Assembly: GCF_016925495.1 (NCBI RefSeq)
Contig: NZ_CP070491.1
Location: 4,228,001-4,292,000, forward strand
Source: Methylococcus sp. EFPC2
Lineage (GTDB): Bacteria; Pseudomonadota; Gammaproteobacteria; Methylococcales; Methylococcaceae
DNA length: 64,000 bases
Direction: 5' to 3'
The position numbers were made by a program, and so were the translations under genes. The notes under the pieces are model-generated. The model worked only from the letters and a program-made list of their open reading frames with translations, had not been told where the DNA came from and ran no database searches. Shown here in pieces: positions 1-64,000 of this stretch (positions are counted from its first letter, which is position 1; every line of letters starts with the position of its first letter).

Positions 1-1036
1 CTACGTCGGCAGACCAAGTCCGGTTTATCACGCCGAACGCCTGAGCCGCGAACTGGGTGGCGCACAGATTTTCCTAAAGCGTGAAGACCTGAATCACACC
101 GGCGCGCACAAGGTCAACAACACCATCGGTCAGGCTCTGCTGGCCAAGCGCATGGGCAAGACCCGCATCATCGCCGAAACCGGTGCCGGTCAACACGGCG
201 TCGCGACGGCAACGGTAGCTGCGCGTCTGGGCTTGGAATGCGTGGTCTACATGGGCGCGGTGGACGTGGCCCGGCAGGCGCCCAATGTCTTGCGCATGAA
301 GTTGCTGGGCGCCAAAGTCGTGCCGGTAGAGTCCGGCTCCAAGACCCTGAAGGACGCGCTCAACGAAGCCATGCGCGATTGGGTGACCTATGTCGACAAC
401 ACTTTTTACATTATCGGCACGGTGGCCGGTCCTCATCCCTATCCCGCCATGGTCCGCGATTTCCAGGCCATCATCGGCCGCGAGGCGAAGCAGCAGATGA
501 CGGAGCTGACCGGGCGCCTACCGGACGCCCTGGTCGCCTGCGTCGGCGGCGGTTCGAACGCGATAGGCTTGTTCTACCCCTTCATCGACGACCACGACGT
601 AGCCATGTACGGTGTGGAGGCGGCGGGTGACGGGATCGAAACCGGGCGTCATTCCGCCCCGTTGAGCGCCGGTCGTCCCGGCGTGCTGCATGGCAACCGG
701 ACCTATCTCATGGAAGACGAGGACGGCGAAATCATAGAAACTCACTCGATCTCGGCCGGACTGGATTATCCCGGCGTCGGCCCCGAGCATGCGTGGCTCA
801 AGGACAGCGGCCGTGCGACTTACGTCAGCATCACCGACGACGAAGCCATGCAAGGTTTCCATACCCTGACCCGGCTGGAAGGCATCATCCCGGCGCTGGA
901 ATCCAGCCATGCCATCGCTTACGCCATGAAGCTCGCGCCGACCCTGAGTCCGGATCAGCAGATCCTGGTGAATCTGTCCGGTCGAGGCGACAAAGACATC
1001 AATACCATAGCCGCACGCGAAGGAATCACCCTGTGA
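1..1036 (+). CDS. trpB: tryptophan synthase beta subunit, 5' end cut by window
   Basis: TrpB joins indole, channelled from TrpA, to serine with PLP to make L-tryptophan in the cytoplasm. The reading frame is open from base 2, so the N-terminus lies outside the window; about 344 residues are visible of a usual ~400. The PLP lysine sits in the HKVNN motif encoded near bases 107-121, followed by the GAGQHG loop (bases ~183-200) and the phosphate-binding GGGSNA loop (bases ~545-562). The stop overlaps the trpA start by 4 bp (GTGA), so the two subunits are translationally coupled, as expected for the alpha2-beta2 complex. Confidence 0.97.
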
Positions 1037-1836
1037 GCCGTATTTCCGCCAAACTCGACACCCTCAAATCCCAAGGGCGCAAGGCGCTGATTCCTTTCAT
1101 CACGGCCGGCGACCCGAATCCGGATTTCACCGTGCCCACGCTGCACGCCATGGTCGAAGCCGGTGCGGACATCATCGAACTCGGCGTGCCGTTTTCCGAT
1201 CCCATGGCCGATGGTCCCGTGATACAAAAGGCCAGCGAGCGCGCGTTGGCGCATAAGACCAGCTTGCGCAAGGTGCTAGGGATGGTGGAAGAGTTCCGGA
1301 AGCAGGATGCCGAAACCCCCATCGTATTGATGGGTTACCTCAATCCCGTCGAGAGTTTGGGGTACGCGGCATTCGTGACGGCAGCGAAAAAGGCCGGCGT
1401 CGACGGGGTTCTGACGGTGGATATGCCGCCGGAAGAGTCGGGCGAGCTGATTTCGTTGTTGAATCAGGCGGAGGTTGCACCCATTTTTTTGCTGGCTCCT
1501 AATAGCACCCCTGAGCGCATACGCAAGATGGGGCAACTGGGTAGCGGCTATCTCTATTATGTTTCGCTCAAGGGTGTTACCGGCGCCTCGCATCTCGATT
1601 TGGGTGATGTGGAACGCAAGCTGGAGGAAATCCGTTCACTCACCAGCCTACCCGTTGGCGTAGGTTTTGGCGTAAAAAATGCGGAGACGGCGGGGGCGGT
1701 CGCCAAGCTGGCGGACGCTGTCGTAGTCGGAAGCGCTTTGGTGAGTAAGATCGAGAGTGCCGGAGACGATACCGATCTCGCGCGCAATGAGATCACTGCC
1801 CTGTTGCGTGAGCTGCGAGCGGCGCTGGACGCCTGA
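1033..1836 (+). CDS. trpA: tryptophan synthase alpha subunit
   Basis: TrpA cleaves indole-3-glycerol phosphate to indole and glyceraldehyde-3-phosphate and hands the indole to TrpB. The start is GTG at 1033, chosen because it overlaps the trpB stop (GTGA) and gives the standard 267-residue protein beginning [11 protein letters not shown]. An upstream in-frame extension into trpB has no family support. The catalytic glutamate is in [11 protein letters not shown] and the catalytic aspartate in the following PMADGPVIQ. The C-terminal phosphate-binding glycine segment (GVGFGV, then VVVGSALV) completes the TIM barrel. Confidence 0.97.
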
Positions 1837-1860
1837 TAAGAACTAGAGAGAGGGGGTTCT

Positions 1861-2754
1861 GTGAGTAGTTGGTTCAACAAACTGGTGACGTCGAAGATAC
1901 GCACCGAGGCCTCATCCAAGAGCACCGTTCCGGAAGGCTTGTGGTGCAAGTGTGCCAGTTGCAACGCCATCCTTTATCGCGCGGAGCTCGAACGCAATCT
2001 CGACGTATGTCCGAAATGCGGCCATCACATGCGCATCCATGGCCGTAAGCGCCTGGGCCAGTTTCTGGATGAAGGCAGCCTGGTCGAACTGGGCGAACGC
2101 TTGAGCCCGGTGGACCCGCTCAAATTCAAGGACAGCAAGAAGTACAAGGATCGCTTGAGCCAGTCCCAAAAGGCGACCGGTGAAAAAGACTCCATGGTCG
2201 TCGCGCGCGGTACCCTCAAGGGACGCCCCTTGGTGGCCGCCGCATTCAATTTCGAGTTCATGGGCGGGTCGATGGGGTCGGTGGCCGGCGAGCGATTCGT
2301 CCGGGGCGCCAATGCGTGCCTGGAAAGACGTATTCCCCTGGTCTGCTTTTCTGCCAGCGGCGGCGCGCGCATGCAGGAATCCTTGCTGTCCTTGTTCCAG
2401 ATGGCCAAGACCAGCGCCGTGTTGGCCAAGTTGGCCGATCAGGGCTTGCCGTTCATCTCGGTGCTGACCGATCCGACCATGGGCGGAGTGTCGGCGAGTC
2501 TGGCCATGCTGGGCGACATCAACATAGGCGAGCCCGGCGCGCTCATCGGCTTCGCCGGTCCCCGCGTCATCGAGCAGACGGTGCGGGAAAAACTGCCGGA
2601 AGGTTTCCAGCGTAGCGAGTTTCTCCTGGAGCACGGCGCCATCGACATGATCGTTGACCGGCGCGAACTCAGGGATCGGATAGCCAGCCTGTTGGCCTTG
2701 CTGATGCATGCCGAACCCGCGTACCTCGCTGCCGGACAGCTAGATTCCAACTAA
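1861..2754 (+). CDS. accD: acetyl-CoA carboxylase carboxyltransferase subunit beta
   Basis: This is the beta half of the carboxyltransferase that moves CO2 from carboxybiotin to acetyl-CoA, the first committed step of fatty acid synthesis; it works with AccA. The protein has 297 residues and starts at GTG (1861) behind an AGAGAGGGGG purine run. The N-terminal zinc ribbon is visible as C31-x2-C34 and C50-x2-C53. A crotonase-type fold follows with the GGARMQES oxyanion region and [11 protein letters not shown]. It lies 24 bp after trpA and 16 bp before folC, the usual gammaproteobacterial order. Confidence 0.97.
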
Positions 2755-2770
2755 GACCCCAATTCAAAGC

Positions 2771-4033
2771 ATGCGATTTTCCACGCTGGACGAATGGCTG
2801 GTCTGGCAGGAAGCCCTGCACCCCAAAACCATTGATTTGGGCCTGGCCCGGGTAAGGCGGGTATTTCAGGGCATGGGCACCCCTTTGCCCATGCCGTTCA
2901 CGATCGCGGTCGGCGGCACCAATGGCAAGGGTTCCAGCGTCGCCATGCTGGATGCCATCCTGCGGGCCCAGGGCTACCGTGTCGGCGCCTACACCTCGCC
3001 ACATTTGCTGCGGTATAACGAACGCATGCGTATCGACGGCCAGGTTCTCGACGACGAAAGTATCTGTCGGTCCTTCGATCGCATCGACCGGGCGCGCGGC
3101 GATACCAGCCTCAGCTTTTTCGAATTCGGTACCCTGGCCGCGCTCGACATCTTCGCGCAATCCGAGTTGGACGTGCAGATACTGGAAGTGGGGCTGGGTG
3201 GTCGTCTCGACGCCGTGAATATCGTCGATGCCGATGCGGTGCTGATCGCCAGTATCGATCTGGATCATCAGGAGTGGCTGGGGGACACCCGGGAGGCCAT
3301 CGCCTTGGAAAAGGCCGGCATATTCCGTCCCGGCCGGCCTGCGGTCGTGGGTGACAGCGATCCGCCTAAGACCTTGCTGGCCTATGCCGCCGAAACCGGA
3401 ATTCGCCTGGATTTGTCCGGGCGGGATTTCGGTTTTGAAAAAACGGAATCGGGATGGAATTGGTGGGGGGCCGGTGGCACTTTGGCCGGTTTGCCTCTGC
3501 CCGCTTTATGCGGCGAACACCAGTTGTTCAATGCCGCAGCGGTTTTGCAGGTACTCGGTTCCATCCGGGGAAAACGGCCGGTCGGCGAAAATGCCGTCCA
3601 CGAGGGATTAAGCTCGGTCAAGCTGCAGGGGAGATTCCAACTCATCGACGGCACCCCGCCGGTGCTGCTGGATGTCGCGCACAATCCGCAGTCCGCGCGC
3701 GTATTGGCCGATCATCTCAAGGCCCGTTTTCCCGGCCGGCGCGTTCACGCGGTATTTGCAGTCATGCGCGACAAAGACATCGAGGGGGTGGTCACTCCCA
3801 TGGCGCCCTTGGTGGATCGCTGGTATCTGGCTCCGTTGAAAATGCCGCGCGCGGCCACTTCGTCGGAACTGGTAGACGTATTCGGCCACTGCAGCATCGA
3901 TGCCGTCAGCGAAGGCTATGCCGATGCGGCTTCCGCGTTTGCCGCCGCTCGACGTAACGCGCACAATGATGACGTGGTCGTTGTATTCGGCTCGTTTTTT
4001 CTGGTTTCCGAGTTTTTGGCCTTAGAGCCCTGA
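2771..4033 (+). CDS. folC: bifunctional dihydrofolate synthase / folylpolyglutamate synthase
   Basis: FolC adds glutamate to dihydropteroate and then to folates, using ATP. The 420-residue length is normal. The P-loop GGTNGKGSS is at residues ~48-56, the SPHLLRYNERMRIDG segment follows, and the Mur-ligase-like HNP motif (LDVAHNPQSAR) lies in the C-terminal domain. The ATG is 16 bp after accD and the gene lies upstream of the SPOR protein, matching the classical accD-folC-dedD-cvpA-purF arrangement. Confidence 0.95.
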   Translation: MRFSTLDEWLVWQEALHPKTIDLGLARVRRVFQGMGTPLPMPFTIAVGGTNGKGSSVAMLDAILRAQGYRVGAYTSPHLLRYNERMRIDGQVLDDESICRSFDRIDRARGDTSLSFFEFGTLAALDIFAQSELDVQILEVGLGGRLDAVNIVDADAVLIASIDLDHQEWLGDTREAIALEKAGIFRPGRPAVVGDSDPPKTLLAYAAETGIRLDLSGRDFGFEKTESGWNWWGAGGTLAGLPLPALCGEHQLFNAAAVLQVLGSIRGKRPVGENAVHEGLSSVKLQGRFQLIDGTPPVLLDVAHNPQSARVLADHLKARFPGRRVHAVFAVMRDKDIEGVVTPMAPLVDRWYLAPLKMPRAATSSELVDVFGHCSIDAVSEGYADAASAFAAARRNAHNDDVVVVFGSFFLVSEFLALEP

Positions 4034-4053
4034 TTTCTTCGAGGTAGAGTTCT

Positions 4054-5025
4054 ATGGATCAGCAGTTGAAGCAACGTCTGATCGGCGTGACCATCGTCGT
4101 TGCTCTGGTTGTGATATTCGTTCCCATGCTGTTCGACGACAAGGACCCGCAGCGCTCGGGCGGCGGCATTCCTCCGATTCCGGACGAAGTCATGGAGAAA
4201 ACGATAGAACTGCCCAAATCCGCCGAAGATGTCGCACCCAAGGACGAAAAGGCGGAAACGGGAAGCGCGGGCTATCGCATCATACCGTTGACCGACGAAG
4301 CGCCGGCGAAAAAAGCCGATACTGCCGAAGCGAAGCCCGCCTCTCCCGGTGCTTCCGCGCCGACCGATGAGGCCGGCGATTCCGAGCCGGTCGCGGAGGA
4401 GGACGAGTTTCCTAAGGTGCAGGAAAAGCCGGCCAAAGCCGAGAAGCCGCCGGTCGCGGGAATTGCCCAGAAGCCAGTCGGCGTGAAGCTTCCGCCTGCC
4501 GACAAAACGCCAATCGACACCAAGAAACCGAAGACTCCTCCGCCTCAGGCCGTTGCGCCCGCATCGGCGGGCGTGGCGAAGAAAACTGAGGTCACCCCGC
4601 CATCTGTGGCCAAACCCAAAGTCGCACCGGTTGAACCGAACCATGCCGATGTCGAAGTGGACGCGCCGCCGTTCAAGAGCGTGACGCCCAAGCCCGCACC
4701 GGCATCCAAGCCCGCCGTAGCGCCGCCGGCCAAGCCGGTCGCTCCCGCCGCCGCCCCTGCCCCGACGAGCAAGCCGGAGTCGGAGGAACTGACCGCTTGG
4801 GTCGTTCAGACCGGCAGTTTCACCAGCGAAGCCAAAGCCAAGGCTTTAGCGGAGAAACTCCGCCAGTCGCGCTTCGCCGCCTTCGTGGAGCGCGCGCCCG
4901 GCGAGTCCGGCTTCACCTATCGCGTGCAGGTCGGCCCAGAATTGGATCGCGCCCGCGCCGAGCAGACCCAGAAGCAGATCGAAGGCAGTGTCGGAATCAA
5001 GGGCATCATCGTTCCTCACCCCTAA
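4054..5025 (+). CDS. dedD: SPOR-domain inner-membrane protein, DedD-like
   Basis: Division-associated protein anchored in the inner membrane, with a periplasmic SPOR domain that binds denuded septal peptidoglycan (family knowledge). A single membrane helix is seen at residues ~9-26. A long linker rich in Pro, Ala, Lys and Glu (~30-240) follows, then a SPOR domain (~245-323) that starts near WVVQTGSF and includes the repeated FTYRVQVGP strand. The start at 4054 has a GAGGTAGAG Shine-Dalgarno-like run. It is longer than E. coli DedD because of the extended linker. Position between folC and cvpA supports the name. Confidence 0.88.
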   Translation: MDQQLKQRLIGVTIVVALVVIFVPMLFDDKDPQRSGGGIPPIPDEVMEKTIELPKSAEDVAPKDEKAETGSAGYRIIPLTDEAPAKKADTAEAKPASPGASAPTDEAGDSEPVAEEDEFPKVQEKPAKAEKPPVAGIAQKPVGVKLPPADKTPIDTKKPKTPPPQAVAPASAGVAKKTEVTPPSVAKPKVAPVEPNHADVEVDAPPFKSVTPKPAPASKPAVAPPAKPVAPAAAPAPTSKPESEELTAWVVQTGSFTSEAKAKALAEKLRQSRFAAFVERAPGESGFTYRVQVGPELDRARAEQTQKQIEGSVGIKGIIVPHP

Positions 5026-5061
5026 AGCCCAGCAGCGCTGGTATGCCGGGATAGGTCCACG

Positions 5062-5592
5062 GTGAACCTCGATTTAAACAACCTGATCTGGATCGACTAC
5101 GGCATTCTGGGGCTGCTTGCACTTTCGGCCCTGATCGGGCTGATGCGCGGGCTGATCCGCGAGGTGTTTTCGCTGGCGCTCTGGGGTGCGGCGATCTGGC
5201 TCGGCTTGCACTACAGCCGCGACGTGTCCGTACTGTTCGAGAACAAGATACCGGCGCCTTCCGCGCGCATGGCGGCCTCGTTCCTGGCCTTGTTCGTCGG
5301 CACGCTGCTGGTGGGCGGATTGCTCGGCTACCTGCTGGGGAAGCTGGTGTCGTTCACCGGCCTCAGCGGAACCGATCGGCTGGCCGGTCTGTTATTCGGC
5401 GTGGCGCGCGGTGGCCTGATCGTCTCCGTACTGGTGCTTCTGGCCGGCGCCACTCCGATCCCGGAAGACCCGTGGTGGAAGCAATCCAGACTCATCCCTC
5501 CGTTTCAGAATTTGGCGCTATGGCTGCGGGCTCAGCTCCCCTCGGGCATCTCGGCTTACGTCAACTATCCCCCCTCTTCAGTTAAAAGGTAA
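5062..5592 (+). CDS. cvpA: CvpA family membrane protein
   Basis: CvpA-family proteins are four-helix inner-membrane proteins, required for colicin V production in E. coli and for envelope stress tolerance in other bacteria. Here 176 residues start with GTG at 5062, and hydrophobic segments are seen near residues 12-28, 33-47, 68-92 and 107-127. [14 protein letters not shown] is the family signature. The gene ends 7 bp before purF, with which it is normally co-transcribed. Confidence 0.93.
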
Positions 5593-5599
5593 GACGACC

Positions 5600-7108
5600 A
5601 TGTGTGGCATCGCCGGTATCGTTTCCTATGAAAACGTCAACCAGGAGCTCTACGAAGCGTTGACGGTACTTCAGCATCGGGGGCAGGACGCCGCGGGTAT
5701 CGTCACTTGCGAAGGCGATCGTTTCCATCTGCGCAAGGACAGCGGCCTGGTGCGCGATGTTTTTCACACCCGCCACATGCGCAGTCTGATAGGCCATATG
5801 GGCATTGCTCACGTGCGCTATCCGACCGCCGGTTGCACCAGTTCCGCCGAGGCGCAGCCGTTCTACGTCAACTCGCCCTACGGTATCGCCCTGGCGCATA
5901 ACGGCAACCTCACCAACGCCCCCGCCCTCAAGGAAGCGCTGTTCGTTCAGGACCAACGCCATATCAACACGGACTCCGATTCCGAAGTCCTGTTGAACGT
6001 TCTCGCTCACGAACTGCAGGAAATCGGCAAGCTGCGCATAGAAGCGGACGACGTATTCCGTGCCGTTGCCGGCGTGCATCAACGTTGCCGAGGCGCTTAC
6101 GCCGTGGTGGCCATGATTACCGGCTTCGGCATCATCGGTTTCCGCGACCCCTACGGCATCCGGCCGCTGGTCTACGGCGAGCGCCGCACGGAATCCGGCG
6201 TCGAATACATGATCGCGTCGGAAAGCGTGGCGCTGGACGTTCTCGGCTTCAAGGTCATACGCGACATCGCGCCCGGCGAGGCCTTCATCATCGAGAAGGA
6301 CGGCACGTTGCACAGCCGGCAGTGCGCGGCCAACCCCATCTATTCGCCGTGCATCTTCGAGTTCGTCTATTTCGCCCGTCCCGACTCCATCATCGACAAC
6401 ATCTCCGTCTACAAGGCCCGCATGCGCATGGGCGATAAGCTGGCCGAAAAAATCCTGCGCGAACGGCCCAATCACGACATCGATGTGGTCATCCCCATAC
6501 CCGACACCAGCCGCAACGCCGCGCTGGAACTGGCCACCCGGCTGGGCGTGAAATACCGCGAAGGCTTCATCAAGAACCGCTACATCGGCCGCACCTTCAT
6601 CATGCCGGGGCAGCAGTTGCGGGAGAAATCCGTGCGTCAGAAGCTCAATGCGATCAGCCTGGAATTCAAGGACAAAAACGTATTATTGGTGGACGATTCC
6701 ATCGTGCGCGGCACCACGTCCATGCAAATCATCCAGATGGCCCGCGAAGCCGGCGCGAAGAACGTCTATTTCGCCTCCGCCTCCCCGCCGGTGCGTTATC
6801 CGAACGTCTACGGCATCGACATGCCGGCGGCCGAAGAGCTCGTCGCCCACGGTCGCACCGAAGCGGAAGTGCAGGCCGAACTCGGCGCGGACTGGCTGAT
6901 CTATCAGGATCTGGACGATCTCATCGAATCCGTGCAGAAGGGCAATCCCAACGTCACCCGCTTCGATACCTCCTGTTTCAATAACGAATACGTCACCGGC
7001 GACATCAACCAGGCTTATCTCGATCACCTAGGGGAATATCGCTGCGACTCGGCCAAGGCGCAAAGGGAAAGCGCTTCGTCGGTGATTGAAATGCATAATG
7101 CAAGTTGA
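5600..7108 (+). CDS. purF: amidophosphoribosyltransferase
   Basis: PurF makes phosphoribosylamine from PRPP and glutamine, the committed step of purine synthesis. The protein has 502 residues. Cys2 in MCGIAGI becomes the N-terminal nucleophile after Met removal, and there is no propeptide, as in the enterobacterial form. HRGQDAAG and the tunnel-forming glutaminase residues are present, and the PRPP-binding loop [14 protein letters not shown] lies near residues 354-368. The start lies 7 bp after cvpA. Confidence 0.97.
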
Positions 7109-7117
7109 GCGGTGAGC

Positions 7118-7354
7118 ATGTTGCACGAACTGTGGGTCGAGTTGGAGAACGAGCAAACGTTTTGCCTCGCCGGTGCTCAAGGCGAAGCCGCGCGCAAACT
7201 CCTTGGCCCAACCGCCAGACTCGTCTGGTCTGTCGAGGCGGGGAGTCACTTCGAGGCCATGACCCAATACTATGAGTACATGGGGTGGGGGGTATACAAG
7301 TCCGATTTCCCGGAACTCGACAAAAAGCTCTACTCCGAATTAGGATGGAAATGA
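7118..7354 (+). CDS. small hypothetical protein between purF and metZ
   Basis: An unrecognised 78-residue acidic protein (80 residues if the GTG at 7112 is used). It begins MLHELWVELENEQTFCLAG and is rich in aromatic residues toward the C-terminus (YYEYMGWGVYKSDFPELD). There is no signal peptide or membrane segment. It follows purF by 9 bp in the same direction and so is probably co-transcribed. The amino-acid composition is protein-like and the frame runs to a natural stop. purF and metZ are direct neighbours in many gammaproteobacteria, so this is a lineage-specific insertion. Confidence 0.6.
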   Translation: MLHELWVELENEQTFCLAGAQGEAARKLLGPTARLVWSVEAGSHFEAMTQYYEYMGWGVYKSDFPELDKKLYSELGWK

Positions 7355-7451
7355 CTCCATCTATTTCCCGACCGCATATCGTGTCGGATCCGGAGCCCTC
7401 GCGGATTAGGAGATAGTCGCATAGCCAATGTCGTTAAGTTAAGAGGCGCAT

Positions 7452-7551
7452 CGTCACCCCGGCAGGGAATGCCGGGGTCCAGAGGCCACGGATGGCTGAG
7501 GCGTTTTACATCCCTGTAACCTGGATTCCGGCAATCCATGCAGGAATGACG
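7452..7551. repeat. MITE/REP-like palindromic-ended repeat in the purF-metZ gap
   Basis: A 100-bp segment with imperfect terminal inverted repeats of about 31 bp. The left end (from CGTCACCCCGGCAGGG) matches the reverse complement of the right end (to CCATGCAGGAATGACG) at most positions. Each arm also contains its own CCGGCA/TGCCGG palindrome. This is the layout of dispersed repeats widely seen in proteobacterial intergenic DNA. The rest of the 322-bp gap 7355-7676 holds no gene that can be supported. Confidence 0.7.
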
Positions 7552-7676
7552 ACACTACATTGGCCGTATTGCGACACCACATGGAATACCAAGAACGGTG
7601 GAATACGCCAAAGAGCCGCGATTCCACCCTACGAAATATTTTTTCTCACTTTTCGTAACCCGAGATAACCCTACCG

Positions 7677-8867
7677 ATGACTGATTTCGATTGGAACGAT
7701 TTTGGCCCGGAAACTCGTGCGGTGCGCGCGGGGCAGCGGCGGACTCAGGAGCAGGAGCATAGCGATCCGATCTTCGCGACCTCCAGCTATGTGTTCGGCA
7801 GTGCCGCCGATGCCGCCGAGCGTTTCTCCGGTAAGGTGCCGGGCAATATCTATTCGCGCTTCACCAATCCCACGGTACGCACTTTCGAAGAACGGCTGGC
7901 GGCGCTGGAAGGCGGCGAGCGCTGCATCGCCTTCGCGTCGGGGATGGCGGCGATCGCCGCGGTGGGGATGGGCTTATTGAAGGCGGGCGATCACGTGGTG
8001 TGTTCGCGCGGCGTATTCGGCAACACGACCATTTTATTCCAGAACTACTTCGCCAAGTTCGGCGTCCCGACGACTTTCGTCGACCTGACGGACTATGCGG
8101 CGTGGGAAGCGGCGATCCGACCGGAGACCCGTTTCCTGTTCCTGGAAACCCCCTCCAATCCGCTGACGCAGATCGCCGACATCCGCCGCCTGGCCGACAT
8201 CGCTCACGCGCAAGGCAGTCTGCTGGTGGTGGACAACTGTTTCCTCACGCCGATCTTGCAGAAGCCTCTGGAATTGGGCGCAGACATCGTCGTGCATTCG
8301 GCGACCAAATATCTGGACGGGCAGGGGCGTTGCATCGGCGGTGCGGTCGTCGGACGGCAGGATTTGCTCGACAAGGACATCTATCCCTGGCTACGCACCG
8401 GCGGGCCGACTATGAGTCCGTTCAATGCCTGGGTCTTCCTGAAAGGCCTGGAAACCTTGGGATTGCGCATGAAGGCGCACAGCGAGAACGCGCTGCAACT
8501 GGCGCACTGGCTGGAATCTCAGTCTTGGGTTGAGCGGGTGTATTATCCCGGCCTGCCTTCGCATCCCCAGCACGATCTGGCTTTGCGCCAGCAGAAGAGC
8601 GGCGGCGGCGTGGTCAGCTTCGAAGTGAAGGGCGGCAAGGAGGCCGCCTGGAAGCTGATCGACTCGACCCGCTTGCTGTCCATCACCGCCAATCTGGGCG
8701 ACGCCAAGACCACCATCACCCATCCCGCCACCACCACACACGGCCGGTTGTCGCCCGAAGATCGCGCCGCTGCCGGCATCGCGGACGGCTTGGTGAGAAT
8801 CGCTGTCGGCTTGGAAACCGTGGAAGATATCAGCCGCGACCTGTCGAATGCCTTTTCGCCTTGGTAG
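7677..8867 (+). CDS. metZ: O-succinylhomoserine sulfhydrylase
   Basis: A PLP enzyme of the Cys/Met metabolism family that forms homocysteine directly from O-succinylhomoserine and sulfide. It has 396 residues. The PLP lysine lies in HSATKYLDGQG, and YSRFTNPT, FASGMAAI and the C-terminal SLGDAKTTITHP-like segment (here NLGDAKTTITHPATTTH) are characteristic. MetZ rather than MetB/MetC is assigned from the N-terminal TRAVRAGQRR start and the usual purF-metZ neighbourhood. Exact substrate (succinyl versus acetyl ester) is inferred. Confidence 0.92.
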   Translation: MTDFDWNDFGPETRAVRAGQRRTQEQEHSDPIFATSSYVFGSAADAAERFSGKVPGNIYSRFTNPTVRTFEERLAALEGGERCIAFASGMAAIAAVGMGLLKAGDHVVCSRGVFGNTTILFQNYFAKFGVPTTFVDLTDYAAWEAAIRPETRFLFLETPSNPLTQIADIRRLADIAHAQGSLLVVDNCFLTPILQKPLELGADIVVHSATKYLDGQGRCIGGAVVGRQDLLDKDIYPWLRTGGPTMSPFNAWVFLKGLETLGLRMKAHSENALQLAHWLESQSWVERVYYPGLPSHPQHDLALRQQKSGGGVVSFEVKGGKEAAWKLIDSTRLLSITANLGDAKTTITHPATTTHGRLSPEDRAAAGIADGLVRIAVGLETVEDISRDLSNAFSPW

Positions 8868-8894
8868 GGCGGATGCCCGCAAGGGCGATCCGCC
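8868..8894. terminator. hairpin between convergent metZ and hypothetical gene
   Basis: Immediately after the metZ stop there is a strong hairpin: GGCGGAT then GCCC, loop GCAA, then GGGC and ATCCGCC, with one bulged G. It lies between two convergent genes and has no good T-run on either side, so termination is plausible but not certain. Confidence 0.5.
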
Positions 8895-8902
8895 ACCGCT
8901 TA

Positions 8903-9595
8903 TCAGCGATAGTAAAACTTGTCACCGTAGAACGGGCCGATGACGCCGTAGTCGCCCGCATTGATCACGGCTTGATAGTCGACCGGCCGGAAGCTGACGT
9001 TCTGCAGCCCTTCGGCGGCTTTTACTCCGATGTACTGCACGCCGTCCGGCTGGACCGGTACGAATCCCAGGTCTTGCCCGTTTGCGATCACGTTGAAGCC
9101 AGCGATAAACGGCGGGATCAGGTCGGGCCGATTTGCTCGGAAGGTGAAGCCGAATTCGGTGGTGGGGCGGTTGAACCTTGCCGATACGATTTGCAGCGGA
9201 GGAAGCGGCGGGCATGTCGTGGTTCCGTTGACCACGGTGCACGGGCCGGGCACCTGGAAATTGCTGAATTGCTTGATCTTGATTCCGTCCACCCTTAGCT
9301 GTTTGCGCGGATCGTTGGGGTCCGGGAACGGCACGAACCCTGACGCCATGTTGTAGCTGTAGGTTCCGGCGAGCGTCAATCCCGGACAGCTCGGTATCGA
9401 GTTGGTGTCCGCCGCTGCGATGCATTCTTCCCCGGGTATCTGCGCCAGGGCGTCGCGCAGGCTTGTTTTGAGTTTACGGCTGTCGACCACCACCACGCTG
9501 TACAACGGGGTGTCCGCCCCAGGGGCGGTGATCAATTCCGGCGCCGCATACGCGTTGACCGAGAGCAGCGCGCTGATAAGTGCATGTTTTTTCAT
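8903..9595 (-). CDS. exported hypothetical protein
   Basis: An unrecognised 230-residue protein. The start at 9595 is chosen because TGGAG lies 5-9 bp upstream and a short signal peptide follows (MKKHALISALLSVNAYA, probable cleavage after AYA). A longer frame to 9664 lacks a signal and a ribosome site. The mature part has three well-separated cysteine-containing segments (GEECIAAAD, IPSCPG, GPCTVVNGTTTCPP) that could form disulfides, and otherwise looks like a beta-rich periplasmic or outer-membrane-associated protein. It has no close gene partner. Confidence 0.75.
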   Translation of the reverse strand: MKKHALISALLSVNAYAAPELITAPGADTPLYSVVVVDSRKLKTSLRDALAQIPGEECIAAADTNSIPSCPGLTLAGTYSYNMASGFVPFPDPNDPRKQLRVDGIKIKQFSNFQVPGPCTVVNGTTTCPPLPPLQIVSARFNRPTTEFGFTFRANRPDLIPPFIAGFNVIANGQDLGFVPVQPDGVQYIGVKAAEGLQNVSFRPVDYQAVINAGDYGVIGPFYGDKFYYR

Positions 9596-9754
9596 GTCGT
9601 CTCCAGTGATTCGAGGACCCCATGCGATCCAGGGTTCCTTCGTATATTCCCGAGACGCATGCAAGGTTCAATTCACGGGGGAAAGTTTTCGACGGCCGAG
9701 TGGCCGAGTCTTGTTAGAGTAAGCGGCAAATCCCGACTAACCCGCGACCAGCCT

Positions 9755-10213
9755 ATGATCGTCAATGATCTCATTCCCCTGCTGCAAACCTCGATCGGCC
9801 CGGTCATCCTGATCTCGGCGGTCGGTCTGCTGCTGCTCACCACCAACAACCGGCTCGCGCATTCCATAGACCGCGTGCGCAGCCTGTCCAAGGATGCCGA
9901 GCACGCGTCCGAGCCGCACAAATCCCAGCTCAAGGCACAGATGGCCGTGCTCTGGCGCCGCACCCGCATGCTGCGCTACAGCATAGAGTTCGCTTCCCTG
10001 AGCGCGCTGTTCGCCGCTTTGCTGATCATCGACTTGTTCGTGACGGTGTTGCTTGGCCTGCAGGACGCCTGGCTGATGATCGCCTTGCTCTTCGTCGCCT
10101 CCCTGACCTGCCTCATCGTTTCACTCTGGTTACTCATCATGGACGTCAAGAAATCCCTGCTCGCCCTCGGTTTGGAATTGAGCGGCAACGATCGATCGAA
10201 CGAGATATCCTGA
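9755..10213 (+). CDS. DUF2721 family membrane protein
   Basis: A 152-residue membrane protein. It has an N-terminal helix at ~6-26 (SIGPVILISAVGLLLLTTNNR), a charged soluble stretch with the typical NRLAHSIDRVR pattern, and two or three hydrophobic helices from ~84-140. The TTNNRLA/R-rich arrangement matches the DUF2721 family, whose function is unknown. The ATG at 9755 is the first methionine that keeps the family start; the longer upstream frame to 9584 is unlikely because it runs into the divergent gene. Confidence 0.75.
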   Translation: MIVNDLIPLLQTSIGPVILISAVGLLLLTTNNRLAHSIDRVRSLSKDAEHASEPHKSQLKAQMAVLWRRTRMLRYSIEFASLSALFAALLIIDLFVTVLLGLQDAWLMIALLFVASLTCLIVSLWLLIMDVKKSLLALGLELSGNDRSNEIS

Positions 10214-10395
10214 TTGCTCTGCACTACCTGGGCGCCCGAAAAGATTCGTTTGGGGGCGAGGCAGCAACCGTTTGCGCCGCTTTCGCCGCATGGGTGCCTT
10301 GCGCTTGCCATAGGCGATGAAACTACTCATACGCGGGTTTTATTGTTATTTAAGGGCCTCCTCGCAAAAAACTGTAAAAATAAGAGTCAGCAACC

Positions 10396-12045
10396 ATGCC
10401 CAAATTGAACCGTTTAGCCGCCGTCGCCGTATTGTCCTCCACGCTTGCCGCCTGTGCCGCCGGCACCAGGCCGCCGACGGACAAGCCGGCCGATGCCCAC
10501 TTCACCCTCCTGCAAGTCAACGACACCTACAAGATCGAGGGTCTGGAAGGTGGGAGCAAGGGCGGTTTCGCGCGTTTGCGGACCTTGCGCAAGCAGTTGG
10601 AGGCCGGCGGGCGCAAGGTGCTGGTGCTGCATGGCGGCGACATCCTGTTTCCCTCGGTGATGAGCAAATATCTGCGCGCCCAGCCCGTCGTGAAGATCCT
10701 GAACGGGCTGGATGGCGACCCCGCGGCGTTCGACCCCTATCTCATCGCCACCTTCGGCAATCACGAGTTCGACGATCGCGACCCGGGCGTCTTGCTGGGG
10801 CGGGTGGCGCAGTCGGATTTCGATTGGGTGACGGCCAATGTCTATTACCGGTCGATTCCACAGGCGGGAGGCGAGCCGCTGTCCAAACGCCTGACCCATG
10901 TGCATGAAACGCTGGTGCGTGAGCTGGATGGCGTGAAAGTCGGCGTATTCGGCCTAACCACCGACGTGAACGACCGCGATTACGTGCGCTACGACTACGA
11001 GGGCGATGCCCGGCGGGTGGTCGTGCGCAAGTCCTTGGATAGTCTGAAGGAGCAGGGCGCGCAAGTGGTGATCGCCCTGACTCATCAGGATCTGGCCGAC
11101 GACGAGAAGCTGGCGGCGGAGTTTCCCGATATTGACTTGATCGTCGGCGGCCACGAACATTTTCACATCCAAAAGCGCGTCGGCCGGACCTGGATCACCA
11201 AGGCCGATGCGGACAACCAGAGCGCGGTGGTCTACGACGTGACCGTGCGGCCCGGCCAGCCTTTAGAAGCCACGCCGCGCAAGATCGACCTGGATGCCGG
11301 TACCGAGAAGGATGCTGCGCTACAGGCCGAGGTGGAAAAATACCGCGCGCAGTTGAATGCCACGGTGAAGCAGCAGACCGGCCGCGATGCCGGGGAGGTC
11401 GTGGGCCGGGCGGTCAATCTGCTGGAAGGCATAGAGACGGCGGTGCGCGGGCGAGAAACCGCGCTGGGCAATTTCCTGGCCGATACGATCCGCACGCGCA
11501 TGAAAACAGACGTGGCCTTCACCAACGGCGGCGGCATACGCATCAACGACAACATCCTGCCGGGGCCCATTACCTCGCTCGACCTGGAAGGCCTCTTCTA
11601 TTTCGACAACCAGTTGGTCGCCGGAGAAGTCACGGGGGCTGAACTGCTGGACATCCTGAACAACGCGGTTTCCAAGGTCCATCTGGGCGACGGCCGATTC
11701 CTCCAAGTTTCCGGGTTGCGCTTCGAGTACCGCAATGTCGGCAACGAGGATGCGCCGCGATTCACGGTGGCCGCCGAAGATGTCGGGATCAGGCCGCAAG
11801 GCAGCCGGGATTTCCGCCCGCTCGATCTGACGCGTCGATACACGGTGGGAACCACCGATTTCATCTGGGATTCGGGCTACAAGGATGGCTACGTACTGTT
11901 TGCCAAGGGCAAGGGCGAAACCAGCCCGCCCTTGATCGCCCGCGAGCCGGTGAGCTTCCGCCGCGCGGTGGAAGAGGCCATCGGGCGTCTCCCCGACAAA
12001 ACGGTCACCACCGCCATCGAGGGTCGCATCCGGCGAGTGGAATAG
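10396..12045 (+). CDS. lipoprotein bifunctional metallophosphatase / 5'-nucleotidase
   Basis: A predicted periplasmic nucleotidase of the UshA/SoxB-like superfamily. It has 549 residues with a lipoprotein signal whose lipobox is LAAC (Cys ~20). Dinuclear metal motifs are in order: LLQVNDTY, LHGGDILFPS, FGNHEFDDRD, ALTHQDL and GGHEHFHI. The C-terminal 5'-nucleotidase domain carries FTNGGGIRIND and FYFDNQLVAGEVTGAELLD. A role in salvage of nucleotides or other phosphate esters is inferred; substrate cannot be read from the sequence. The gene is monocistronic. Confidence 0.9.
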   Translation: MPKLNRLAAVAVLSSTLAACAAGTRPPTDKPADAHFTLLQVNDTYKIEGLEGGSKGGFARLRTLRKQLEAGGRKVLVLHGGDILFPSVMSKYLRAQPVVKILNGLDGDPAAFDPYLIATFGNHEFDDRDPGVLLGRVAQSDFDWVTANVYYRSIPQAGGEPLSKRLTHVHETLVRELDGVKVGVFGLTTDVNDRDYVRYDYEGDARRVVVRKSLDSLKEQGAQVVIALTHQDLADDEKLAAEFPDIDLIVGGHEHFHIQKRVGRTWITKADADNQSAVVYDVTVRPGQPLEATPRKIDLDAGTEKDAALQAEVEKYRAQLNATVKQQTGRDAGEVVGRAVNLLEGIETAVRGRETALGNFLADTIRTRMKTDVAFTNGGGIRINDNILPGPITSLDLEGLFYFDNQLVAGEVTGAELLDILNNAVSKVHLGDGRFLQVSGLRFEYRNVGNEDAPRFTVAAEDVGIRPQGSRDFRPLDLTRRYTVGTTDFIWDSGYKDGYVLFAKGKGETSPPLIAREPVSFRRAVEEAIGRLPDKTVTTAIEGRIRRVE

Positions 12046-12118
12046 CGTGAGGGGGTAGGCTTCAGCCCGCTCTCGCAAAGCCGGAAGCGACAGCGATTGC
12101 TGCACGAGTAAACACCAC

Positions 12119-12352
12119 ATGGCCCGATGCGGAATCAGCCACGAATACCCGGTTAGGATCGTTCCCGTGGACGATGAAGGCATAGCCGGAGCGGATCGCG
12201 TCATAGGATCCGCGGAAACCCTGGCGCAGGCGATTGCGTTGGCCGAACGCCTCGGCTACGCCGTGCGTACAGCGGAAGAAGGAGGCTGCAGCCGCTTCGT
12301 GCCCGCAAGGGAAGGGCAGAGCTATTTCAGCCTGACGGTATATGCCGAGTGA
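12119..12352 (+). CDS. small hypothetical protein
   Basis: A possible 77-residue soluble protein with a repeated Ala/Glu helix (AETLAQAIALAERLGYAVRTAEEGG) and a C-terminal strand-rich end (SYFSLTVYAE). Composition is protein-like. A weaker opposite-strand frame covers the same bases. No ribosome site stands out and no family is recognised. It lies alone between the nucleotidase and the convergent copD gene. Confidence 0.45.
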   Translation: MARCGISHEYPVRIVPVDDEGIAGADRVIGSAETLAQAIALAERLGYAVRTAEEGGCSRFVPAREGQSYFSLTVYAE

Positions 12353-12449
12353 TGGGCCTGTAAGGTGGAGGGTCAAGCGACGTTTACGACAGGAGGGCTG
12401 GAATTCCCCACGGTCATTCCAGCCTTCCTGGTTAACCCATCGCTTTGGA

Positions 12450-14090
12450 TCAGTAAAGCGGCTCCCGATAGAACATCAGGAAGTTGCCGATCAGGAACAT
12501 GGCCGAGATGGCGATGAAACCAGCGAAACGCCCTTCCACGTAGCCCTCGTTCGTCGCCAGACGCAATTCCAGCCAGCGGCCGGCCGCCATGATGACGGCG
12601 AGCAGGCCCATGGTGGTGTGGGTGGACTGGATCAGAAATTCGCTCTTGAGCTCGAATTCCGCGTGCGCATGGGTCAGCAGCAGGATGCCGCCGAATGCGC
12701 ACAGGATGGGAAATACGTACTGCAGCTTGCGCGCTTCGGGATGGGTGCGGGCGCGAAGTTCCATGACGCCCAGCACGAAGGCCAGCAGGGTGGCGATGCG
12801 GTGCTGGAAGACCTCGCCGTTGCCGAAGGTGCTCTCCCAGAATCCTATGGGACCCAGCGGCCAGGTTTCCGCGTCGCTGCGGAAGAACAGGAACAAGCTC
12901 AGACCCACGAAGCCCAGCGGCCAATAGTTCGCCCAGCGGAGCCCGCGGACATAGGACAACATGGCCAGCAGGCCCATGCCGGTGAGGAACAGGCCGGAGA
13001 CGTTGTGGTTGTAGTCCGACCATTCGGTCGCGGCGACCGAGGGCACCTTGTCGACCACCGCCACACGGCCGGCCTCGCCCGCCAGCAGGGCTTCGTGCGA
13101 GGGCGATTCGATCTTGGGCAGGCGCGGTTTGAACATGTTGATCACGTCCGCGACCTGGGCGGTGCGGTCCGGGATGTCTACCGAAGGCGGCTGTGAAGAC
13201 AGCGTCGCGGCGATGAACAGGATGCCGACCAGGATGAAGGTTTCCGCTTCGATGTAGTAGGGAACCTTTTTGGTGACGGTCGGATCGCCGGCATTCGCCC
13301 GCCAAAGCCGGCCGGCGCGGTGATTGAGGAAGGCGAATCCTAGGGCGACCAGCAGCAGCCACACCTTGGTGACCACCAGGCTGCCGTAGCCGGTGCCGAA
13401 TAGGCCGTCCCAACTACCGATGTAGGTCCAGGCCAAAGGCAGGCCGGTGACCAGCAGCAGCACGACCGAGCTGACGCCCAGCAAGCCGAAGCGCGTGATC
13501 GCCAGCGGCCAAAGGGCCTTGGCTTCGTCGTTCAGCCGGCTGGTCCGCCACAAAACCATCAATTGCGCGACGCAGCCGAACCAGACGGCGGCGGCGAGCT
13601 GGTGCGCCACGGTGGTGATCATCAGCAGTTCGCGTTGCTCGAAGCGGCCCACCGCATGTACCAGCCAGGCGCCGCTGACGACCAGCGGCAGGGTGAGCAG
13701 GGCGACGATCTGCCAGTTCCTCTTGTCACGCGGCGCCTGGTTCAGGCGCTTGGCCACCCAGATGAAGCCCAAAGCCAGTATCAGCCGCAACAGGCCGGCC
13801 TTGAACTGCACGGTGTTGGCGTAAGGCCCCAAGGGCAGTTCGCCCAGCGTCGCGGCCAGCACCGCGCCCTTGATCACCAGCTTGGTGCCCACTGAGGCGG
13901 CCAGCGATACGGCGCCGATATTGAGCAGCTTCACGCTGCGCGTGACGACGGCGTCGCCGGCCGCCGCCGGAGTGCCGACGCGCAGGATGAAGAAGCTCCA
14001 CAGCACGCTGCCGACCACCAGGGCGTAGCTGATGAGCATCAGCCCGCCCAGGAAGTCGTCGATGAAATTGGCCAGGCCTTGTATGTACAT
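12450..14090 (-). CDS. copD: CopD-domain copper resistance/import membrane protein
   Basis: A polytopic inner-membrane protein of 546 residues with a dozen or more hydrophobic helices from residue ~10 to the C-terminus. It has the CopD-family pattern of a first helix bundle, an RLNQAPRDKRNWQ-type loop, then HAVGRFEQRELLMITTVAHQLAAAVWFG with conserved histidines. CopD proteins are thought to move copper across the inner membrane together with CopC. The ATG lies 6 bp after the copC stop. The C-terminal third (from ~380) is longer than in the short CopD proteins and may be a lineage addition. Confidence 0.82.
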   Translation of the reverse strand: MYIQGLANFIDDFLGGLMLISYALVVGSVLWSFFILRVGTPAAAGDAVVTRSVKLLNIGAVSLAASVGTKLVIKGAVLAATLGELPLGPYANTVQFKAGLLRLILALGFIWVAKRLNQAPRDKRNWQIVALLTLPLVVSGAWLVHAVGRFEQRELLMITTVAHQLAAAVWFGCVAQLMVLWRTSRLNDEAKALWPLAITRFGLLGVSSVVLLLVTGLPLAWTYIGSWDGLFGTGYGSLVVTKVWLLLVALGFAFLNHRAGRLWRANAGDPTVTKKVPYYIEAETFILVGILFIAATLSSQPPSVDIPDRTAQVADVINMFKPRLPKIESPSHEALLAGEAGRVAVVDKVPSVAATEWSDYNHNVSGLFLTGMGLLAMLSYVRGLRWANYWPLGFVGLSLFLFFRSDAETWPLGPIGFWESTFGNGEVFQHRIATLLAFVLGVMELRARTHPEARKLQYVFPILCAFGGILLLTHAHAEFELKSEFLIQSTHTTMGLLAVIMAAGRWLELRLATNEGYVEGRFAGFIAISAMFLIGNFLMFYREPLY

Positions 14091-14096
14091 GAATAA

Positions 14097-14489
14097 TTAC
14101 CGCTGAGCTGAGACTTTGAAACGAAGCACGTCTTCGGTGATGTGGCCGTCGGCCGCGAACACCTTGTATTTGATGGCGTAATCGCCTTCGCTGAGGGCAG
14201 GCACCTTGATGATCACCTGACCCGGCTTCTTGCCCGAGGCGATCTCCAGCGGGTGATAGATGTCGCCCTTGCTGACCAGAAAGACCTTGGACAGGCCCAG
14301 CTCCACGTTGGAGTTGAAATGCAGCACGACCTCGGTTTCGTGGTTGACTTCGATGGGCTTGTGCTTGAGCGAGGATTCGGTGACCACGGCATGGGCCGCG
14401 ACTTCGGCTGTCGGAGCGAGCAGCAGGCCACAAGCGATCAGGGGTAAGAACAGGCGTCGCAGGGTCGCAGGCAGGAGCTTATCGATCAT
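14097..14489 (-). CDS. copC: CopC-domain periplasmic copper-binding protein
   Basis: A 130-residue exported protein. The signal peptide (~1-32) ends in EVAA and cleavage leaves a mature N-terminal His (HAVVTESS), the usual Cu(II) ligand of CopC. The second ligand set appears as the D-G-H of VFAADGHITED near residue 115. The Met-rich Cu(I) site of Pseudomonas CopC is absent, so this looks like the Cu(II)-only type common in methanotrophs (family knowledge). It forms a two-gene unit with copD. Confidence 0.88.
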   Translation of the reverse strand: MIDKLLPATLRRLFLPLIACGLLLAPTAEVAAHAVVTESSLKHKPIEVNHETEVVLHFNSNVELGLSKVFLVSKGDIYHPLEIASGKKPGQVIIKVPALSEGDYAIKYKVFAADGHITEDVLRFKVSAQR

Positions 14490-14587
14490 GTAAACATTCC
14501 TTCTGTAGGGTAAGGGTACACGGGGGCAGACAAGGTCTGATCAGGTCAAAGAGGAGGCGCCCGAAGCGGGTGTCCTCCGTCGAGGCC

Positions 14588-15979
14588 TCAAGCGCCGGCT
14601 TTTTGCTTCAAGGCGTGGCTGATGAGGTTCTTGCCCAGGTCCTTGATGGCGCCGCCGACTTCCTGGGTATCGCCGATGACCTGATCCATGGCCGAAATGA
14701 TCCAGTCGCGGTCCTTGTCGTTCACCACCAAAGGCGGCAGGAATTTGACCACGTTCATGCCGTGGCCGGCCACCTGGCTGAGGATGCGATGGTTCTTGAA
14801 CAGCGGGATGGTGATGGTCTGGCTGAACAGTCCTTTGTTGGCCGCTTCCAGGCCGGCGAAGGCGGCCTTGCGCAGCAGGCCGTCGGGTGAACCGAATTCC
14901 ACCGCGATCATCAGCCCCTTGCCGCGCACCTGCTTGAGGAAGTCGTATTTGGGGATCATGGCCTCCAGGCCGGCGATGATCTCACCGCCGATCTTGGCGG
15001 CATTCTCGACCAGCTTTTCATCGTCGATGACCTGCAACGCGGCGATGCCGGCGGCCATGGCCATGTTGTTCTTGGAGAAGGTGGAGCCGTGCACCACGGC
15101 GCGGTCCATGCGGTTGAACACCGAATCCATGATCTTGTCGGTCATGGCAACGGCGCCTACAGGGATGAATCCGCCCGACAAGGCCTTGGCCATCAGTATC
15201 ATGTCCGGTTCCACACCCCAGTGCTCGATGGCCCAGAACTTACCCGTGCGGGCGATGCCGGTCTGGATCTCGTCGGCGACGAACAGGGTGCCGTATTGCT
15301 TGCACAGCTTGGCGGCTTCGGCCAGGTAATTGTCGCCGGGCAGGTTCACGCCCTTGCCCTGGATGGGTTCGACGATGAAGGCGCCGACATCCTTGTTGCG
15401 CAGGGCTCTGTCCAGCGCGGCCAGATCGTTGAACGGCACGCTGCTGACGCCGGGCAGCAGGGGGCCGAAGCCTTCCTTGAAGACTTCCTCGCCGTTCAGC
15501 GACAGGGCACCCAGGGTGAGGCCATGGAAAGCATGCTCGCAGTAGACGATCTTCTCGCGCTTGGTGGTGTAGCGGGCGAACTTGATGGCCGCTTCCACCG
15601 CTTCCGCCCCGGAGTTGCAGAAGAAGGCCTTGGTCAGCTTGGGCGGGCATTTTTCCAGGATCTTCTCGGCCAATATCCCCGACAGCAGCGAGACGTCCAT
15701 CTGCACCATGTCCGGCAGTTCGGCGTCGAGCACATCCTTCAGCGCCCGGATGATGGTCGGGTGGTTGCGGCCCAGGGCGAACACGCCGAAGCCGGACAGC
15801 AGGTCGAGGTACTCGCTGCCCTTTTCGTCGTAGAGATAGGGACCTTGCGCCCGCGTGTAGACCCGGTCGTAGCCTATGGTCTTGAGCACGCGCACCATCT
15901 GGGTGTTGAGATGTTTTTCGTGCAGGTCGAAATTTTCTCCGGCCCGTTCCTTGAGCAGTTCGGCGATGGATATGGACAT
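14588..15979 (-). CDS. hpnO: aminobacteriohopanetriol-forming class III aminotransferase
   Basis: A PLP-dependent class III aminotransferase of 463 residues. FCNSGAEAVEAAIKFAR and FVADEIQTGIARTGKFWA are family motifs and the PLP lysine is in ILMAKALSGG. The sequence alone fits acetylornithine/ornithine-type aminotransferases. Placement directly after hpnN in a hopanoid cluster supports HpnO, which in other bacteria installs the terminal amine of 35-aminobacteriohopane polyols. The start is 40 bp from the hpnN stop. Confidence in the aminotransferase class is higher than in the hopanoid substrate. Confidence 0.85.
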   Translation of the reverse strand: MSISIAELLKERAGENFDLHEKHLNTQMVRVLKTIGYDRVYTRAQGPYLYDEKGSEYLDLLSGFGVFALGRNHPTIIRALKDVLDAELPDMVQMDVSLLSGILAEKILEKCPPKLTKAFFCNSGAEAVEAAIKFARYTTKREKIVYCEHAFHGLTLGALSLNGEEVFKEGFGPLLPGVSSVPFNDLAALDRALRNKDVGAFIVEPIQGKGVNLPGDNYLAEAAKLCKQYGTLFVADEIQTGIARTGKFWAIEHWGVEPDMILMAKALSGGFIPVGAVAMTDKIMDSVFNRMDRAVVHGSTFSKNNMAMAAGIAALQVIDDEKLVENAAKIGGEIIAGLEAMIPKYDFLKQVRGKGLMIAVEFGSPDGLLRKAAFAGLEAANKGLFSQTITIPLFKNHRILSQVAGHGMNVVKFLPPLVVNDKDRDWIISAMDQVIGDTQEVGGAIKDLGKNLISHALKQKAGA

Positions 15980-16019
15980 GGTGAACTCGGTGTGTAGGTT
16001 GAAACGTGATTTTACAAAA

Positions 16020-18650
16020 CTATGCGCGGCGATGTTTGAGCTTGAGCGCGCTGAAGGCCGGCAGTACGACCAGAGAACAAAGCAAGGTCATGAACAGGCC
16101 CAGGGCCAGCAGGAAGCCCATGGACGCTGTGCCGGGATGCGGCGTGAAGGCCAGGCTGGCGAAGCTGAATACGGTAGTGAGCGAGCCGTAGAACACCCCT
16201 TGAGCCTCGCTGGTGCTGAGCAGGTTTTCGTCCTCTGAATGCAGGTAATGCAACCGGTGCGCCATGTGGATGCCGCTGTCCACGCCCAGGCCGAACAGCA
16301 GGGGCAGGGCGATGATGTTGGCGAAGTTGAGCGGGGTGTGGAACACCACGGTGCCGGCCGCGGTGAACAGGGAAGCCAGCAACAGGGGCAGCAGCACCAG
16401 CAGGGTGTCCTTGACGCTGCGCAGTATGATCAGCAACAGCAGGGTGATGGCGCCCAGCGCGATGGTGAAGGCTTCGACGAAGGCCTTGACCGCTTCGTTC
16501 ATGGATTCCAGATAGGTCACCGGCAGGTCGGTCACTTCCGGATCGATCTTCTGCGCTTCCAGGATGAACTCCCGCAAGTTTTCCAGATCGTTCAGGTCTT
16601 TCTTGGGAAATACCTGGATACGATAGAGCCCGTCCTTGCTGAGCCATCGATCGACGATGTCGGCGGGCAGCGTTTCCCTCTCGACCGGGCTGGCGTCGAG
16701 GCCGCTTTTCAAGGTGTTGATGGTGGCGGGAAGGGCGCTCAACACGCTGGTTTGTAGACGGTCCAGAACGGCCTGGCTGTCCTCGGCGGGGAGTTCGCGC
16801 TGGGCTTCGAGCAAGCCGTCGACGGCGTCCAGCGTCGCGCGCAGGCTGGGCCTTTCCTCCTGGCTCAGGCGGGTGGCGAGCACGGCGCGGAATTTCTCCA
16901 CGGCGGCCCAGTCGGCGTTGCCCGTCGCGGGGGCCGGAAATTCGGCCAGGCGCGTGCCCAGCACCAGGCCCAGTTCCTCGATCAGAGCCAATTTCTCGTC
17001 CTGATCCGCGGGTATGAAGTCGAACAGGGATTCGACCTTGTCGACGGTCGGCAACTGCTCGAAGCGCGCCTGCTTGTCGCGGGCTTCCGCTTCGCTGCGC
17101 GCCAGCGACGCCAGAGTCATGGGCGAAGTGTCCCGGGATTGCAGCAGGTATTTGAAGGTCTTGACCGACTCGGTGTTGGGGTCGCGCAGATTGATCGGAT
17201 TGAAGTCGACTTGTACGCGGGCCAGCAGCACACAGGCGAGCACCGTCAGGATCGCGGATATCCAGCGGATGGGCCGGGCATAACGCAGGGGCCAGTTGGA
17301 CAGCAACGAAGTCCGCCGGTGCGCGCCGGCGGATGCGCGCGGCGGCTTGAGCGGCAGGATGTTCATGATGGCCGGCAGCACGGTGAACGTGGTGATCAGG
17401 GCGATGATCATGCTGGTGCCCGCGATCATGCCCAGTTCGGACACGCCGATGTAGTTGGTGGGGATGAAGGCGTAGAGGCCGATGGCGGCGGTGATGGCGC
17501 AGAGGATCAAGGCGGTGCCGGTCGAGGTCAGCGTGTCGCGCAGGGCGTCGCGCTGGGACTCGCCGCGCAGTATCAGCTCCCGGTAACGCAGGCAGAAATG
17601 CGAGGAAAAGGCGTCGCCCATGCCGATGAACAACACGGCGAAGGCGATGGAGATCAGGTTGAGATGGCCTATCGCATAGGCCGCAAAGCCCATGGAAAAC
17701 ACCAGTCCCAGGGTCAGGGTGAGGAAGGTGGCGAACATCAGGCGGAACGAGCGGTAGGCGATCCATAACGTGATGCACACCAGTATCATGGAGGCGACGC
17801 CGGCCGCCGCCGTGCCCTGGCCTATGGTCTGCATTTCCTCGTGCTCAAGCACCACCTCGCCGGTCTTGTGCGCCTGGACCCGGGCCAGGTCTCCCGTGAG
17901 CGTCTCGGCGACCGCGCTATCGATGGCGGCGATACTTTGCTCCGCCGGCAGCATTTCCGAGAAGTTCAGGATGGGGGTGACGAAGATGAAGCGTTTGGTA
18001 ACGCCAAGTCCGTCTTTCTGGTCCAGCATCAATTGCTGCCAGGAGAGTTGATAGGCTTGTCCGGCGCGCACCGCCTCGATGGCCTCGTTCAAGCGGGCGA
18101 GCACCGGATCCAGGTCCAGGGCCAAATCGTCATCCTTGGCTTCGATGGCCTGGCTCAGTATGCCCAGCAGGCCGTGCAGGCTGTTGTCCTGCGATAGCCG
18201 GCCGATGAAGGGCTGGGCCTGGCTGAGTTTTTCCGACAGTTTTTGCAGCTCCGGCAGACTCAGATAGAGCATGCCGTTGCGCTCGAAGAAGCCGCCTTCG
18301 TCCGGCTGGTAGATCGACTTGATACTGTCCGGATGAGCGCGCAATTTCTCCCCGAGCCGCTTGGTCGCCTCGGAGGTTAGTTCGGGCGTGGGGCCCTCGA
18401 CCAGCAGCAGGATCGTGCTCACGTCCTGGGGGAACGCGTGTTCCAGCCGGATGCGGTTTTTCTGGAAAGGCAGTTCGATGGACAGCATGTCCGCCGTGTT
18501 GGTGTTCACGGTCAGGTTTTCGTAGGCGTATTTGCCGACATAGCCGCAGGCGACGAGGGTGATGATCAGCAGAGGCCAGGGACGGCTGAGTATGCTGGCT
18601 TCCCACCAGTGGATGACTTTGATCAGCAGGTTGTGTGCGGCTTTGTTCAT
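16020..18650 (-). CDS. hpnN: hopanoid RND transporter
   Basis: An RND/MMPL-type inner-membrane protein of 876 residues that carries hopanoids toward the outer membrane (known for HpnN). It has a first helix at ~24-42, a large periplasmic domain (~45-270), a helix bundle (~275-430) with FIGMGDAFSSHFCLRYRE, a second periplasmic domain and a C-terminal bundle with FGLGVDSGIHMAHR. Its length matches the family. It lies 24 bp after hpnG on the same strand. Confidence 0.92.
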   Translation of the reverse strand: MNKAAHNLLIKVIHWWEASILSRPWPLLIITLVACGYVGKYAYENLTVNTNTADMLSIELPFQKNRIRLEHAFPQDVSTILLLVEGPTPELTSEATKRLGEKLRAHPDSIKSIYQPDEGGFFERNGMLYLSLPELQKLSEKLSQAQPFIGRLSQDNSLHGLLGILSQAIEAKDDDLALDLDPVLARLNEAIEAVRAGQAYQLSWQQLMLDQKDGLGVTKRFIFVTPILNFSEMLPAEQSIAAIDSAVAETLTGDLARVQAHKTGEVVLEHEEMQTIGQGTAAAGVASMILVCITLWIAYRSFRLMFATFLTLTLGLVFSMGFAAYAIGHLNLISIAFAVLFIGMGDAFSSHFCLRYRELILRGESQRDALRDTLTSTGTALILCAITAAIGLYAFIPTNYIGVSELGMIAGTSMIIALITTFTVLPAIMNILPLKPPRASAGAHRRTSLLSNWPLRYARPIRWISAILTVLACVLLARVQVDFNPINLRDPNTESVKTFKYLLQSRDTSPMTLASLARSEAEARDKQARFEQLPTVDKVESLFDFIPADQDEKLALIEELGLVLGTRLAEFPAPATGNADWAAVEKFRAVLATRLSQEERPSLRATLDAVDGLLEAQRELPAEDSQAVLDRLQTSVLSALPATINTLKSGLDASPVERETLPADIVDRWLSKDGLYRIQVFPKKDLNDLENLREFILEAQKIDPEVTDLPVTYLESMNEAVKAFVEAFTIALGAITLLLLIILRSVKDTLLVLLPLLLASLFTAAGTVVFHTPLNFANIIALPLLFGLGVDSGIHMAHRLHYLHSEDENLLSTSEAQGVFYGSLTTVFSFASLAFTPHPGTASMGFLLALGLFMTLLCSLVVLPAFSALKLKHRRA

Positions 18651-18674
18651 CGAGGATTTAGGCGGCGGAGGCGC

Positions 18675-19382
18675 TCAAACGGCCAGGTCGGGGCCCAGGT
18701 GGTTGGCGGCGAGGGTCAGGGTCTGCAAGGCGGCCCGGAAGTGGGCGCCCAACTGGATCAGGCCGATGAAATCGGTCGGATGTCTTAACGCATGCCCCAG
18801 GAGGCGGGGAATGCGGACGTGGCCGGCCTCGTCCATGCCGGCCACCACGGCGCCGGGCAAGCTCATGGAGGCCGGATCGGCGATGGCCCTGATCGCCACG
18901 AAAGGCAGGGCGTATTTCTGCGCGGTGCGGGCCAGGGCAACACTTTCCATGTCCAGGGCCAGCGCACCGGTGCGCTCATGCAGCGTCCGTTTGGCTGAGG
19001 CGGTCGCGACGATTTCCACGCTGCCGGCGAGCGTGCCGTGATGGCAGTTGATGTGCGGAGCCAGCGTGGCGGCGATGCGCTCCCGCCAGTATGACGTGGT
19101 ATCCAGCGCAGCGCCGTCGGGACTATGCAGCGTGTGGGGGAGGGCCAGGTCGCCGGGGCGAAGCGCGGGTGCCAGGGCGGCGGCGCAACCCCAGGACACC
19201 AGGCCGGATATGCCCAGGTTCACCAGGGCGGTCGCGGCCGAGGCGGCGGCCTTGGGGCCGGCGCCCGAGATGATGAGCAGGCGGGATTCGTCGAGCGCCA
19301 CGGGTGCGCTCGAATTCAATCGTGTTCGGTGGAGACTGCGCGCTTCGTCCGGCAGTGCGACGACGATGCCGACCCGTTTCAC
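18675..19382 (-). CDS. hpnG: hopanoid-associated phosphorylase / adenosylhopane nucleosidase
   Basis: HpnG removes adenine from adenosylhopane, the HpnH product, on the way to bacteriohopanetetrol. The 235-residue protein belongs to the purine nucleoside phosphorylase (PNP/UDP) superfamily: GIVVALPDEA at the N-terminus, LISGAGPKAA, and ALDMESVALA with the catalytic-region glutamate. The start is GTG at 19382, overlapping the shc stop (GTGA, 4 bp). A longer same-frame extension upstream runs antiphase through shc and is not real. Confidence 0.9.
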   Translation of the reverse strand: MKRVGIVVALPDEARSLHRTRLNSSAPVALDESRLLIISGAGPKAAASAATALVNLGISGLVSWGCAAALAPALRPGDLALPHTLHSPDGAALDTTSYWRERIAATLAPHINCHHGTLAGSVEIVATASAKRTLHERTGALALDMESVALARTAQKYALPFVAIRAIADPASMSLPGAVVAGMDEAGHVRIPRLLGHALRHPTDFIGLIQLGAHFRAALQTLTLAANHLGPDLAV

Positions 19383-21346
19383 GCGTTCAGCGAGCGCTCG
19401 TTGCGGTAGCGCGCCAGGGCCCAGAGCGGGAAGAACTTGTCGTAGCCGTGGTACTTCAAATAGAAAACCTTGGGGAAACCGGGGGCATTGAAATGCTCGT
19501 CCTTCCACAGCCCATCGGCTTTCTGGTGCGCGATCAGGTAGTCCACGCCGGCTTTGACTTCTGCCGAGTTCGCCTCGCCGGCCGCCATCAGGGCGATGAG
19601 CGCCAGTGCGGTGTGGAAGGCCATGCCGGTGTGGAACTCGCCACGCAAGGCCTCGCTGCTGTCGTGATAGGTGTAGTTGTCCTCGCCCCAGCTGCCGTCC
19701 GCACGTTGCTTGCTTTTGAGCCAGGCGACGGCGCGGCGCACGCTGGGATCGTCCCTGGAAACGCCGGCTTTCTCGAAGCCGATCAGCACCGACCAGCAAC
19801 CGTAGATATAGTTGGTGCCCCAGCGGCCGAACCAGGAACCGTCCGCTTCCTGATCCTTTTTCAAGTAGGCGATGCAGCGGTCGATCACGGCCTGGTATTC
19901 CGGGTGTTCGTCGACCAGGTTGGCCAGGAACATGATGCAACGGGCGCTGACGTCGGCCGTCGGCGGGTCGAGCAGGGCGCCGTGATCGGCGAAGGGAATG
20001 TGGTTGAGATAGTAGTGGTCGTTGTCGGCGTCGAAAGCACCCCAGCCACCGTTGCGCGACTGCATGCCGGCGATCCATACCCCTGCGCGCTCGATATTGC
20101 CGGCGAGTTCGGGATCGCGGGCCTGCACCATGGCCTGGGCAACCACCGCGGTGTCGTCTACATCCGGATAGTAGCTGTTGCCGAACTGGAAGGCCCAGCC
20201 GCCGCCCGGCAATTCGGGGCGCTGGATCTGCCAGTCGCCCGGCTCGTCGGTGAGTTGCTTGCTGGCCAGCCAGCGCATGGCGTTCTTGAGCTGCGCGCGG
20301 GTTTCCGGGTCGCGTTCGTAGCGGTCGGCTTCCTGCAGGGCCAGCGAAGCCAGGCCGGTATCCCAGATGGGGGATACGCACGGCTGGCAATAGGCGGTGT
20401 CGCCCTTGATGACCAGCAGGCGGTTGATGGCTTCCTTGGCGGTTGCGCGCAATTCGTGATCCTTGGGGAAGCCCAGATAGTCCAGCGCCTCGTAGGAGTT
20501 GACCATGGCCGGAAAGATCGCACCCAGTCCGTCCACGCCGTTGAGGCGTTCGATAAACCAGTCGCGGGCCAGGTTGGTAGCCTTGCGGCGCAGGAAGCCG
20601 GGGATCAGCGGCTCCATCAGCCTTCCCATGCGCTCTACGGCCAGGACGGCCTTGCCCAGCGGAGTCTTGACGTGGGAGAAGTAGTTCCGTTCCTTTTCAG
20701 GGGCGACCGTGAACAGCTCGCGCACGCCGACCTTGTGCGGATTGCGCGCGGTGACCTTGTAAGTGCAGAGGATGAACAGGGGCACCATGCAGGTGCGCGA
20801 CCAGTAGGAAACCTTGTCCAGGTGGAAGGGGAACCACTTGGGCAGCAGCATCACTTCAACGGGAATGAAGGGCACGCCGCGCCAGGGTATCTGCTCGAAC
20901 TGAGCCAGCATGATGCGTGTGAAGACGTTGGCCTTGGCCGCTCCGCCCTGGGCCAGTATCCACTCCCTGGCCCTCTTCATGTGCGGGGCATCGATGTCGT
21001 CGCCCGCGAGTTTCAGGGCGTAATAGGCCTTGACGGTGCAGGAAATGTCGCCGGCCCCACCGTGGAACAGCGGATAACTGCCGTCCGCGCTCTGCTTGGT
21101 GCGCAGGAACCGGGCGATCTTGGCTTGCAGGTCGGCGTCGATCTCGTCCATGAAATGCATCATGAGGATGTATTCGGACGGGATGGTGCAATCGGCTTCC
21201 AGTTCGAACACCCAGTAACCTTCGGGATGCTGCAGGTTCAGCAGACTGGATCGGGCGCGCGCAACGGCCTCGTCGAGAGGCGATTCCGGAAAGCAGCCCA
21301 CGAAGGCGGAATCAAGGCCGGACATTTCGTCGAATTCTCTTAACAT
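19379..21346 (-). CDS. shc: squalene-hopene cyclase
   Basis: This enzyme converts squalene to hopene/hopanol at the membrane in one polycyclisation. The protein has 655 residues, normal for the family. The protonating acid motif DVDDTA is at residues 395-400. Several QW repeats are visible (QSADGSYPLF, GGWGAFD, QEADGSWFGRWG, QRADGSWGED, QKADGLWKD). It lies 46 bp after the squalene synthase and is translationally coupled to hpnG. Confidence 0.97.
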   Translation of the reverse strand: MLREFDEMSGLDSAFVGCFPESPLDEAVARARSSLLNLQHPEGYWVFELEADCTIPSEYILMMHFMDEIDADLQAKIARFLRTKQSADGSYPLFHGGAGDISCTVKAYYALKLAGDDIDAPHMKRAREWILAQGGAAKANVFTRIMLAQFEQIPWRGVPFIPVEVMLLPKWFPFHLDKVSYWSRTCMVPLFILCTYKVTARNPHKVGVRELFTVAPEKERNYFSHVKTPLGKAVLAVERMGRLMEPLIPGFLRRKATNLARDWFIERLNGVDGLGAIFPAMVNSYEALDYLGFPKDHELRATAKEAINRLLVIKGDTAYCQPCVSPIWDTGLASLALQEADRYERDPETRAQLKNAMRWLASKQLTDEPGDWQIQRPELPGGGWAFQFGNSYYPDVDDTAVVAQAMVQARDPELAGNIERAGVWIAGMQSRNGGWGAFDADNDHYYLNHIPFADHGALLDPPTADVSARCIMFLANLVDEHPEYQAVIDRCIAYLKKDQEADGSWFGRWGTNYIYGCWSVLIGFEKAGVSRDDPSVRRAVAWLKSKQRADGSWGEDNYTYHDSSEALRGEFHTGMAFHTALALIALMAAGEANSAEVKAGVDYLIAHQKADGLWKDEHFNAPGFPKVFYLKYHGYDKFFPLWALARYRNERSLNA

Positions 21347-21392
21347 GGCTCGGTTGCTCCTTGTTAACGCGGTGTTCGAAATTGCTCGATGA

Positions 21393-22478
21393 CTAGCTTT
21401 GGTGCGCCAAAGCCAAGACTTGGCGATCGGCGGCCGGCAGCCCCAAGCCCGCCAGCCAGAATGTGGTTTTCAGCAGCAGATCGCTGTGCAGGGTCAGGCG
21501 GCTGGTCAGGATGGTGGCCTTGACGCTGCGGCGGGTGATCTTGACCTGGCTGGATTCGCTGAAATCGATGTGGGCATTGACCTTGCGCAGCGTCAATACC
21601 GCCATGCCCAGCGCCCACAGACAGAATTCGCGCAGCCCGGTCTCGTGGCTGGGGATCAGCAGGGTGTACTCCAGCGCGTTGCGCAGATGCGCGTGGGCGA
21701 TGCCGATCAGGCGGCGGAAGCCCTCGGCGAAACGGGGATCGTGATGACCGGGGCTTAGGTCGCTCAGGTCGAAGCCGGCCGCATCGAAAATTTCGCGCGG
21801 CAGCCAGCAGACGCCGCGGCCGTGGTCGTCCCACAGATCCTTCAGGATGTTGGTCATCTGCAATCCCTGGCCGAAGGAAACCGCGAGTTTCATGAGGAGG
21901 TCGCGGTGGATGGCGATTTCCGGCGAGTAATGGCAGAACAGCCGGGTCAGCATCTCGCCCACCACGCCGGCCACGTAGTAGCAGTAGCTGCTCATCTCAT
22001 CCATGGTCGCCAGGCCGTGGCGCAGGTCGCGGTCCTGAAACTCGACCATGCCCTGGCCCATGACGCTCACGCATTGATATAAGGCCTCGCGCTGCGGCGC
22101 CTCGAACCCGTGGGTGATGGCGATGACACGCGGGATCAGGCGGATCAGCTCGTGTTCGGCCGGTATCGTCTGTTGCGAGAGCAGAGGGGCCAAGTCGGCC
22201 GCAAGGGCTGTCGCATCGTCTTCACCGGCGACCACGCGGACGAAGCGCTGACAGAACTGGCGCTTCTGCGCCGAGGTCAGGGCGACTTCGTCTTCTATCG
22301 TATCGACGATGCGGCACAGCAGGTAGGCGTTGGAAACCGGCTTGGCCAGGCCTGCGGGCAACTGGGGTATGGTCAGCGCGAAGGTGCGCGATACGCCTTC
22401 GAGCAGCCAGGCCTGCAGGGCGTCGTCGTCCAGACGGGCGAAATCTGGAATGGCGATTTCGGAGTGGCTTCCGTTCAT
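21393..22478 (-). CDS. sqs: squalene synthase (farnesyl-diphosphate farnesyltransferase, single-enzyme type)
   Basis: A trans-isoprenyl diphosphate synthase of the squalene/phytoene synthase family with 361 residues. The first metal-binding motif is D59-T-I-E-D63 and the second region is around QMTNILKDLWDD. SRTFALTIPQLP and YCYYVAGVVGEM match squalene synthases. The length, and the lack of hpnC, hpnD and hpnE in this locus, favour the one-enzyme Sqs route from farnesyl diphosphate to squalene rather than the three-enzyme HpnCDE route. Product specificity is inferred. Confidence 0.85.
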   Translation of the reverse strand: MNGSHSEIAIPDFARLDDDALQAWLLEGVSRTFALTIPQLPAGLAKPVSNAYLLCRIVDTIEDEVALTSAQKRQFCQRFVRVVAGEDDATALAADLAPLLSQQTIPAEHELIRLIPRVIAITHGFEAPQREALYQCVSVMGQGMVEFQDRDLRHGLATMDEMSSYCYYVAGVVGEMLTRLFCHYSPEIAIHRDLLMKLAVSFGQGLQMTNILKDLWDDHGRGVCWLPREIFDAAGFDLSDLSPGHHDPRFAEGFRRLIGIAHAHLRNALEYTLLIPSHETGLREFCLWALGMAVLTLRKVNAHIDFSESSQVKITRRSVKATILTSRLTLHSDLLLKTTFWLAGLGLPAADRQVLALAHQS

Positions 22479-22808
22479 GCGTGTGCTGTCTGCTCTAAAA
22501 AGTTTGGGTGGCGCGCAAGCCTTGGGCTAGGCGCAATTGCCTTGCAAAAGTAAGGCTGTTGTATTTTAGCTATTTTTTTTGAGAAAAAAACAACTTGTTG
22601 TAGAAAATTTGTTTTATCATAACCACCGAAAGCCAGTGACCCAATCACCAAGGGCTGAGTAAACTCTTATTTTGGATAAGGTTTATCTCCGAAAACGGCA
22701 AACTTTTCTGGCCATGCAGGGACCTGCGGAGAGTTGTTGCGTTTTCCACACAGCGCGATGTCGAGTTAGGGCGGCTGCATTGCACAACATTCAATTAGGA
22801 GATACACG
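22479..22808. promoter_or_regulatory. divergent sqs / hpnH control region
   Basis: A 330-bp gap between the divergent squalene synthase and hpnH genes. Bases ~22558-22625 are strikingly AT-rich compared with the surrounding DNA and hold A and T tracts, which suggests promoter DNA for one or both directions. The hpnH ribosome site TTAGGAG is at the right end (22795-22801). No coding frame is supported and no named operator is recognised. Confidence 0.5.
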
Positions 22809-23918
22809 ATGGGCGTTCCATTACGTCAACAGATCACCGTAGCGAGCTACCTGCTCAAGCAGAAGATCAAAGGTGTCAAACGCTACCCCCTGGTACTGAT
22901 GTTGGAACCTTTGTTTCGGTGCAATCTGGCTTGCGCCGGCTGCGGCAAGATCGACTACCCGGAGGAGATCCTCAACCGCCGCTTGAGCGTGGAGGACAGC
23001 CTGGCGGCCGTGGACGAGTGCGGCGCGCCCATCGTCTCGATCGCGGGCGGAGAGCCGCTGCTGCACAAGGAGCTGCCGCAAATCGTGGAAGGCATCATCG
23101 CGCGGAAGAAATACGTTTATCTCTGCACCAACGCCTTGCTGCTGAAAAAGCGCATGGACGATTACCAGCCGTCTCCTTACCTGACCTTCTCCATCCATCT
23201 GGACGGCAATCGCGACCGTCATGATGCCTCGGTGTGTCAGGAAGGCGTATTTGATCGTGCGGTCGAGGTCATCGAGCAGGCCATCAAGAAGGGGTTCCGG
23301 GTGACCGTCAACTGCACCCTGTTCCAGAATGAATCCGCCGAGGAAGTCGTCGAATTCCTCGACTATACCAAGAAGCTGGGCGTCGAAGGCGTCACGATCG
23401 CCCCCGGCTTCAGCTACGAGCACGCACCGCAGCAGGACATCTTCATCAAGCTGCGCGACAGCAAGGAACTGTTCCGCAAGGTGTTCAAGATCGGCAAGAA
23501 CCGCAAGTGGGCCCTCAACCACTCCCCGCTGTACCTGGATTTCCTCGCCGGTAACCAGGCCTACAACTGCACGCCCTGGGGCAACCCCACCCGCAATGTG
23601 TTCGGATGGCAGAAGCCCTGTTATTTGCTGGTCGACGAAGGTTACGCGCCGTCGTTCAAATCGCTGCTGGAAGACACGCCCTGGGACAAATACGGCAATT
23701 CCAAGAATCCCAAGTGCGCCAACTGCATGGCCCACTGCGGTTTCGAGGCAACCGCCGCCGACGATTCCATCAGCAATCCGCTGAAAGCCCTGTGGGTAGG
23801 CTTGCGCGGGCCGCGCACGGAAGGCGCCATGGCCCCCGACCCGGTCCCCGAATGGGAGGCCAAGCAGACCAAGAGCGTGCTGTCCCGCCCGGTCATCAGC
23901 ATCGAAGCGGTCGAATAG
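22809..23918 (+). CDS. hpnH: adenosyl hopene synthase, radical SAM
   Basis: HpnH uses a radical SAM [4Fe-4S] cluster to add the 5'-deoxyadenosyl group to diploptene, the first side-chain step for C35 hopanoids. It has 369 residues; the cluster cysteines are C38, C42 and C45 (CNLACAGC). AGGEPLL follows as the SAM-binding GGE motif. The C-terminal cysteine group (CANCMAHC) fits the SPASM-like tail of the family. The start has a clear TTAGGAG site. It is divergent from the rest of the hopanoid cluster and followed by a strong terminator, so it is a single-gene unit. Confidence 0.95.
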   Translation: MGVPLRQQITVASYLLKQKIKGVKRYPLVLMLEPLFRCNLACAGCGKIDYPEEILNRRLSVEDSLAAVDECGAPIVSIAGGEPLLHKELPQIVEGIIARKKYVYLCTNALLLKKRMDDYQPSPYLTFSIHLDGNRDRHDASVCQEGVFDRAVEVIEQAIKKGFRVTVNCTLFQNESAEEVVEFLDYTKKLGVEGVTIAPGFSYEHAPQQDIFIKLRDSKELFRKVFKIGKNRKWALNHSPLYLDFLAGNQAYNCTPWGNPTRNVFGWQKPCYLLVDEGYAPSFKSLLEDTPWDKYGNSKNPKCANCMAHCGFEATAADDSISNPLKALWVGLRGPRTEGAMAPDPVPEWEAKQTKSVLSRPVISIEAVE

Positions 23919-23943
23919 ACGTTACGTCGGTAATACGCTATCA

Positions 23944-23978
23944 GCCTCTGCCGGGGTCCTCCCGGCAGAGGCTTTTTT
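23944..23978 (+). terminator. rho-independent terminator of hpnH
   Basis: A perfect 12-bp stem (GCCTCTGCCGGG / CCCGGCAGAGGC) with a 5-base loop, followed by TTTTTT, 26 bp after the hpnH stop. Confidence 0.95.
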
Positions 23979-24058
23979 GTGTCCGCGTATCGTGTGCGGG
24001 GCTCAAGCGCGATAGGGATGAAGGTACAATCGGCGCAGACTCCCGCATCTGACGGACT

Positions 24059-26044
24059 ATGAACTCCTCGCTGTTCGACGACTTACTGCTCATCTTTGGC
24101 GCCTCGGTGTTGATCAGTGCGTTGTTCGGACGTCTGCGCCTGGCGCCCATCCTGGGCTATTTGCTGGTCGGCGTGGCGTTCGGGCCCGGAGCCTTGGGGC
24201 TGTTGAACAATGTTGCCGACATCCACGACTTCGCCGAATTCGGTATCGTGTTCCTGCTGTTCAGCCTCGGATTGGAGTTTTCCATCCCCAAGATGCTGGC
24301 CCTGCGGCGCACCGTATTCGGCCTGGGTGGATTGCAGGTCGCCGTATGCCAATCGGTCATCGTCGCGCTGGCCTGGTTCGCCGGGGTGCCGTTCGTGGGC
24401 GCCTTGGTGATAGGCGGGGCCTTGGCCCTGTCCTCGACCGCCATCGTCAGCAAGGAATTGCTCAGGAGTAAGGAATTCAACCGCCATCATGGCCAACTGG
24501 CCTTCGGGGTGTTGTTGTTCCAGGATCTGGCGGCCCTGCTGTTCATCCTGATGGCGCCGGTGCTGCACGATGCGTCGCTGGGGGATGGACCGCGACTGGT
24601 CGGGGAGTTGTTGCTGCGCGGGATACTGCTGTTTTCCGCTTTGCTGGCGCTGGGACATTGGGTGCTGCCTAAGCTGTTCGAACTGGTCGCCAAGGCCGGC
24701 GGCGAGGAACTGCTGGTACTGGCGGCCCTGGTCGTGGCCTTGTTCGCGGGATGGGTGACGCATTTATTCGAGTTGCCCATGTCGTTGGGCGCTTTCGTCG
24801 CCGGCGTGACCTTGGGCGAGAGCCATTACCGTCATCAGATCGAGGCCGATATCCGGCCCTTCCGCGACGTGCTGTTGGGCCTGTTTTTCGTCGGTGTGGG
24901 CGCCCTGCTCGAATTTTCCGTCGTCGTCGAGTTCGGTCCCTGGCTGGTGCTGGCCGCCCTGGTGTTGCTGACCGTCAAGGCCGGCTTGCTGGCGGGTCTG
25001 GCTTTGGCCATGAGGGAGAATGCCCGCAATGCCTTGCGGGTCGGCTTCATGCTGGCGCAGGGAGGCGAGTTCGGTTTCGTGTTACTCAATCTGGGGGGGC
25101 AGCAGCACTTGCTGGATACGACCCAGGTTTCCTTCGTCTCGGGCGTGATCATCCTGAGCATGCTGGCGACACCGGTTGCTACGAGCATCGGCCGCAGGTT
25201 TGCGGAAATTTTGCGCAAGCGGGATGCGGCCTCGGCCCCGCCGGACGAAGCGAGCATCGCGTCGCTGGAAGCCCAGGTCGCGGAACTGGACCGGCCGGTG
25301 CTGATCTGCGGCTATGGCCGCGTCGGTCAGACGGTTTCCCGCTTTCTGCGCCGTTTCGGCATTCCGTTCGTGGCGCTGGACAGCGACCCCATGCGGGTGC
25401 GGGAAGCGGCCGAAGCGGGCGAATCCGTCTTCATCGGCGATTCGCGCCGCCCCGAACTATTGAAAGCCGCCGGTATCGAGCAAGCGAGGTTGGTGGTGAT
25501 CAGTTTCAGCGAGGAGGCGCGCCGATCCCGCACGCTGGCGACGGTGCGCACCGTGCGCACCGACGTGCCCGTACTGGTGCGCACGAGCGACGACACCTAT
25601 TTGCAGGATTATCTGGATCAGGGCGCCAGCGAGGTCGTGCCGGAAAGCCTGGAAGGCGCCCTGATGCTGGTGTCTCACGTTCTGGCCATGCTGAATGTGC
25701 CGATCGGACAGATCGTGCGAGCCATCAATCAAGTCAGGCGGGAGCGCTATCAGATCCTGCAAGGCTATTTCCAGGGCGAACAGACCCGCTTGATCGACGA
25801 GGAAGGGCGGCGGCTGAAGGTGCTGCATGCCATCCCCTTGCCGGAGAACGCTTCCGCCGCCGGCAGCCGCATCGTGGATCTGGGACTGGACGAGTTCGGC
25901 GTGACGCTGAGCGCGGTGCGGCGCGGGCATAGCAGCATACAGTCGCCGCCGCCGGAGTACGAGCTGATGGCCGGCGATATCGTCATACTGCTCGGCGAAA
26001 CCGAGCAGATCGACCAGGCCGAGAGCCGCCTCCTGGCGGGTTGA
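24059..26044 (+). CDS. CPA2 family monovalent cation/proton antiporter with RCK domain
   Basis: A KefB/KefC-like or YbaL-like transporter of 661 residues. Residues ~1-380 form about 12-13 membrane helices (Na_H_Exchanger type; SLGLEFSIPKM and GGALALSSTAIVSKEL are typical). A TrkA-N nucleotide-binding domain follows (~415-530; ICGYGRVGQTV is the Rossmann glycine motif), then a TrkA-C domain (~575-655). It probably exports K+ or Na+ in exchange for protons. The ion, and whether glutathione adducts gate it, cannot be told from the sequence. Confidence 0.88.
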   Translation: MNSSLFDDLLLIFGASVLISALFGRLRLAPILGYLLVGVAFGPGALGLLNNVADIHDFAEFGIVFLLFSLGLEFSIPKMLALRRTVFGLGGLQVAVCQSVIVALAWFAGVPFVGALVIGGALALSSTAIVSKELLRSKEFNRHHGQLAFGVLLFQDLAALLFILMAPVLHDASLGDGPRLVGELLLRGILLFSALLALGHWVLPKLFELVAKAGGEELLVLAALVVALFAGWVTHLFELPMSLGAFVAGVTLGESHYRHQIEADIRPFRDVLLGLFFVGVGALLEFSVVVEFGPWLVLAALVLLTVKAGLLAGLALAMRENARNALRVGFMLAQGGEFGFVLLNLGGQQHLLDTTQVSFVSGVIILSMLATPVATSIGRRFAEILRKRDAASAPPDEASIASLEAQVAELDRPVLICGYGRVGQTVSRFLRRFGIPFVALDSDPMRVREAAEAGESVFIGDSRRPELLKAAGIEQARLVVISFSEEARRSRTLATVRTVRTDVPVLVRTSDDTYLQDYLDQGASEVVPESLEGALMLVSHVLAMLNVPIGQIVRAINQVRRERYQILQGYFQGEQTRLIDEEGRRLKVLHAIPLPENASAAGSRIVDLGLDEFGVTLSAVRRGHSSIQSPPPEYELMAGDIVILLGETEQIDQAESRLLAG

Positions 26045-26073
26045 GCCGGGAGGTGCAGGCCGCCTCTCGCGCG

Positions 26074-26859
26074 CTACAATCCCAGCGCGGCGGGTAAATC
26101 CCTCACCGTATCGAGGATCAGGTCCGGTCGGATGGCCGAGGCCTCGGTGTAAGCCTGGCGGTACTTGCCCGTGCGCACCAAGATGCCCCGCAATCCGGCC
26201 TGCTGACCGCCGCCCACGTCCACGTCGATGTCGTCGCCGACGATCGCGACTTCGGACGCCGCAAGCCCCATGTCGTTCAAGGCCAGCCGGAAAAAATCCT
26301 CCGACGGTTTACCTATGATGCGAGCGGTGACGCCACTCGCATATTCCAGCCCGTGGATGAAGCCGCCGATGTCCATTTGCAAGCCCGACTCCGTCTGCCA
26401 GAAACGGTTTTTATGCACGGCGATGAACTCGGCGCCGTTTTTCAGCGCATTGAAGACCTCGCTCAGCAAGGAATAAGACCAGCCATCGCCGATGTCGCCC
26501 ACGACGATATGCGTCGCCTTCGTATCCGACTGGCGGAGCTCCGCGAAGTCCCGTTTGACGTCCTCCGCCAGCAACAGCCGGCAAACCGGATCGGGCAGGG
26601 CTTGTAGATAAAGCCGGGCGGCCTGCGGCGCGCTGACGATTTCCTCGGTTGCGACGGGAAAACCCAGCGCGCCGATTTTTCGCTGCAAGGTGGCCAGCGA
26701 CAAGGTACTGGTATTGGTGATAAAGCGGCAAACATAGCCGGCGTCCCGCACCTGTCGCACGGCTTCAGCGGCGCCGGCAATGACGTGGGATCCCACGTAA
26801 AGCACCCCGTCGAGATCGAACAGGATGCCCTTGAGGCCGAAAGGAGAGAATGAGCCCAT
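26074..26859 (-). CDS. HAD-superfamily phosphatase, LHPP/NagD-like subfamily IIA
   Basis: A HAD hydrolase of 261 residues. Motif I is FDLDGVLYVG at the N-terminus, motif II is the ITNTSTLS threonine segment, and the C-terminal GDDIDVDVGGGQQAGLRGILVRTGKY motif is typical of the subfamily with a C2 cap. It probably acts on small phosphorylated metabolites or phospho-amino-acids. The ATG at 26859 is chosen because it places motif I at the usual distance; an upstream TTG at 26895 would add 12 residues. It is convergent with the antiporter gene. Confidence 0.85.
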   Translation of the reverse strand: MGSFSPFGLKGILFDLDGVLYVGSHVIAGAAEAVRQVRDAGYVCRFITNTSTLSLATLQRKIGALGFPVATEEIVSAPQAARLYLQALPDPVCRLLLAEDVKRDFAELRQSDTKATHIVVGDIGDGWSYSLLSEVFNALKNGAEFIAVHKNRFWQTESGLQMDIGGFIHGLEYASGVTARIIGKPSEDFFRLALNDMGLAASEVAIVGDDIDVDVGGGQQAGLRGILVRTGKYRQAYTEASAIRPDLILDTVRDLPAALGL

Positions 26860-27042
26860 GGGCGTATGGTAAGCAGATTCGGCATCGAGCGCCAAGCTGG
26901 CTCGTGACGTCTAGGCCCGGATGACACGCGGGATCGTAAACCGGGAGGTGTCGGGAATCACCCGAACAGGCCGAGTGAAGTATCGCAGCGGTAGCAGCGG
27001 ATGGTCGCGCTTCGCCGAACGGGAGAGCTAGGGATCGATAGG

Positions 27043-27088
27043 ATGGCGCGCCCGGCAGGATTCGAACCTGCGACCAACGGCTTCGGAA
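27043..27088. repeat. left attachment core (displaced tRNA-Arg 3' half)
   Basis: 46 bp identical to 46259-46304. It covers the tRNA-Arg from the anticodon loop through the encoded CCA on the minus strand. The 5' half of the tRNA is missing here, so this is the copy displaced by integration and not a functional tRNA. The repeat ends exactly at CTTCGGAA, after which the two sides diverge. Confidence 0.92.
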
Positions 27089-27207
27089 TCAGTCCCACGA
27101 CTCTTACACCCTGTTTCACCGGGATACATTTTCTTTTATTTTCAATGGGTTTAAGCTGAGGCCAGGTTTACCGAATAGTACGGAAATGCCTCGAATTTCC
27201 TCTTTCC

Positions 27208-27245
27208 GGTAGCACAGCGGTAGCACAGGAACTCTGTGCTACCGG
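27208..27245. repeat. left arm-type repeats, GGTAGCACAG units
   Basis: Two direct copies of GGTAGCACAG (27208-27217 and 27219-27228) are followed by an inverted copy in a 12-bp perfect inverted repeat (CCGGTAGCACAG at 27206-27217 against CTGTGCTACCGG at 27234-27245). The same double direct repeat recurs at 46195-46218 near the other att. The position between att core and integrase gene fits integrase arm-binding sites or an operator for int. Confidence 0.65.
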
Positions 27246-27269
27246 TTGAACACCCTGGACGGCTTACCC

Positions 27270-28640
27270 ATGGCAAGCGAAAAAATCGAGTTCACGCGAG
27301 CGGCATTGTCCGCGATCACTCCCCCGGCGAAGGGGCGGGACTATTTCCGAGACGTCAAGCAAGCTGGCTTGCTGTTGGACGTAACCGCTTCCGGTACCAA
27401 GGCATTCCAGCTTTACCGCAAGGTTGGAGGTAAACCGGTGCGGGCCGTCCTAGGGCGATTCGATCCCGATTTGCCGGATTCCCGAGAACTGCCGAAAACG
27501 CTAGCCAACGGTAAGCCTCTAGATCCCCTGGCCTATATCGGCAACACGCCCCGGTTAAATGTCCGCATGGCGCGCGCCCTGACGGTTGCCGTATCGGCGG
27601 CGATGGATCGGGGCGAAAACCCGGTGGCGGACCGGCGGGAACAGCGCCGCAAAGCGGCGGAGGAGCTGACGCTTAGGGAGGCCTTCGACCTGTATTACAA
27701 AGACCACTTGCAACCCCAAGGCCGGCGCACCGCTGAGGAGCTGCAAGGGGAGTTTGCCCGCTACGTTGGCAAGGTGGTGCCCGGACAGAAAAAGCCCCGC
27801 GGGAAGGAAAGAACCAAAGCACCGGGTTCGGTTGATTGGGAGGGGCGCAAGCTATCCAGCATCAAGCCGGTGGAGGTCCGCAAGCTGATGGTAAGCCTTC
27901 GGGAGAACGTCGGGCCGCGCACGGCCAACAAGGTGCTGGCTCTTCTGCGGGCGCTCTATCGGAAGCTGGCGGAGTGGCGAGCTTATGACGGTGAGAACCC
28001 TACCCTGGGCATTCCGAAATATCCCGAGCGGGAGCGCTCGCGTTTCCTCAAGGCTGAAGAGTTGCCCAAGTTCTTTGAAGCGCTCCAAGGGGCTCCCGAG
28101 TATTTCCGTCACTTCGTTTTGCTGGCTATCTCTACTGGGGCTCGATCTTCGAATATTCAGGGTATGCGCTGGGTCGACCTGGACTTACACGCCGGCTTAT
28201 GGACTGTGCCGGGTGAGCAATCAAAGAACGGCGACCACCTGGTTATTCCTCTGACTGCGCCTGCTCTGGAAGTGCTGCGTGAGCGGCGGGGCAGCGGTAG
28301 TCCCTGGGTGTTTCCTTCCTACTCTGCCAGTGGTCACATGGGCCACCCGGCGAAGCCATGGGCGGACCTGTTGGAGCGGGCCGGCTTGACCGATCTGCGC
28401 ATGCACGACCTACGCCGAAGCCTGGGCAGTTGGGCAGCGATCCAGGGAGCCAGCATGGCGATCATCGGACAAGCCCTGGGGCATAAGAGCACCGATGCAA
28501 CCCGTATCTATGCCCGGCTGAGTGTGGACCCGGTACGCGATGCGATGGAGCGAGCGACCAGCGCCATATTCGCCGCCGGGGGCATACAACCCACTGCCGA
28601 AGTGGTCGACCTGGGAGCCAAGCGCAAGGCTAAAAAGTGA
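27270..28640 (+). CDS. int: site-specific tyrosine integrase, P4-like
   Basis: A 456-residue tyrosine recombinase that would catalyse integration and excision at the tRNA-Arg att. The N-terminal arm-binding domain is DUF4102-like (~1-100), with a core-binding SAM-like domain (~130-235) and a catalytic domain (~255-445). Catalytic residues are seen as the Arg in STGARSSNI, the HDLRR box, the His of ALGHKS and the Tyr in TRIYARL. The ATG at 27270 is preferred to the in-frame TTG at 27246, which lies within the inverted repeat. The stop is only 3 bp from the 87-bp iteron-like repeat. Confidence 0.93.
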   Translation: MASEKIEFTRAALSAITPPAKGRDYFRDVKQAGLLLDVTASGTKAFQLYRKVGGKPVRAVLGRFDPDLPDSRELPKTLANGKPLDPLAYIGNTPRLNVRMARALTVAVSAAMDRGENPVADRREQRRKAAEELTLREAFDLYYKDHLQPQGRRTAEELQGEFARYVGKVVPGQKKPRGKERTKAPGSVDWEGRKLSSIKPVEVRKLMVSLRENVGPRTANKVLALLRALYRKLAEWRAYDGENPTLGIPKYPERERSRFLKAEELPKFFEALQGAPEYFRHFVLLAISTGARSSNIQGMRWVDLDLHAGLWTVPGEQSKNGDHLVIPLTAPALEVLRERRGSGSPWVFPSYSASGHMGHPAKPWADLLERAGLTDLRMHDLRRSLGSWAAIQGASMAIIGQALGHKSTDATRIYARLSVDPVRDAMERATSAIFAAGGIQPTAEVVDLGAKRKAKK

Positions 28641-28643
28641 TGT

Positions 28644-28780
28644 TTTTTCCCGGCCCCCTCATTTTGCAACCGGGAAAACCGGGAAAACCGGGAAACCCTG
28701 ACGCCACGCGGCTTCCAGCCTTCCCGGTTTGATTTTTGGCACCGGGAAAAACCGGGAGAACCGGGAAAATTCTTGCACCG
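28644..28780. repeat. left copy of 87-bp inverted repeat with CCGGGAAAA units
   Basis: 28644-28730 is the reverse complement of 42758-42845 except for one substitution and one inserted G. It contains tandem CGGGAAAAC units, and more copies follow to about 28780. The location directly after int and between int and the convergent recombinase makes it non-coding here, whereas the partner copy lies inside a gene. No gene can be supported in 28641-28889. Confidence 0.85.
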
Positions 28781-28889
28781 GCATTCACTGAGTTATACGA
28801 CGCCGGATTTTCGCGCGCTAGCTTTCCCACCTGCCAGCACCCCGGCAGCGAGCGCATTTGATAAGGTCAAGCCAAACTTTGCCTAGCTC

Positions 28890-29441
28890 CTATCGGCTTT
28901 CCAAGGCTGCGTATAAGGTCGTCCGGCTGATGCCGTACTCTGCGGCCAGGGCTTTCTTGTTCGCTCCCTGGTTGAGCTTCTGCCGTATCTCTGCGACCGT
29001 TTCGGGCGTGAGCTTTGAAGGCGCCCCCACATGCTTACCTTTCGCCTTGGCGGCGGCGATGCCTTCCCGCTGACGCTCCCGGATAAGGGCGCGCTCGAAC
29101 TGAGCAAAGGCCCCCATCATCTGGAACATGAGGGTTTGCAAGGCGCCATCCTGCCCGCCGAATTGCAGGTTTTCCTTGTGGAAGCGCACCATCACGCCTT
29201 TCTTGGTCAGGCCGTCAACGATGGTCTGGAGGTCGACCAGGTTGCGCGCCATCCGGTCGATGCTATGGACGTGGAGCGTGTCGCCGTCCCGGAGGAAGTC
29301 GATACACGCTTGAAGCTGCGGTCGTTTGGCATCCTTCGCGCTGGCCTTTTCCTCGAAAACCTTGTCCAGGGCGATCCCGGCTAGTTGACGGTCCGTGTTC
29401 TGGTCAAAGCTGCTTACCCTGATGTATCCGACGCTGGTCAT
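28890..29441 (-). CDS. serine recombinase, resolvase/invertase family
   Basis: A 183-residue small serine recombinase. The nucleophilic serine is in GYIRVSSFDQN near residue 9-10; the DTLHVHSIDRMARN segment holds the conserved Arg pair; the C-terminal HTH is at ~140-183 (KKALAAEYGISRTTLYAAL). It is the only element gene on the minus strand. It could resolve element dimers or invert DNA. Related proteins act on paired sites close to their own promoter, and such a candidate site is present upstream. Confidence 0.92.
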   Translation of the reverse strand: MTSVGYIRVSSFDQNTDRQLAGIALDKVFEEKASAKDAKRPQLQACIDFLRDGDTLHVHSIDRMARNLVDLQTIVDGLTKKGVMVRFHKENLQFGGQDGALQTLMFQMMGAFAQFERALIRERQREGIAAAKAKGKHVGAPSKLTPETVAEIRQKLNQGANKKALAAEYGISRTTLYAALESR

Positions 29442-29467
29442 GTGAATGCCCCTTTCCGGTCTATTTC

Positions 29468-29598
29468 GTGTTCAGAAAGGTTATAGACTACTCAAAAAGG
29501 CGTGTCAAATAATAAAATCTAAACCTTTATGGACACGGTGAAATGCGGGTTTCAGGGGCATGTGTCCAGTGTTCAAAAAGGTATACTCAACTGAACAC
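29468..29598. promoter_or_regulatory. candidate recombinase res site / promoter region
   Basis: Upstream of the serine recombinase lie two related sequences. At 29569-29598, GTGTTCA and TGAACAC form a 7-bp perfect inverted repeat 16 bp apart, centred on the palindrome GTATAC (29581-29586). At 29468-29487, GTGTTCA is followed by GAAAGGTTATAGA, similar to the AAAAGGTATAC of the first site. Paired 12-bp-arm sites of this kind are where resolvases bind. The 328-bp gap 29442-29769 contains no supported gene. Confidence 0.5.
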
Positions 29599-29742
29599 GG
29601 CTTGGGGCGAACTTTGGGAGCCAGGCAGGCAGAGGATGACGCCAAAGTCTGCAACCTTGGGCATCGGCCGAAACTGTGCGAAGCTGGCCGCGAAGGGCGG
29701 GGTTGCATCGGCGTGCGTCGTTATGCCTGGCTGTCGTGCGTG

Positions 29743-29761
29743 ATACCGTATACAGTATAAT
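29743..29761 (+). promoter_or_regulatory. hicAB operator palindrome overlapping a -10 box
   Basis: ATACCGTATACAGTAT (29743-29758) is a 16-bp palindrome with one mismatched pair, centred on GTATAC. It overlaps a consensus -10 box TATAAT (29756-29761). The hicA ATG is at 29770, about where transcription would start, so the message may be leaderless. Repression by the HicB ribbon-helix-helix domain is the likely use. Confidence 0.55.
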
Positions 29762-29769
29762 TTGACCTC

Positions 29770-30009
29770 ATGACCCGACGAGAAAAGCTGTGGACAAGCA
29801 TTCGCAACAACCCCAAGGGCGTACGTTTCGAGGACGCCTGCAAGGTCGCTGAGGAACTGGGGTTCGTGCATAAAGGCGGCCAAGGTTCGCATTGTGCTTT
29901 TTCTCGCACGGGTGAGCCTGTCGGGCTGAACTTCCAGAATCGGAACGGCTTCATTCCGCCGTATCAGGCCCGGCAGTTGATCGAGATGATGGACAAGTAC
30001 GGAGCTTAA
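29770..30009 (+). CDS. hicA: HicA-type mRNA interferase toxin
   Basis: A type II toxin of 79 residues with the double-stranded-RNA-binding-like HicA fold. The catalytic histidine is in GGQGSHCAF, and the LNFQNRNGFIPPYQARQLIEMM tail matches the family strand-helix end. It cleaves mRNA when free of HicB. It is slightly longer than the classic 60-residue form, like other YcfA-type members. hicB starts 4 bp after its stop. Confidence 0.9.
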   Translation: MTRREKLWTSIRNNPKGVRFEDACKVAEELGFVHKGGQGSHCAFSRTGEPVGLNFQNRNGFIPPYQARQLIEMMDKYGA

Positions 30010-30013
30010 CCCT

Positions 30014-30370
30014 ATGCACCATTACCCCGTTGAAATCTTTTGGAGCGAGGAAGACGAAGGCTTTATTGCCGTGTTCCCCGATCTGCCCGGTTGTTCGGCC
30101 TGGGGTGAAACCGAGGAAGACGCCTTGAAAGCGTCTCAGCCTGCCGCTGCTGCCTGGATCGAGGCTTGCCGTGTTGCGGGTAATCCCGTGCCGGCGCCCT
30201 CCCGGCCCGGCGATGAGCAGGGATACAGCGGCCGCTTTGTTCTGCGCGTGCCGAAACGGCTACACGCCGATCTTTCCCGCGACGCCAAGGCTCAAGGCGT
30301 GAGCCTCAATCAATATCTGCTCTACTTGCTGACCGAGCGCCATACGGAAAGGCGGGCGGTGGCGCATTGA
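30014..30370 (+). CDS. hicB: HicB antitoxin with C-terminal ribbon-helix-helix
   Basis: The 118-residue antitoxin that pairs with HicA. The N-terminal degenerate RNase-H-like HicB fold is seen as EIFWSEEDEGFIAVFPDLPGC with GETEEDALKAS. A C-terminal Arc-type ribbon-helix-helix DNA-binding domain starts at ~76 (GRFVLRVPKRLHADLSRDA). The DNA-binding tail suggests autoregulation at the palindrome upstream of hicA. Its stop overlaps the ATG of a HigA fragment by one base. Confidence 0.92.
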   Translation: MHHYPVEIFWSEEDEGFIAVFPDLPGCSAWGETEEDALKASQPAAAAWIEACRVAGNPVPAPSRPGDEQGYSGRFVLRVPKRLHADLSRDAKAQGVSLNQYLLYLLTERHTERRAVAH

Positions 30371-30474
30371 TGCACATGCACAACCCACCGCACCCCGGCG
30401 AAACGCTACGGGAAGACATGCAGCACGGCCAGTTGATCGATGACCGGCTGATGATCGTCAACCCGTTTCTTTGA
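30370..30474 (+). pseudogene. truncated HigA antitoxin N-terminus
   Basis: A 34-codon open frame starts at the hicB stop (TGATG). It reads MHMHNPPHPGETLREDM, the very characteristic HigA opening (HNPPHPGE-lLRED), then loses family resemblance and stops at 30472-30474. The helix-turn-helix of HigA is missing, so this is the stump of a second toxin-antitoxin antitoxin. No HigB remnant is recognised next to it. The gap to 30640 holds nothing else that can be supported. Confidence 0.7.
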
Positions 30475-30640
30475 ATGCTCACAAGTGCCGGGAGTTTGTG
30501 GAATTCCGGCCGTTGCAACACGCTCTCCCCGCTGAAATCGGCCCACGTCTAAGTTGAGGCAACTGCGAAATTCTTGCCTTATCCATTTCGTTTTCATGCC
30601 ATCTAATGTCGCCTCACACCAAACGGAATGAGGCTACGCC

Positions 30641-30988
30641 ATGCACACACCCGAACGGGCGCCATCCACCGGCAGTAAGCCCGGCGCCACCGCCCTCCCC
30701 CTCAAACGACGAACGCCCCGCAAGAAAAGCCCGCCGGCGGGCCTGGTCGATTTCGACAACCTCCCGGCTGCCGCGCTAATCAACGTCCACGTGTTCGCTC
30801 TGCTCCTGAACCTTGGCGTCAACTCCATATGGCGCAAGGCCAAGGCGGGCGAACTGCCCAAACCGGTTAAGGTCGGCACCGGCGCCACGCGCTGGCGGGT
30901 TGGCGCCGTAAGAAATTATCTTGCGAGCCTGGAAGAATCAGATCCTCCCCGCCTCAGCCCATCCCCCGGAGTAACCCACCATGGCTGA
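30641..30988 (+). CDS. alpA: AlpA-like excisionase/transcription regulator
   Basis: A 115-residue protein with a basic, Pro-rich N-terminal tail (~1-35) and an AlpA/HTH_17-type winged helix domain (~40-97): ALLLNLGVNSIWRKAKAGELPKPVKVGTGATRWRV is the usual recognition-helix and wing pattern. AlpA proteins activate integrase/excision genes in satellite-type elements such as P4-like islands. Its end overlaps the tape-measure start by 8 bp, so the two are translated together. Confidence 0.85.
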   Translation: MHTPERAPSTGSKPGATALPLKRRTPRKKSPPAGLVDFDNLPAAALINVHVFALLLNLGVNSIWRKAKAGELPKPVKVGTGATRWRVGAVRNYLASLEESDPPRLSPSPGVTHHG

Positions 30989-33716
30989 TCTAACCCGCAC
31001 AATTGAAATTATCTTCGGGGCCCAAGATAGAAACTTGAGGACCAGTCTTTTAATCATCGAGCGCGCCATGGGCGACTTAGAAGGCAGTGTCCGCGACGTG
31101 GCCGCCCCACTCGCATCGCTGGCCGATACCATGGCCACCACCGAAGCCGCCGCCATAGCCCTGGGCGCGGCGTTGGTCGGCGCCGTGGTCCATGAGGCGG
31201 GGAAGTTCAGCGATTCGGTCAAGGAAATCGGCACCCTGTTCAATGGATCCTCTGAAGCGATAGGCCGTTTCGGCCGTGACGTACTCAACTACGGGCAAGA
31301 CTCCACCCAATCGATTGAAAGCCTCAACGGCGCCCTCTACGAAGCCATCTCGTCGGGTGTGGATTACAACGATGCTCTTGGGCTGATCAACACCACGGAA
31401 AGGCTGTCCGTCGCCGGCAAGGCGGACCTGACCGAGACGACCAAGGTCCTGGTGTCCGCGCTCAACGCCTACGGCCTGAGCACGAAAGACGCCGGGCGGT
31501 TCAGCGACGATCTGTTCCAGACCGTCAAGCTGGGGCAAACCACGCTGCCGGAGCTGGCGCAAAGCATTTCCCAAGTGACCGGCATAGCGGCCGGGTCCGG
31601 TGTCTCTTTTGAAGAGCTCAATGCGGCCATTGCAGCATTGACGGTCGCCGGCTTGCCCACGTCGGAAGCGATCACCGCTATTCGGTCGGCGTTGTCCAAC
31701 ATCATCAAGCCGTCCAGCGAGGCGGCGAAAATCGCCGAAGATTTGGGCCTTAAGTTCGACGCGTCGGCGCTGTCGTCCAAGGGGTTCTCCGGCGTCCTGG
31801 GCGACGTGTTCAAGGCTACCGGCGGCAACATTGATGTGATGGCCAAGCTGTTTGGATCAGTGGAAGGCCTCAACGGCGCGATGGTTCTCGGGGCCGACAA
31901 GTCGGGTAAGTTCAAGGAAGCACTCGCGGCCATGGCCAACGCTTCCGGCACCGTGGACCAGGCGTTCAACATTATGGCGGATAACGTCGGCTTGTCAGTT
32001 CAGCGCCTGGTGAATTCCATCGAAGTGGCCGCGATCAAGGCCGGACAACCATTGCTTGAAGAGTTCGGCGGCGTCACCAAGGCCCTGGCCGCGATCTTCC
32101 AGGGCCTGGGCGCCGGCATCGACGCGGGCGCGTTCGACCCGCTTTTGAATGCCCTGCAAGCCTTCGGTGGCGAGGCCGAGCGCCAACTCCAGGCAATCGC
32201 CGCGAATCTCCCGGAAGCCCTGAGCGGCCTGGATTTCACCGGCCTGATAGATTCCTTCCATGATCTGGGTGGCGAGCTATCCACGATCTTTGAGGACGTA
32301 TTCGGCCGCGTCGATCTGAGCACGCCGGAAGGCCTGAGGGCCGCGCTGCAGCGCCTGGTCGATGGCTTCGAGGCGCTGACGAGGATCACCACCGGCATAG
32401 GCCAGGGGATGGAACCGTTCTTTCGCGCCATGGGTTCGGTCATCGATCACACCGTTCAGGCCGGTGACAGCACGCAGGAGCTGGGTGGCAGGATTCTCGG
32501 CTTCGCGCGCGTCATCGAGAGCGCAGGGCCGGTGTTGGACGAATTCCAGAACACGATGCACCTGGTAGCCACGTCGTTATCCCTTATTGCCGGGGCGCAA
32601 ACCATCGGGGCGGTCAAGACCATAGGTAGTTTGGCAGCCGCTGCGGGGCCGGCCGCGGTGATCATGGGCGGGCTGACCGTCGCGGTTGCCCCGCTGGCCG
32701 GTGCGCTGGGGTACAGCGTCGGTACGGGTCTGGCTTGGGCTATCGATAAAGTCGTAGGAAAACTCACGGGAGGGGACTCGCTCGGAACGTTGATTTATGA
32801 CCTTACCCACAAGGCCGAAGACCTTACGGCCACGGCCACCACGGCGGCCGGCGGCGTGGCCACCATGGGCAGGGCTTTGGATGGTGCCGGCCAGTCTTCG
32901 GCCAAGGCACATGAGAGCTTCAAGCCTATCGATCTGACCGGCTTCAATGCAGTGGCTGAGGCCGCAAAGCGCATGGGAGTTTCTTTGGACGATGCCGGCG
33001 CCGCAGCGACCAAGTTTTCCGATGGAAACGCCAAGGTCGAGCAGCTTGCCACGGGATACACGAAAGTCACCGACGCCTTGGGCAACCTGCATTTAGTCTG
33101 GCCAAAAGCTGAGGAAGCCGCGACGGGCTACAAGGAGGTGGTCGACGATCTGGGGCGGGTGTCGTATGTGCAGCTCGGCAACGCGGTCGACCGCACGAAT
33201 AAGGCCCTATCCGACCAGGGCGGCAAGCTGGCAGAAGTGGAAAAGCAGGCTAGGGAGTTCGATCTAAAGCTGCGCGAAATCCAGTCAAAAGAGCGTATTG
33301 CCGTCATCGAAGCCAAGGTCAAGATCGACCAGGCGCAAATCGAGGCTGACTTGAAGCGCGTTCAAGCGGTGTTCTCGTCGATCGACGCCGGCATCAAATC
33401 CACGGGCGACGTGCTCGGCAAACTCAACGATGCCATGAAAGGCGCGTCGGAGTTCGATAAATTGGGCCTCCAGGACCAAATCCGCGAGGAACAGAAGCGC
33501 CGCGCGCAAGAATTCGAACAACAGAAAAAACTCACGGAAGAGCAGCTCAAATACCTGCAGGCCCGGCGGCAAAAACTCAACCAGGGCGATGCGCTGGTAA
33601 AAGTGGAGTCCGGCACCTTGCAACCGGCCTTGGAAATGATATTCCATGAGATCCTCAAGGCCTGCCAGTTGAGGGCCAATCAAGAGGGCTTGGAATTCCT
33701 TATCGGGGCGTTGTGA
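30981..33716 (+). CDS. phage tail tape-measure protein, orphan
   Basis: A 911-residue protein with the PhageMin_Tail/TP901-type core (~65-365). The signature runs from SDSVKEIGTLF through YEAISSGVDYNDAL, VLVSALNAYGLST and LFGSVEGLNGAMVL. A hydrophobic region (~535-605) and an extensive coiled coil (~755-870) follow. In phages this protein sets tail length and is ejected with DNA. Here no tail tube, terminator or baseplate gene lies nearby. It is coupled to an AlpA-like gene in place of a tail operon, and overlaps the next gene (TGATG). The core family call is firm; its role in this setting is unknown. Confidence 0.88.
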   Translation: MADLTRTIEIIFGAQDRNLRTSLLIIERAMGDLEGSVRDVAAPLASLADTMATTEAAAIALGAALVGAVVHEAGKFSDSVKEIGTLFNGSSEAIGRFGRDVLNYGQDSTQSIESLNGALYEAISSGVDYNDALGLINTTERLSVAGKADLTETTKVLVSALNAYGLSTKDAGRFSDDLFQTVKLGQTTLPELAQSISQVTGIAAGSGVSFEELNAAIAALTVAGLPTSEAITAIRSALSNIIKPSSEAAKIAEDLGLKFDASALSSKGFSGVLGDVFKATGGNIDVMAKLFGSVEGLNGAMVLGADKSGKFKEALAAMANASGTVDQAFNIMADNVGLSVQRLVNSIEVAAIKAGQPLLEEFGGVTKALAAIFQGLGAGIDAGAFDPLLNALQAFGGEAERQLQAIAANLPEALSGLDFTGLIDSFHDLGGELSTIFEDVFGRVDLSTPEGLRAALQRLVDGFEALTRITTGIGQGMEPFFRAMGSVIDHTVQAGDSTQELGGRILGFARVIESAGPVLDEFQNTMHLVATSLSLIAGAQTIGAVKTIGSLAAAAGPAAVIMGGLTVAVAPLAGALGYSVGTGLAWAIDKVVGKLTGGDSLGTLIYDLTHKAEDLTATATTAAGGVATMGRALDGAGQSSAKAHESFKPIDLTGFNAVAEAAKRMGVSLDDAGAAATKFSDGNAKVEQLATGYTKVTDALGNLHLVWPKAEEAATGYKEVVDDLGRVSYVQLGNAVDRTNKALSDQGGKLAEVEKQAREFDLKLREIQSKERIAVIEAKVKIDQAQIEADLKRVQAVFSSIDAGIKSTGDVLGKLNDAMKGASEFDKLGLQDQIREEQKRRAQEFEQQKKLTEEQLKYLQARRQKLNQGDALVKVESGTLQPALEMIFHEILKACQLRANQEGLEFLIGAL

Positions 33717-34063
33717 TGGATAGACAAAACGAGGCTTTGTCGCGCTTTAGCGATCAAATCAAGGGCCTGCTGACAAACGTCGATCTTTTTCGGCAGCACG
33801 TGTGTGCTTTTCTGGACCAGGATGAGCGAGACATTCCCAACGAAACCCTGGTGCAAATACCCTGCACGATTGAGCCCCTGCCAGTAAGGACCTTTGATGC
33901 GGCCTTGGGCGCCGCCGCGCTTGTTGTGGCGTCGGACTACTTCGGTATCCGGTTGGCCATACCCGAAACCGATGATGGCCAACGTGGCGCGGACCTGGGC
34001 GACTTGGTAGCCGTGGCGCTGAAAACGGCCGCTGTGTGCCTCGCCGGCATCGAGGCAAATCTA

Positions 34064-34902
34064 GATAGCGTCGTCACAAGATTATGAGAGAATAGTTCTA
34101 TCTCAAATTTTCTTTGAAAGGAAAGATGGCGGATTCAGGGCATCGGCGACACGATATATCGGATCGAGTCTGGCAATTATTGGAGCCGCGGTTGCCGGGG
34201 CGAGAAGGTGCTTGGGGTGGTAAAGCGCACGATAACCGCCGGTTTATCAATGCGGTTTTTTGGATTTTGCGCACTGGCGCGCCGTGGCGAGACTTGCCGC
34301 CCGACTACGGCGATTGGAAAAACACCCATCGCCGTTTTTGCCGTTGGCGCGATAAAGGCATATGGGAATCCTTGTTGGAACAGTTGGTGATCGAACCTGA
34401 CTATGAATGGCTGATGATCGATGCCAGCCACATTAAAGTCCACCCGCATGCGGCGGGCGCCAAAGGGGGCAGCCAGGATATGGGGGTCACAAAAGGGGGC
34501 TCAACAGCAAGATACATCTGGCCGTGGATGCGCATGGTATGCCGCTCAGAGTCATTGTTACAGCAGGTACCGTGGCAGATTGTACGCAGGCTTCAACCTT
34601 GATCGCGGGTTTGGATGCCCAGCATCTGCTGGCGGACAAAGGCTACGACACGGACGCCATCGTCGCCCAAGCACAAGCTGCCCATATGGCGGTTGTCATT
34701 CCGTCGAAGAAAAATCGCACCGAACTTCGCGCGTATGACCGAGACCTTTACCGCCTTCGGCATTTGGTGGAAAACGCCTTTCTACACCTGAAGCGCTGGC
34801 GCGGTATTGCAACTCGTTATGCCAAAAATACCGCTTCATTCTTGGCGGCGGTGCAGATTCGCTGCATTGCTATTTGGGCCGCTATCTTATGACGACACTA
34901 TC
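34064..34902. mobile_element. IS5-family (IS427-like) insertion sequence
   Basis: An 839-bp insertion. Inverted termini: left GATAGCGTCGTCACAAGAT (34064-34082), right end reverse complement GATAGTGTCGTCATAAGAT, 17 of 19 identical. It is flanked by a TA duplication (34062-34063 and 34903-34904). It carries one transposase in two overlapping frames. Size, ends and short TA-type duplication fit the IS427 group of IS5. Confidence 0.88.
34126..34892 (+). CDS. IS5-family DDE transposase, two frames with -1 frameshift
   Basis: The first frame starts at ATG 34126 with the DUF4096-type N-terminus (DISDRVWQLLEPRLPG, TGAPWRDLPPDYGDW) and the first catalytic Asp (WLMIDASHIKVH); it runs on to 34602. The second frame covers ~34500-34892 with the second Asp (LADKGYDTD) and the Glu in RHLVENAFLHLKRWR. 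The two join by a -1 shift at the AAAAGGGGGC run (34491-34500). This is the usual programmed-frameshift design of the group, so the transposase may be active. Confidence 0.85.
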
Positions 34903-35208
34903 TAATGATGGCGCGTATCGAGGAGGTCTACCGGCCGGTAGTCTTCGGCATAGATGAATTCTTGGAGCTCAACATAGCCATGGATGCCCTGAAGCTAGGC
35001 GGACTGGATGCCGGCCTGTTCGCCGCTCGTCTCATGGCGCGGCGTGTGCTGCGCTTGCAGGGGGATGCGCTGGTGGAGAAATACGAGGCTTTTCTAAGAA
35101 GCGGCGAGCTCCCCGGCGTCCGGTCATTCCGTATAGGCGAGCGGACCATCCGGGTGGAGCGCCAAGACTAGGCCGCTGCCCGGCCATTCCACCCCTATCG
35201 AGCAACAG

Positions 35209-35233
35209 ACCCGCCCGAGACGGCGGGTTTTTT
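35209..35233 (+). terminator. terminator after the alpA-tape measure operon
   Basis: A 7-bp stem ACCCGCC/GGCGGGT with a 6-base loop and a run of six T, 37 bp after the end of the IS-split gene. Confidence 0.88.
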
Positions 35234-35312
35234 GTTACCCTGATATTGCGTTTTCAACGCACTGCCGCCTTCCGATCTTGGAAGCCTTCAGTGTTGATTA
35301 GCAGACAAAACA

Positions 35313-35346
35313 AAACCCGCCTTAGGCTGGCACCTGCGGCGGGTTT
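35313..35346. terminator. second terminator-like hairpin before the 305-residue gene
   Basis: A 9-bp stem AAACCCGCC/GGCGGGTTT with a 16-base loop. The T-rich side is better on the minus strand (TTTTGTTTTG), so it may stop antisense transcription entering the tape-measure operon. Confidence 0.6.
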
Positions 35347-35375
35347 CTACCGATCACGATTTAAGAGGAATCGCG

Positions 35376-36293
35376 ATGGCTGACGATAAGTTACCAGATT
35401 TCGCCCTGCCCGAATATATGACCTTGGACGCCTTGGACGATGGCGTTCGACGGGTGAACGAGGTAATGAAAAACGCTTTCGAAATGGACAGAAGGGTGTC
35501 CACTGTTTTTGGAAGCTCATATCTAGGAGCAGGGGACAAAGTCGCACTTCAAGACTTGGAGCGTAATATCTCGCGAGCCCACCATTCTTCGAGCGCCTTA
35601 CAACCCCTCACAAAGCCGTTCGCCAAGGTATGGCGTGAAGCAATCAAGGCCTGCGATGCCCGCGAGGCGGCATTTTTGCTGTTGAATTACATACCGCCCG
35701 AGGTGCCGTCATCGATACCAATTTCAAGGGAAATAAACGCCCTAATTGAGCAAATAAGAGCAACTTACCCGACCGACGTTCTGCACGACGGTATCCCCAA
35801 ATATTCAATGGGGCTGTTAGAAAAAATAGCCACGGATTTGGGGTTGGCATCATCAATGATCTGTACCGCGCTACGGGATGACGACGTAATCGCGGGCGAA
35901 CAGGCAGGCAAAGCAACGGACGAGGCCGCGCCGGATGAGCGGGCCGACCGAACGGCGGCTGAGCCTTCCCAATTATTGGCCGTGCCCCCCTTGCGTGAGC
36001 CGAAAAACAACAGCGACCAAGCTTGGCTTGTTTACGAAACATGGCGCGCCCTGAAGGGCGGCAATCCAGAGGCCTCGCCCACCCATGGACAGGTTCACGG
36101 TTGCCTGTGGGATGAGGCGAATAAACCATCTACTGACCCAATGAAAGACAAGCGACTTGTCGAAACTAAGGGTCAGACAATATATCTCGCCGACGGCACG
36201 ACCATGACCAAGGAATCAATCCGAAGGTCTATGAATAATCTCAGGGAGAATGCTTCCGGCAAAAAGCGACGAGAACCGACTAAAACAGCCTAA
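35376..36293 (+). CDS. hypothetical element protein
   Basis: A 305-residue soluble protein without a recognised family; the start at 35376 has an AAGAGGAA site. The N-terminal half is helical (VRRVNEVMKNAFEMDRRV; KVWREAIKACDAREAAFLLLNY). A charged Asp/Glu/Ala-rich linker (~170-205) leads to a basic C-terminal part (TMTKESIRRSMNNLRENASGKKRR) that could bind nucleic acid. It lies between two terminators and the HTH gene and seems to be the first gene of the next operon. Confidence 0.75.
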   Translation: MADDKLPDFALPEYMTLDALDDGVRRVNEVMKNAFEMDRRVSTVFGSSYLGAGDKVALQDLERNISRAHHSSSALQPLTKPFAKVWREAIKACDAREAAFLLLNYIPPEVPSSIPISREINALIEQIRATYPTDVLHDGIPKYSMGLLEKIATDLGLASSMICTALRDDDVIAGEQAGKATDEAAPDERADRTAAEPSQLLAVPPLREPKNNSDQAWLVYETWRALKGGNPEASPTHGQVHGCLWDEANKPSTDPMKDKRLVETKGQTIYLADGTTMTKESIRRSMNNLRENASGKKRREPTKTA

Positions 36294-36381
36294 AAGCCAC
36301 ACGCCCGCCCTAGTTATACCGACACTGAACCCGAAGCCTGGCGATAGCCGGGTATTTCTTCACCTATTCGGAGTTCTAACA

Positions 36382-36624
36382 ATGTCGGCCATCTCAAAAC
36401 CAGTCGCCGCCGCAACGGCGGCGAGCGAAATCATGGACCGCCCCGAGGCGGCCAAATATCTAGGCTTATCCGAACAAACGCTTGCGTCATGGGCCTGTAC
36501 CGGACGGCATTCTTTGCCGTTCGTGCGCCTGGGCCGGCGGGTCAAATACCGCAAGTCGGACCTTGACGCCTACTTGGCCAGCCACACCGTCAACGGTGCG
36601 ACCACCGAGGAGGCAGCCCAATGA
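36382..36624 (+). CDS. small helix-turn-helix protein, excisionase-like
   Basis: An 80-residue protein with an HTH_17 (MerR-like/excisionase) domain: IMDRPEAAKYLGLSEQTLASWACTG followed by LPFVRLGRRVKYRKSDLDAYLA. The ATG at 36382 is chosen because it is the first one in front of the domain; an upstream extension overlaps the preceding gene. It probably controls excision or element transcription. It overlaps the next gene (ATGA). Confidence 0.85.
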   Translation: MSAISKPVAAATAASEIMDRPEAAKYLGLSEQTLASWACTGRHSLPFVRLGRRVKYRKSDLDAYLASHTVNGATTEEAAQ

Positions 36625-37025
36625 CCGGCGCCGATGAGATTGTTTCCGTGCTGGACGAGATAGTCGGTTGCCTCCTCTTCGACGAAGACCCCGCCAAAAA
36701 ACTTATCACCATTCCTGTAGCCCTGCGGGGTCTTGCGGAAGAAATCCGCTTGCTGAGAGGGGCTATCCAGGTGCGGCCGCCCCAGCTTTGCCCGGCCCCG
36801 CCCACTCTGCGGGCGGTCTTTCGTCAACGGGACAACAAGGAGACGTTCGTCCGCGTCGTGGGCTTGTTCTTGGCCATCGAAGAGGCCGCGTATCCCCACC
36901 TGGACGGGTACATTGAGGACGATGAAACGCCGTGCTCGCAGCATTGCAACTTCGCCGGCTTCCGGTTCGTCGATGAAGCGAGTTCGTCCCTCTGCGCGGC
37001 AAGCGAGCAAGGGGGAGCGGAATGA
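36621..37025 (+). CDS. hypothetical acidic element protein
   Basis: A 134-residue protein coupled to its neighbours by 4-bp ATGA overlaps on both sides. The N-terminus is an amphipathic helix (ADEIVSVLDEIVGCLLFDEDPAKK). The middle has a Pro/Cys stretch and the C-terminus several cysteines (ETPCSQHCNFAGF). No family is recognised. Confidence 0.7.
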   Translation: MTGADEIVSVLDEIVGCLLFDEDPAKKLITIPVALRGLAEEIRLLRGAIQVRPPQLCPAPPTLRAVFRQRDNKETFVRVVGLFLAIEEAAYPHLDGYIEDDETPCSQHCNFAGFRFVDEASSSLCAASEQGGAE

Positions 37026-37696
37026 TCGGGGCGTCGAACATTATCGCCCTGGATTATCAGGGCCATGAAATAGGCTTCGCGGAAACCGGCTGGTTTAATG
37101 CCACGGAAGCGGCGGCGGGGTTTGGTAAACGGCCTGTGGACTGGTTGGCCCTGGACAGCACGCAAGACTATATCGCTACGCTGGCCGAGATTTCTAAATG
37201 TGAGAAATCCTCACTTTTAAAGACCAAGCGAGGCCGACACCACGGGGGTACCTGGATGCACCCGAAACTTGCCGTTCCCTTCGCCCGTTGGCTGGATACC
37301 CGTTTCGCCATTTGGTGCGATCTGCAAATAGACGCCCTGGTTCGCGGCACCCACCAAGCCTATGACTGGCAGAAAGCCCGCTCTGCGGCGACCAGTTCGT
37401 TCAAGGTGATGGCGGAGGTGTTGCGCCTGGTGCGGCAGGATCAAGGCAAAGCCACCGAAACCCGCCATTACATCAACGAAACCCGGGTAGTGAATTGGGC
37501 GCTATCGGGCGAGTTCAAAGCGCTGGATCGTGAGTCCCTGGCGCCGTGCGACTTGGCGCTCCTGGCAAGCCTGGAAGAGCGCAACGCCGTATGGCTGGGG
37601 CGTGGTGTCGCCTACGCCGACCGGAAAAAGATACTGGAGCAACACGCCTTGGACTGGCGGAGCGGGCAGCAGCCCAAGATCGAGAGGGCAGCATGA
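37022..37696 (+). CDS. KilA-N domain protein
   Basis: A 224-residue phage-type regulator. The KilA-N DNA-binding domain is at ~5-105: WFNATEAAAGFGKRPVDWL, a central RGRHHGGTWMHPKLAVPFARWL segment and FAIWCDLQIDALV. The C-terminal part is helical and unassigned. KilA-N proteins are common in temperate phages and their satellites, mostly with unknown targets. It overlaps the upstream gene by 4 bp. Confidence 0.88.
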   Translation: MIGASNIIALDYQGHEIGFAETGWFNATEAAAGFGKRPVDWLALDSTQDYIATLAEISKCEKSSLLKTKRGRHHGGTWMHPKLAVPFARWLDTRFAIWCDLQIDALVRGTHQAYDWQKARSAATSSFKVMAEVLRLVRQDQGKATETRHYINETRVVNWALSGEFKALDRESLAPCDLALLASLEERNAVWLGRGVAYADRKKILEQHALDWRSGQQPKIERAA

Positions 37697-38016
37697 TGGC
37701 TACCCGAGCGATGCAGCCATTGACGCCCCCGCCCACCTGCCGGCAGAATGGCCGCACTACTACTTCACACGCCTCATCACAGCGTAATCGTGATTTTTTT
37801 GTGCCTGCCATTCGGCGAACCGGGCCACTGACCCGGCGACACCAAGCAGGCCACGCCAGTTTTCAAGAATTGGCGCAAGGTCTACACCGGGGAACTAAGG
37901 CGGGCAACCGCACGAATAGCCGGGGCCGTTGTGAAGCGGTAGTTGAAGCCTTGCGCCATCCCTTTAGGGGCGGCGCTTTAATCAATCTTGATTGGAGCAA
38001 CTGCCATGCAAAGTAA
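37693..38016 (+). pseudogene. uncertain frame after the KilA-N gene, possibly frameshifted
   Basis: An ATG overlaps the KilA-N stop (ATGA), like other junctions in this operon, and opens a 107-codon frame. Its composition (Arg, Ser, Thr, Gln, Pro rich) is poor. Two other frames here look more like protein: one ends DAPAHLPAEWPHYYFTRL at 37787, another gives VFKNWRKVYTGELRRAT before a stop near 37944. This suggests a small gene broken by one or more frameshifts. Nothing else is supported in the 309-bp interval before 38006. Confidence 0.3.
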
Positions 38017-38308
38017 TACCCCCAGCGAGGGCGTATCCCGCCCGAATTCCGAACTATCGGACAACCTCAAGGCCATCGTCCGACAGGTCAGCCACCTTCA
38101 ATCGCTCACGTCCACCCTGGGCGCCGCCAGTCTCGCCATCGGGCCGCTGCCGGATGGCCGTGTGCTGTGCGATGAAGGCAGCATAGAAACGATTTTCCTG
38201 TTTCTGGGCGACCAACTGGCCCGGGTCTTGGATGACTTGAACGCCTTGCAAGGGCAGATAGACCCGGCTTTGAGCGGTACCGATGCCGGCAACCAGGGAG
38301 GGCGCTGA
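38006..38308 (+). CDS. small element protein, possible paralogue of the 39211 gene
   Basis: A 100-residue protein. ATG 38006 is preceded by TTGGAGC. A helix (NLKAIVRQVSHLQSLT) leads into GAASLAIGPLPDGRVLCDEGSIETIFLFLGD and a second helix. The pattern of a helix, then GS/GA-LA-(I/V), then D-x-R-L-x-D, then F-x-FL-x-D/E is shared with the 39211 protein. Function unknown. Confidence 0.7.
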   Translation: MQSNTPSEGVSRPNSELSDNLKAIVRQVSHLQSLTSTLGAASLAIGPLPDGRVLCDEGSIETIFLFLGDQLARVLDDLNALQGQIDPALSGTDAGNQGGR

Positions 38309-38309
38309 G

Positions 38310-38732
38310 ATGGCCGCAACCAAGATCGCGTTTCCCCTTGCGCATGGCGGCGTTCTGGAAATCGACCGCTGCGGAGGCGCTCTGTCATCGGTGCCGGCCC
38401 TGGGGGCTTTGCTACAGACACGGGGGCATGACGCCGGGCTGGGCTGGCTCGCGTTCCAGACCGATGCCCCCGGGCTGGATTCCCTGCAACGCCTGTCGTA
38501 CAGCGTCGGCGAGAACCTGACCGCCTACAGCGCGGCCGTGGCGCATCTGCTGGCGGTGGTCGACCGGCGTGAATTGCCGGACGGCGTGCTGAACGACGTT
38601 GCATGGCTGTTGAACGGCTTGGCGACGCTGACGGCAGAGGCTTACCTGATCCATGCGGACGCACGCGCCCAACTGGCCGTGCTGCGGGCCGCCACAAGCG
38701 AGAACGGCCAACAGGGAGGGGCGCAGTCATGA
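38310..38732 (+). CDS. small element protein
   Basis: A 140-residue protein starting one base after the previous stop. The N-terminal half has AFPLAHGGVLEIDRCGG and a Leu-rich segment. The C-terminal half is helical (AAVAHLLAVVDRRELPDGVLNDVAWLLNGL in form), resembling short phage proteins of unknown function. No confident family. Confidence 0.7.
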   Translation: MAATKIAFPLAHGGVLEIDRCGGALSSVPALGALLQTRGHDAGLGWLAFQTDAPGLDSLQRLSYSVGENLTAYSAAVAHLLAVVDRRELPDGVLNDVAWLLNGLATLTAEAYLIHADARAQLAVLRAATSENGQQGGAQS

Positions 38733-39214
38733 GTTATGCGCCGAAATACCTCGAAAACGTCGACTACGAAGCGCCCATCACGCTGGGCGATATTTCCGAC
38801 ACCTGGCTGATGACCCTTAACCAAATCGATTGGGCTGGAACGCTGGCCCATTATCTGCGTCAAGCGATCTCCGAGCCGAGAGACCCCAACGTATCGAGTC
38901 TGCTGGGCATGCTGAATTATTGGCTCGCCAGTGTAGAGAACGATCTTGATGTGGCTTTTGAAAAGCTGTGCCTGAAGTCCAAGACGGGCTCGCCGTTGGC
39001 GGAGGGTGAAGAGGACTCGGGCGCTCCGCCCGAGCCGTTGGCCCGGTGCTTGAACGACGTCGGCTCGCAGTCTCCCCGCGCAATCGCCGAGGCTATCGCG
39101 TGCGAGGCCGCCCCCTTGGCGCCCAATGATGACACCCCGTTGACCCTCCCACGATTCAAGCTGGTTCGGTTGATCGAGCAAGGCATCGTCGCTGCGCAAG
39201 GAGGCCGCTCATGA
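38729..39214 (+). CDS. hypothetical element protein
   Basis: A 161-residue protein coupled to both neighbours by ATGA overlaps. The N-terminal segment has aromatic and acidic residues (YLENVDYEAPITLGDISDTWLM). The C-terminal half has a Glu/Ser/Pro linker then ITLPRF-like KLVRLIEQGI. Family not recognised. Confidence 0.68.
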   Translation: MSYAPKYLENVDYEAPITLGDISDTWLMTLNQIDWAGTLAHYLRQAISEPRDPNVSSLLGMLNYWLASVENDLDVAFEKLCLKSKTGSPLAEGEEDSGAPPEPLARCLNDVGSQSPRAIAEAIACEAAPLAPNDDTPLTLPRFKLVRLIEQGIVAAQGGRS

Positions 39215-39495
39215 ACGCACTCACAAGATCCAATGTCGAAAGCCTGGCCGTCGATATTGATGCCATCCGGCGGAGGATTTCAGGCACGGGCAGTGTTTTG
39301 GCAGTCATGGCCGGCTCTGAAATCCGGGTGGGTCAGCGCGTCGATGGCCACGTCATCGTCGATGCTGACACCCTGGAAGCCGCCTTCGATTTTCTGCAAG
39401 AAAATCTATTCCAAGCGGTTGCCGAATTGGCGGACCTGGCCGAAGGACTGCGGCGCACTGCCGCTGCCATCGCTGCCACGGAGGACCGGTCATGA
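39211..39495 (+). CDS. small element protein, possible paralogue of the 38006 gene
   Basis: A 94-residue protein. IDAIRRRISGTGSVLAVMAGSE then RVDGHVIVDADTLEAAFDFLQENLF matches the layout of the 38006 protein by eye. ATGA overlaps join it to both neighbours. Function unknown. Confidence 0.7.
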   Translation: MNALTRSNVESLAVDIDAIRRRISGTGSVLAVMAGSEIRVGQRVDGHVIVDADTLEAAFDFLQENLFQAVAELADLAEGLRRTAAAIAATEDRS

Positions 39496-39731
39496 GCGCC
39501 ACACGCATAGACCGCGAAACCGCCAGCAAGATCAATCCCTTGATCGATGGCAACAACGCCGACACGCTGGGCCATGTCATCGCCGTGCTGGACTTCCTGT
39601 CCATCGCGTCGACGGACATGGAGTGTTACAACGAATACGGGCTGAGCAAGACCATCGACTTGTGTACGGCCGCTCTGCAATACGAAATCGACGCCCGGCC
39701 ACCGGGAGGAGGTGACGATGCCCCGTCGTAA
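39492..39731 (+). CDS. small element protein upstream of primase
   Basis: A 79-residue protein (LGHVIAVLDFLSIASTDMECYNEYGLSK) with an alpha-helical composition. It overlaps the preceding gene (ATGA) and runs 14 bp into the primase gene, so the chain of translational coupling is unbroken from 38,310 to the primase. Confidence 0.7.
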   Translation: MSATRIDRETASKINPLIDGNNADTLGHVIAVLDFLSIASTDMECYNEYGLSKTIDLCTAALQYEIDARPPGGGDDAPS

Positions 39732-42633
39732 ACCTCCCGATTTCGACCTCATCAAGTCCCGTGCTCTCGATCAAATCGAGGCCGTTTGCGCCCGCTGGCT
39801 GCCGAATGGCAAGCGCAGCGGGCGCGAGTGGCAAATCGGCGACCGCTTCGGCGCGGAAGGCCAAAGCCTGAAAGTACACCTGAGCGGCGACAAGGCCGGC
39901 ATCTGGTCCGACTTCAGCACGGGTGACAAGGGCGGCGACCTGGTGTCGCTGGTCGCCTACGTGGACAGCATTTCCCAAGGCGATGCCGCCCGCGAGCTGG
40001 CGGCCTTCCTGGGGCTTGCTACGGACGACGAGCCCAAACCCGCCACACCAGCAGCGCCTAAACCGGCGCCAGCGCCAGCACCGGCCCCGGAGGCGGTCTG
40101 GCGGCCGGTGTTGCCCATTCCGGAAGATGCACCGCCTAAGCCTGCGGCGCACCGCGGGCACGGCAAGCCGGACGCCTGGCACGTATACCACGATGCCGCC
40201 GGCCGCCTGCTGGGCTACGTGGCCCGCTTCGAGAAGTCGGCTACACGGAAGAAGAAGGAATTCGCCTGGCTGGTCTATGCGGAACTCGCAGGCCGCCGGG
40301 AGTGGCGTTGGCAGGGATTCGATGTCCCGAGACCGCTCTACGGTCTGGATGACCTGGCGCAACGGGCCGGGTGCTTGGTCCTGCTGGTGGAAGGCGAAAA
40401 ATCGGCCGATGCGGCACGGGGTTTGATGCCGGCCTGGGTCGTCATGACCTGGCCGGGCGGCTCGAAGGCGATCGACAAGGCCGACTTCGGTCCCCTGGCC
40501 GGGTGCGACCTGATTCTCTGGCCAGATGCCGACCAGCCCGGCCGCGAGGCGATGGACAAGGCCGCAGGGCTGCTCACGGAGGCCGGTGCCGCATCGGTGC
40601 GCTTGGTCGATCTGTCCTTGTTTGCCAAGCTGGCGCCTGGCGCTGATGAGGCCGGGGCGGCGATCCTGACCGAACACGCCCGCGAACTGCCGGAAGGCTG
40701 GGACGCCGCCGACGCCGTGGCGGAAGGCTGGACGGTCGATCATTTCGTTCAAATTGTCGACCGGCCGGACTTTTACGCCACGCCCACGGTGGCGGCTGAA
40801 CCGGAGACGGTGCCAGCGGAATCGACGGCGGAGCCGGCGGGGAAACCTGGAAAGGCCAAGCAGAAGCCGAAAGTACCCGAGGCGGCGGAGCCCGCGACCG
40901 GCGGCGATTCGCGTTTCATGGTCAACGATGCCGGCTTGTACTACGTCGCAGCCGACAAGGATGGCGAGCTTAGACAGGTGCGTATTTCCGATGCGCTCTA
41001 CGTTCCTGCACTGGCACGGGATGAAGAGTCCGCCGGCTGGTCCCCGGTGCTGGAGTTCCGCGACATGGACAGCCACTTGAGACAGGAAATCATCCCTCGG
41101 CGCCAGTTCCTGGGCGACGGCACGGACGGACCGAAGCAGCTTGCCGACCTGGGGCTATTCATCGAGCCTGGCCGGCAATCGCTGGACCGGCTCAAGGCCT
41201 ACATTGCCGGCGCCAGACCGCCGAAACGCGCCCGCCTGGTGGATGCCACCGGCTGGCACGGGTCCGCTTACCTGCATCCCGAGGGTGCCATAGGCGACAC
41301 GGACGAAACCTTGCTTTATCGCGGCAGCAAGCGGGCGCTCGGGGTGTTCACCGGCAAGGGCAAGCTGTCCGACTGGCAAGCGAATATCGCGGCGCTGGCG
41401 GTCGGCAATCCCCGGCTGATGTTCTCCCTGTCGGTCGCCTTTGTCGGCCCATTGTTGAAGCCCTGCGGCGGGCCGTCCTTCTGTTGTCACTGGGTAGGCG
41501 ACAGTTCGGAAGGCAAATCCGGTTCACTGACGGCGGCCGGGTCTGTCTGGGGCGCTCCTGCTGGCATAGTTCATAGCTGGAGGAGCACAGATAACTCAAC
41601 CGAGTATGTCGCCGCTCAGCATAACGATGGCTTGCTGATCATGGACGAACTGAAGGAGGTCGATCCCAAGCAGGCCGGCGCTATTGCCTACATGTTGAGT
41701 AATGCGAAAGGGAAGAATCGTGCCCACCATGCCGGTGGACTGCGGGAGACGTTGACCTGGCGCATAGCGATGCTTTCATCCGGTGAGTTGGGCCTAGCCG
41801 ATCACCTGGCCAGCGCGGGACAGAAGGCCCACGCCGGGCAGTCGGTCCGCTTCATCGAGCTGCCGAGCAACGGCGGCGCCGAGTTGGGCATGTGGAACGA
41901 ACTGCACGGACTTGCCGACGGACGCACGTTTACCGACACCCTCAAGGCCCAAGCTGGCCGCTACCACGGCACCGCCGGCCGGGCTTTCGTGGCTGCGCTG
42001 ATCGAGCGGCTTCCTGATGTGCCCGGCGTGGTCAAGCGTTTGGAAGAGCGGTTCTTTCTGGACTTCGTGCCCGCCGATGCCGGCGGCCAGACCAAGCGCG
42101 TGGCCGGATGCTTCGCCCTGATTGCCACGGCCGGAGAACTGGCGGCCGATTGGGGCATCGTTCCATGGCAGGCGCAAGCCGCGTTCAACGCGGCCGGAGA
42201 GCTGTTCTCCGAATGGTTGGAAGGGCGGCCCACGGCGGGAAACCTGGAAGAAGCGCAAATACTCGCCCACGTGCGGCGCGTGATGGAAAAGAGCTGGCAG
42301 GCCCGCTTTGTCGACTGGCACAGGGTGAGTGAAGACAACGCCGACATATCCCGCATGGCGGCGGTTCAAGAGACGCTGGGTTTTCGCAAGAAAGACGTTC
42401 CCTTCAATCCGGACGACCCCGCCTTCCTGTTCTATGTCACCCGCGAGCGATTCGCGGAAGAGTTCGGGGTAAAAGCCGGTTTCAAGCCCAAGCGCGTGGC
42501 GGCCGTGCTGAAGGCGCGGGGCATCTTGAAATGCGATGCGGACGGAACCACCCTCAAGGAAAAACTGCCCAACGGAGACCCAAGATCGTATTGCATCATC
42601 GGCCGCAAATTGTGGGATGACGCGCCGTGTTGA
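39718..42633 (+). CDS. primase-helicase with TOPRIM-like and DUF927 domains
   Basis: A 971-residue replication protein. The N-terminus is CHC2/DUF3854-like (WSDFSTGDKGGDLVSLVAYV). A TOPRIM-like region has VLLVEGEKSADAAR and ILWPDADQPGREA (~220-290). A Pro/Ala/Lys/Glu linker (~355-405) precedes the DUF927-type helicase with Walker A GDSSEGKSGSL and Walker B LLIMDEL (~600-655). This pairing is typical of autonomously replicating satellites and mobile islands. ATG 39718 is chosen over GTG 39712 because GGAGGAGGT lies just upstream. Confidence 0.9.
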   Translation: MPRRKPPDFDLIKSRALDQIEAVCARWLPNGKRSGREWQIGDRFGAEGQSLKVHLSGDKAGIWSDFSTGDKGGDLVSLVAYVDSISQGDAARELAAFLGLATDDEPKPATPAAPKPAPAPAPAPEAVWRPVLPIPEDAPPKPAAHRGHGKPDAWHVYHDAAGRLLGYVARFEKSATRKKKEFAWLVYAELAGRREWRWQGFDVPRPLYGLDDLAQRAGCLVLLVEGEKSADAARGLMPAWVVMTWPGGSKAIDKADFGPLAGCDLILWPDADQPGREAMDKAAGLLTEAGAASVRLVDLSLFAKLAPGADEAGAAILTEHARELPEGWDAADAVAEGWTVDHFVQIVDRPDFYATPTVAAEPETVPAESTAEPAGKPGKAKQKPKVPEAAEPATGGDSRFMVNDAGLYYVAADKDGELRQVRISDALYVPALARDEESAGWSPVLEFRDMDSHLRQEIIPRRQFLGDGTDGPKQLADLGLFIEPGRQSLDRLKAYIAGARPPKRARLVDATGWHGSAYLHPEGAIGDTDETLLYRGSKRALGVFTGKGKLSDWQANIAALAVGNPRLMFSLSVAFVGPLLKPCGGPSFCCHWVGDSSEGKSGSLTAAGSVWGAPAGIVHSWRSTDNSTEYVAAQHNDGLLIMDELKEVDPKQAGAIAYMLSNAKGKNRAHHAGGLRETLTWRIAMLSSGELGLADHLASAGQKAHAGQSVRFIELPSNGGAELGMWNELHGLADGRTFTDTLKAQAGRYHGTAGRAFVAALIERLPDVPGVVKRLEERFFLDFVPADAGGQTKRVAGCFALIATAGELAADWGIVPWQAQAAFNAAGELFSEWLEGRPTAGNLEEAQILAHVRRVMEKSWQARFVDWHRVSEDNADISRMAAVQETLGFRKKDVPFNPDDPAFLFYVTRERFAEEFGVKAGFKPKRVAAVLKARGILKCDADGTTLKEKLPNGDPRSYCIIGRKLWDDAPC

Positions 42634-43232
42634 AGTGGCTGGATACGCTCGCCACGGCTGAAAAACCGGCGGCGAGCAACGCCCTCATATCAACGTCGGT
42701 GCAATTCGGTAAAACAACTTTCCCGGTTTTCCCGGAAATCGAAACCCCCGAAATAGAAAACCGGGAAGGCTGGAAGCCGCGTGGCGTCTGGGTTTCCCGG
42801 TTTTCCCGGTTTTCCCGGTTGCAAAATGAGGGGGGCCGGGAAAAACACGGCGCAAACGTGCTGATTTCCCTTGATGCGATCCCCCGAAATCTGCCCGATC
42901 TGATGGCCGCGATTGAGCCCTTCGCCGATGCCGAGGACCGGGCCTATCTATCCGAGCAAGCCGAGAGCAATCCCGACCATGCGGCATGGTATGCCTGGCT
43001 GCTGCTGCTCACCCCACCAGCCCCGACACCCGAGGACCTGGCCGAACTGGACGGTCTGATAGTCCGCCTCTGTGAGCTGTGGCCCTGGTCCAAGGACAAG
43101 GCATCCAAGCTGCTTGCCTGTCGTGAACGAATGGCGCCCGCCCGAGTGGCCGAAGACTTGGCCCGGTTCCGCTCATGGGTGCGCCATGCTGAAGTCGAAC
43201 GGGCCGCCGCTGTGGGGCGGGCAGAGGAATGA
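42627..43232 (+). CDS. hypothetical protein carrying the coding copy of the 87-bp repeat
   Basis: A 201-residue protein that starts at a GTG overlapping the primase stop by 7 bp. Residues ~30-75 are encoded by the CCGGGAAAA-type repeat and contain VSRFSRFSRLQ and FPVFPEIETPEIE, low-complexity segments. The C-terminal part (~85-200) is helical and acidic (LDAIPRNLPDLMAAIEPFADAEDRAYL; LCELWPWSKDKASKLL). It may serve replication with the primase; no family is recognised. Confidence 0.72.
   Translation: MLKWLDTLATAEKPAASNALISTSVQFGKTTFPVFPEIETPEIENREGWKPRGVWVSRFSRFSRLQNEGGREKHGANVLISLDAIPRNLPDLMAAIEPFADAEDRAYLSEQAESNPDHAAWYAWLLLLTPPAPTPEDLAELDGLIVRLCELWPWSKDKASKLLACRERMAPARVAEDLARFRSWVRHAEVERAAAVGRAEE
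42758..42845. repeat. right copy of the 87-bp inverted repeat, inside a gene
   Basis: The reverse complement of 28644-28730 with one substitution and one extra G. It contains three tandem TTTCCCGG units (42792-42819) and lies within the 201-residue gene. A shorter related stretch (TTTCCCGGTTTTCCCGG) precedes it at 42719-42735. Confidence 0.85.
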
Positions 43233-43439
43233 TTCTGCGCGGCGAATTTTAGTCCCTAGCTCTGCCCCTTCCGAACGGTAGTATCACGCCCTGGTGAGGC
43301 TGGTGGGACGCCAAGGCGCCAGATAGAACGCGGGTCCTTCCTGGGGTTCGCGAACGCGGTTAATTCGTGCCCCGATTTTTTGGTAGTTTTAGTGGTTTCA
43401 ATAGGTTGCTTTTTGTAGTTGGTGGCTGCGGAGGTTGCA
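43233..43439. other. non-coding gap before terS, candidate cos region
   Basis: A 207-bp gap directly upstream of the small terminase gene, where lambda-like phages keep the cos site. It ends in a T- and G-rich segment with imperfect repeats (TTTTTGGTAGTTTTAGTGG near 43378-43396 and TTTTTGTAGTTGGTGG near 43410-43425). No known cos sequence is recognised, so this is a positional guess. Confidence 0.3.
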
Positions 43440-43985
43440 ATGACAATGATGACGGTACAGGCATACGCGCAGCATCGGCGCTCAGCGGGGCTGGCTGGGT
43501 GTACCCGGCAGGCGGTCGAAAAGGCGATTGCGGGCGGGCGTATTAGCATCGTCGACGGGCGTATCGATCCCGCGACGGCGGATGCCGAGTGGGAGCGCAA
43601 TACCCGCAAGCGGGCCGACCTGCATTCCCGTGCTGGATTGGTAGCGATGCCGGTTACAACCCTGCCGGTCAGCGCCAAGCCGACGACAGACTGGAGCGAT
43701 CACAAAGCGCGCAAAGAGGCGGCCGAAGCCAGCCTGAAAGAGCAAGAGCTAGCACGTCGTTCCGGCGAGCTGGTCGACCGCCGCGGGATGGAACGTGCAG
43801 CGCACGAGACAGCCCGCGTATTACGTGATGCGCTGATCGACACCCTGCCGAGCAAAATCAGCATGGAGCTGGCAGCCATGACCGATCCCTGGCAGGTTGA
43901 GTGCCGTTTACGCGAGGCTATCCGTGCCGAGCTGTACGCCATCGTGGATGGCCTGAGCGGTCGGGAGCCTCAGCATGCAGCTTGA
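43440..43985 (+). CDS. terminase small subunit, Nu1-like
   Basis: A 181-residue protein. ATG 43440 has GGAGG 5 bp upstream; an earlier GTG at 43419 lacks one. The N-terminal winged HTH (TRQAVEKAIAGGRISIVDGRIDPATAD) followed by AEWERNTR resembles lambda gpNu1 and would bind cos. The middle helix (RKEAAEASLKEQELARRSGELVDR) and C-terminus fit the terminase-binding part. It overlaps terL by 11 bp. Confidence 0.8.
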   Translation: MTMMTVQAYAQHRRSAGLAGCTRQAVEKAIAGGRISIVDGRIDPATADAEWERNTRKRADLHSRAGLVAMPVTTLPVSAKPTTDWSDHKARKEAAEASLKEQELARRSGELVDRRGMERAAHETARVLRDALIDTLPSKISMELAAMTDPWQVECRLREAIRAELYAIVDGLSGREPQHAA

Positions 43986-46014
43986 TGCCGCCATCTACAG
44001 CGACGGGGCGACGGCCTACCGGGAGGCGTTCGGTGCCGGCCTGCGGCCCGACCCACCGCTCTGGGTTGATGAATGGTCCGAGCAGCATATGGTGATCCCG
44101 AAAAGCTCGGGCGCGGCTGAGCCCGGCCGTTATCGGGTCGAGCGCACGCCCTATGCCCGCGAGCCCATGCGGGCGCTATCACCCGAGCATCCAGCGCTGA
44201 AAGTGGTGATCAAGGGCGCATCGCAGTTGCTCAAAACTCAGGTCGCGCTGAACTTTGTCTGCTCCGTCATCGATCGCCAGCCGGCCAACGTGATCGTATT
44301 GGAGCCCACCGACAAGCTGGCCCGCCGCGTCGCCGCCCGCTTCGACAAGATCACCCAAGAGGTCGCGCCGCTTACCCGCAAGGTAGCTAAGCGCAAACAC
44401 CGTGACTCGAAAAATAGCGCGGAGACCAAGGAGTTCGAAGGCGGAACGGCCTGGTTCCTCTCGGCCCGTTCGGCGTCCAACCTGTCTGAGGCCTCAGCCC
44501 GCTATGTCGTGGTCGATGAGGTCGACCGCATCCTGCGCGAAATCAAGGGCGAGGGCGACACGGTCGGCCTGGTCGAAAAGCGCCAAACCACTTACGGCCG
44601 CAAGGCGAAAGGGCTCTACATTTCGAGCCCCACGGAAGAGGACGCCAGCCGCATCGAAGAGCTCTACCGCGAGGGCAACCAGCACCAATACCACGTGCCG
44701 TGCCCGCACTGTGGCGAGCTGCAGGCGCTCGAATGGGAGAATTTTTTCTACGAGCTCAACGCCGAAGGCCGCGGTCGCGCCTGGATGGTTTGCATACGCA
44801 ACGGCTGCATCATCGAAGAGCACGCAAAGCCGGTAATGTTGCCGGACGTAAAAGCCGGCGGCAGGGCGGAATGGATCCCCAGCGCCCCCGGCAACGGCGA
44901 AACCTGGAGCTACGAAATCAGCAGCCTCTATGCCCCGCTCGGCTGGGTATCCTGGCTGGCTCTGGCGCGCGAATACGACGAAGCCAAAAAAGCCGCCGAC
45001 ATCGGTGATCGCGAAAAGCTGCAGGTGTTTTACAACACCCGTTTGGCGCGCACCTGGAGCAGCAAAAATGCCGTTGTAAAGCCGGAAAAACTCCGCGAAA
45101 AAGCCGAGGCCTATCCGCTCGGCATCGTGCCGATGCCGGCCCTGTCGCTCACCGCCACGGTGGACGTGCAGGGCAATCGACTGGAATGTCAAATCGTCGG
45201 CTGGGGTCCCGGCCCCACCGGGCTGGAGGCCTGGATCGTGGGCACGCACATACTCTACGGAGATCCCACGTTGCGGGAAGTGTGGAGCGAGCTGGACGAG
45301 CTGCTGAAAACGCCCGTGCGTCATGCCAGCGGCGCGCTGTTCGTCATCCGCGCCGTGGGCATAGACTCCGGCGACGGCGACAGCACGCAAGAAGTCTACG
45401 AATTTTGCCGTCCCCGTTCGCGGCGCTACGTCGCCGGCAAGCTGCAAGCGGTGCTCGCCGTCAAGGGCGCCTCGCAGGCCAAAAAGCCGGTCATCGCCGG
45501 CAGCCCCAGCAAAGTCGAATACAACTACCGCGGCAAGCCCATCATGGGCGGAACCCAGCTATGGAACATCGGCACCGACACCGCCAAGGACTGGATTTAC
45601 AACCGTCTCAACCTCGCCGGCCAAATCGCCATCCACACCAGCGATCAACTGCCGATCCAGTTTTACGAGCAGCTCCTGTCCGAGGCCAAAACGACGCGCT
45701 GGGTCAAAGGCAAGCGCCGCACCAGCTATGAGTTGATCAAGCGCGGCAGCCGCAACGAGCAGCTCGACCTAATGGTATATAACCTGGCCATGGCGAATTT
45801 TCTCGGCCTGGACCGTTACACCGCCGAGCGGTGGGAAAAGCTGCGCGCCGCCCTGGTGCAAATCGACCTGCTAACCGAGCTCGACGCCCAGCCTGTGGCC
45901 AGCGCCCAGCCAGCCGATGCCCAGCCGCCGGCCATCCCCCCGCCCGCAAAACTGCCGCCCGCCACGCAGGCGCGCGGCCGCCGCGCCCGTTTTTACGTCG
46001 CCCGCCAGAGGTAA
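43975..46014 (+). CDS. phage terminase large subunit, lambda gpA type
   Basis: A packaging ATPase/nuclease of 679 residues. The adenine-binding and Walker A-like region is VIKGASQLLKTQVALNF, and the Walker B is YVVVDEVDRI. A CxxC pair (PCPHCGE) follows, and the nuclease centre has ATVDVQGNRLECQIVGWG and VGIDSGDGDST. The C-terminal Pro/Ala tail (~645-670) is extended. Family length is normal, so packaging activity is plausible. It is the last large gene before the right att. Confidence 0.93.
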   Translation: MQLDAAIYSDGATAYREAFGAGLRPDPPLWVDEWSEQHMVIPKSSGAAEPGRYRVERTPYAREPMRALSPEHPALKVVIKGASQLLKTQVALNFVCSVIDRQPANVIVLEPTDKLARRVAARFDKITQEVAPLTRKVAKRKHRDSKNSAETKEFEGGTAWFLSARSASNLSEASARYVVVDEVDRILREIKGEGDTVGLVEKRQTTYGRKAKGLYISSPTEEDASRIEELYREGNQHQYHVPCPHCGELQALEWENFFYELNAEGRGRAWMVCIRNGCIIEEHAKPVMLPDVKAGGRAEWIPSAPGNGETWSYEISSLYAPLGWVSWLALAREYDEAKKAADIGDREKLQVFYNTRLARTWSSKNAVVKPEKLREKAEAYPLGIVPMPALSLTATVDVQGNRLECQIVGWGPGPTGLEAWIVGTHILYGDPTLREVWSELDELLKTPVRHASGALFVIRAVGIDSGDGDSTQEVYEFCRPRSRRYVAGKLQAVLAVKGASQAKKPVIAGSPSKVEYNYRGKPIMGGTQLWNIGTDTAKDWIYNRLNLAGQIAIHTSDQLPIQFYEQLLSEAKTTRWVKGKRRTSYELIKRGSRNEQLDLMVYNLAMANFLGLDRYTAERWEKLRAALVQIDLLTELDAQPVASAQPADAQPPAIPPPAKLPPATQARGRRARFYVARQR

Positions 46015-46016
46015 CC

Positions 46017-46073
46017 ATGCCCAACATCGGGCCCAGCCTGCAGCGCGTGAGGCCTCATTACGCCAAGTATTAG
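46017..46073 (+). pseudogene. 18-codon stump after terL
   Basis: ATG 46017 has AGAGGTAACC directly upstream, a good ribosome site, and encodes MPNIGPSLQRVRPHYAKY before a stop. In complete lambda-like phages the gene after terL is a head-joining or portal gene. Here the frame ends after 18 codons and attachment DNA begins, so the head module appears cut off or was never present. A small hairpin (ACGTGC/GCACGT) follows at about 46103-46119. Confidence 0.45.
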
Positions 46074-46194
46074 TATATGCTTATAAAAAGCAAATAAGAG
46101 AAACGTGCATGAAGCACGTAGACCGGGAAGCCCCTGGTTTGCTTGCCTTGGCTGGATCGTAGGGGGTAGGTAGCGGAACGACTTACCTGGATCG

Positions 46195-46218
46195 GGTAGC
46201 ACAGCGGTAGCACAGGAA
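46195..46218. repeat. right arm-type repeats, GGTAGCACAG units
   Basis: Two direct GGTAGCACAG copies (46195-46204 and 46206-46215) plus GAA form a 24-bp perfect match, in the same orientation, to 27208-27231. They lie 40 bp inside the right att core, as arm sites for the integrase would. Confidence 0.65.
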
Positions 46219-46258
46219 TTTTCCGGCTCCGTCAGGATGTGCGTAAGTCATTGAAAAC

Positions 46259-46304
46259 ATGGCGCGCCCGGCAGGATTCGAACCTGCGACCAACGGCTTC
46301 GGAA
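46259..46304. repeat. right attachment core within tRNA-Arg
   Basis: 46 bp identical to 27043-27088. It forms the 3' half of the intact tRNA-Arg (anticodon loop to CCA) and extends one base past the CCA. The incoming element restored the tRNA on this side. Confidence 0.92.
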
Positions 46305-46336
46305 GCCGCTACTCTATCCAACTGAGCTACGGACGC
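46260..46336 (-). tRNA. tRNA-Arg (anticodon CCG)
   Basis: 77 nt with a fully paired 7-bp acceptor stem (GCGTCCG/CGGGCGC with one G-T), D arm GCTCAGTTGGATAGAGT, anticodon loop TTCCGAA with anticodon CCG, T arm GCAGG-TTCGAAT-CCTGC and an encoded GCCA end. It is the integration target of the 19.2-kb element. Confidence 0.97.
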
Positions 46337-46346
46337 GTGGCCGCGT

Positions 46347-46375
46347 ATTCTACTAAGTCTTTTACCCTTAAACAA
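46347..46375 (-). promoter_or_regulatory. tRNA-Arg promoter
   Basis: Read on the minus strand: -35 TTGTTT (46375-46370), 17-bp spacer, -10 TAGAAT (46352-46347), about 10 bp before the tRNA 5' end. Confidence 0.6.
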
Positions 46376-46471
46376 TGCGAGTGGATGCAAATTCGCGGAG
46401 AGGTCGGATTGGCGCCGCCTGGAGAATCATTCGATCCCGCGCCCTTAGGGGGCACCATCCCACGATTTCGC

Positions 46472-46477
46472 TATAAT
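46472..46477 (+). promoter_or_regulatory. argG -10 box
   Basis: A perfect TATAAT hexamer 32 bp before the argG ATG. The -35 region is not close to consensus. The rest of the gap 46337-46509 shows no gene. Confidence 0.5.
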
Positions 46478-46509
46478 GCCGGGTCATTTTTACCCACTAC
46501 GTGAGCATC

Positions 46510-47736
<1,227 letters not shown>

Positions 47737-47785
47737 TGGATGGGCCGAGTCCGGCTTTTCCGGATTAGATCGCGGACAAGGAATC

Positions 47786-47817
47786 AACAGCTTATGGCGC
47801 TCGTGCCATAAGCTGTT
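47786..47817 (+). terminator. hairpin after argG
   Basis: A perfect 13-bp stem AACAGCTTATGGC/GCCATAAGCTGTT with a 6-base loop (GCTCGT), 49 bp after argG. The trailing T-run is short (TTTCCC), so termination is likely but weakly rho-independent in form. Confidence 0.7.
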
Positions 47818-47869
47818 TCCCTCAGCCCGTCCCTACCCAGGAACCTGCGACCGGAGGTCACTCCTTATC

Positions 47870-47967
47870 CCCTTCTCCCTCTGGGAGAAGGTGGCCCGAA
47901 GGGCCGGATGAGGGAAGGGACCGCTCGGTTCCAGGGCTACATCCGCGGGCCATGGGGCCGAGCGGTC
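47870..47967. repeat. REP-like palindromic cluster
   Basis: Three nested inverted repeats: CCTTCTCCC/GGGAGAAGG (47871-47891), GGCCC/GGGCC (47893-47905), and GACCGCTCGG/CCGAGCGGTC (47919-47928 and 47958-47967). The block CTCCCTCTGGGAG with GGATGAGGG is a familiar dispersed intergenic repeat of gammaproteobacteria. The rest of 47737-48148 holds no supported gene. Confidence 0.6.
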
Positions 47968-48148
47968 TCTCCCGGAGGGAGATCGAAGTATTCGCTTCGC
48001 GACGTCCATGGTCACCGGGGTGTGCGAGGGAAGCGCTGGCCCGGCTGATGACGGTTGGGTGTCCGTGCGCCGCTTCGACCCACATTTTCCGGGGTCAGGG
48101 CGGACGCGAACAGGAAATATCTTCTGGAACAGCCTTACAGATAAAATC

Positions 48149-50263
48149 ATGCCGCAGTTGCCAACTTCACCGAGCGACCCCTCGGCCTGTATTGAACCGG
48201 AAATCGCCCAGGCGGAATCGGGGGACGTTGCCCGGACCGATACCTCGGATGTCGTCGGCAATCTTGTCGACTTGGACGAAGGCGAAATCCTGCTCCCGAG
48301 TTTCGTGCTCCAGAAGCCGGAAGGCCTGTTCGTCGATCTCGAACGGTTGGACGAAACGCCGCAGGAGCTGTGGCAGTTCGTCACCGTCACCTTTGCTTCC
48401 GGCGCTTATTTCAAAGGGATCGATTACCCCAGCTTTCAGACGGTTCTTTTCGACCCCGCGGAAACCGCCAAGCTGCGCGCCGACCTGCAAGAGTCCGGGC
48501 TGGCGCCGCAGATTCGTTTCGCCGCGTCTCTGGCCCGCATTCCCGATGAGCGGAAACCGCTTTATCGGGCGGTGAAGACCCCTTCGGACTTTACTCAGGC
48601 TTCGTATCTGTTCGAGCCGCTGATACTCGACAGGTCCGTGGCCGGCTCGGCCGAAGACGGTTCCCCGGCCGAGGCGGTCGTCAGCGAGTCGGTGCGGTTG
48701 GATTTCGACGAATTCGTCGCCCATTTGTGGAACCGTGGCGTCCGCTACGGATTGCTTGAAGCGGAAGTCAGGGCACGGATCGCCGACGACCAGACGAAGC
48801 CTGCGTGGATGATCGTCGCCCGGCAGACCGCTCCTTCGCGTAGCAAGGACGCCGAGATCGCCGAAGTGTTCGACAAGCTGCATCGCGACCGGTCGCCTTC
48901 GATACTTTGGGATGGCAAGGCGGATCTGCGCCGCTTCAAGAACACCTTTCCGCAGATCGGCAAAGGCATGCGGCTGGTCCGCAAGCTGCCCGGCGTGGCG
49001 GGCGCTCCCGGACGCGACGTGGCGGGATTCCCGATAAGGCCGAATCCGCCCAAGGACATCGACCTGAGCCGATTGGCGGGCGCCGGGATCGAATGGGAGG
49101 CCGGCGAGGAAGGCGAGTTTCTGGTGTCTGGAATGGATGGGTACGTCAACATCGACACCCGCTCGCAGCAATTCTTCATAACCGAGCGACTCGTCAATCG
49201 CGAGGGCATCGGCGTCCGAACCACCGGCAGCCTCGACATCGTGGCGGACCAGTTCGAGGAGCACGGCGACGTCGAACAGGGCTTTTCGGTGACCGGCCAT
49301 TCCATCCGCGTCAAGGGCAACGTTTTCGGCGGCGTCATTTCGAAAGGCGGGGTCGTGAAGGTGCGCGGCAACGTCCTGAAAGGGCAGGTGCGAAACGCCG
49401 ACGGGCCGATCGAAATCGGCGGCTTCGCCTCGCATGCCCATATCGAATCGACGCAGGGGGAGGTGCGCTTGAGCCGGGCCGAAAATTCGGTGATTCGCGC
49501 CCGCACCGTCGTTCTGGACGAAATCCGGAACTGCATCGTCGTGGGCGACACCATCGAAATCGGCAGTCTGCAGAATTGCCTGGTCGGCGGAAAAGCCATT
49601 TCCGTGGGAAGGGCCGGGCTGAAGCCCGGGCTTTCCGGGCGGGATGAAAACGTGTTTGTGCTGGAAGTGCCCGATCTCGCGGATTTGGGGCGGCACATCG
49701 ACGAGGAGAGCGGGGCGATTGCCGAGGCGGAGCTCGCCGTCACGGCGAAAAAGGCCGAGTTCGAAAAGAACAGCGCCCGCTACGGCGAGGTCGTGGCGAC
49801 GCCCGCCGTACGGAGCTATCTGGAAAACGCCAAGAAGGTGAAGGAATTCCAGGCGAAAGGCGGGGTGCTGACGGCGGAACAGAGCAAGGCGCTCGCCCAG
49901 TTGCGTGGCAAGGTGGCGAATGAACTCGCCGAAATCGCCGAACTTTCGGCGGCGCTGAGGGGACTCGGCGGCGAGCTTGAGTCGCTGGAACTATCCCTCG
50001 AAGAACGGCGGGCGATAAAAGCCGCGTACGAAGCACAGGCCGGCGAGCTTGCCGAAGGCGTGGTCATCCGCATCGAGTCCGTCGCAGGCATGTCTGTAGT
50101 GAGAAAAAGGCGGATCACGTCGACTTCGCCGCGGCTGCTGACCATGAGCAATTCCGCCGAACTGCGTCGGGAGCTCGATTCCCTGGGCAGCGGCCAGGAC
50201 CGTGTATTCGAGGTCGATTCCGGCACGGTCGACTGGGTATTCGAGCCGTCGCCGGAGAAATAG
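48149..50263 (+). CDS. FapA/DUF342-like protein
   Basis: A 704-residue protein. The N-terminal ~290 residues are a variable domain (LDEGEILLPSFVLQKPEGLFVDL). A central beta-helix-like DUF342/FapA region (~300-540) has the repeated VKVRGNVLKGQVRNADGPIEIGG and SIRVKGNVFGGVISKGG pattern. A C-terminal helical coiled coil (~560-660) follows. FapA-family proteins are named for a flagellar assembly link in Vibrio but many have unknown roles; no flagellar gene is nearby. The ATG at 48149 is chosen because the upstream extension lies in REP-like DNA. Confidence 0.82.
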   Translation: MPQLPTSPSDPSACIEPEIAQAESGDVARTDTSDVVGNLVDLDEGEILLPSFVLQKPEGLFVDLERLDETPQELWQFVTVTFASGAYFKGIDYPSFQTVLFDPAETAKLRADLQESGLAPQIRFAASLARIPDERKPLYRAVKTPSDFTQASYLFEPLILDRSVAGSAEDGSPAEAVVSESVRLDFDEFVAHLWNRGVRYGLLEAEVRARIADDQTKPAWMIVARQTAPSRSKDAEIAEVFDKLHRDRSPSILWDGKADLRRFKNTFPQIGKGMRLVRKLPGVAGAPGRDVAGFPIRPNPPKDIDLSRLAGAGIEWEAGEEGEFLVSGMDGYVNIDTRSQQFFITERLVNREGIGVRTTGSLDIVADQFEEHGDVEQGFSVTGHSIRVKGNVFGGVISKGGVVKVRGNVLKGQVRNADGPIEIGGFASHAHIESTQGEVRLSRAENSVIRARTVVLDEIRNCIVVGDTIEIGSLQNCLVGGKAISVGRAGLKPGLSGRDENVFVLEVPDLADLGRHIDEESGAIAEAELAVTAKKAEFEKNSARYGEVVATPAVRSYLENAKKVKEFQAKGGVLTAEQSKALAQLRGKVANELAEIAELSAALRGLGGELESLELSLEERRAIKAAYEAQAGELAEGVVIRIESVAGMSVVRKRRITSTSPRLLTMSNSAELRRELDSLGSGQDRVFEVDSGTVDWVFEPSPEK

Positions 50264-50339
50264 CGAGAGCTCCGGGCGGTGCTGCGGTCGCCGCGTGGCG
50301 TGGGTTGCCGCTTACGATGAGGGTGATAGGATGCCGCCA

Positions 50340-50509
50340 TCTTCAATACGGCCGGAATCGACCCGGCTCCCTAGCCGGGGGAGAAGACGCACCGGATGGC
50401 GCACCGGGAGTTGGGCATCCTCGCCCAGCCCGGCGTTCCGTACTCCTGCGGGGGAACCCATACAACAGGCCAGGTCGCCAACCTGCCCCTGGATACAACA
50501 ACAAGACGG
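50340..50509 (+). promoter_or_regulatory. structured leader of the ZIP-GDT1 transporter genes
   Basis: A non-coding stretch with three well-formed hairpins in the sense direction: CCCGGCT/AGCCGGG (50362-50379), CCGGG..TGGGC/GCCCA..CCCGG (50404-50433), and CAGG..CAGGT/ACCTG..CCTG (50466-50491). A possible promoter lies just before (TTGCCG, 16 bp, TAGGAT near 50309-50332). A metal-sensing RNA is one explanation; no named riboswitch motif is matched. Confidence 0.4.
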
Positions 50510-51451
50510 ATGACGATCATGAACATACATGCCCTCGATACCCTGGAAGCCATCGTAAAGAAGTTCCTGACCTGGCCCTTCTACCAGCAGTTCAGCGCGC
50601 AGTCCGCGCTGGCGCAGCGCCTGCTGGTGTTTGCGTCCATTGTCCTGTACACGACGGTCATCCTGGCCTTCCTGTATTTCTTCATCAATCCCATCGTGGC
50701 CTATGGCTCGCTGGCCAGCATACTGGCCGGTTTGGCGACCGGCCTGGGCGCTTTGCCCGCCTTGTTCTTCAAGGAAGTCAACCAGAAGACCTTGTACATC
50801 ATGCTGGGCGGCGCGGCCGGCGTGATGCTGGCGGCGACCTCGTTTTCCCTGGTGGTGCCGGGCATCCAATACGGCAACCAGCTCTGGCCGGGCAAAGGCA
50901 TGCTCATCGTTGCATTCGGCATGCTGGTGGGGGCCTTGTTTTTGGAGTTGACCGACCGTTGGCTACCGCACGACCGTTTCGTCGGCCAGGACGCCGAGAC
51001 GACGGGATCCCTGCGCAAGATCTGGCTGTTCATCATCGCCATCACGGTGCACAACTTTCCCGAAGGCATGGCGGTCGGCGTCAGCTTCGGCTCCGGCGAC
51101 TGGCACAACGGCACGGCCCTGGCCATCGCCATCGGGCTGCAGAACATCCCGGAAGGTCTGGCGGTGGCTCTGCCCCTGGTCGGTCTGGGATACTCGCGCA
51201 AACAGGCCTTGTTGATCGGTACCTTGTCCGGCCTGGTCGAGCCCATCGGCGGTTTCCTGGGCGTGGCCGCGGTGACGGTGTTCTCCTCGCTGCTGCCTTT
51301 CGGCATGGCCTTCGCCGCCGGCGCGATGCTGTTCGTGATCGCCGACGACATCATTCCCGAGACCCAATCCAAGGGCAAGGCGCGCTCGGCCACCTTCGCG
51401 GTGATGATAGGTTTCGTCGTGATGATGGTGCTCGACAATTTGTTGACCTGA
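50510..51451 (+). CDS. ZIP-family divalent metal transporter
   Basis: A 313-residue membrane protein (310 if the second ATG at 50519 is used) with about eight helices. HNFPEGMAVGVSFG in helix 4 and QNIPEGLAVALPLVG in helix 5 carry the HNxPEG metal sites of ZIP proteins. It is probably a zinc or manganese importer; the metal cannot be told. A longer upstream frame to 50396 runs through the hairpin-rich leader and is rejected. It lies 7 bp before the GDT1-family gene. Confidence 0.9.
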   Translation: MTIMNIHALDTLEAIVKKFLTWPFYQQFSAQSALAQRLLVFASIVLYTTVILAFLYFFINPIVAYGSLASILAGLATGLGALPALFFKEVNQKTLYIMLGGAAGVMLAATSFSLVVPGIQYGNQLWPGKGMLIVAFGMLVGALFLELTDRWLPHDRFVGQDAETTGSLRKIWLFIIAITVHNFPEGMAVGVSFGSGDWHNGTALAIAIGLQNIPEGLAVALPLVGLGYSRKQALLIGTLSGLVEPIGGFLGVAAVTVFSSLLPFGMAFAAGAMLFVIADDIIPETQSKGKARSATFAVMIGFVVMMVLDNLLT

Positions 51452-51458
51452 GGCGCCG

Positions 51459-52163
51459 ATGTCCTGTTTGTTGTCTTTCGATTGGTCCTCGCTGCTCGAG
51501 CGTGTCCGGCCGCCACGCGAGTGGGTCGAGTGGGGTGGTGTTTCCGCCAGCAGCTTCGGTCTGATCGTCGCCGCCGAGATGGGCGACAAGAGCCAGTTGG
51601 TCTGCATGACTCTGGCCGCGCGTTACCACCGGGCCTTGCCCATCGTCGCCGGGGCGACGGCCGCCTTCGCCATGCTCAATCTGGCCGCCGTGATCTTCGG
51701 TGCGGCGGTGGCACGCTGGGTGCCGGAATTCGTCGTCGGTGCCGCCGTAGCCGTGCTGTTCGCTTTTTTCGGTTTGCGTTCCCTGCTGGCCGCGGAAGAG
51801 GATGAAGACGGGGAGGAAACGGTCAAGAGCGGCCATGGCATGTTCTTGACGACCTTGCTGATGATCTTCGCCGCCGAGTTCGGCGACAAGACCCAGTTGG
51901 CCGTGGCCGGCATGGGTGCGGCTTTTCCGCCGACGCCGGTCTGGCTGGGCGCCACCCTGGCGCTGGCGACCACTTCCGCGCTGGGCGTGTGGGCGGGACG
52001 TACCCTGCTGCGCCGCATGCCCGTGCATCTGCTGCACCGTTTGAGCGGCGTGCTGTTCCTGGGCTTCGCCGCGTTCGCGGCCTGGCGTCTGCTGCCCGAA
52101 GGCGCGGTCGGCCAGTGGGTGGAAGTTGTTGCGGCGAAGGCCGCAGGATTATGGCGGCGGTGA
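51459..52163 (+). CDS. GDT1/UPF0016 family cation transporter
   Basis: A 234-residue membrane protein with two repeats of the family signature: IVAAEMGDKSQL and IFAAEFGDKTQL (E-x-G-D-K-S/T). GDT1/UPF0016 members, including the bacterial MneA, export manganese or exchange Ca2+/Mn2+ (family knowledge). About six helices in two triads are separated by an acidic loop (EEDEDGEE). Coupling with a ZIP gene suggests balanced manganese homeostasis (inference). Confidence 0.9.
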   Translation: MSCLLSFDWSSLLERVRPPREWVEWGGVSASSFGLIVAAEMGDKSQLVCMTLAARYHRALPIVAGATAAFAMLNLAAVIFGAAVARWVPEFVVGAAVAVLFAFFGLRSLLAAEEDEDGEETVKSGHGMFLTTLLMIFAAEFGDKTQLAVAGMGAAFPPTPVWLGATLALATTSALGVWAGRTLLRRMPVHLLHRLSGVLFLGFAAFAAWRLLPEGAVGQWVEVVAAKAAGLWRR

Positions 52164-52675
52164 GCGAGGAGGAATTGTATCGCCTGGCCGAGCGGCTGGG
52201 CGCGTGCTTGCTCGAACGGGGGCTCAAGCTCGCGACGGCGGAATCCTGCACCGGAGGCTGGGTCGCCCAATGTGTGACGGACGTGGCCGGTAGTTCGGCC
52301 TGGTTCGAGCGCGGATTCGTGACCTATAGCAACGGATCCAAGCAGGAATTGCTGGGCGTGCCCTCCTCGGTGCTGGAAGCTTATGGGGCGGTGAGCGAAG
52401 AAACCGTGCGCGCCATGGCGGCGGGCGCGCTGAACGCCAGCCGCGCCGATTGCGCCGTCGCGGTGAGCGGCATCGCCGGGCCGAGCGGAGCGGTGCCCGG
52501 CAAGCCGGTGGGTACGGTGTGGTTCGCCTGGGCTACGCACACAGGGGCTGTCGCCACCCGGTGCGCGCGCTACGAAGGCGACCGCCGCGCCGTGCGCCGG
52601 CAGGCGGTGGCCGAGGCCTTGCGCGGCGTGTTGGCGCTTTACGAGGAAGCGGGCGGTGGCGGCGGCGGGGCTTGA
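52151..52675 (+). CDS. pncC: nicotinamide-nucleotide amidase, CinA C-terminal domain
   Basis: PncC deamidates nicotinamide mononucleotide in pyridine nucleotide salvage. The 174-residue protein is the stand-alone CinA-C domain: ATAESCTGGWVAQ, AWFERGFVTYSN and AVSGIAGPSGAVPGKPVGTV. The ATG lies 13 bp inside the upstream gene. The C-terminal Gly/Ala tail overlaps the next gene. It lies before recA in this genome, as cinA often does. Confidence 0.92.
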   Translation: MAAVSEEELYRLAERLGACLLERGLKLATAESCTGGWVAQCVTDVAGSSAWFERGFVTYSNGSKQELLGVPSSVLEAYGAVSEETVRAMAAGALNASRADCAVAVSGIAGPSGAVPGKPVGTVWFAWATHTGAVATRCARYEGDRRAVRRQAVAEALRGVLALYEEAGGGGGGA

Positions 52676-53219
52676 AGCCCGGCGCTTGTTTTTCGCGGTC
52701 TGGCCCGAAGAGAGTACGCGCGCGGCTTTGTCGGCACTGGTCCGCCGGCTCAAGCCGGACATCGACGGCCGCTGGATGCCGCCTGAGACCTGGCATTTGA
52801 CGCTGGCCTTCCTGGGTTCCGTGGAGGCCGAGCGGGTGGCCGAGGCGCGAGCCTGCGGCGATGCCGTCCGCGGCGAGGCGGGGCGTCTGAAACTGGACCG
52901 GGTCGAATACTGGCGCCGTCCGGACGTGCTATGCCTCACCTCGTCGCTGGGCTCGGCCGCTCTGGAAGGTTTGGCCGTGAGTCTGGCCGATGTCCTGCGT
53001 CGCGCCGATTTCCGATTGGAGAAACGGCCGTTCAAGGCTCACCTCACCTTGGCGCGCAAGCTACGTCGCCTTCCGCAAGAACTGCCGCAGTCGGAGCCCG
53101 TCAGCTGGCCGTACCGGTCGTTCGGCCTGGTCGAGTCGGTGCCGGCGGATAAGGGATCCTGTTACCAGACCCTGCATACCTGGCCATTGGCCGCAGGAAA
53201 GCTGGACGGGCGCGGCTGA
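52656..53219 (+). CDS. thpR: RNA 2',3'-cyclic phosphodiesterase
   Basis: A 2H phosphoesterase of 187 residues. The two HxT/SxL motifs are HLTLAF (near residue 47) and HLTLAR (near residue 128). It opens 2',3'-cyclic phosphate ends of RNA and can show 2'-5' ligase activity. The GTG start at 52656 overlaps pncC by 20 bp. Confidence 0.9.
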   Translation: MAAAGLEARRLFFAVWPEESTRAALSALVRRLKPDIDGRWMPPETWHLTLAFLGSVEAERVAEARACGDAVRGEAGRLKLDRVEYWRRPDVLCLTSSLGSAALEGLAVSLADVLRRADFRLEKRPFKAHLTLARKLRRLPQELPQSEPVSWPYRSFGLVESVPADKGSCYQTLHTWPLAAGKLDGRG

Positions 53220-53225
53220 ACCGGC

Positions 53226-54983
53226 TCATTCCGCCACAACAACGCTCAGGGCTTCCTGAAGCACGTCGCGGTTGATCGGTTTCTGCAGCAGGGGATAACC
53301 CCGCTCCCGGCTTTTTTGTAGCGATTCGGGCGCGGTTTCGCCGGTGATCACCAGAACCGGGAACCGTCCGTGTCTATCCTGCAAACGGCTCGCCAGCGTG
53401 GCGCCGTCTTCCGTCCCTCGCAGCCTGAGGTCGACGATCAACAGATGGGGAGCACCGGCGCGGTGGAACAGCGCTTCCGCGGTTTCGACCGAGTCGGCGG
53501 TTTCGACCTGAGCCTCCCAGGTGCTCAGCAGCCCGCTCATGCTTTCCAGGATGTCCGGCTCATCGTCCAGAACGTAGATGCGTTTGCCGCGCAGCCGGAC
53601 CGAAAAGGTGTGCGTTTCGGTGGCCGGTTTGTCGTCGGACTCCGGGTCGACGGTGGGGAAGCTCACGGAAAAGCACGCCCCCTCATCGGAGCCGGAAGCC
53701 AGGGATATTTCGGCCCCTATCAGCTCGCAAAGGCGCTGCACGATGGCCAGGCCCAGCCCCACGCCCTTGCCGTGGTCGCGCCCCGGGTTGTCCAGCTGGT
53801 AGAACTCCTCGAACACGCGGGCCTGTTCGTCCGGCGGTATGCCTTTGCCGGTGTCCGCCACCCTGAGTATGCCGGCGGCGCCCCGGCGCAGCGTGCTCAC
53901 CCTGACCTCGCCGCTTTCGGTGTATTTGATCGCATTGTCGAGCAGGTTGCGGGCGATGCGCGCGGCCGCCAGCGGATCGTCGCGCAGACGCACCGGTTCC
54001 AGCTCGCAGACCAGGCGCAGACCCTTCTCGGCCGCGGCCCTCGCGTATTCGGTGCAGATGTCCGCCACGACCGCATTCAGGAAGAATGCCTGCCGCTCCG
54101 GCGCGTAATGTTCCGCCGACAAGCGGGAGAGGTCGAGCAGTCCGTGCAGCAATCCGCCGAGATTGCGGACCAGCCGGTCGATGTTGCGGGCGATCTCGGG
54201 CAACGCGCCGGGCGCCGGGTTAGCCGAGAGCACGGCACTGTAGATCGACAGGGCGTGCAGTGGCTGGCGCAGGTCGTGGCTGGCGGCGGCCAATACCCGC
54301 GCCCGCGCCTTCGACGACTGTTCGGCCCGCGCCACGGCCGAACGTACTTCGGAGTTGCTTCTTTCGAGATCCTTGACCACGCGGTCGCGTTCGCGCCGTA
54401 TGGCGACCGAGCGTCTCAGCAACTGTTCGCCGTCCGCGGCGACGCTGATGATGAACAGCCAGTAGAGGGCGGCCAGACCGCCCACCACCGCCACCTGATG
54501 CGGATGGAGGCTAATCCAGGCGAGGCTGACGGGGGCCAGGATGAACAGCGAATAGGCCGCCAGGATAGGCCGGGAAGAGGCCGCGACGGATACGCCCGCC
54601 GCGGGCATGGCGAAAAGGATGATGGTCAGCAAGGCCTGTTCCGGGAGCGGAATCTTGGCCAGGAAGAGCGCGCCGCCCGAGCCTATGATGCCGCCGACCA
54701 TGCCCGCCAGCAGGATCAGCCGGCGGTGGGCCGCCTGCGGATCGAGTGCCTCGCCGCGCTCCAGCAAGGCCTTGCCGTAAGCGCCGCGCAGGCATTCCCC
54801 CAGCACGGCCGATGCGGCCCAAGCCATGAAGCTGGGTATGGCTACGTGGCGGAATACCAGCAGGAAAAGGCCGACGACCAGCAGCAGCTGAACGTAAGGC
54901 AGACGGGTGAGGACGCGCGCATGCAGACGCACCAGTTCGCCCAAGATCTCCCGCTCGATGTCGCGGCCAAGCTCGTCGCCCAT
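53226..54983 (-). CDS. hybrid sensor histidine kinase / response regulator
   Basis: A membrane sensor kinase of 585 residues. It has five to six helices in ~28-185, a coiled-coil linker (~195-225), HisKA with the phospho-acceptor His in ASHDLRQPLHAL (~235), and an HATPase with LLDNAIKYTE, ADTGKGIPPDE and GVGLGLAIV (~340-435). A C-terminal receiver domain has VLDDEPD and the Asp in LLIVDLRLRG (~465-580). There is no separate periplasmic domain, so it may sense the membrane. It lies 6 bp after the response regulator gene. The two face away from a pair of PEP-CTERM genes. Confidence 0.93.
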   Translation of the reverse strand: MGDELGRDIEREILGELVRLHARVLTRLPYVQLLLVVGLFLLVFRHVAIPSFMAWAASAVLGECLRGAYGKALLERGEALDPQAAHRRLILLAGMVGGIIGSGGALFLAKIPLPEQALLTIILFAMPAAGVSVAASSRPILAAYSLFILAPVSLAWISLHPHQVAVVGGLAALYWLFIISVAADGEQLLRRSVAIRRERDRVVKDLERSNSEVRSAVARAEQSSKARARVLAAASHDLRQPLHALSIYSAVLSANPAPGALPEIARNIDRLVRNLGGLLHGLLDLSRLSAEHYAPERQAFFLNAVVADICTEYARAAAEKGLRLVCELEPVRLRDDPLAAARIARNLLDNAIKYTESGEVRVSTLRRGAAGILRVADTGKGIPPDEQARVFEEFYQLDNPGRDHGKGVGLGLAIVQRLCELIGAEISLASGSDEGACFSVSFPTVDPESDDKPATETHTFSVRLRGKRIYVLDDEPDILESMSGLLSTWEAQVETADSVETAEALFHRAGAPHLLIVDLRLRGTEDGATLASRLQDRHGRFPVLVITGETAPESLQKSRERGYPLLQKPINRDVLQEALSVVVAE

Positions 54984-54989
54984 GGCGGG

Positions 54990-55613
54990 TCAGCCGGAGT
55001 CCAGCCGCAACTTGAGGCGGGCGGCCTCGATGACCGCCTCGGTGCGGTTGTGCACGCCCAGAAGCTGGAATACCGAGGCGATATAGTCCTTGACCGTATG
55101 CTCGGACAGGCCAAGTTCGCGGGCGATGGATTTGGTCGGGAGCCCGCGGCACAGACCTCGCAGCACGTCGCGCTGCCGCGGCGAGAGGGCGACCGGCGGG
55201 GCGTCCGGTTCCGCAGGCCGGTCGAACGGCGGCGGCAGGTAAATCTCGCCGGCCAGCACATGCCGCAGGGCCACGGCCAGCGTCTCGGGCGGCGCGCTCT
55301 TGGCGATGAAGCTCATCGCCCCGGCCTCGATGCAGGCCTGTATGGCGCCGCTTTCCTCGGTCGAGGAAATCACCACGATGGCTACGTCCGGCGCGGTGGC
55401 CTTGATGCGGGCCAGGGCGTCCAGTCCGTGTTCGTTGCGGAGGTTGAGGTCGAGCAGGCAGAGCGGCAAATCGGGATGACGGCTCGCGAGTGCCAAAGCC
55501 TCACCTATCGTGCCGGCTTCCAGCACGACGGCGTCCTTGCCCAAGGTTTCCAGCAGCAGGCGCAGGCCGGCTCGAAATAGGGCATGGTCATCCAGCAGCA
55601 AGATCTTCGTCAC
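54990..55613 (-). CDS. LuxR/NarL-type response regulator
   Basis: A 207-residue regulator. The receiver domain (~1-120) has the acidic pair LLLDDH and phosphorylation site D55 (LCLLDLNLR). A LuxR-type HTH is at ~140-200 (LSPRQRDVLRGLCRGLPTKSIARELGLSEHTVKDYIASV). It is the first gene of a two-gene operon with the hybrid kinase. Its likely targets include the divergent PEP-CTERM genes or itself. Confidence 0.94.
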   Translation of the reverse strand: MTKILLLDDHALFRAGLRLLLETLGKDAVVLEAGTIGEALALASRHPDLPLCLLDLNLRNEHGLDALARIKATAPDVAIVVISSTEESGAIQACIEAGAMSFIAKSAPPETLAVALRHVLAGEIYLPPPFDRPAEPDAPPVALSPRQRDVLRGLCRGLPTKSIARELGLSEHTVKDYIASVFQLLGVHNRTEAVIEAARLKLRLDSG

Positions 55614-55763
55614 TTAGCCGGCCGCTCCCACGGTACCGTTCGGGTTGAGCTCATCGAAATCCGCATTTCGGCCGGACAGGGCGTCCGTTTTTTCCGGGGC
55701 CTGCTTGCAGCATCTCCGGTCCAAATCTCCAGGTCGATCATATTTCGGCATATCCACGCGGCG

Positions 55764-55791
55764 GGCAACCCCCTCGAACGGGGGAATTGCC
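55764..55791. promoter_or_regulatory. palindromic candidate operator between regulator and PEP-CTERM genes
   Basis: GGCAA-CCCCC-TCGAAC-GGGGG-AA-TTGCC is an interrupted inverted repeat of 10 paired positions, lying 151 bp before the response regulator start and 139 bp before the first PEP-CTERM gene. A site bound by the LuxR-type regulator is plausible. The 316-bp gap 55614-55929 contains no supported gene. Confidence 0.45.
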
Positions 55792-55929
55792 GGTCGCACA
55801 GGCGGTAATTAGTCTCAGGACCCGAGCGGAAAACGTCGCGTTGGCGGGGAATCGCGGAGAGCCGGGAGTTTGCGCGCAACGTTCGAGTGGAGGCTCGTCT
55901 TGTCCTAAACAACCTGGAGTTTAATTGCG

Positions 55930-56706
55930 ATGCACCCTAACTATCTGACACACAAGCTTTCCCTGGGGCTCACATTGTTTGCCCTGTCCTCTTCGGCCTG
56001 GTCTCAGCAGATCGCGATCGACCATTACGATATCAACGAAGCCGTATTGTCGGGCCATGGCAACTGGTTTCATACCTACGACGGTACCATCACGCCGGGA
56101 GCCCATTTCGTGAATATCGAACCCGCCGGCACCGTAGCGACCTACCAATTCGGCAGCGGTACCCTGAACGACGGCGTGGTCGGCGGGACGGGCGCCTCAC
56201 AACTTTTCGTCACGCCGGCCGCGTCCGACGGCACGGTCATCCGGCCGGCGATATTCCTGACCCTGGATGTTTCCAAGCCCTGGCGGGTCGACAAAGTGGA
56301 AATCTATGGCGGGGAAGTCGCCACCAATAGCATTCCGGGAGCGATCACCGCCGTCGACGTCGGCGTCTTGGGACCGACCGGCGGCGTTCCGGTCATCTCT
56401 TTCAACACCACGCCTTTCGGGCCGACGCAGAACAAGGACGGCATCGACGTCAACGACCTGATCGACTTGAGCGCTACGCCGCTGGCCTCGACTCCGGCTT
56501 GGGCCTTGGTCCTCAGCAATTTCCAGGGTACGGTCGGCAATTGGTTCTCCATCAGCGAAATCAAGGTTTACGGCGAACCGGTCGCGACCGTTCCCGTTCC
56601 CGCCGCGGCGTGGTTGATGGGCTCGGCCCTGGCGGGCCTGGTCGGTTACGGTCGACGTCGCGGGTCGAATCCGATAGGAGAGGGATATGCACGGTCTGGC
56701 GATTAA
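55930..56706 (+). CDS. PEP-CTERM (VPLPA-type) exported protein
   Basis: A 258-residue exported protein. The signal peptide (~1-26) ends SAWSQ. A beta-rich middle follows, then the sorting anchor VPVPAAAWLMGSALAGLVGYGRRR, whose VPxPA start, helix and basic end are handled by an exosortase. Unusually, 14 residues (GSNPIGEGYARSGD) follow the basic cluster. Its start has a CTGGAG site. No function can be assigned beyond export and anchoring. Confidence 0.85.
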   Translation: MHPNYLTHKLSLGLTLFALSSSAWSQQIAIDHYDINEAVLSGHGNWFHTYDGTITPGAHFVNIEPAGTVATYQFGSGTLNDGVVGGTGASQLFVTPAASDGTVIRPAIFLTLDVSKPWRVDKVEIYGGEVATNSIPGAITAVDVGVLGPTGGVPVISFNTTPFGPTQNKDGIDVNDLIDLSATPLASTPAWALVLSNFQGTVGNWFSISEIKVYGEPVATVPVPAAAWLMGSALAGLVGYGRRRGSNPIGEGYARSGD

Positions 56707-57814
56707 AGCCGGGGCGGCCCTGCTCGCCGGCTCGATGCTGGGGGCGGGCGCGGTTTCGGCCGCCCCCGTTTACCGCGTGGTGGATCTCGGCTTCGTCAAC
56801 CGCTTTTCACCACAGTCTCTCGCCCTGGGAGTCAACGAAAGCGGGACCGTCAGCGGCGTGAGTGGCGTGACTGCCGTGACGGGTAACGGCGGCCCGCCGA
56901 AAACGGTCGGCAACGGAATTCCGTTGGCGATCAACGACGGCGGCCAGGTCGGCGGGTATCGCTACGAATTCCGGCCGGGCGGCAGCGTTCCCCAGGCCGT
57001 CGTTTGGAACGGCAGTGCGGTCGGCGCCTTACCCGGTACCACGCCCAGCTTCGGGGTAGGCCTCAACAATGCCGGTCAGCTGTCGGGAACGCTGCAGACG
57101 GAAAGCGGGGCTTACCGCGCGTTCGTCTGGAACGGCGTCGATCTGCAAACCCTAGGCACCCTGGGCGGCGCCAGCAGCTACGGCACCGGCATCAACGACC
57201 GCGGGTGGCTTACCGGAGCCGCCAGGACGGCGGCGGGCGAGTACCATGCCTTTGTCTGGAAGGGCGGCGACTTGCAGGATCTGGGTACCCTGGGTGGGGA
57301 TCTGCCGGACAGTTACGGGGTCGCCATCAACGAAGCGGGGTGGGTTACCGGCTGGTCCTTCCGTTACGACGAGGACGACAACCCAATCTCCCATCCCTTG
57401 CTCTGGGACGGTTCCTCGCTGCGGGATCTGGGCGTGCTTCGAGACGGAACCAGCGCTTACGGCTACGACCTCAACAACCGCGGCCAGGTGGTCGGAAGCT
57501 CCCAGCTCTATCTGGATCTGTACGGGTTCGGCTACGGCTACGGCAGTCCTCCGTCAGACGCCTACGCCTTCCTGTACGACCACGGAACGCTCTGGAATCT
57601 GGATCACTTGCTGGTAGCGGCCGACGCAGGCTGGAACGTCGTGTTTGCCACCGGCATCAACGACGCGGGCCAGATAGCCGCCAGCGGATGTCACCCGGTC
57701 TTGGGTTGCCGCGCCTTGAGGCTCGATCCGGTCGCAAGCGTACCCTTGCCGCCCGGATCCGCGTTGCTGCTGAGCGGGGCCGGCCTGCTCCCGGCGTTCC
57801 GGCGCAAGACCTGA
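56687..57814 (+). CDS. HAF-repeat PEP-CTERM-like exported protein
   Basis: A 375-residue secreted protein with a signal peptide (~1-26, AVSAA). At least three HAF-type repeats are seen in the middle: FVWNGVDLQTLGTLGGASS, FVWKGGDLQDLGTLGGD and LLWDGSSLRDLGVL, separated by GINDRGWLTG-type NG/NN-x-G turns. The C-terminal anchor is VPLPPGSALLLSGAGLLPAFRRK. It overlaps the previous PEP-CTERM gene by 20 bp, so both are expressed together. Confidence 0.87.
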   Translation: MHGLAIKAGAALLAGSMLGAGAVSAAPVYRVVDLGFVNRFSPQSLALGVNESGTVSGVSGVTAVTGNGGPPKTVGNGIPLAINDGGQVGGYRYEFRPGGSVPQAVVWNGSAVGALPGTTPSFGVGLNNAGQLSGTLQTESGAYRAFVWNGVDLQTLGTLGGASSYGTGINDRGWLTGAARTAAGEYHAFVWKGGDLQDLGTLGGDLPDSYGVAINEAGWVTGWSFRYDEDDNPISHPLLWDGSSLRDLGVLRDGTSAYGYDLNNRGQVVGSSQLYLDLYGFGYGYGSPPSDAYAFLYDHGTLWNLDHLLVAADAGWNVVFATGINDAGQIAASGCHPVLGCRALRLDPVASVPLPPGSALLLSGAGLLPAFRRKT

Positions 57815-58059
57815 AGAGAGCGGCCCGCCTCAAAAGGCTTTACCGTTCGCCTCCCGCGACAAGTACGGAAAAGCCGCTTCCCTTCTTCATCTCCGACGGG
57901 TGATGCTCGCCTACGCGGTGGGTGCCACCCGTTTCCGTCTTCCCGGCGCATCGATACACCGACCGAACTGGCGGCCGTCGAGAGATCACCCTATGCCCGA
58001 CCGTAAGCCTATGGAATAATAAGCGCATTAATCACAGCAATATCCACGGATAGCAAACA

Positions 58060-59099
<1,040 letters not shown>

Positions 59100-59103
<4 letters not shown>

Positions 59104-59579
59104 GCGATCCCGACGCGTTCCGGCAGGCGCAAGCCGATTGTCTGCGTTGGCTGGCGCGCCGGGAATACAGCCGCACCGAGCTGATTCACAAACTTCGGGG
59201 CAAGGGGCATGACGAAGCCACGGCCCGTTCGGCCGTCGATGCCGTGAGCGAAGACGGTTTGCAGAGCGACGAACGGTGCGTAGACAGCCTGGTGCGCGGG
59301 CGGGTCGCGCGCGGGCAGGGGCCGCAACGGATACGGCAGGCATTGCGCGACAAGGGCTTGAGCCCGGGTTCGGCCGATGCTTTGGCCGGCTATGACTGGG
59401 CGGCCGTGATCGCCGAGGTTTACCGGCGGAAATACGGGGCATCCCAGCCGGCCTCGCCTAAGGAGCGCGCTTCGCGCATGCGTTTCCTGGCCCAGCGGGG
59501 TTTCAGCGGCGAGCAGATCTCGGCCTTGTTCCGGCGCTTGCCCAGGGCCACAGAATTCGAAGACTTGGATATAGATTGA
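59100..59579 (+). CDS. recX: RecX, RecA modulator, with CTG start
   Basis: RecX inhibits RecA filament growth. The 159-residue frame starts at CTG 59100, overlapping the recA stop (CTGA), behind a purine-rich GAGGAAGAG. This gives the full family N-terminus ([32 protein letters not shown] in form, with the [12 protein letters not shown] signature). A start at the GTG 59244 would delete this repeat. The tail shows the second and third RecX helical repeats ([16 protein letters not shown]). Confidence 0.85.
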
Positions 59580-59584
59580 CGCTT

Positions 59585-62185
<2,601 letters not shown>

Positions 62186-62207
62186 TCAAAGAACCTAGAA
62201 GAAATAG

Positions 62208-63437
62208 ATGGCGCTTTACGTACATAAATACGGCGGTACCTCGGTGGGCAGCACCGAGCGCATCAAGAACGTCGCCGAGCGGGTGATACGCGCCCGCCAG
62301 CGGGGCGAGGACGTGGTGGTGGTGGTTTCCGCCATGAGCGGCGAAACCAACAAGCTGGTGGCCTACGCCCATGAGGTCCAGGAGCGGCCCAGTCCGCGCG
62401 AGATGGACGTGCTGCTCTCCACCGGCGAGCAGGTCACCATCGCCCTGCTTGCCATGGCACTGGAGCAAAAGGGATGCCCGGCCATTTCCTATACCGGCTG
62501 GCAGGTGGGTATCGTGTCCGACGATGCCCACACCAAAGCGCGCATCGAGAAGATAGACACCGACCGCATCCAGGCCGATCTGGATGCCGGCAGGGTGGTG
62601 GTCGTGGCCGGTTTTCAAGGCGTGACCGCGGAGGGAGATATCACCACGCTGGGGCGCGGCGGGTCGGACACCACGGCGGTCGCTCTGGCGGCTGCCCTGA
62701 AGGCCGAAGAGTGCCTCATCTATACCGACGTCGATGGCGTCTATACCACGGATCCGAGGGTCGAGCCCCGGGCTCGTCGCTTGGACCGCATCACCTTCGA
62801 AGAAATGCTGGAAATGGCCAGCCTCGGTTCCAAGGTGCTGCAAATCCGTTCCGTGGAGTTTGCGGGCAAATACAATGTTCCTTTGCGCGTGTTGTCGAGT
62901 TTCGCAGAAGGCGGCGGCACCCTGATCAGTTACGAGGAAAACGGCGTGGAAAAAGCGTTAATTTCGGGGATCGCGTTCAATCGCGACGAGGCCAAGCTCA
63001 CCATATTGGGCGTACCGGACCGTCCCGGCATCGCCCACAAGATTCTGGGTCCCGTCGCGGATGCGAACATCGAAGTCGACATGATCGTGCAGAACATGGC
63101 GGATGATCAGACCACGGACTTCACTTTTACCGTACACCGCAACGAATATCCCAAGGCGCTGGAAATCCTGCGGAGCACCTGCGAGGAACTGGGTGGCCGA
63201 CAGGTGACGGGCGATGATAAAATAGTCAAAGTTTCCATCGTAGGGGTCGGTATGCGATCCCACGCGGGCATCGCCAGCAAGATGTTCGAAGCCTTGGCAC
63301 GAGAAGGGATCAATATCCGGATGATCTCGACCTCGGAAATCAAGATTTCCGTGGTGGTCGACGAAAAATATCTGGAACTCGCGGTCCGCGCCCTCCACGA
63401 TGCTTTCGGGCTCGACAAGGCGCCGGTGGCGGAATGA
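62208..63437 (+). CDS. lysC: aspartate kinase
   Basis: LysC phosphorylates aspartate to start the lysine, threonine and methionine branch. The 409-residue protein opens with YVHKYGGTSVGS, has GFQGVTAEGDITTLGRGGSDTTA for substrate binding, and two C-terminal ACT domains (~265-400) for feedback control, including VGVGMRSHAGIASKMF. It lies between alaS and csrA, the usual gammaproteobacterial order. Confidence 0.96.
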   Translation: MALYVHKYGGTSVGSTERIKNVAERVIRARQRGEDVVVVVSAMSGETNKLVAYAHEVQERPSPREMDVLLSTGEQVTIALLAMALEQKGCPAISYTGWQVGIVSDDAHTKARIEKIDTDRIQADLDAGRVVVVAGFQGVTAEGDITTLGRGGSDTTAVALAAALKAEECLIYTDVDGVYTTDPRVEPRARRLDRITFEEMLEMASLGSKVLQIRSVEFAGKYNVPLRVLSSFAEGGGTLISYEENGVEKALISGIAFNRDEAKLTILGVPDRPGIAHKILGPVADANIEVDMIVQNMADDQTTDFTFTVHRNEYPKALEILRSTCEELGGRQVTGDDKIVKVSIVGVGMRSHAGIASKMFEALAREGINIRMISTSEIKISVVVDEKYLELAVRALHDAFGLDKAPVAE

Positions 63438-63458
63438 TCCGGCGCGATAAAAAAATTT

Positions 63459-63464
63459 TATAAT
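63459..63464 (+). promoter_or_regulatory. csrA upstream -10 box in an AT-rich gap
   Basis: A perfect TATAAT lies within an AT-rich block just after lysC (63446-63480). A second -10-like TATAAA is at about 63514-63519. csrA thus has at least one own promoter, as in E. coli, where several feed this gene. Confidence 0.45.
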
Positions 63465-63573
63465 TTTTAAAAATATTGTTAGAATCTGAAATTCAGCAAG
63501 AAGGCTTTGGTTGGCTATAAATGTTGCTGATTTCTGTATATTTGTATGGCGAGAAGCCGCAAAGGAAGGACTT

Positions 63574-63783
63574 ATGTTGATCTTGACTCGAAGAGTAGGT
63601 GAGACCCTGATGATAGGGGATGATGTCACCGTGACTGTGCTTGGCGTTAAGGGCAATCAGGTGCGCATCGGCGTTAACGCGCCGAAAGACGTTTCTGTTC
63701 ATCGGGAAGAGATCTACGAACGCATCAAAAAAGAGCAGCAGGGCTTGTCCGGTGGTGAAAAGCCGACCGGGTCTGGTGCATAA
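63574..63783 (+). CDS. csrA: carbon storage regulator CsrA
   Basis: A 69-residue RNA-binding dimer that represses or stabilises mRNAs at GGA motifs. The core [24 protein letters not shown] and the RNA-contact residues in [10 protein letters not shown] are conserved. ATG 63574 has AAGGAAGGA upstream; a longer frame from 63511 is rejected. Confidence 0.97.
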
Positions 63784-63805
63784 CCTGATTTAGTACGTCG
63801 ATTTT

Positions 63806-63898
63806 GGAGAGATGGCCGAGAGGCTGAAGGCGCTCCCCTGCTAAGGGAGTATACGGGCAAAACCTGTATCGAGGGTTCGAATCCCTCTCTCTCCGCCA
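63806..63898 (+). tRNA. tRNA-Ser (anticodon GCT)
   Basis: 93 nt with acceptor stem GGAGAGA/TCTCTCC, anticodon GCT in the loop CTGCTAA, a long variable arm (TACGGGCAAAACCTGTA region) as in class II tRNAs, T arm GAGGG-TTCGAAT-CCCTC and an encoded GCCA end. It follows csrA, as in many gammaproteobacteria. Confidence 0.96.
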
Positions 63899-63906
63899 GT
63901 GTCTGG

Positions 63907-63932
63907 AACCCGCCCGCAAGGCGGGTTTCTTT
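63907..63932 (+). terminator. terminator after tRNA-Ser
   Basis: An 8-bp stem region (AACCCGCC/GGCGGGTT, loop CGCAA) followed by TTTCTTT. Bases from here to 64000 show no further supported feature. Confidence 0.85.
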
Positions 63933-64000
63933 ATGCAAGCCTTTGATGCGTGGTCTCGCTCGGGAGCCTGCAAAACAGATGGTCGGTAGGCTATGGTCTG

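Follow-up and report, generated by a model that had tools for sequence, protein, structure and literature searches.

A tRNA-Arg-integrated element of Methylococcus sp. EFPC2 with a complete terminase, a lone tape measure gene and no recognised head genes: a candidate cos-type satellite

Introduction

What can a complete phage terminase do in an integrated element that ends almost immediately after it? This question is raised by a locus of Methylococcus sp. EFPC2 (Methylococcales; Methylococcaceae) within a stretch of 64,000 nucleotides (contig NZ_CP070491.1, positions 4,228,001 to 4,292,000), here called the window, to which all positions refer unless another locus is named. A preliminary description of the window had proposed that the packaging signals of this DNA are handled by its own terminase while the heads come from elsewhere.

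Results

Boundaries and Gene Content of the Element

The terminase genes belong to a phage-derived element of 19,261 bp (19.26 kb). Both of its ends are proven by an identical 45-nt att core, found by repeat search at 27044-27088 and 46260-46304 and lying in a tRNA-Arg(CCG) gene, and by arm repeats. Its features are the following:

27044-27088: attL core, 45 nt, identical to attR
27208-27231: 24-nt repeat GGTAGCACAGCGGTAGCACAGGAA, probable integrase arm site of the left edge (repeat search)
27246-28640, + strand: tyrosine integrase, 464 aa, TTG start assumed (PF00589, E = 3.1e-23; phrog_1, 2.6e-55)
28641-28737: left arm of a 97-nt inverted repeat, rich in CCGGGAAAACC
28890-29441, - strand: small serine recombinase (resolvase/invertase), 183 aa (PF00239, 4.1e-37; phrog_125, 1.9e-62)
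29770-30370, + strand: HicA/HicB-like toxin-antitoxin pair (phrog_8887, phrog_497)
30641-30988, + strand: AlpA/excisionase-like regulator (phrog_66, 7e-5)
30981-33716, + strand: lone tape measure protein, 911 aa (PF10145, 3.2e-37; phrog_1533, 7.6e-49)
34061-34905: insertion sequence, with transposase-like frames at 34114-34892
36250-36624, + strand: second HTH_17/AlpA-like regulator (PF12728, 9.7e-12)
37022-37696, + strand: KilA-N domain protein (PF04383, 1.1e-18)
39712-42633, + strand: DUF927 primase/helicase, 973 aa (PF06048, 3.1e-66; phrog_1139, 3e-64)
42751-42847: right arm of the 97-nt inverted repeat
43332-43387, + strand: cos-like site, GGGTCCTTCC-N42-TAGT, directly upstream of TerS (HMM and shared bipartite motif)
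43440-43985, + strand: terminase small subunit TerS, Nu1-like, 181 aa (phrog_57, 1.8e-20)
43975-46014, + strand: terminase large subunit TerL, gpA-like, 679 aa, intact (Pfam and phrog matches)
46017-46073, + strand: 18-codon frame (MPNIGPSLQRVRPHYAKY, then stop), no homologue found
46195-46218: 24-nt repeat, probable integrase arm site of the right edge, identical to the left-edge copy
46260-46304: attR core, inside the 3' end of tRNA-Arg(CCG)
46260-46336, - strand: tRNA-Arg(CCG), the integration target (ARAGORN)

The general layout is integrase, cargo, AlpA, KilA-N, primase, packaging module and att, and in the circular form the order is terL, att, integrase, HicAB, AlpA-like regulator and tape measure, in agreement with the earlier prediction that att, integrase and then the tape measure follow terL. 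All large genes are open with the exception of the insertion sequence, which has five copies in the genome (99-100%), and the att and arm sites are intact at both ends. The first AlpA-like gene overlaps the tape measure gene, a frame of 201 aa separates the primase from TerS, and small frames follow the KilA-N gene. The largest frame without assignment encodes 305 aa, and orf 35376-36293 had no relatives among viral contigs. Portal, capsid/head, tail-tube and lysis families gave no HMM match anywhere in the 19.26-kb element; neither a tail chaperone nor a baseplate hub was recognised in it. The 97-nt inverted repeat (93%) flanks a 14-kb block that opens with the serine recombinase gene. This block could be an invertible segment, or the repeats could be paired replication sites as in P4.

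The Terminase

TerS starts with an ATG preceded by GGAGG 5 nt upstream, and TerL overlaps it by 11 nt. TerL (phrog_15, 3.9e-199) has the ATPase (GpA_ATPase, PF05876, 5.9e-67) and endonuclease (GpA_nuclease, PF20454, 1.4e-82) domains that, together with the Nu1-like TerS before it, define a gpA/Nu1 (lambda-type) terminase. It keeps the Walker A (GASQLLKT) and Walker B (VVVDE) motifs, the nuclease aspartates and a phage-like basic-aromatic C-terminal end. The two genes had been described as intact, and this held: TerL is full length with ATPase and nuclease motifs kept, and the catalytic residues, whose state in relatives had been suggested as a check, are intact in the window TerL and in its relatives. 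Decay was further evaluated on 73 alignment columns at least 95% conserved across 61 relatives. The window TerL was changed at six of the 73, its sister L100 at six and L185 at five; the equally distant relative L297 was changed at none, and others at 3-7. There is no sign of decay in this comparison, which a recent loss of function would escape.

The nearest relatives are 55-64% identical, a distance at which synonymous sites are saturated, and the closer ones (62-64%) were found in viral contigs on further search. In the TerL tree the window groups with L100 and L185 (support 100/100), and no further members of this clade were found at E 1e-150 in 316 genomes of the class. A portal lies within about 600 nt after TerL in L341 and 4 kb away, on the other strand, in L347. 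Given that the clade is otherwise found in phage contigs, some with a portal downstream (L341, L347), the cassette is of phage origin. The tail of the window TerL (...RRARFYVARQR) resembles that of phages (...RRVQSGYLKRR), and such an end occurs in 36 of 62 relatives vs. 7% after shuffling. The comparison of C-termini with helper phages proposed in the preliminary description was only suggestive as to the resemblance to phage relatives, and it identified no helper.

The cos-Like Site and the End of the Element

A block of about 88 nt is common to the regions upstream of TerS in relatives. A profile HMM made from 35 phage loci, with the window and L185 excluded from training, gave its best match in the whole 64-kb window at 43319-43387 (E = 0.014), the next having an E-value of 6.6. 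A search of both strands of the 8.9 Mb of retrieved sequence located the motif GGGTCCTTCC-N42-48-TAG[CT] at ten separate sites, in loci that were picked for their resemblance to the window element and are not an unbiased sample; its total length was 56-58 nt at eight of the ten. By our estimate, fewer than one such spacing match is expected by chance. The motif was found in the gpA TerL phages L297 and L101, in L306 and L334, whose genomes of origin also encode a gpA TerL and a portal, and in the TerL-less elements L247, L249, L197/L215 and L332. A cos upstream of terS, as in gpA/Nu1 systems, is recognised here by sequence homology only. Its position and conservation suggest that this is a cutting site, and the earlier proposal that the terminase handles the element's own packaging signal fits such an arrangement.

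The 18-codon frame begins two bases past the TerL stop and has AGAGG upstream. A comparable start context follows nine of the 2,665 stop codons of the window (0.34%), and this rarity makes it a plausible start. Its peptide did not match the genes that come after TerL in relatives (gpW-like, Mor-like, Minor_tail_Z-like and portal). The frame had been taken for the stump of a lost gene, a view that finds no support since the peptide resembles none of those genes; a remnant of gpW, Mor or portal was discarded for the same want of similarity. The att DNA had been placed within 190 bp, and the core begins 187 nt after the frame, with the arm repeats from 46195.

The Tape Measure and the Source of Heads

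The tape measure is full length with respect to its prophage relatives, that of G284 matching over residues 1-909, and its gene sits near the integrase end, away from late genes. No relatives were confirmed in viral contigs. Genome G028 has two copies of a close relative (L186 and L187), on short contigs and downstream of an endolysin-like gene; no obvious tail operon surrounds them.

The search for a resident helper covered four families, namely gpA terminase, two portal families and HK97 capsid. The genome to which the window belongs has no second gpA terminase, no portal of PF05136 or PF04860 and no HK97 capsid (PF05065), and we therefore consider that it harbors no resident helper of the searched families; none can be named. 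That the heads come from elsewhere, as had been proposed, is thus probable by elimination, neither element nor genome having a portal of the families searched, and the proposal led to no particular helper.

Related Elements in the Bacterial Family

Similar elements, several of them in incomplete assemblies, were found in other genomes. L247 (G029) occupies the same tRNA-Arg and has AlpA, primase and cos-like site, with no terminase within the contig; another contig of G029 has the same att core together with a related integrase (73% over 1.5 kb). In the TerL-less L249 (G016, tRNA-Gly), a lone head maturation protease (S49; L249:4246-5097, - strand; phrog_53, 2.6e-66), which might alter capsid size, accompanies integrase, AlpA, primase and cos-like site. 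L332 (G021, tRNA-Leu) is an element of 13.4 kb between 58-bp att repeats, also TerL-less; besides integrase, AlpA and primase it carries the cos-like site with TerS, and a lone 545-aa tape measure. The C-terminal half of the L332 TerS is closest to that of the window TerS (56%; next best 47%), while the N-terminal halves are unlike. In lambda, TerL binds the C-terminal half of TerS (PMC9026076). In the gpA phage L334, from the same genome as L332, the motif lies about 4 kb upstream of TerS. G021 also has an apparent further lone tape measure near an integrase (L325), the ends of which are less certain. Downstream of the cos-like site, L249 (7490-7960, - strand) and L332 (11871-12464) encode a related family of 150-200 aa (35% identical) without known domain, which could be a packaging or interference factor.

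The genome of the window itself has a second AlpA/primase element in tRNA-Leu(GAG) (L315, C1:1917000-1936500). At its right edge there is a lone tape measure of 708 aa (L315:14419-16545; phrog_1716, 1.8e-52), of another family than that of the window; neither the right att nor a cos-like site was recognised in L315. A third integrase/AlpA element (L310, C1:276000-295000) adjoins tRNA-Leu(CAA); its products include an 1155-aa large polyvalent protein with LPD3/LPD39 domains and a restriction-type helicase, and the window-type primase is present there as a fragment.

G040, whose L185 is the sequence of viral contig L348, was considered as a second portal-less TerS-TerL element and rejected as proof because its portal lies on another contig; in the related G141 the gap between TerL and portal stems from a 38.5-kb Tn3-type insertion in the prophage. 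This insertion is bounded by perfect inverted ends of 37 bp (L297 12010-12046 and L298 3469-3505). In the Pseudomonas prophage L063, tail-like genes come directly after TerL, and portal and capsid genes are missing.

Discussion

The att ends, the gene content, the catalytic motifs of TerL, the cos-like site, the lack of recognised portal and capsid genes and the recurrence of cos with lone virion genes point, with a probability of roughly 60%, to a cos-type satellite that has its own TerS-TerL and tape measure and borrows the prohead of a helper. The element would excise from tRNA-Arg when a helper phage enters or is induced, and would replicate with its own primase. Its TerS would bind the adjacent cos, where TerL would cut; TerL would then attach to a helper prohead at its portal and pump the satellite DNA into the helper-made head. 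The tape measure may be used in a chimeric tail built by the helper, as shown for PLEs (PMC12987554). It must be noted that an insertion sequence lies inside the element, that no resident helper was found, that the E-value of the cos match (0.014) is modest and that no second element was found that combines TerS and TerL with proven ends and lacks a portal.

The most serious competitor, although in our opinion a less likely one, is a defective prophage, a lambda-ordered phage that lost everything between TerL and attR and whose terminase is an unselected leftover. The gene order does match the left half of such a prophage (integrase, replication, cos, TerS, TerL, head, tail), of the 147 related loci that extend 2.5 kb or more beyond TerL, 145 have a portal there, L016 unites a related primase, cos-like site, TerS, TerL and portal, and L063 shows that deletion of head genes after TerL does occur. 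Against it stand the open genes and intact att and arm sites described above, together with a full-length tape measure placed beside the integrase and not among late genes. Moreover, elements of the same type bear cos and single virion genes (L332 and L249) or a lone tape measure (L315), and these are not obvious halves of phages. As cos and single virion genes recur in att-bounded AlpA/primase elements, we favor a satellite over an accidental remnant; the remnant is not rated lower because the element is a single case here and its terminase falls in a clade otherwise made up of phage members. Much less probable is that the terminase serves as a weapon, cutting helper cos DNA or occupying helper portals and thereby blocking the helper, in an element that spreads by other means. 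Because gpA phages of this group share the cos motif, helper DNA could be a substrate of the enzyme, and interference with helper packaging is known in several satellites (PMC5052747). However, the element bears a cos-like site beside its terminase genes and would also be a target, and nothing else indicates interference. A split prophage, in which portal and head genes elsewhere in the genome act jointly with the element, is the most improbable of all: TerL and portal are indeed far apart in G141 and G040, but PF05136, PF04860 and PF05065 are absent from the window genome and the att sites close the element.

A satellite of this kind resembles the cos-type PICIs (SaPIbov5, and EcCICFT073 of E. 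coli) in being att-bounded, with integrase, regulator, primase and a cos shared with helpers (PMC5052747; PMC6092414), in needing no head genes of its own for packaging and in having AlpA, the regulator of EcCICFT073. Unlike them, since they use the terminase of the helper, it encodes TerS and TerL beside cos, and a tape measure. With pac-type SaPIs that have a TerS it shares an own small terminase and a packaging module at the right end, the nearest parallel here being L332, but those depend on the helper TerL whereas the window element encodes one of gpA/cos type. The cfPICIs and the Streptomyces satellites MulchRoom and MiniFlayer also encode both subunits (PMC10690885); they have in addition their own portal, major capsid and other head genes, of which the window element has none. 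The PLE satellites of Vibrio cholerae likewise encode an alternative tape measure, which is incorporated into chimeric tails, and PLE-like elements and cf-PICIs have been reported to carry putative tmp genes (PMC12987554); the remaining gene content of PLEs is unrelated, and the terminase distinguishes the window element from them. Finally, Pseudomonas phage Lodos and related prophages have a homologous cos-like site, TerS and TerL (TerL about 50% identical), but they are full phages with portal, capsid and tail.

With regard to classification, the element has the integrase, AlpA-type regulator (a weak assignment, based on phrog_66 and HTH_17), primase module and att boundaries of Gram-negative PICIs, and portal, capsid and lysis genes are absent. 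Its tape measure departs from their definition, which admits no phage structural genes. Like cfPICIs it encodes its own TerS and TerL, and it lacks their capsid, portal, protease and connectors. Nor is it a complete lambda-like prophage, attR being 187 nt past the last frame with no portal, head or tail module after terL. As it falls outside both PICI definitions, we regard it as working like a cos-type PICI without being a member of that group.

Known satellites follow one of two routes: by means of cos, Rpp or TerS they redirect the motor of the helper, or, as cfPICIs, they supply both motor and head. Satellites with cos only or TerS only have been described (PMC5052747; PMC6092414), and those with TerS-TerL carry capsid genes too (PMC10690885); the open-access literature compared contained no satellite with TerS-TerL that lacks head genes. 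A satellite with a full motor and no portal, if true, would represent an intermediate stage and would put to a natural test whether a gpA-type TerL functions with a foreign portal. More tentatively, and at somewhat less than even odds, the elements described here may form a family of satellites that mixes single virion-assembly parts around a shared cos (cos alone, cos and TerS, or cos, TerS and TerL, to which a single tape measure or head protease is added), the window member bringing the whole motor and docking it on a foreign portal. This series, from cos through cos with TerS to cos with TerS and TerL, occurs in one bacterial family, and up to three other elements have a lone tape measure. 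Together they suggest that satellites gain virion parts singly and that chimeric particles are more frequent than would appear from the few cases studied.
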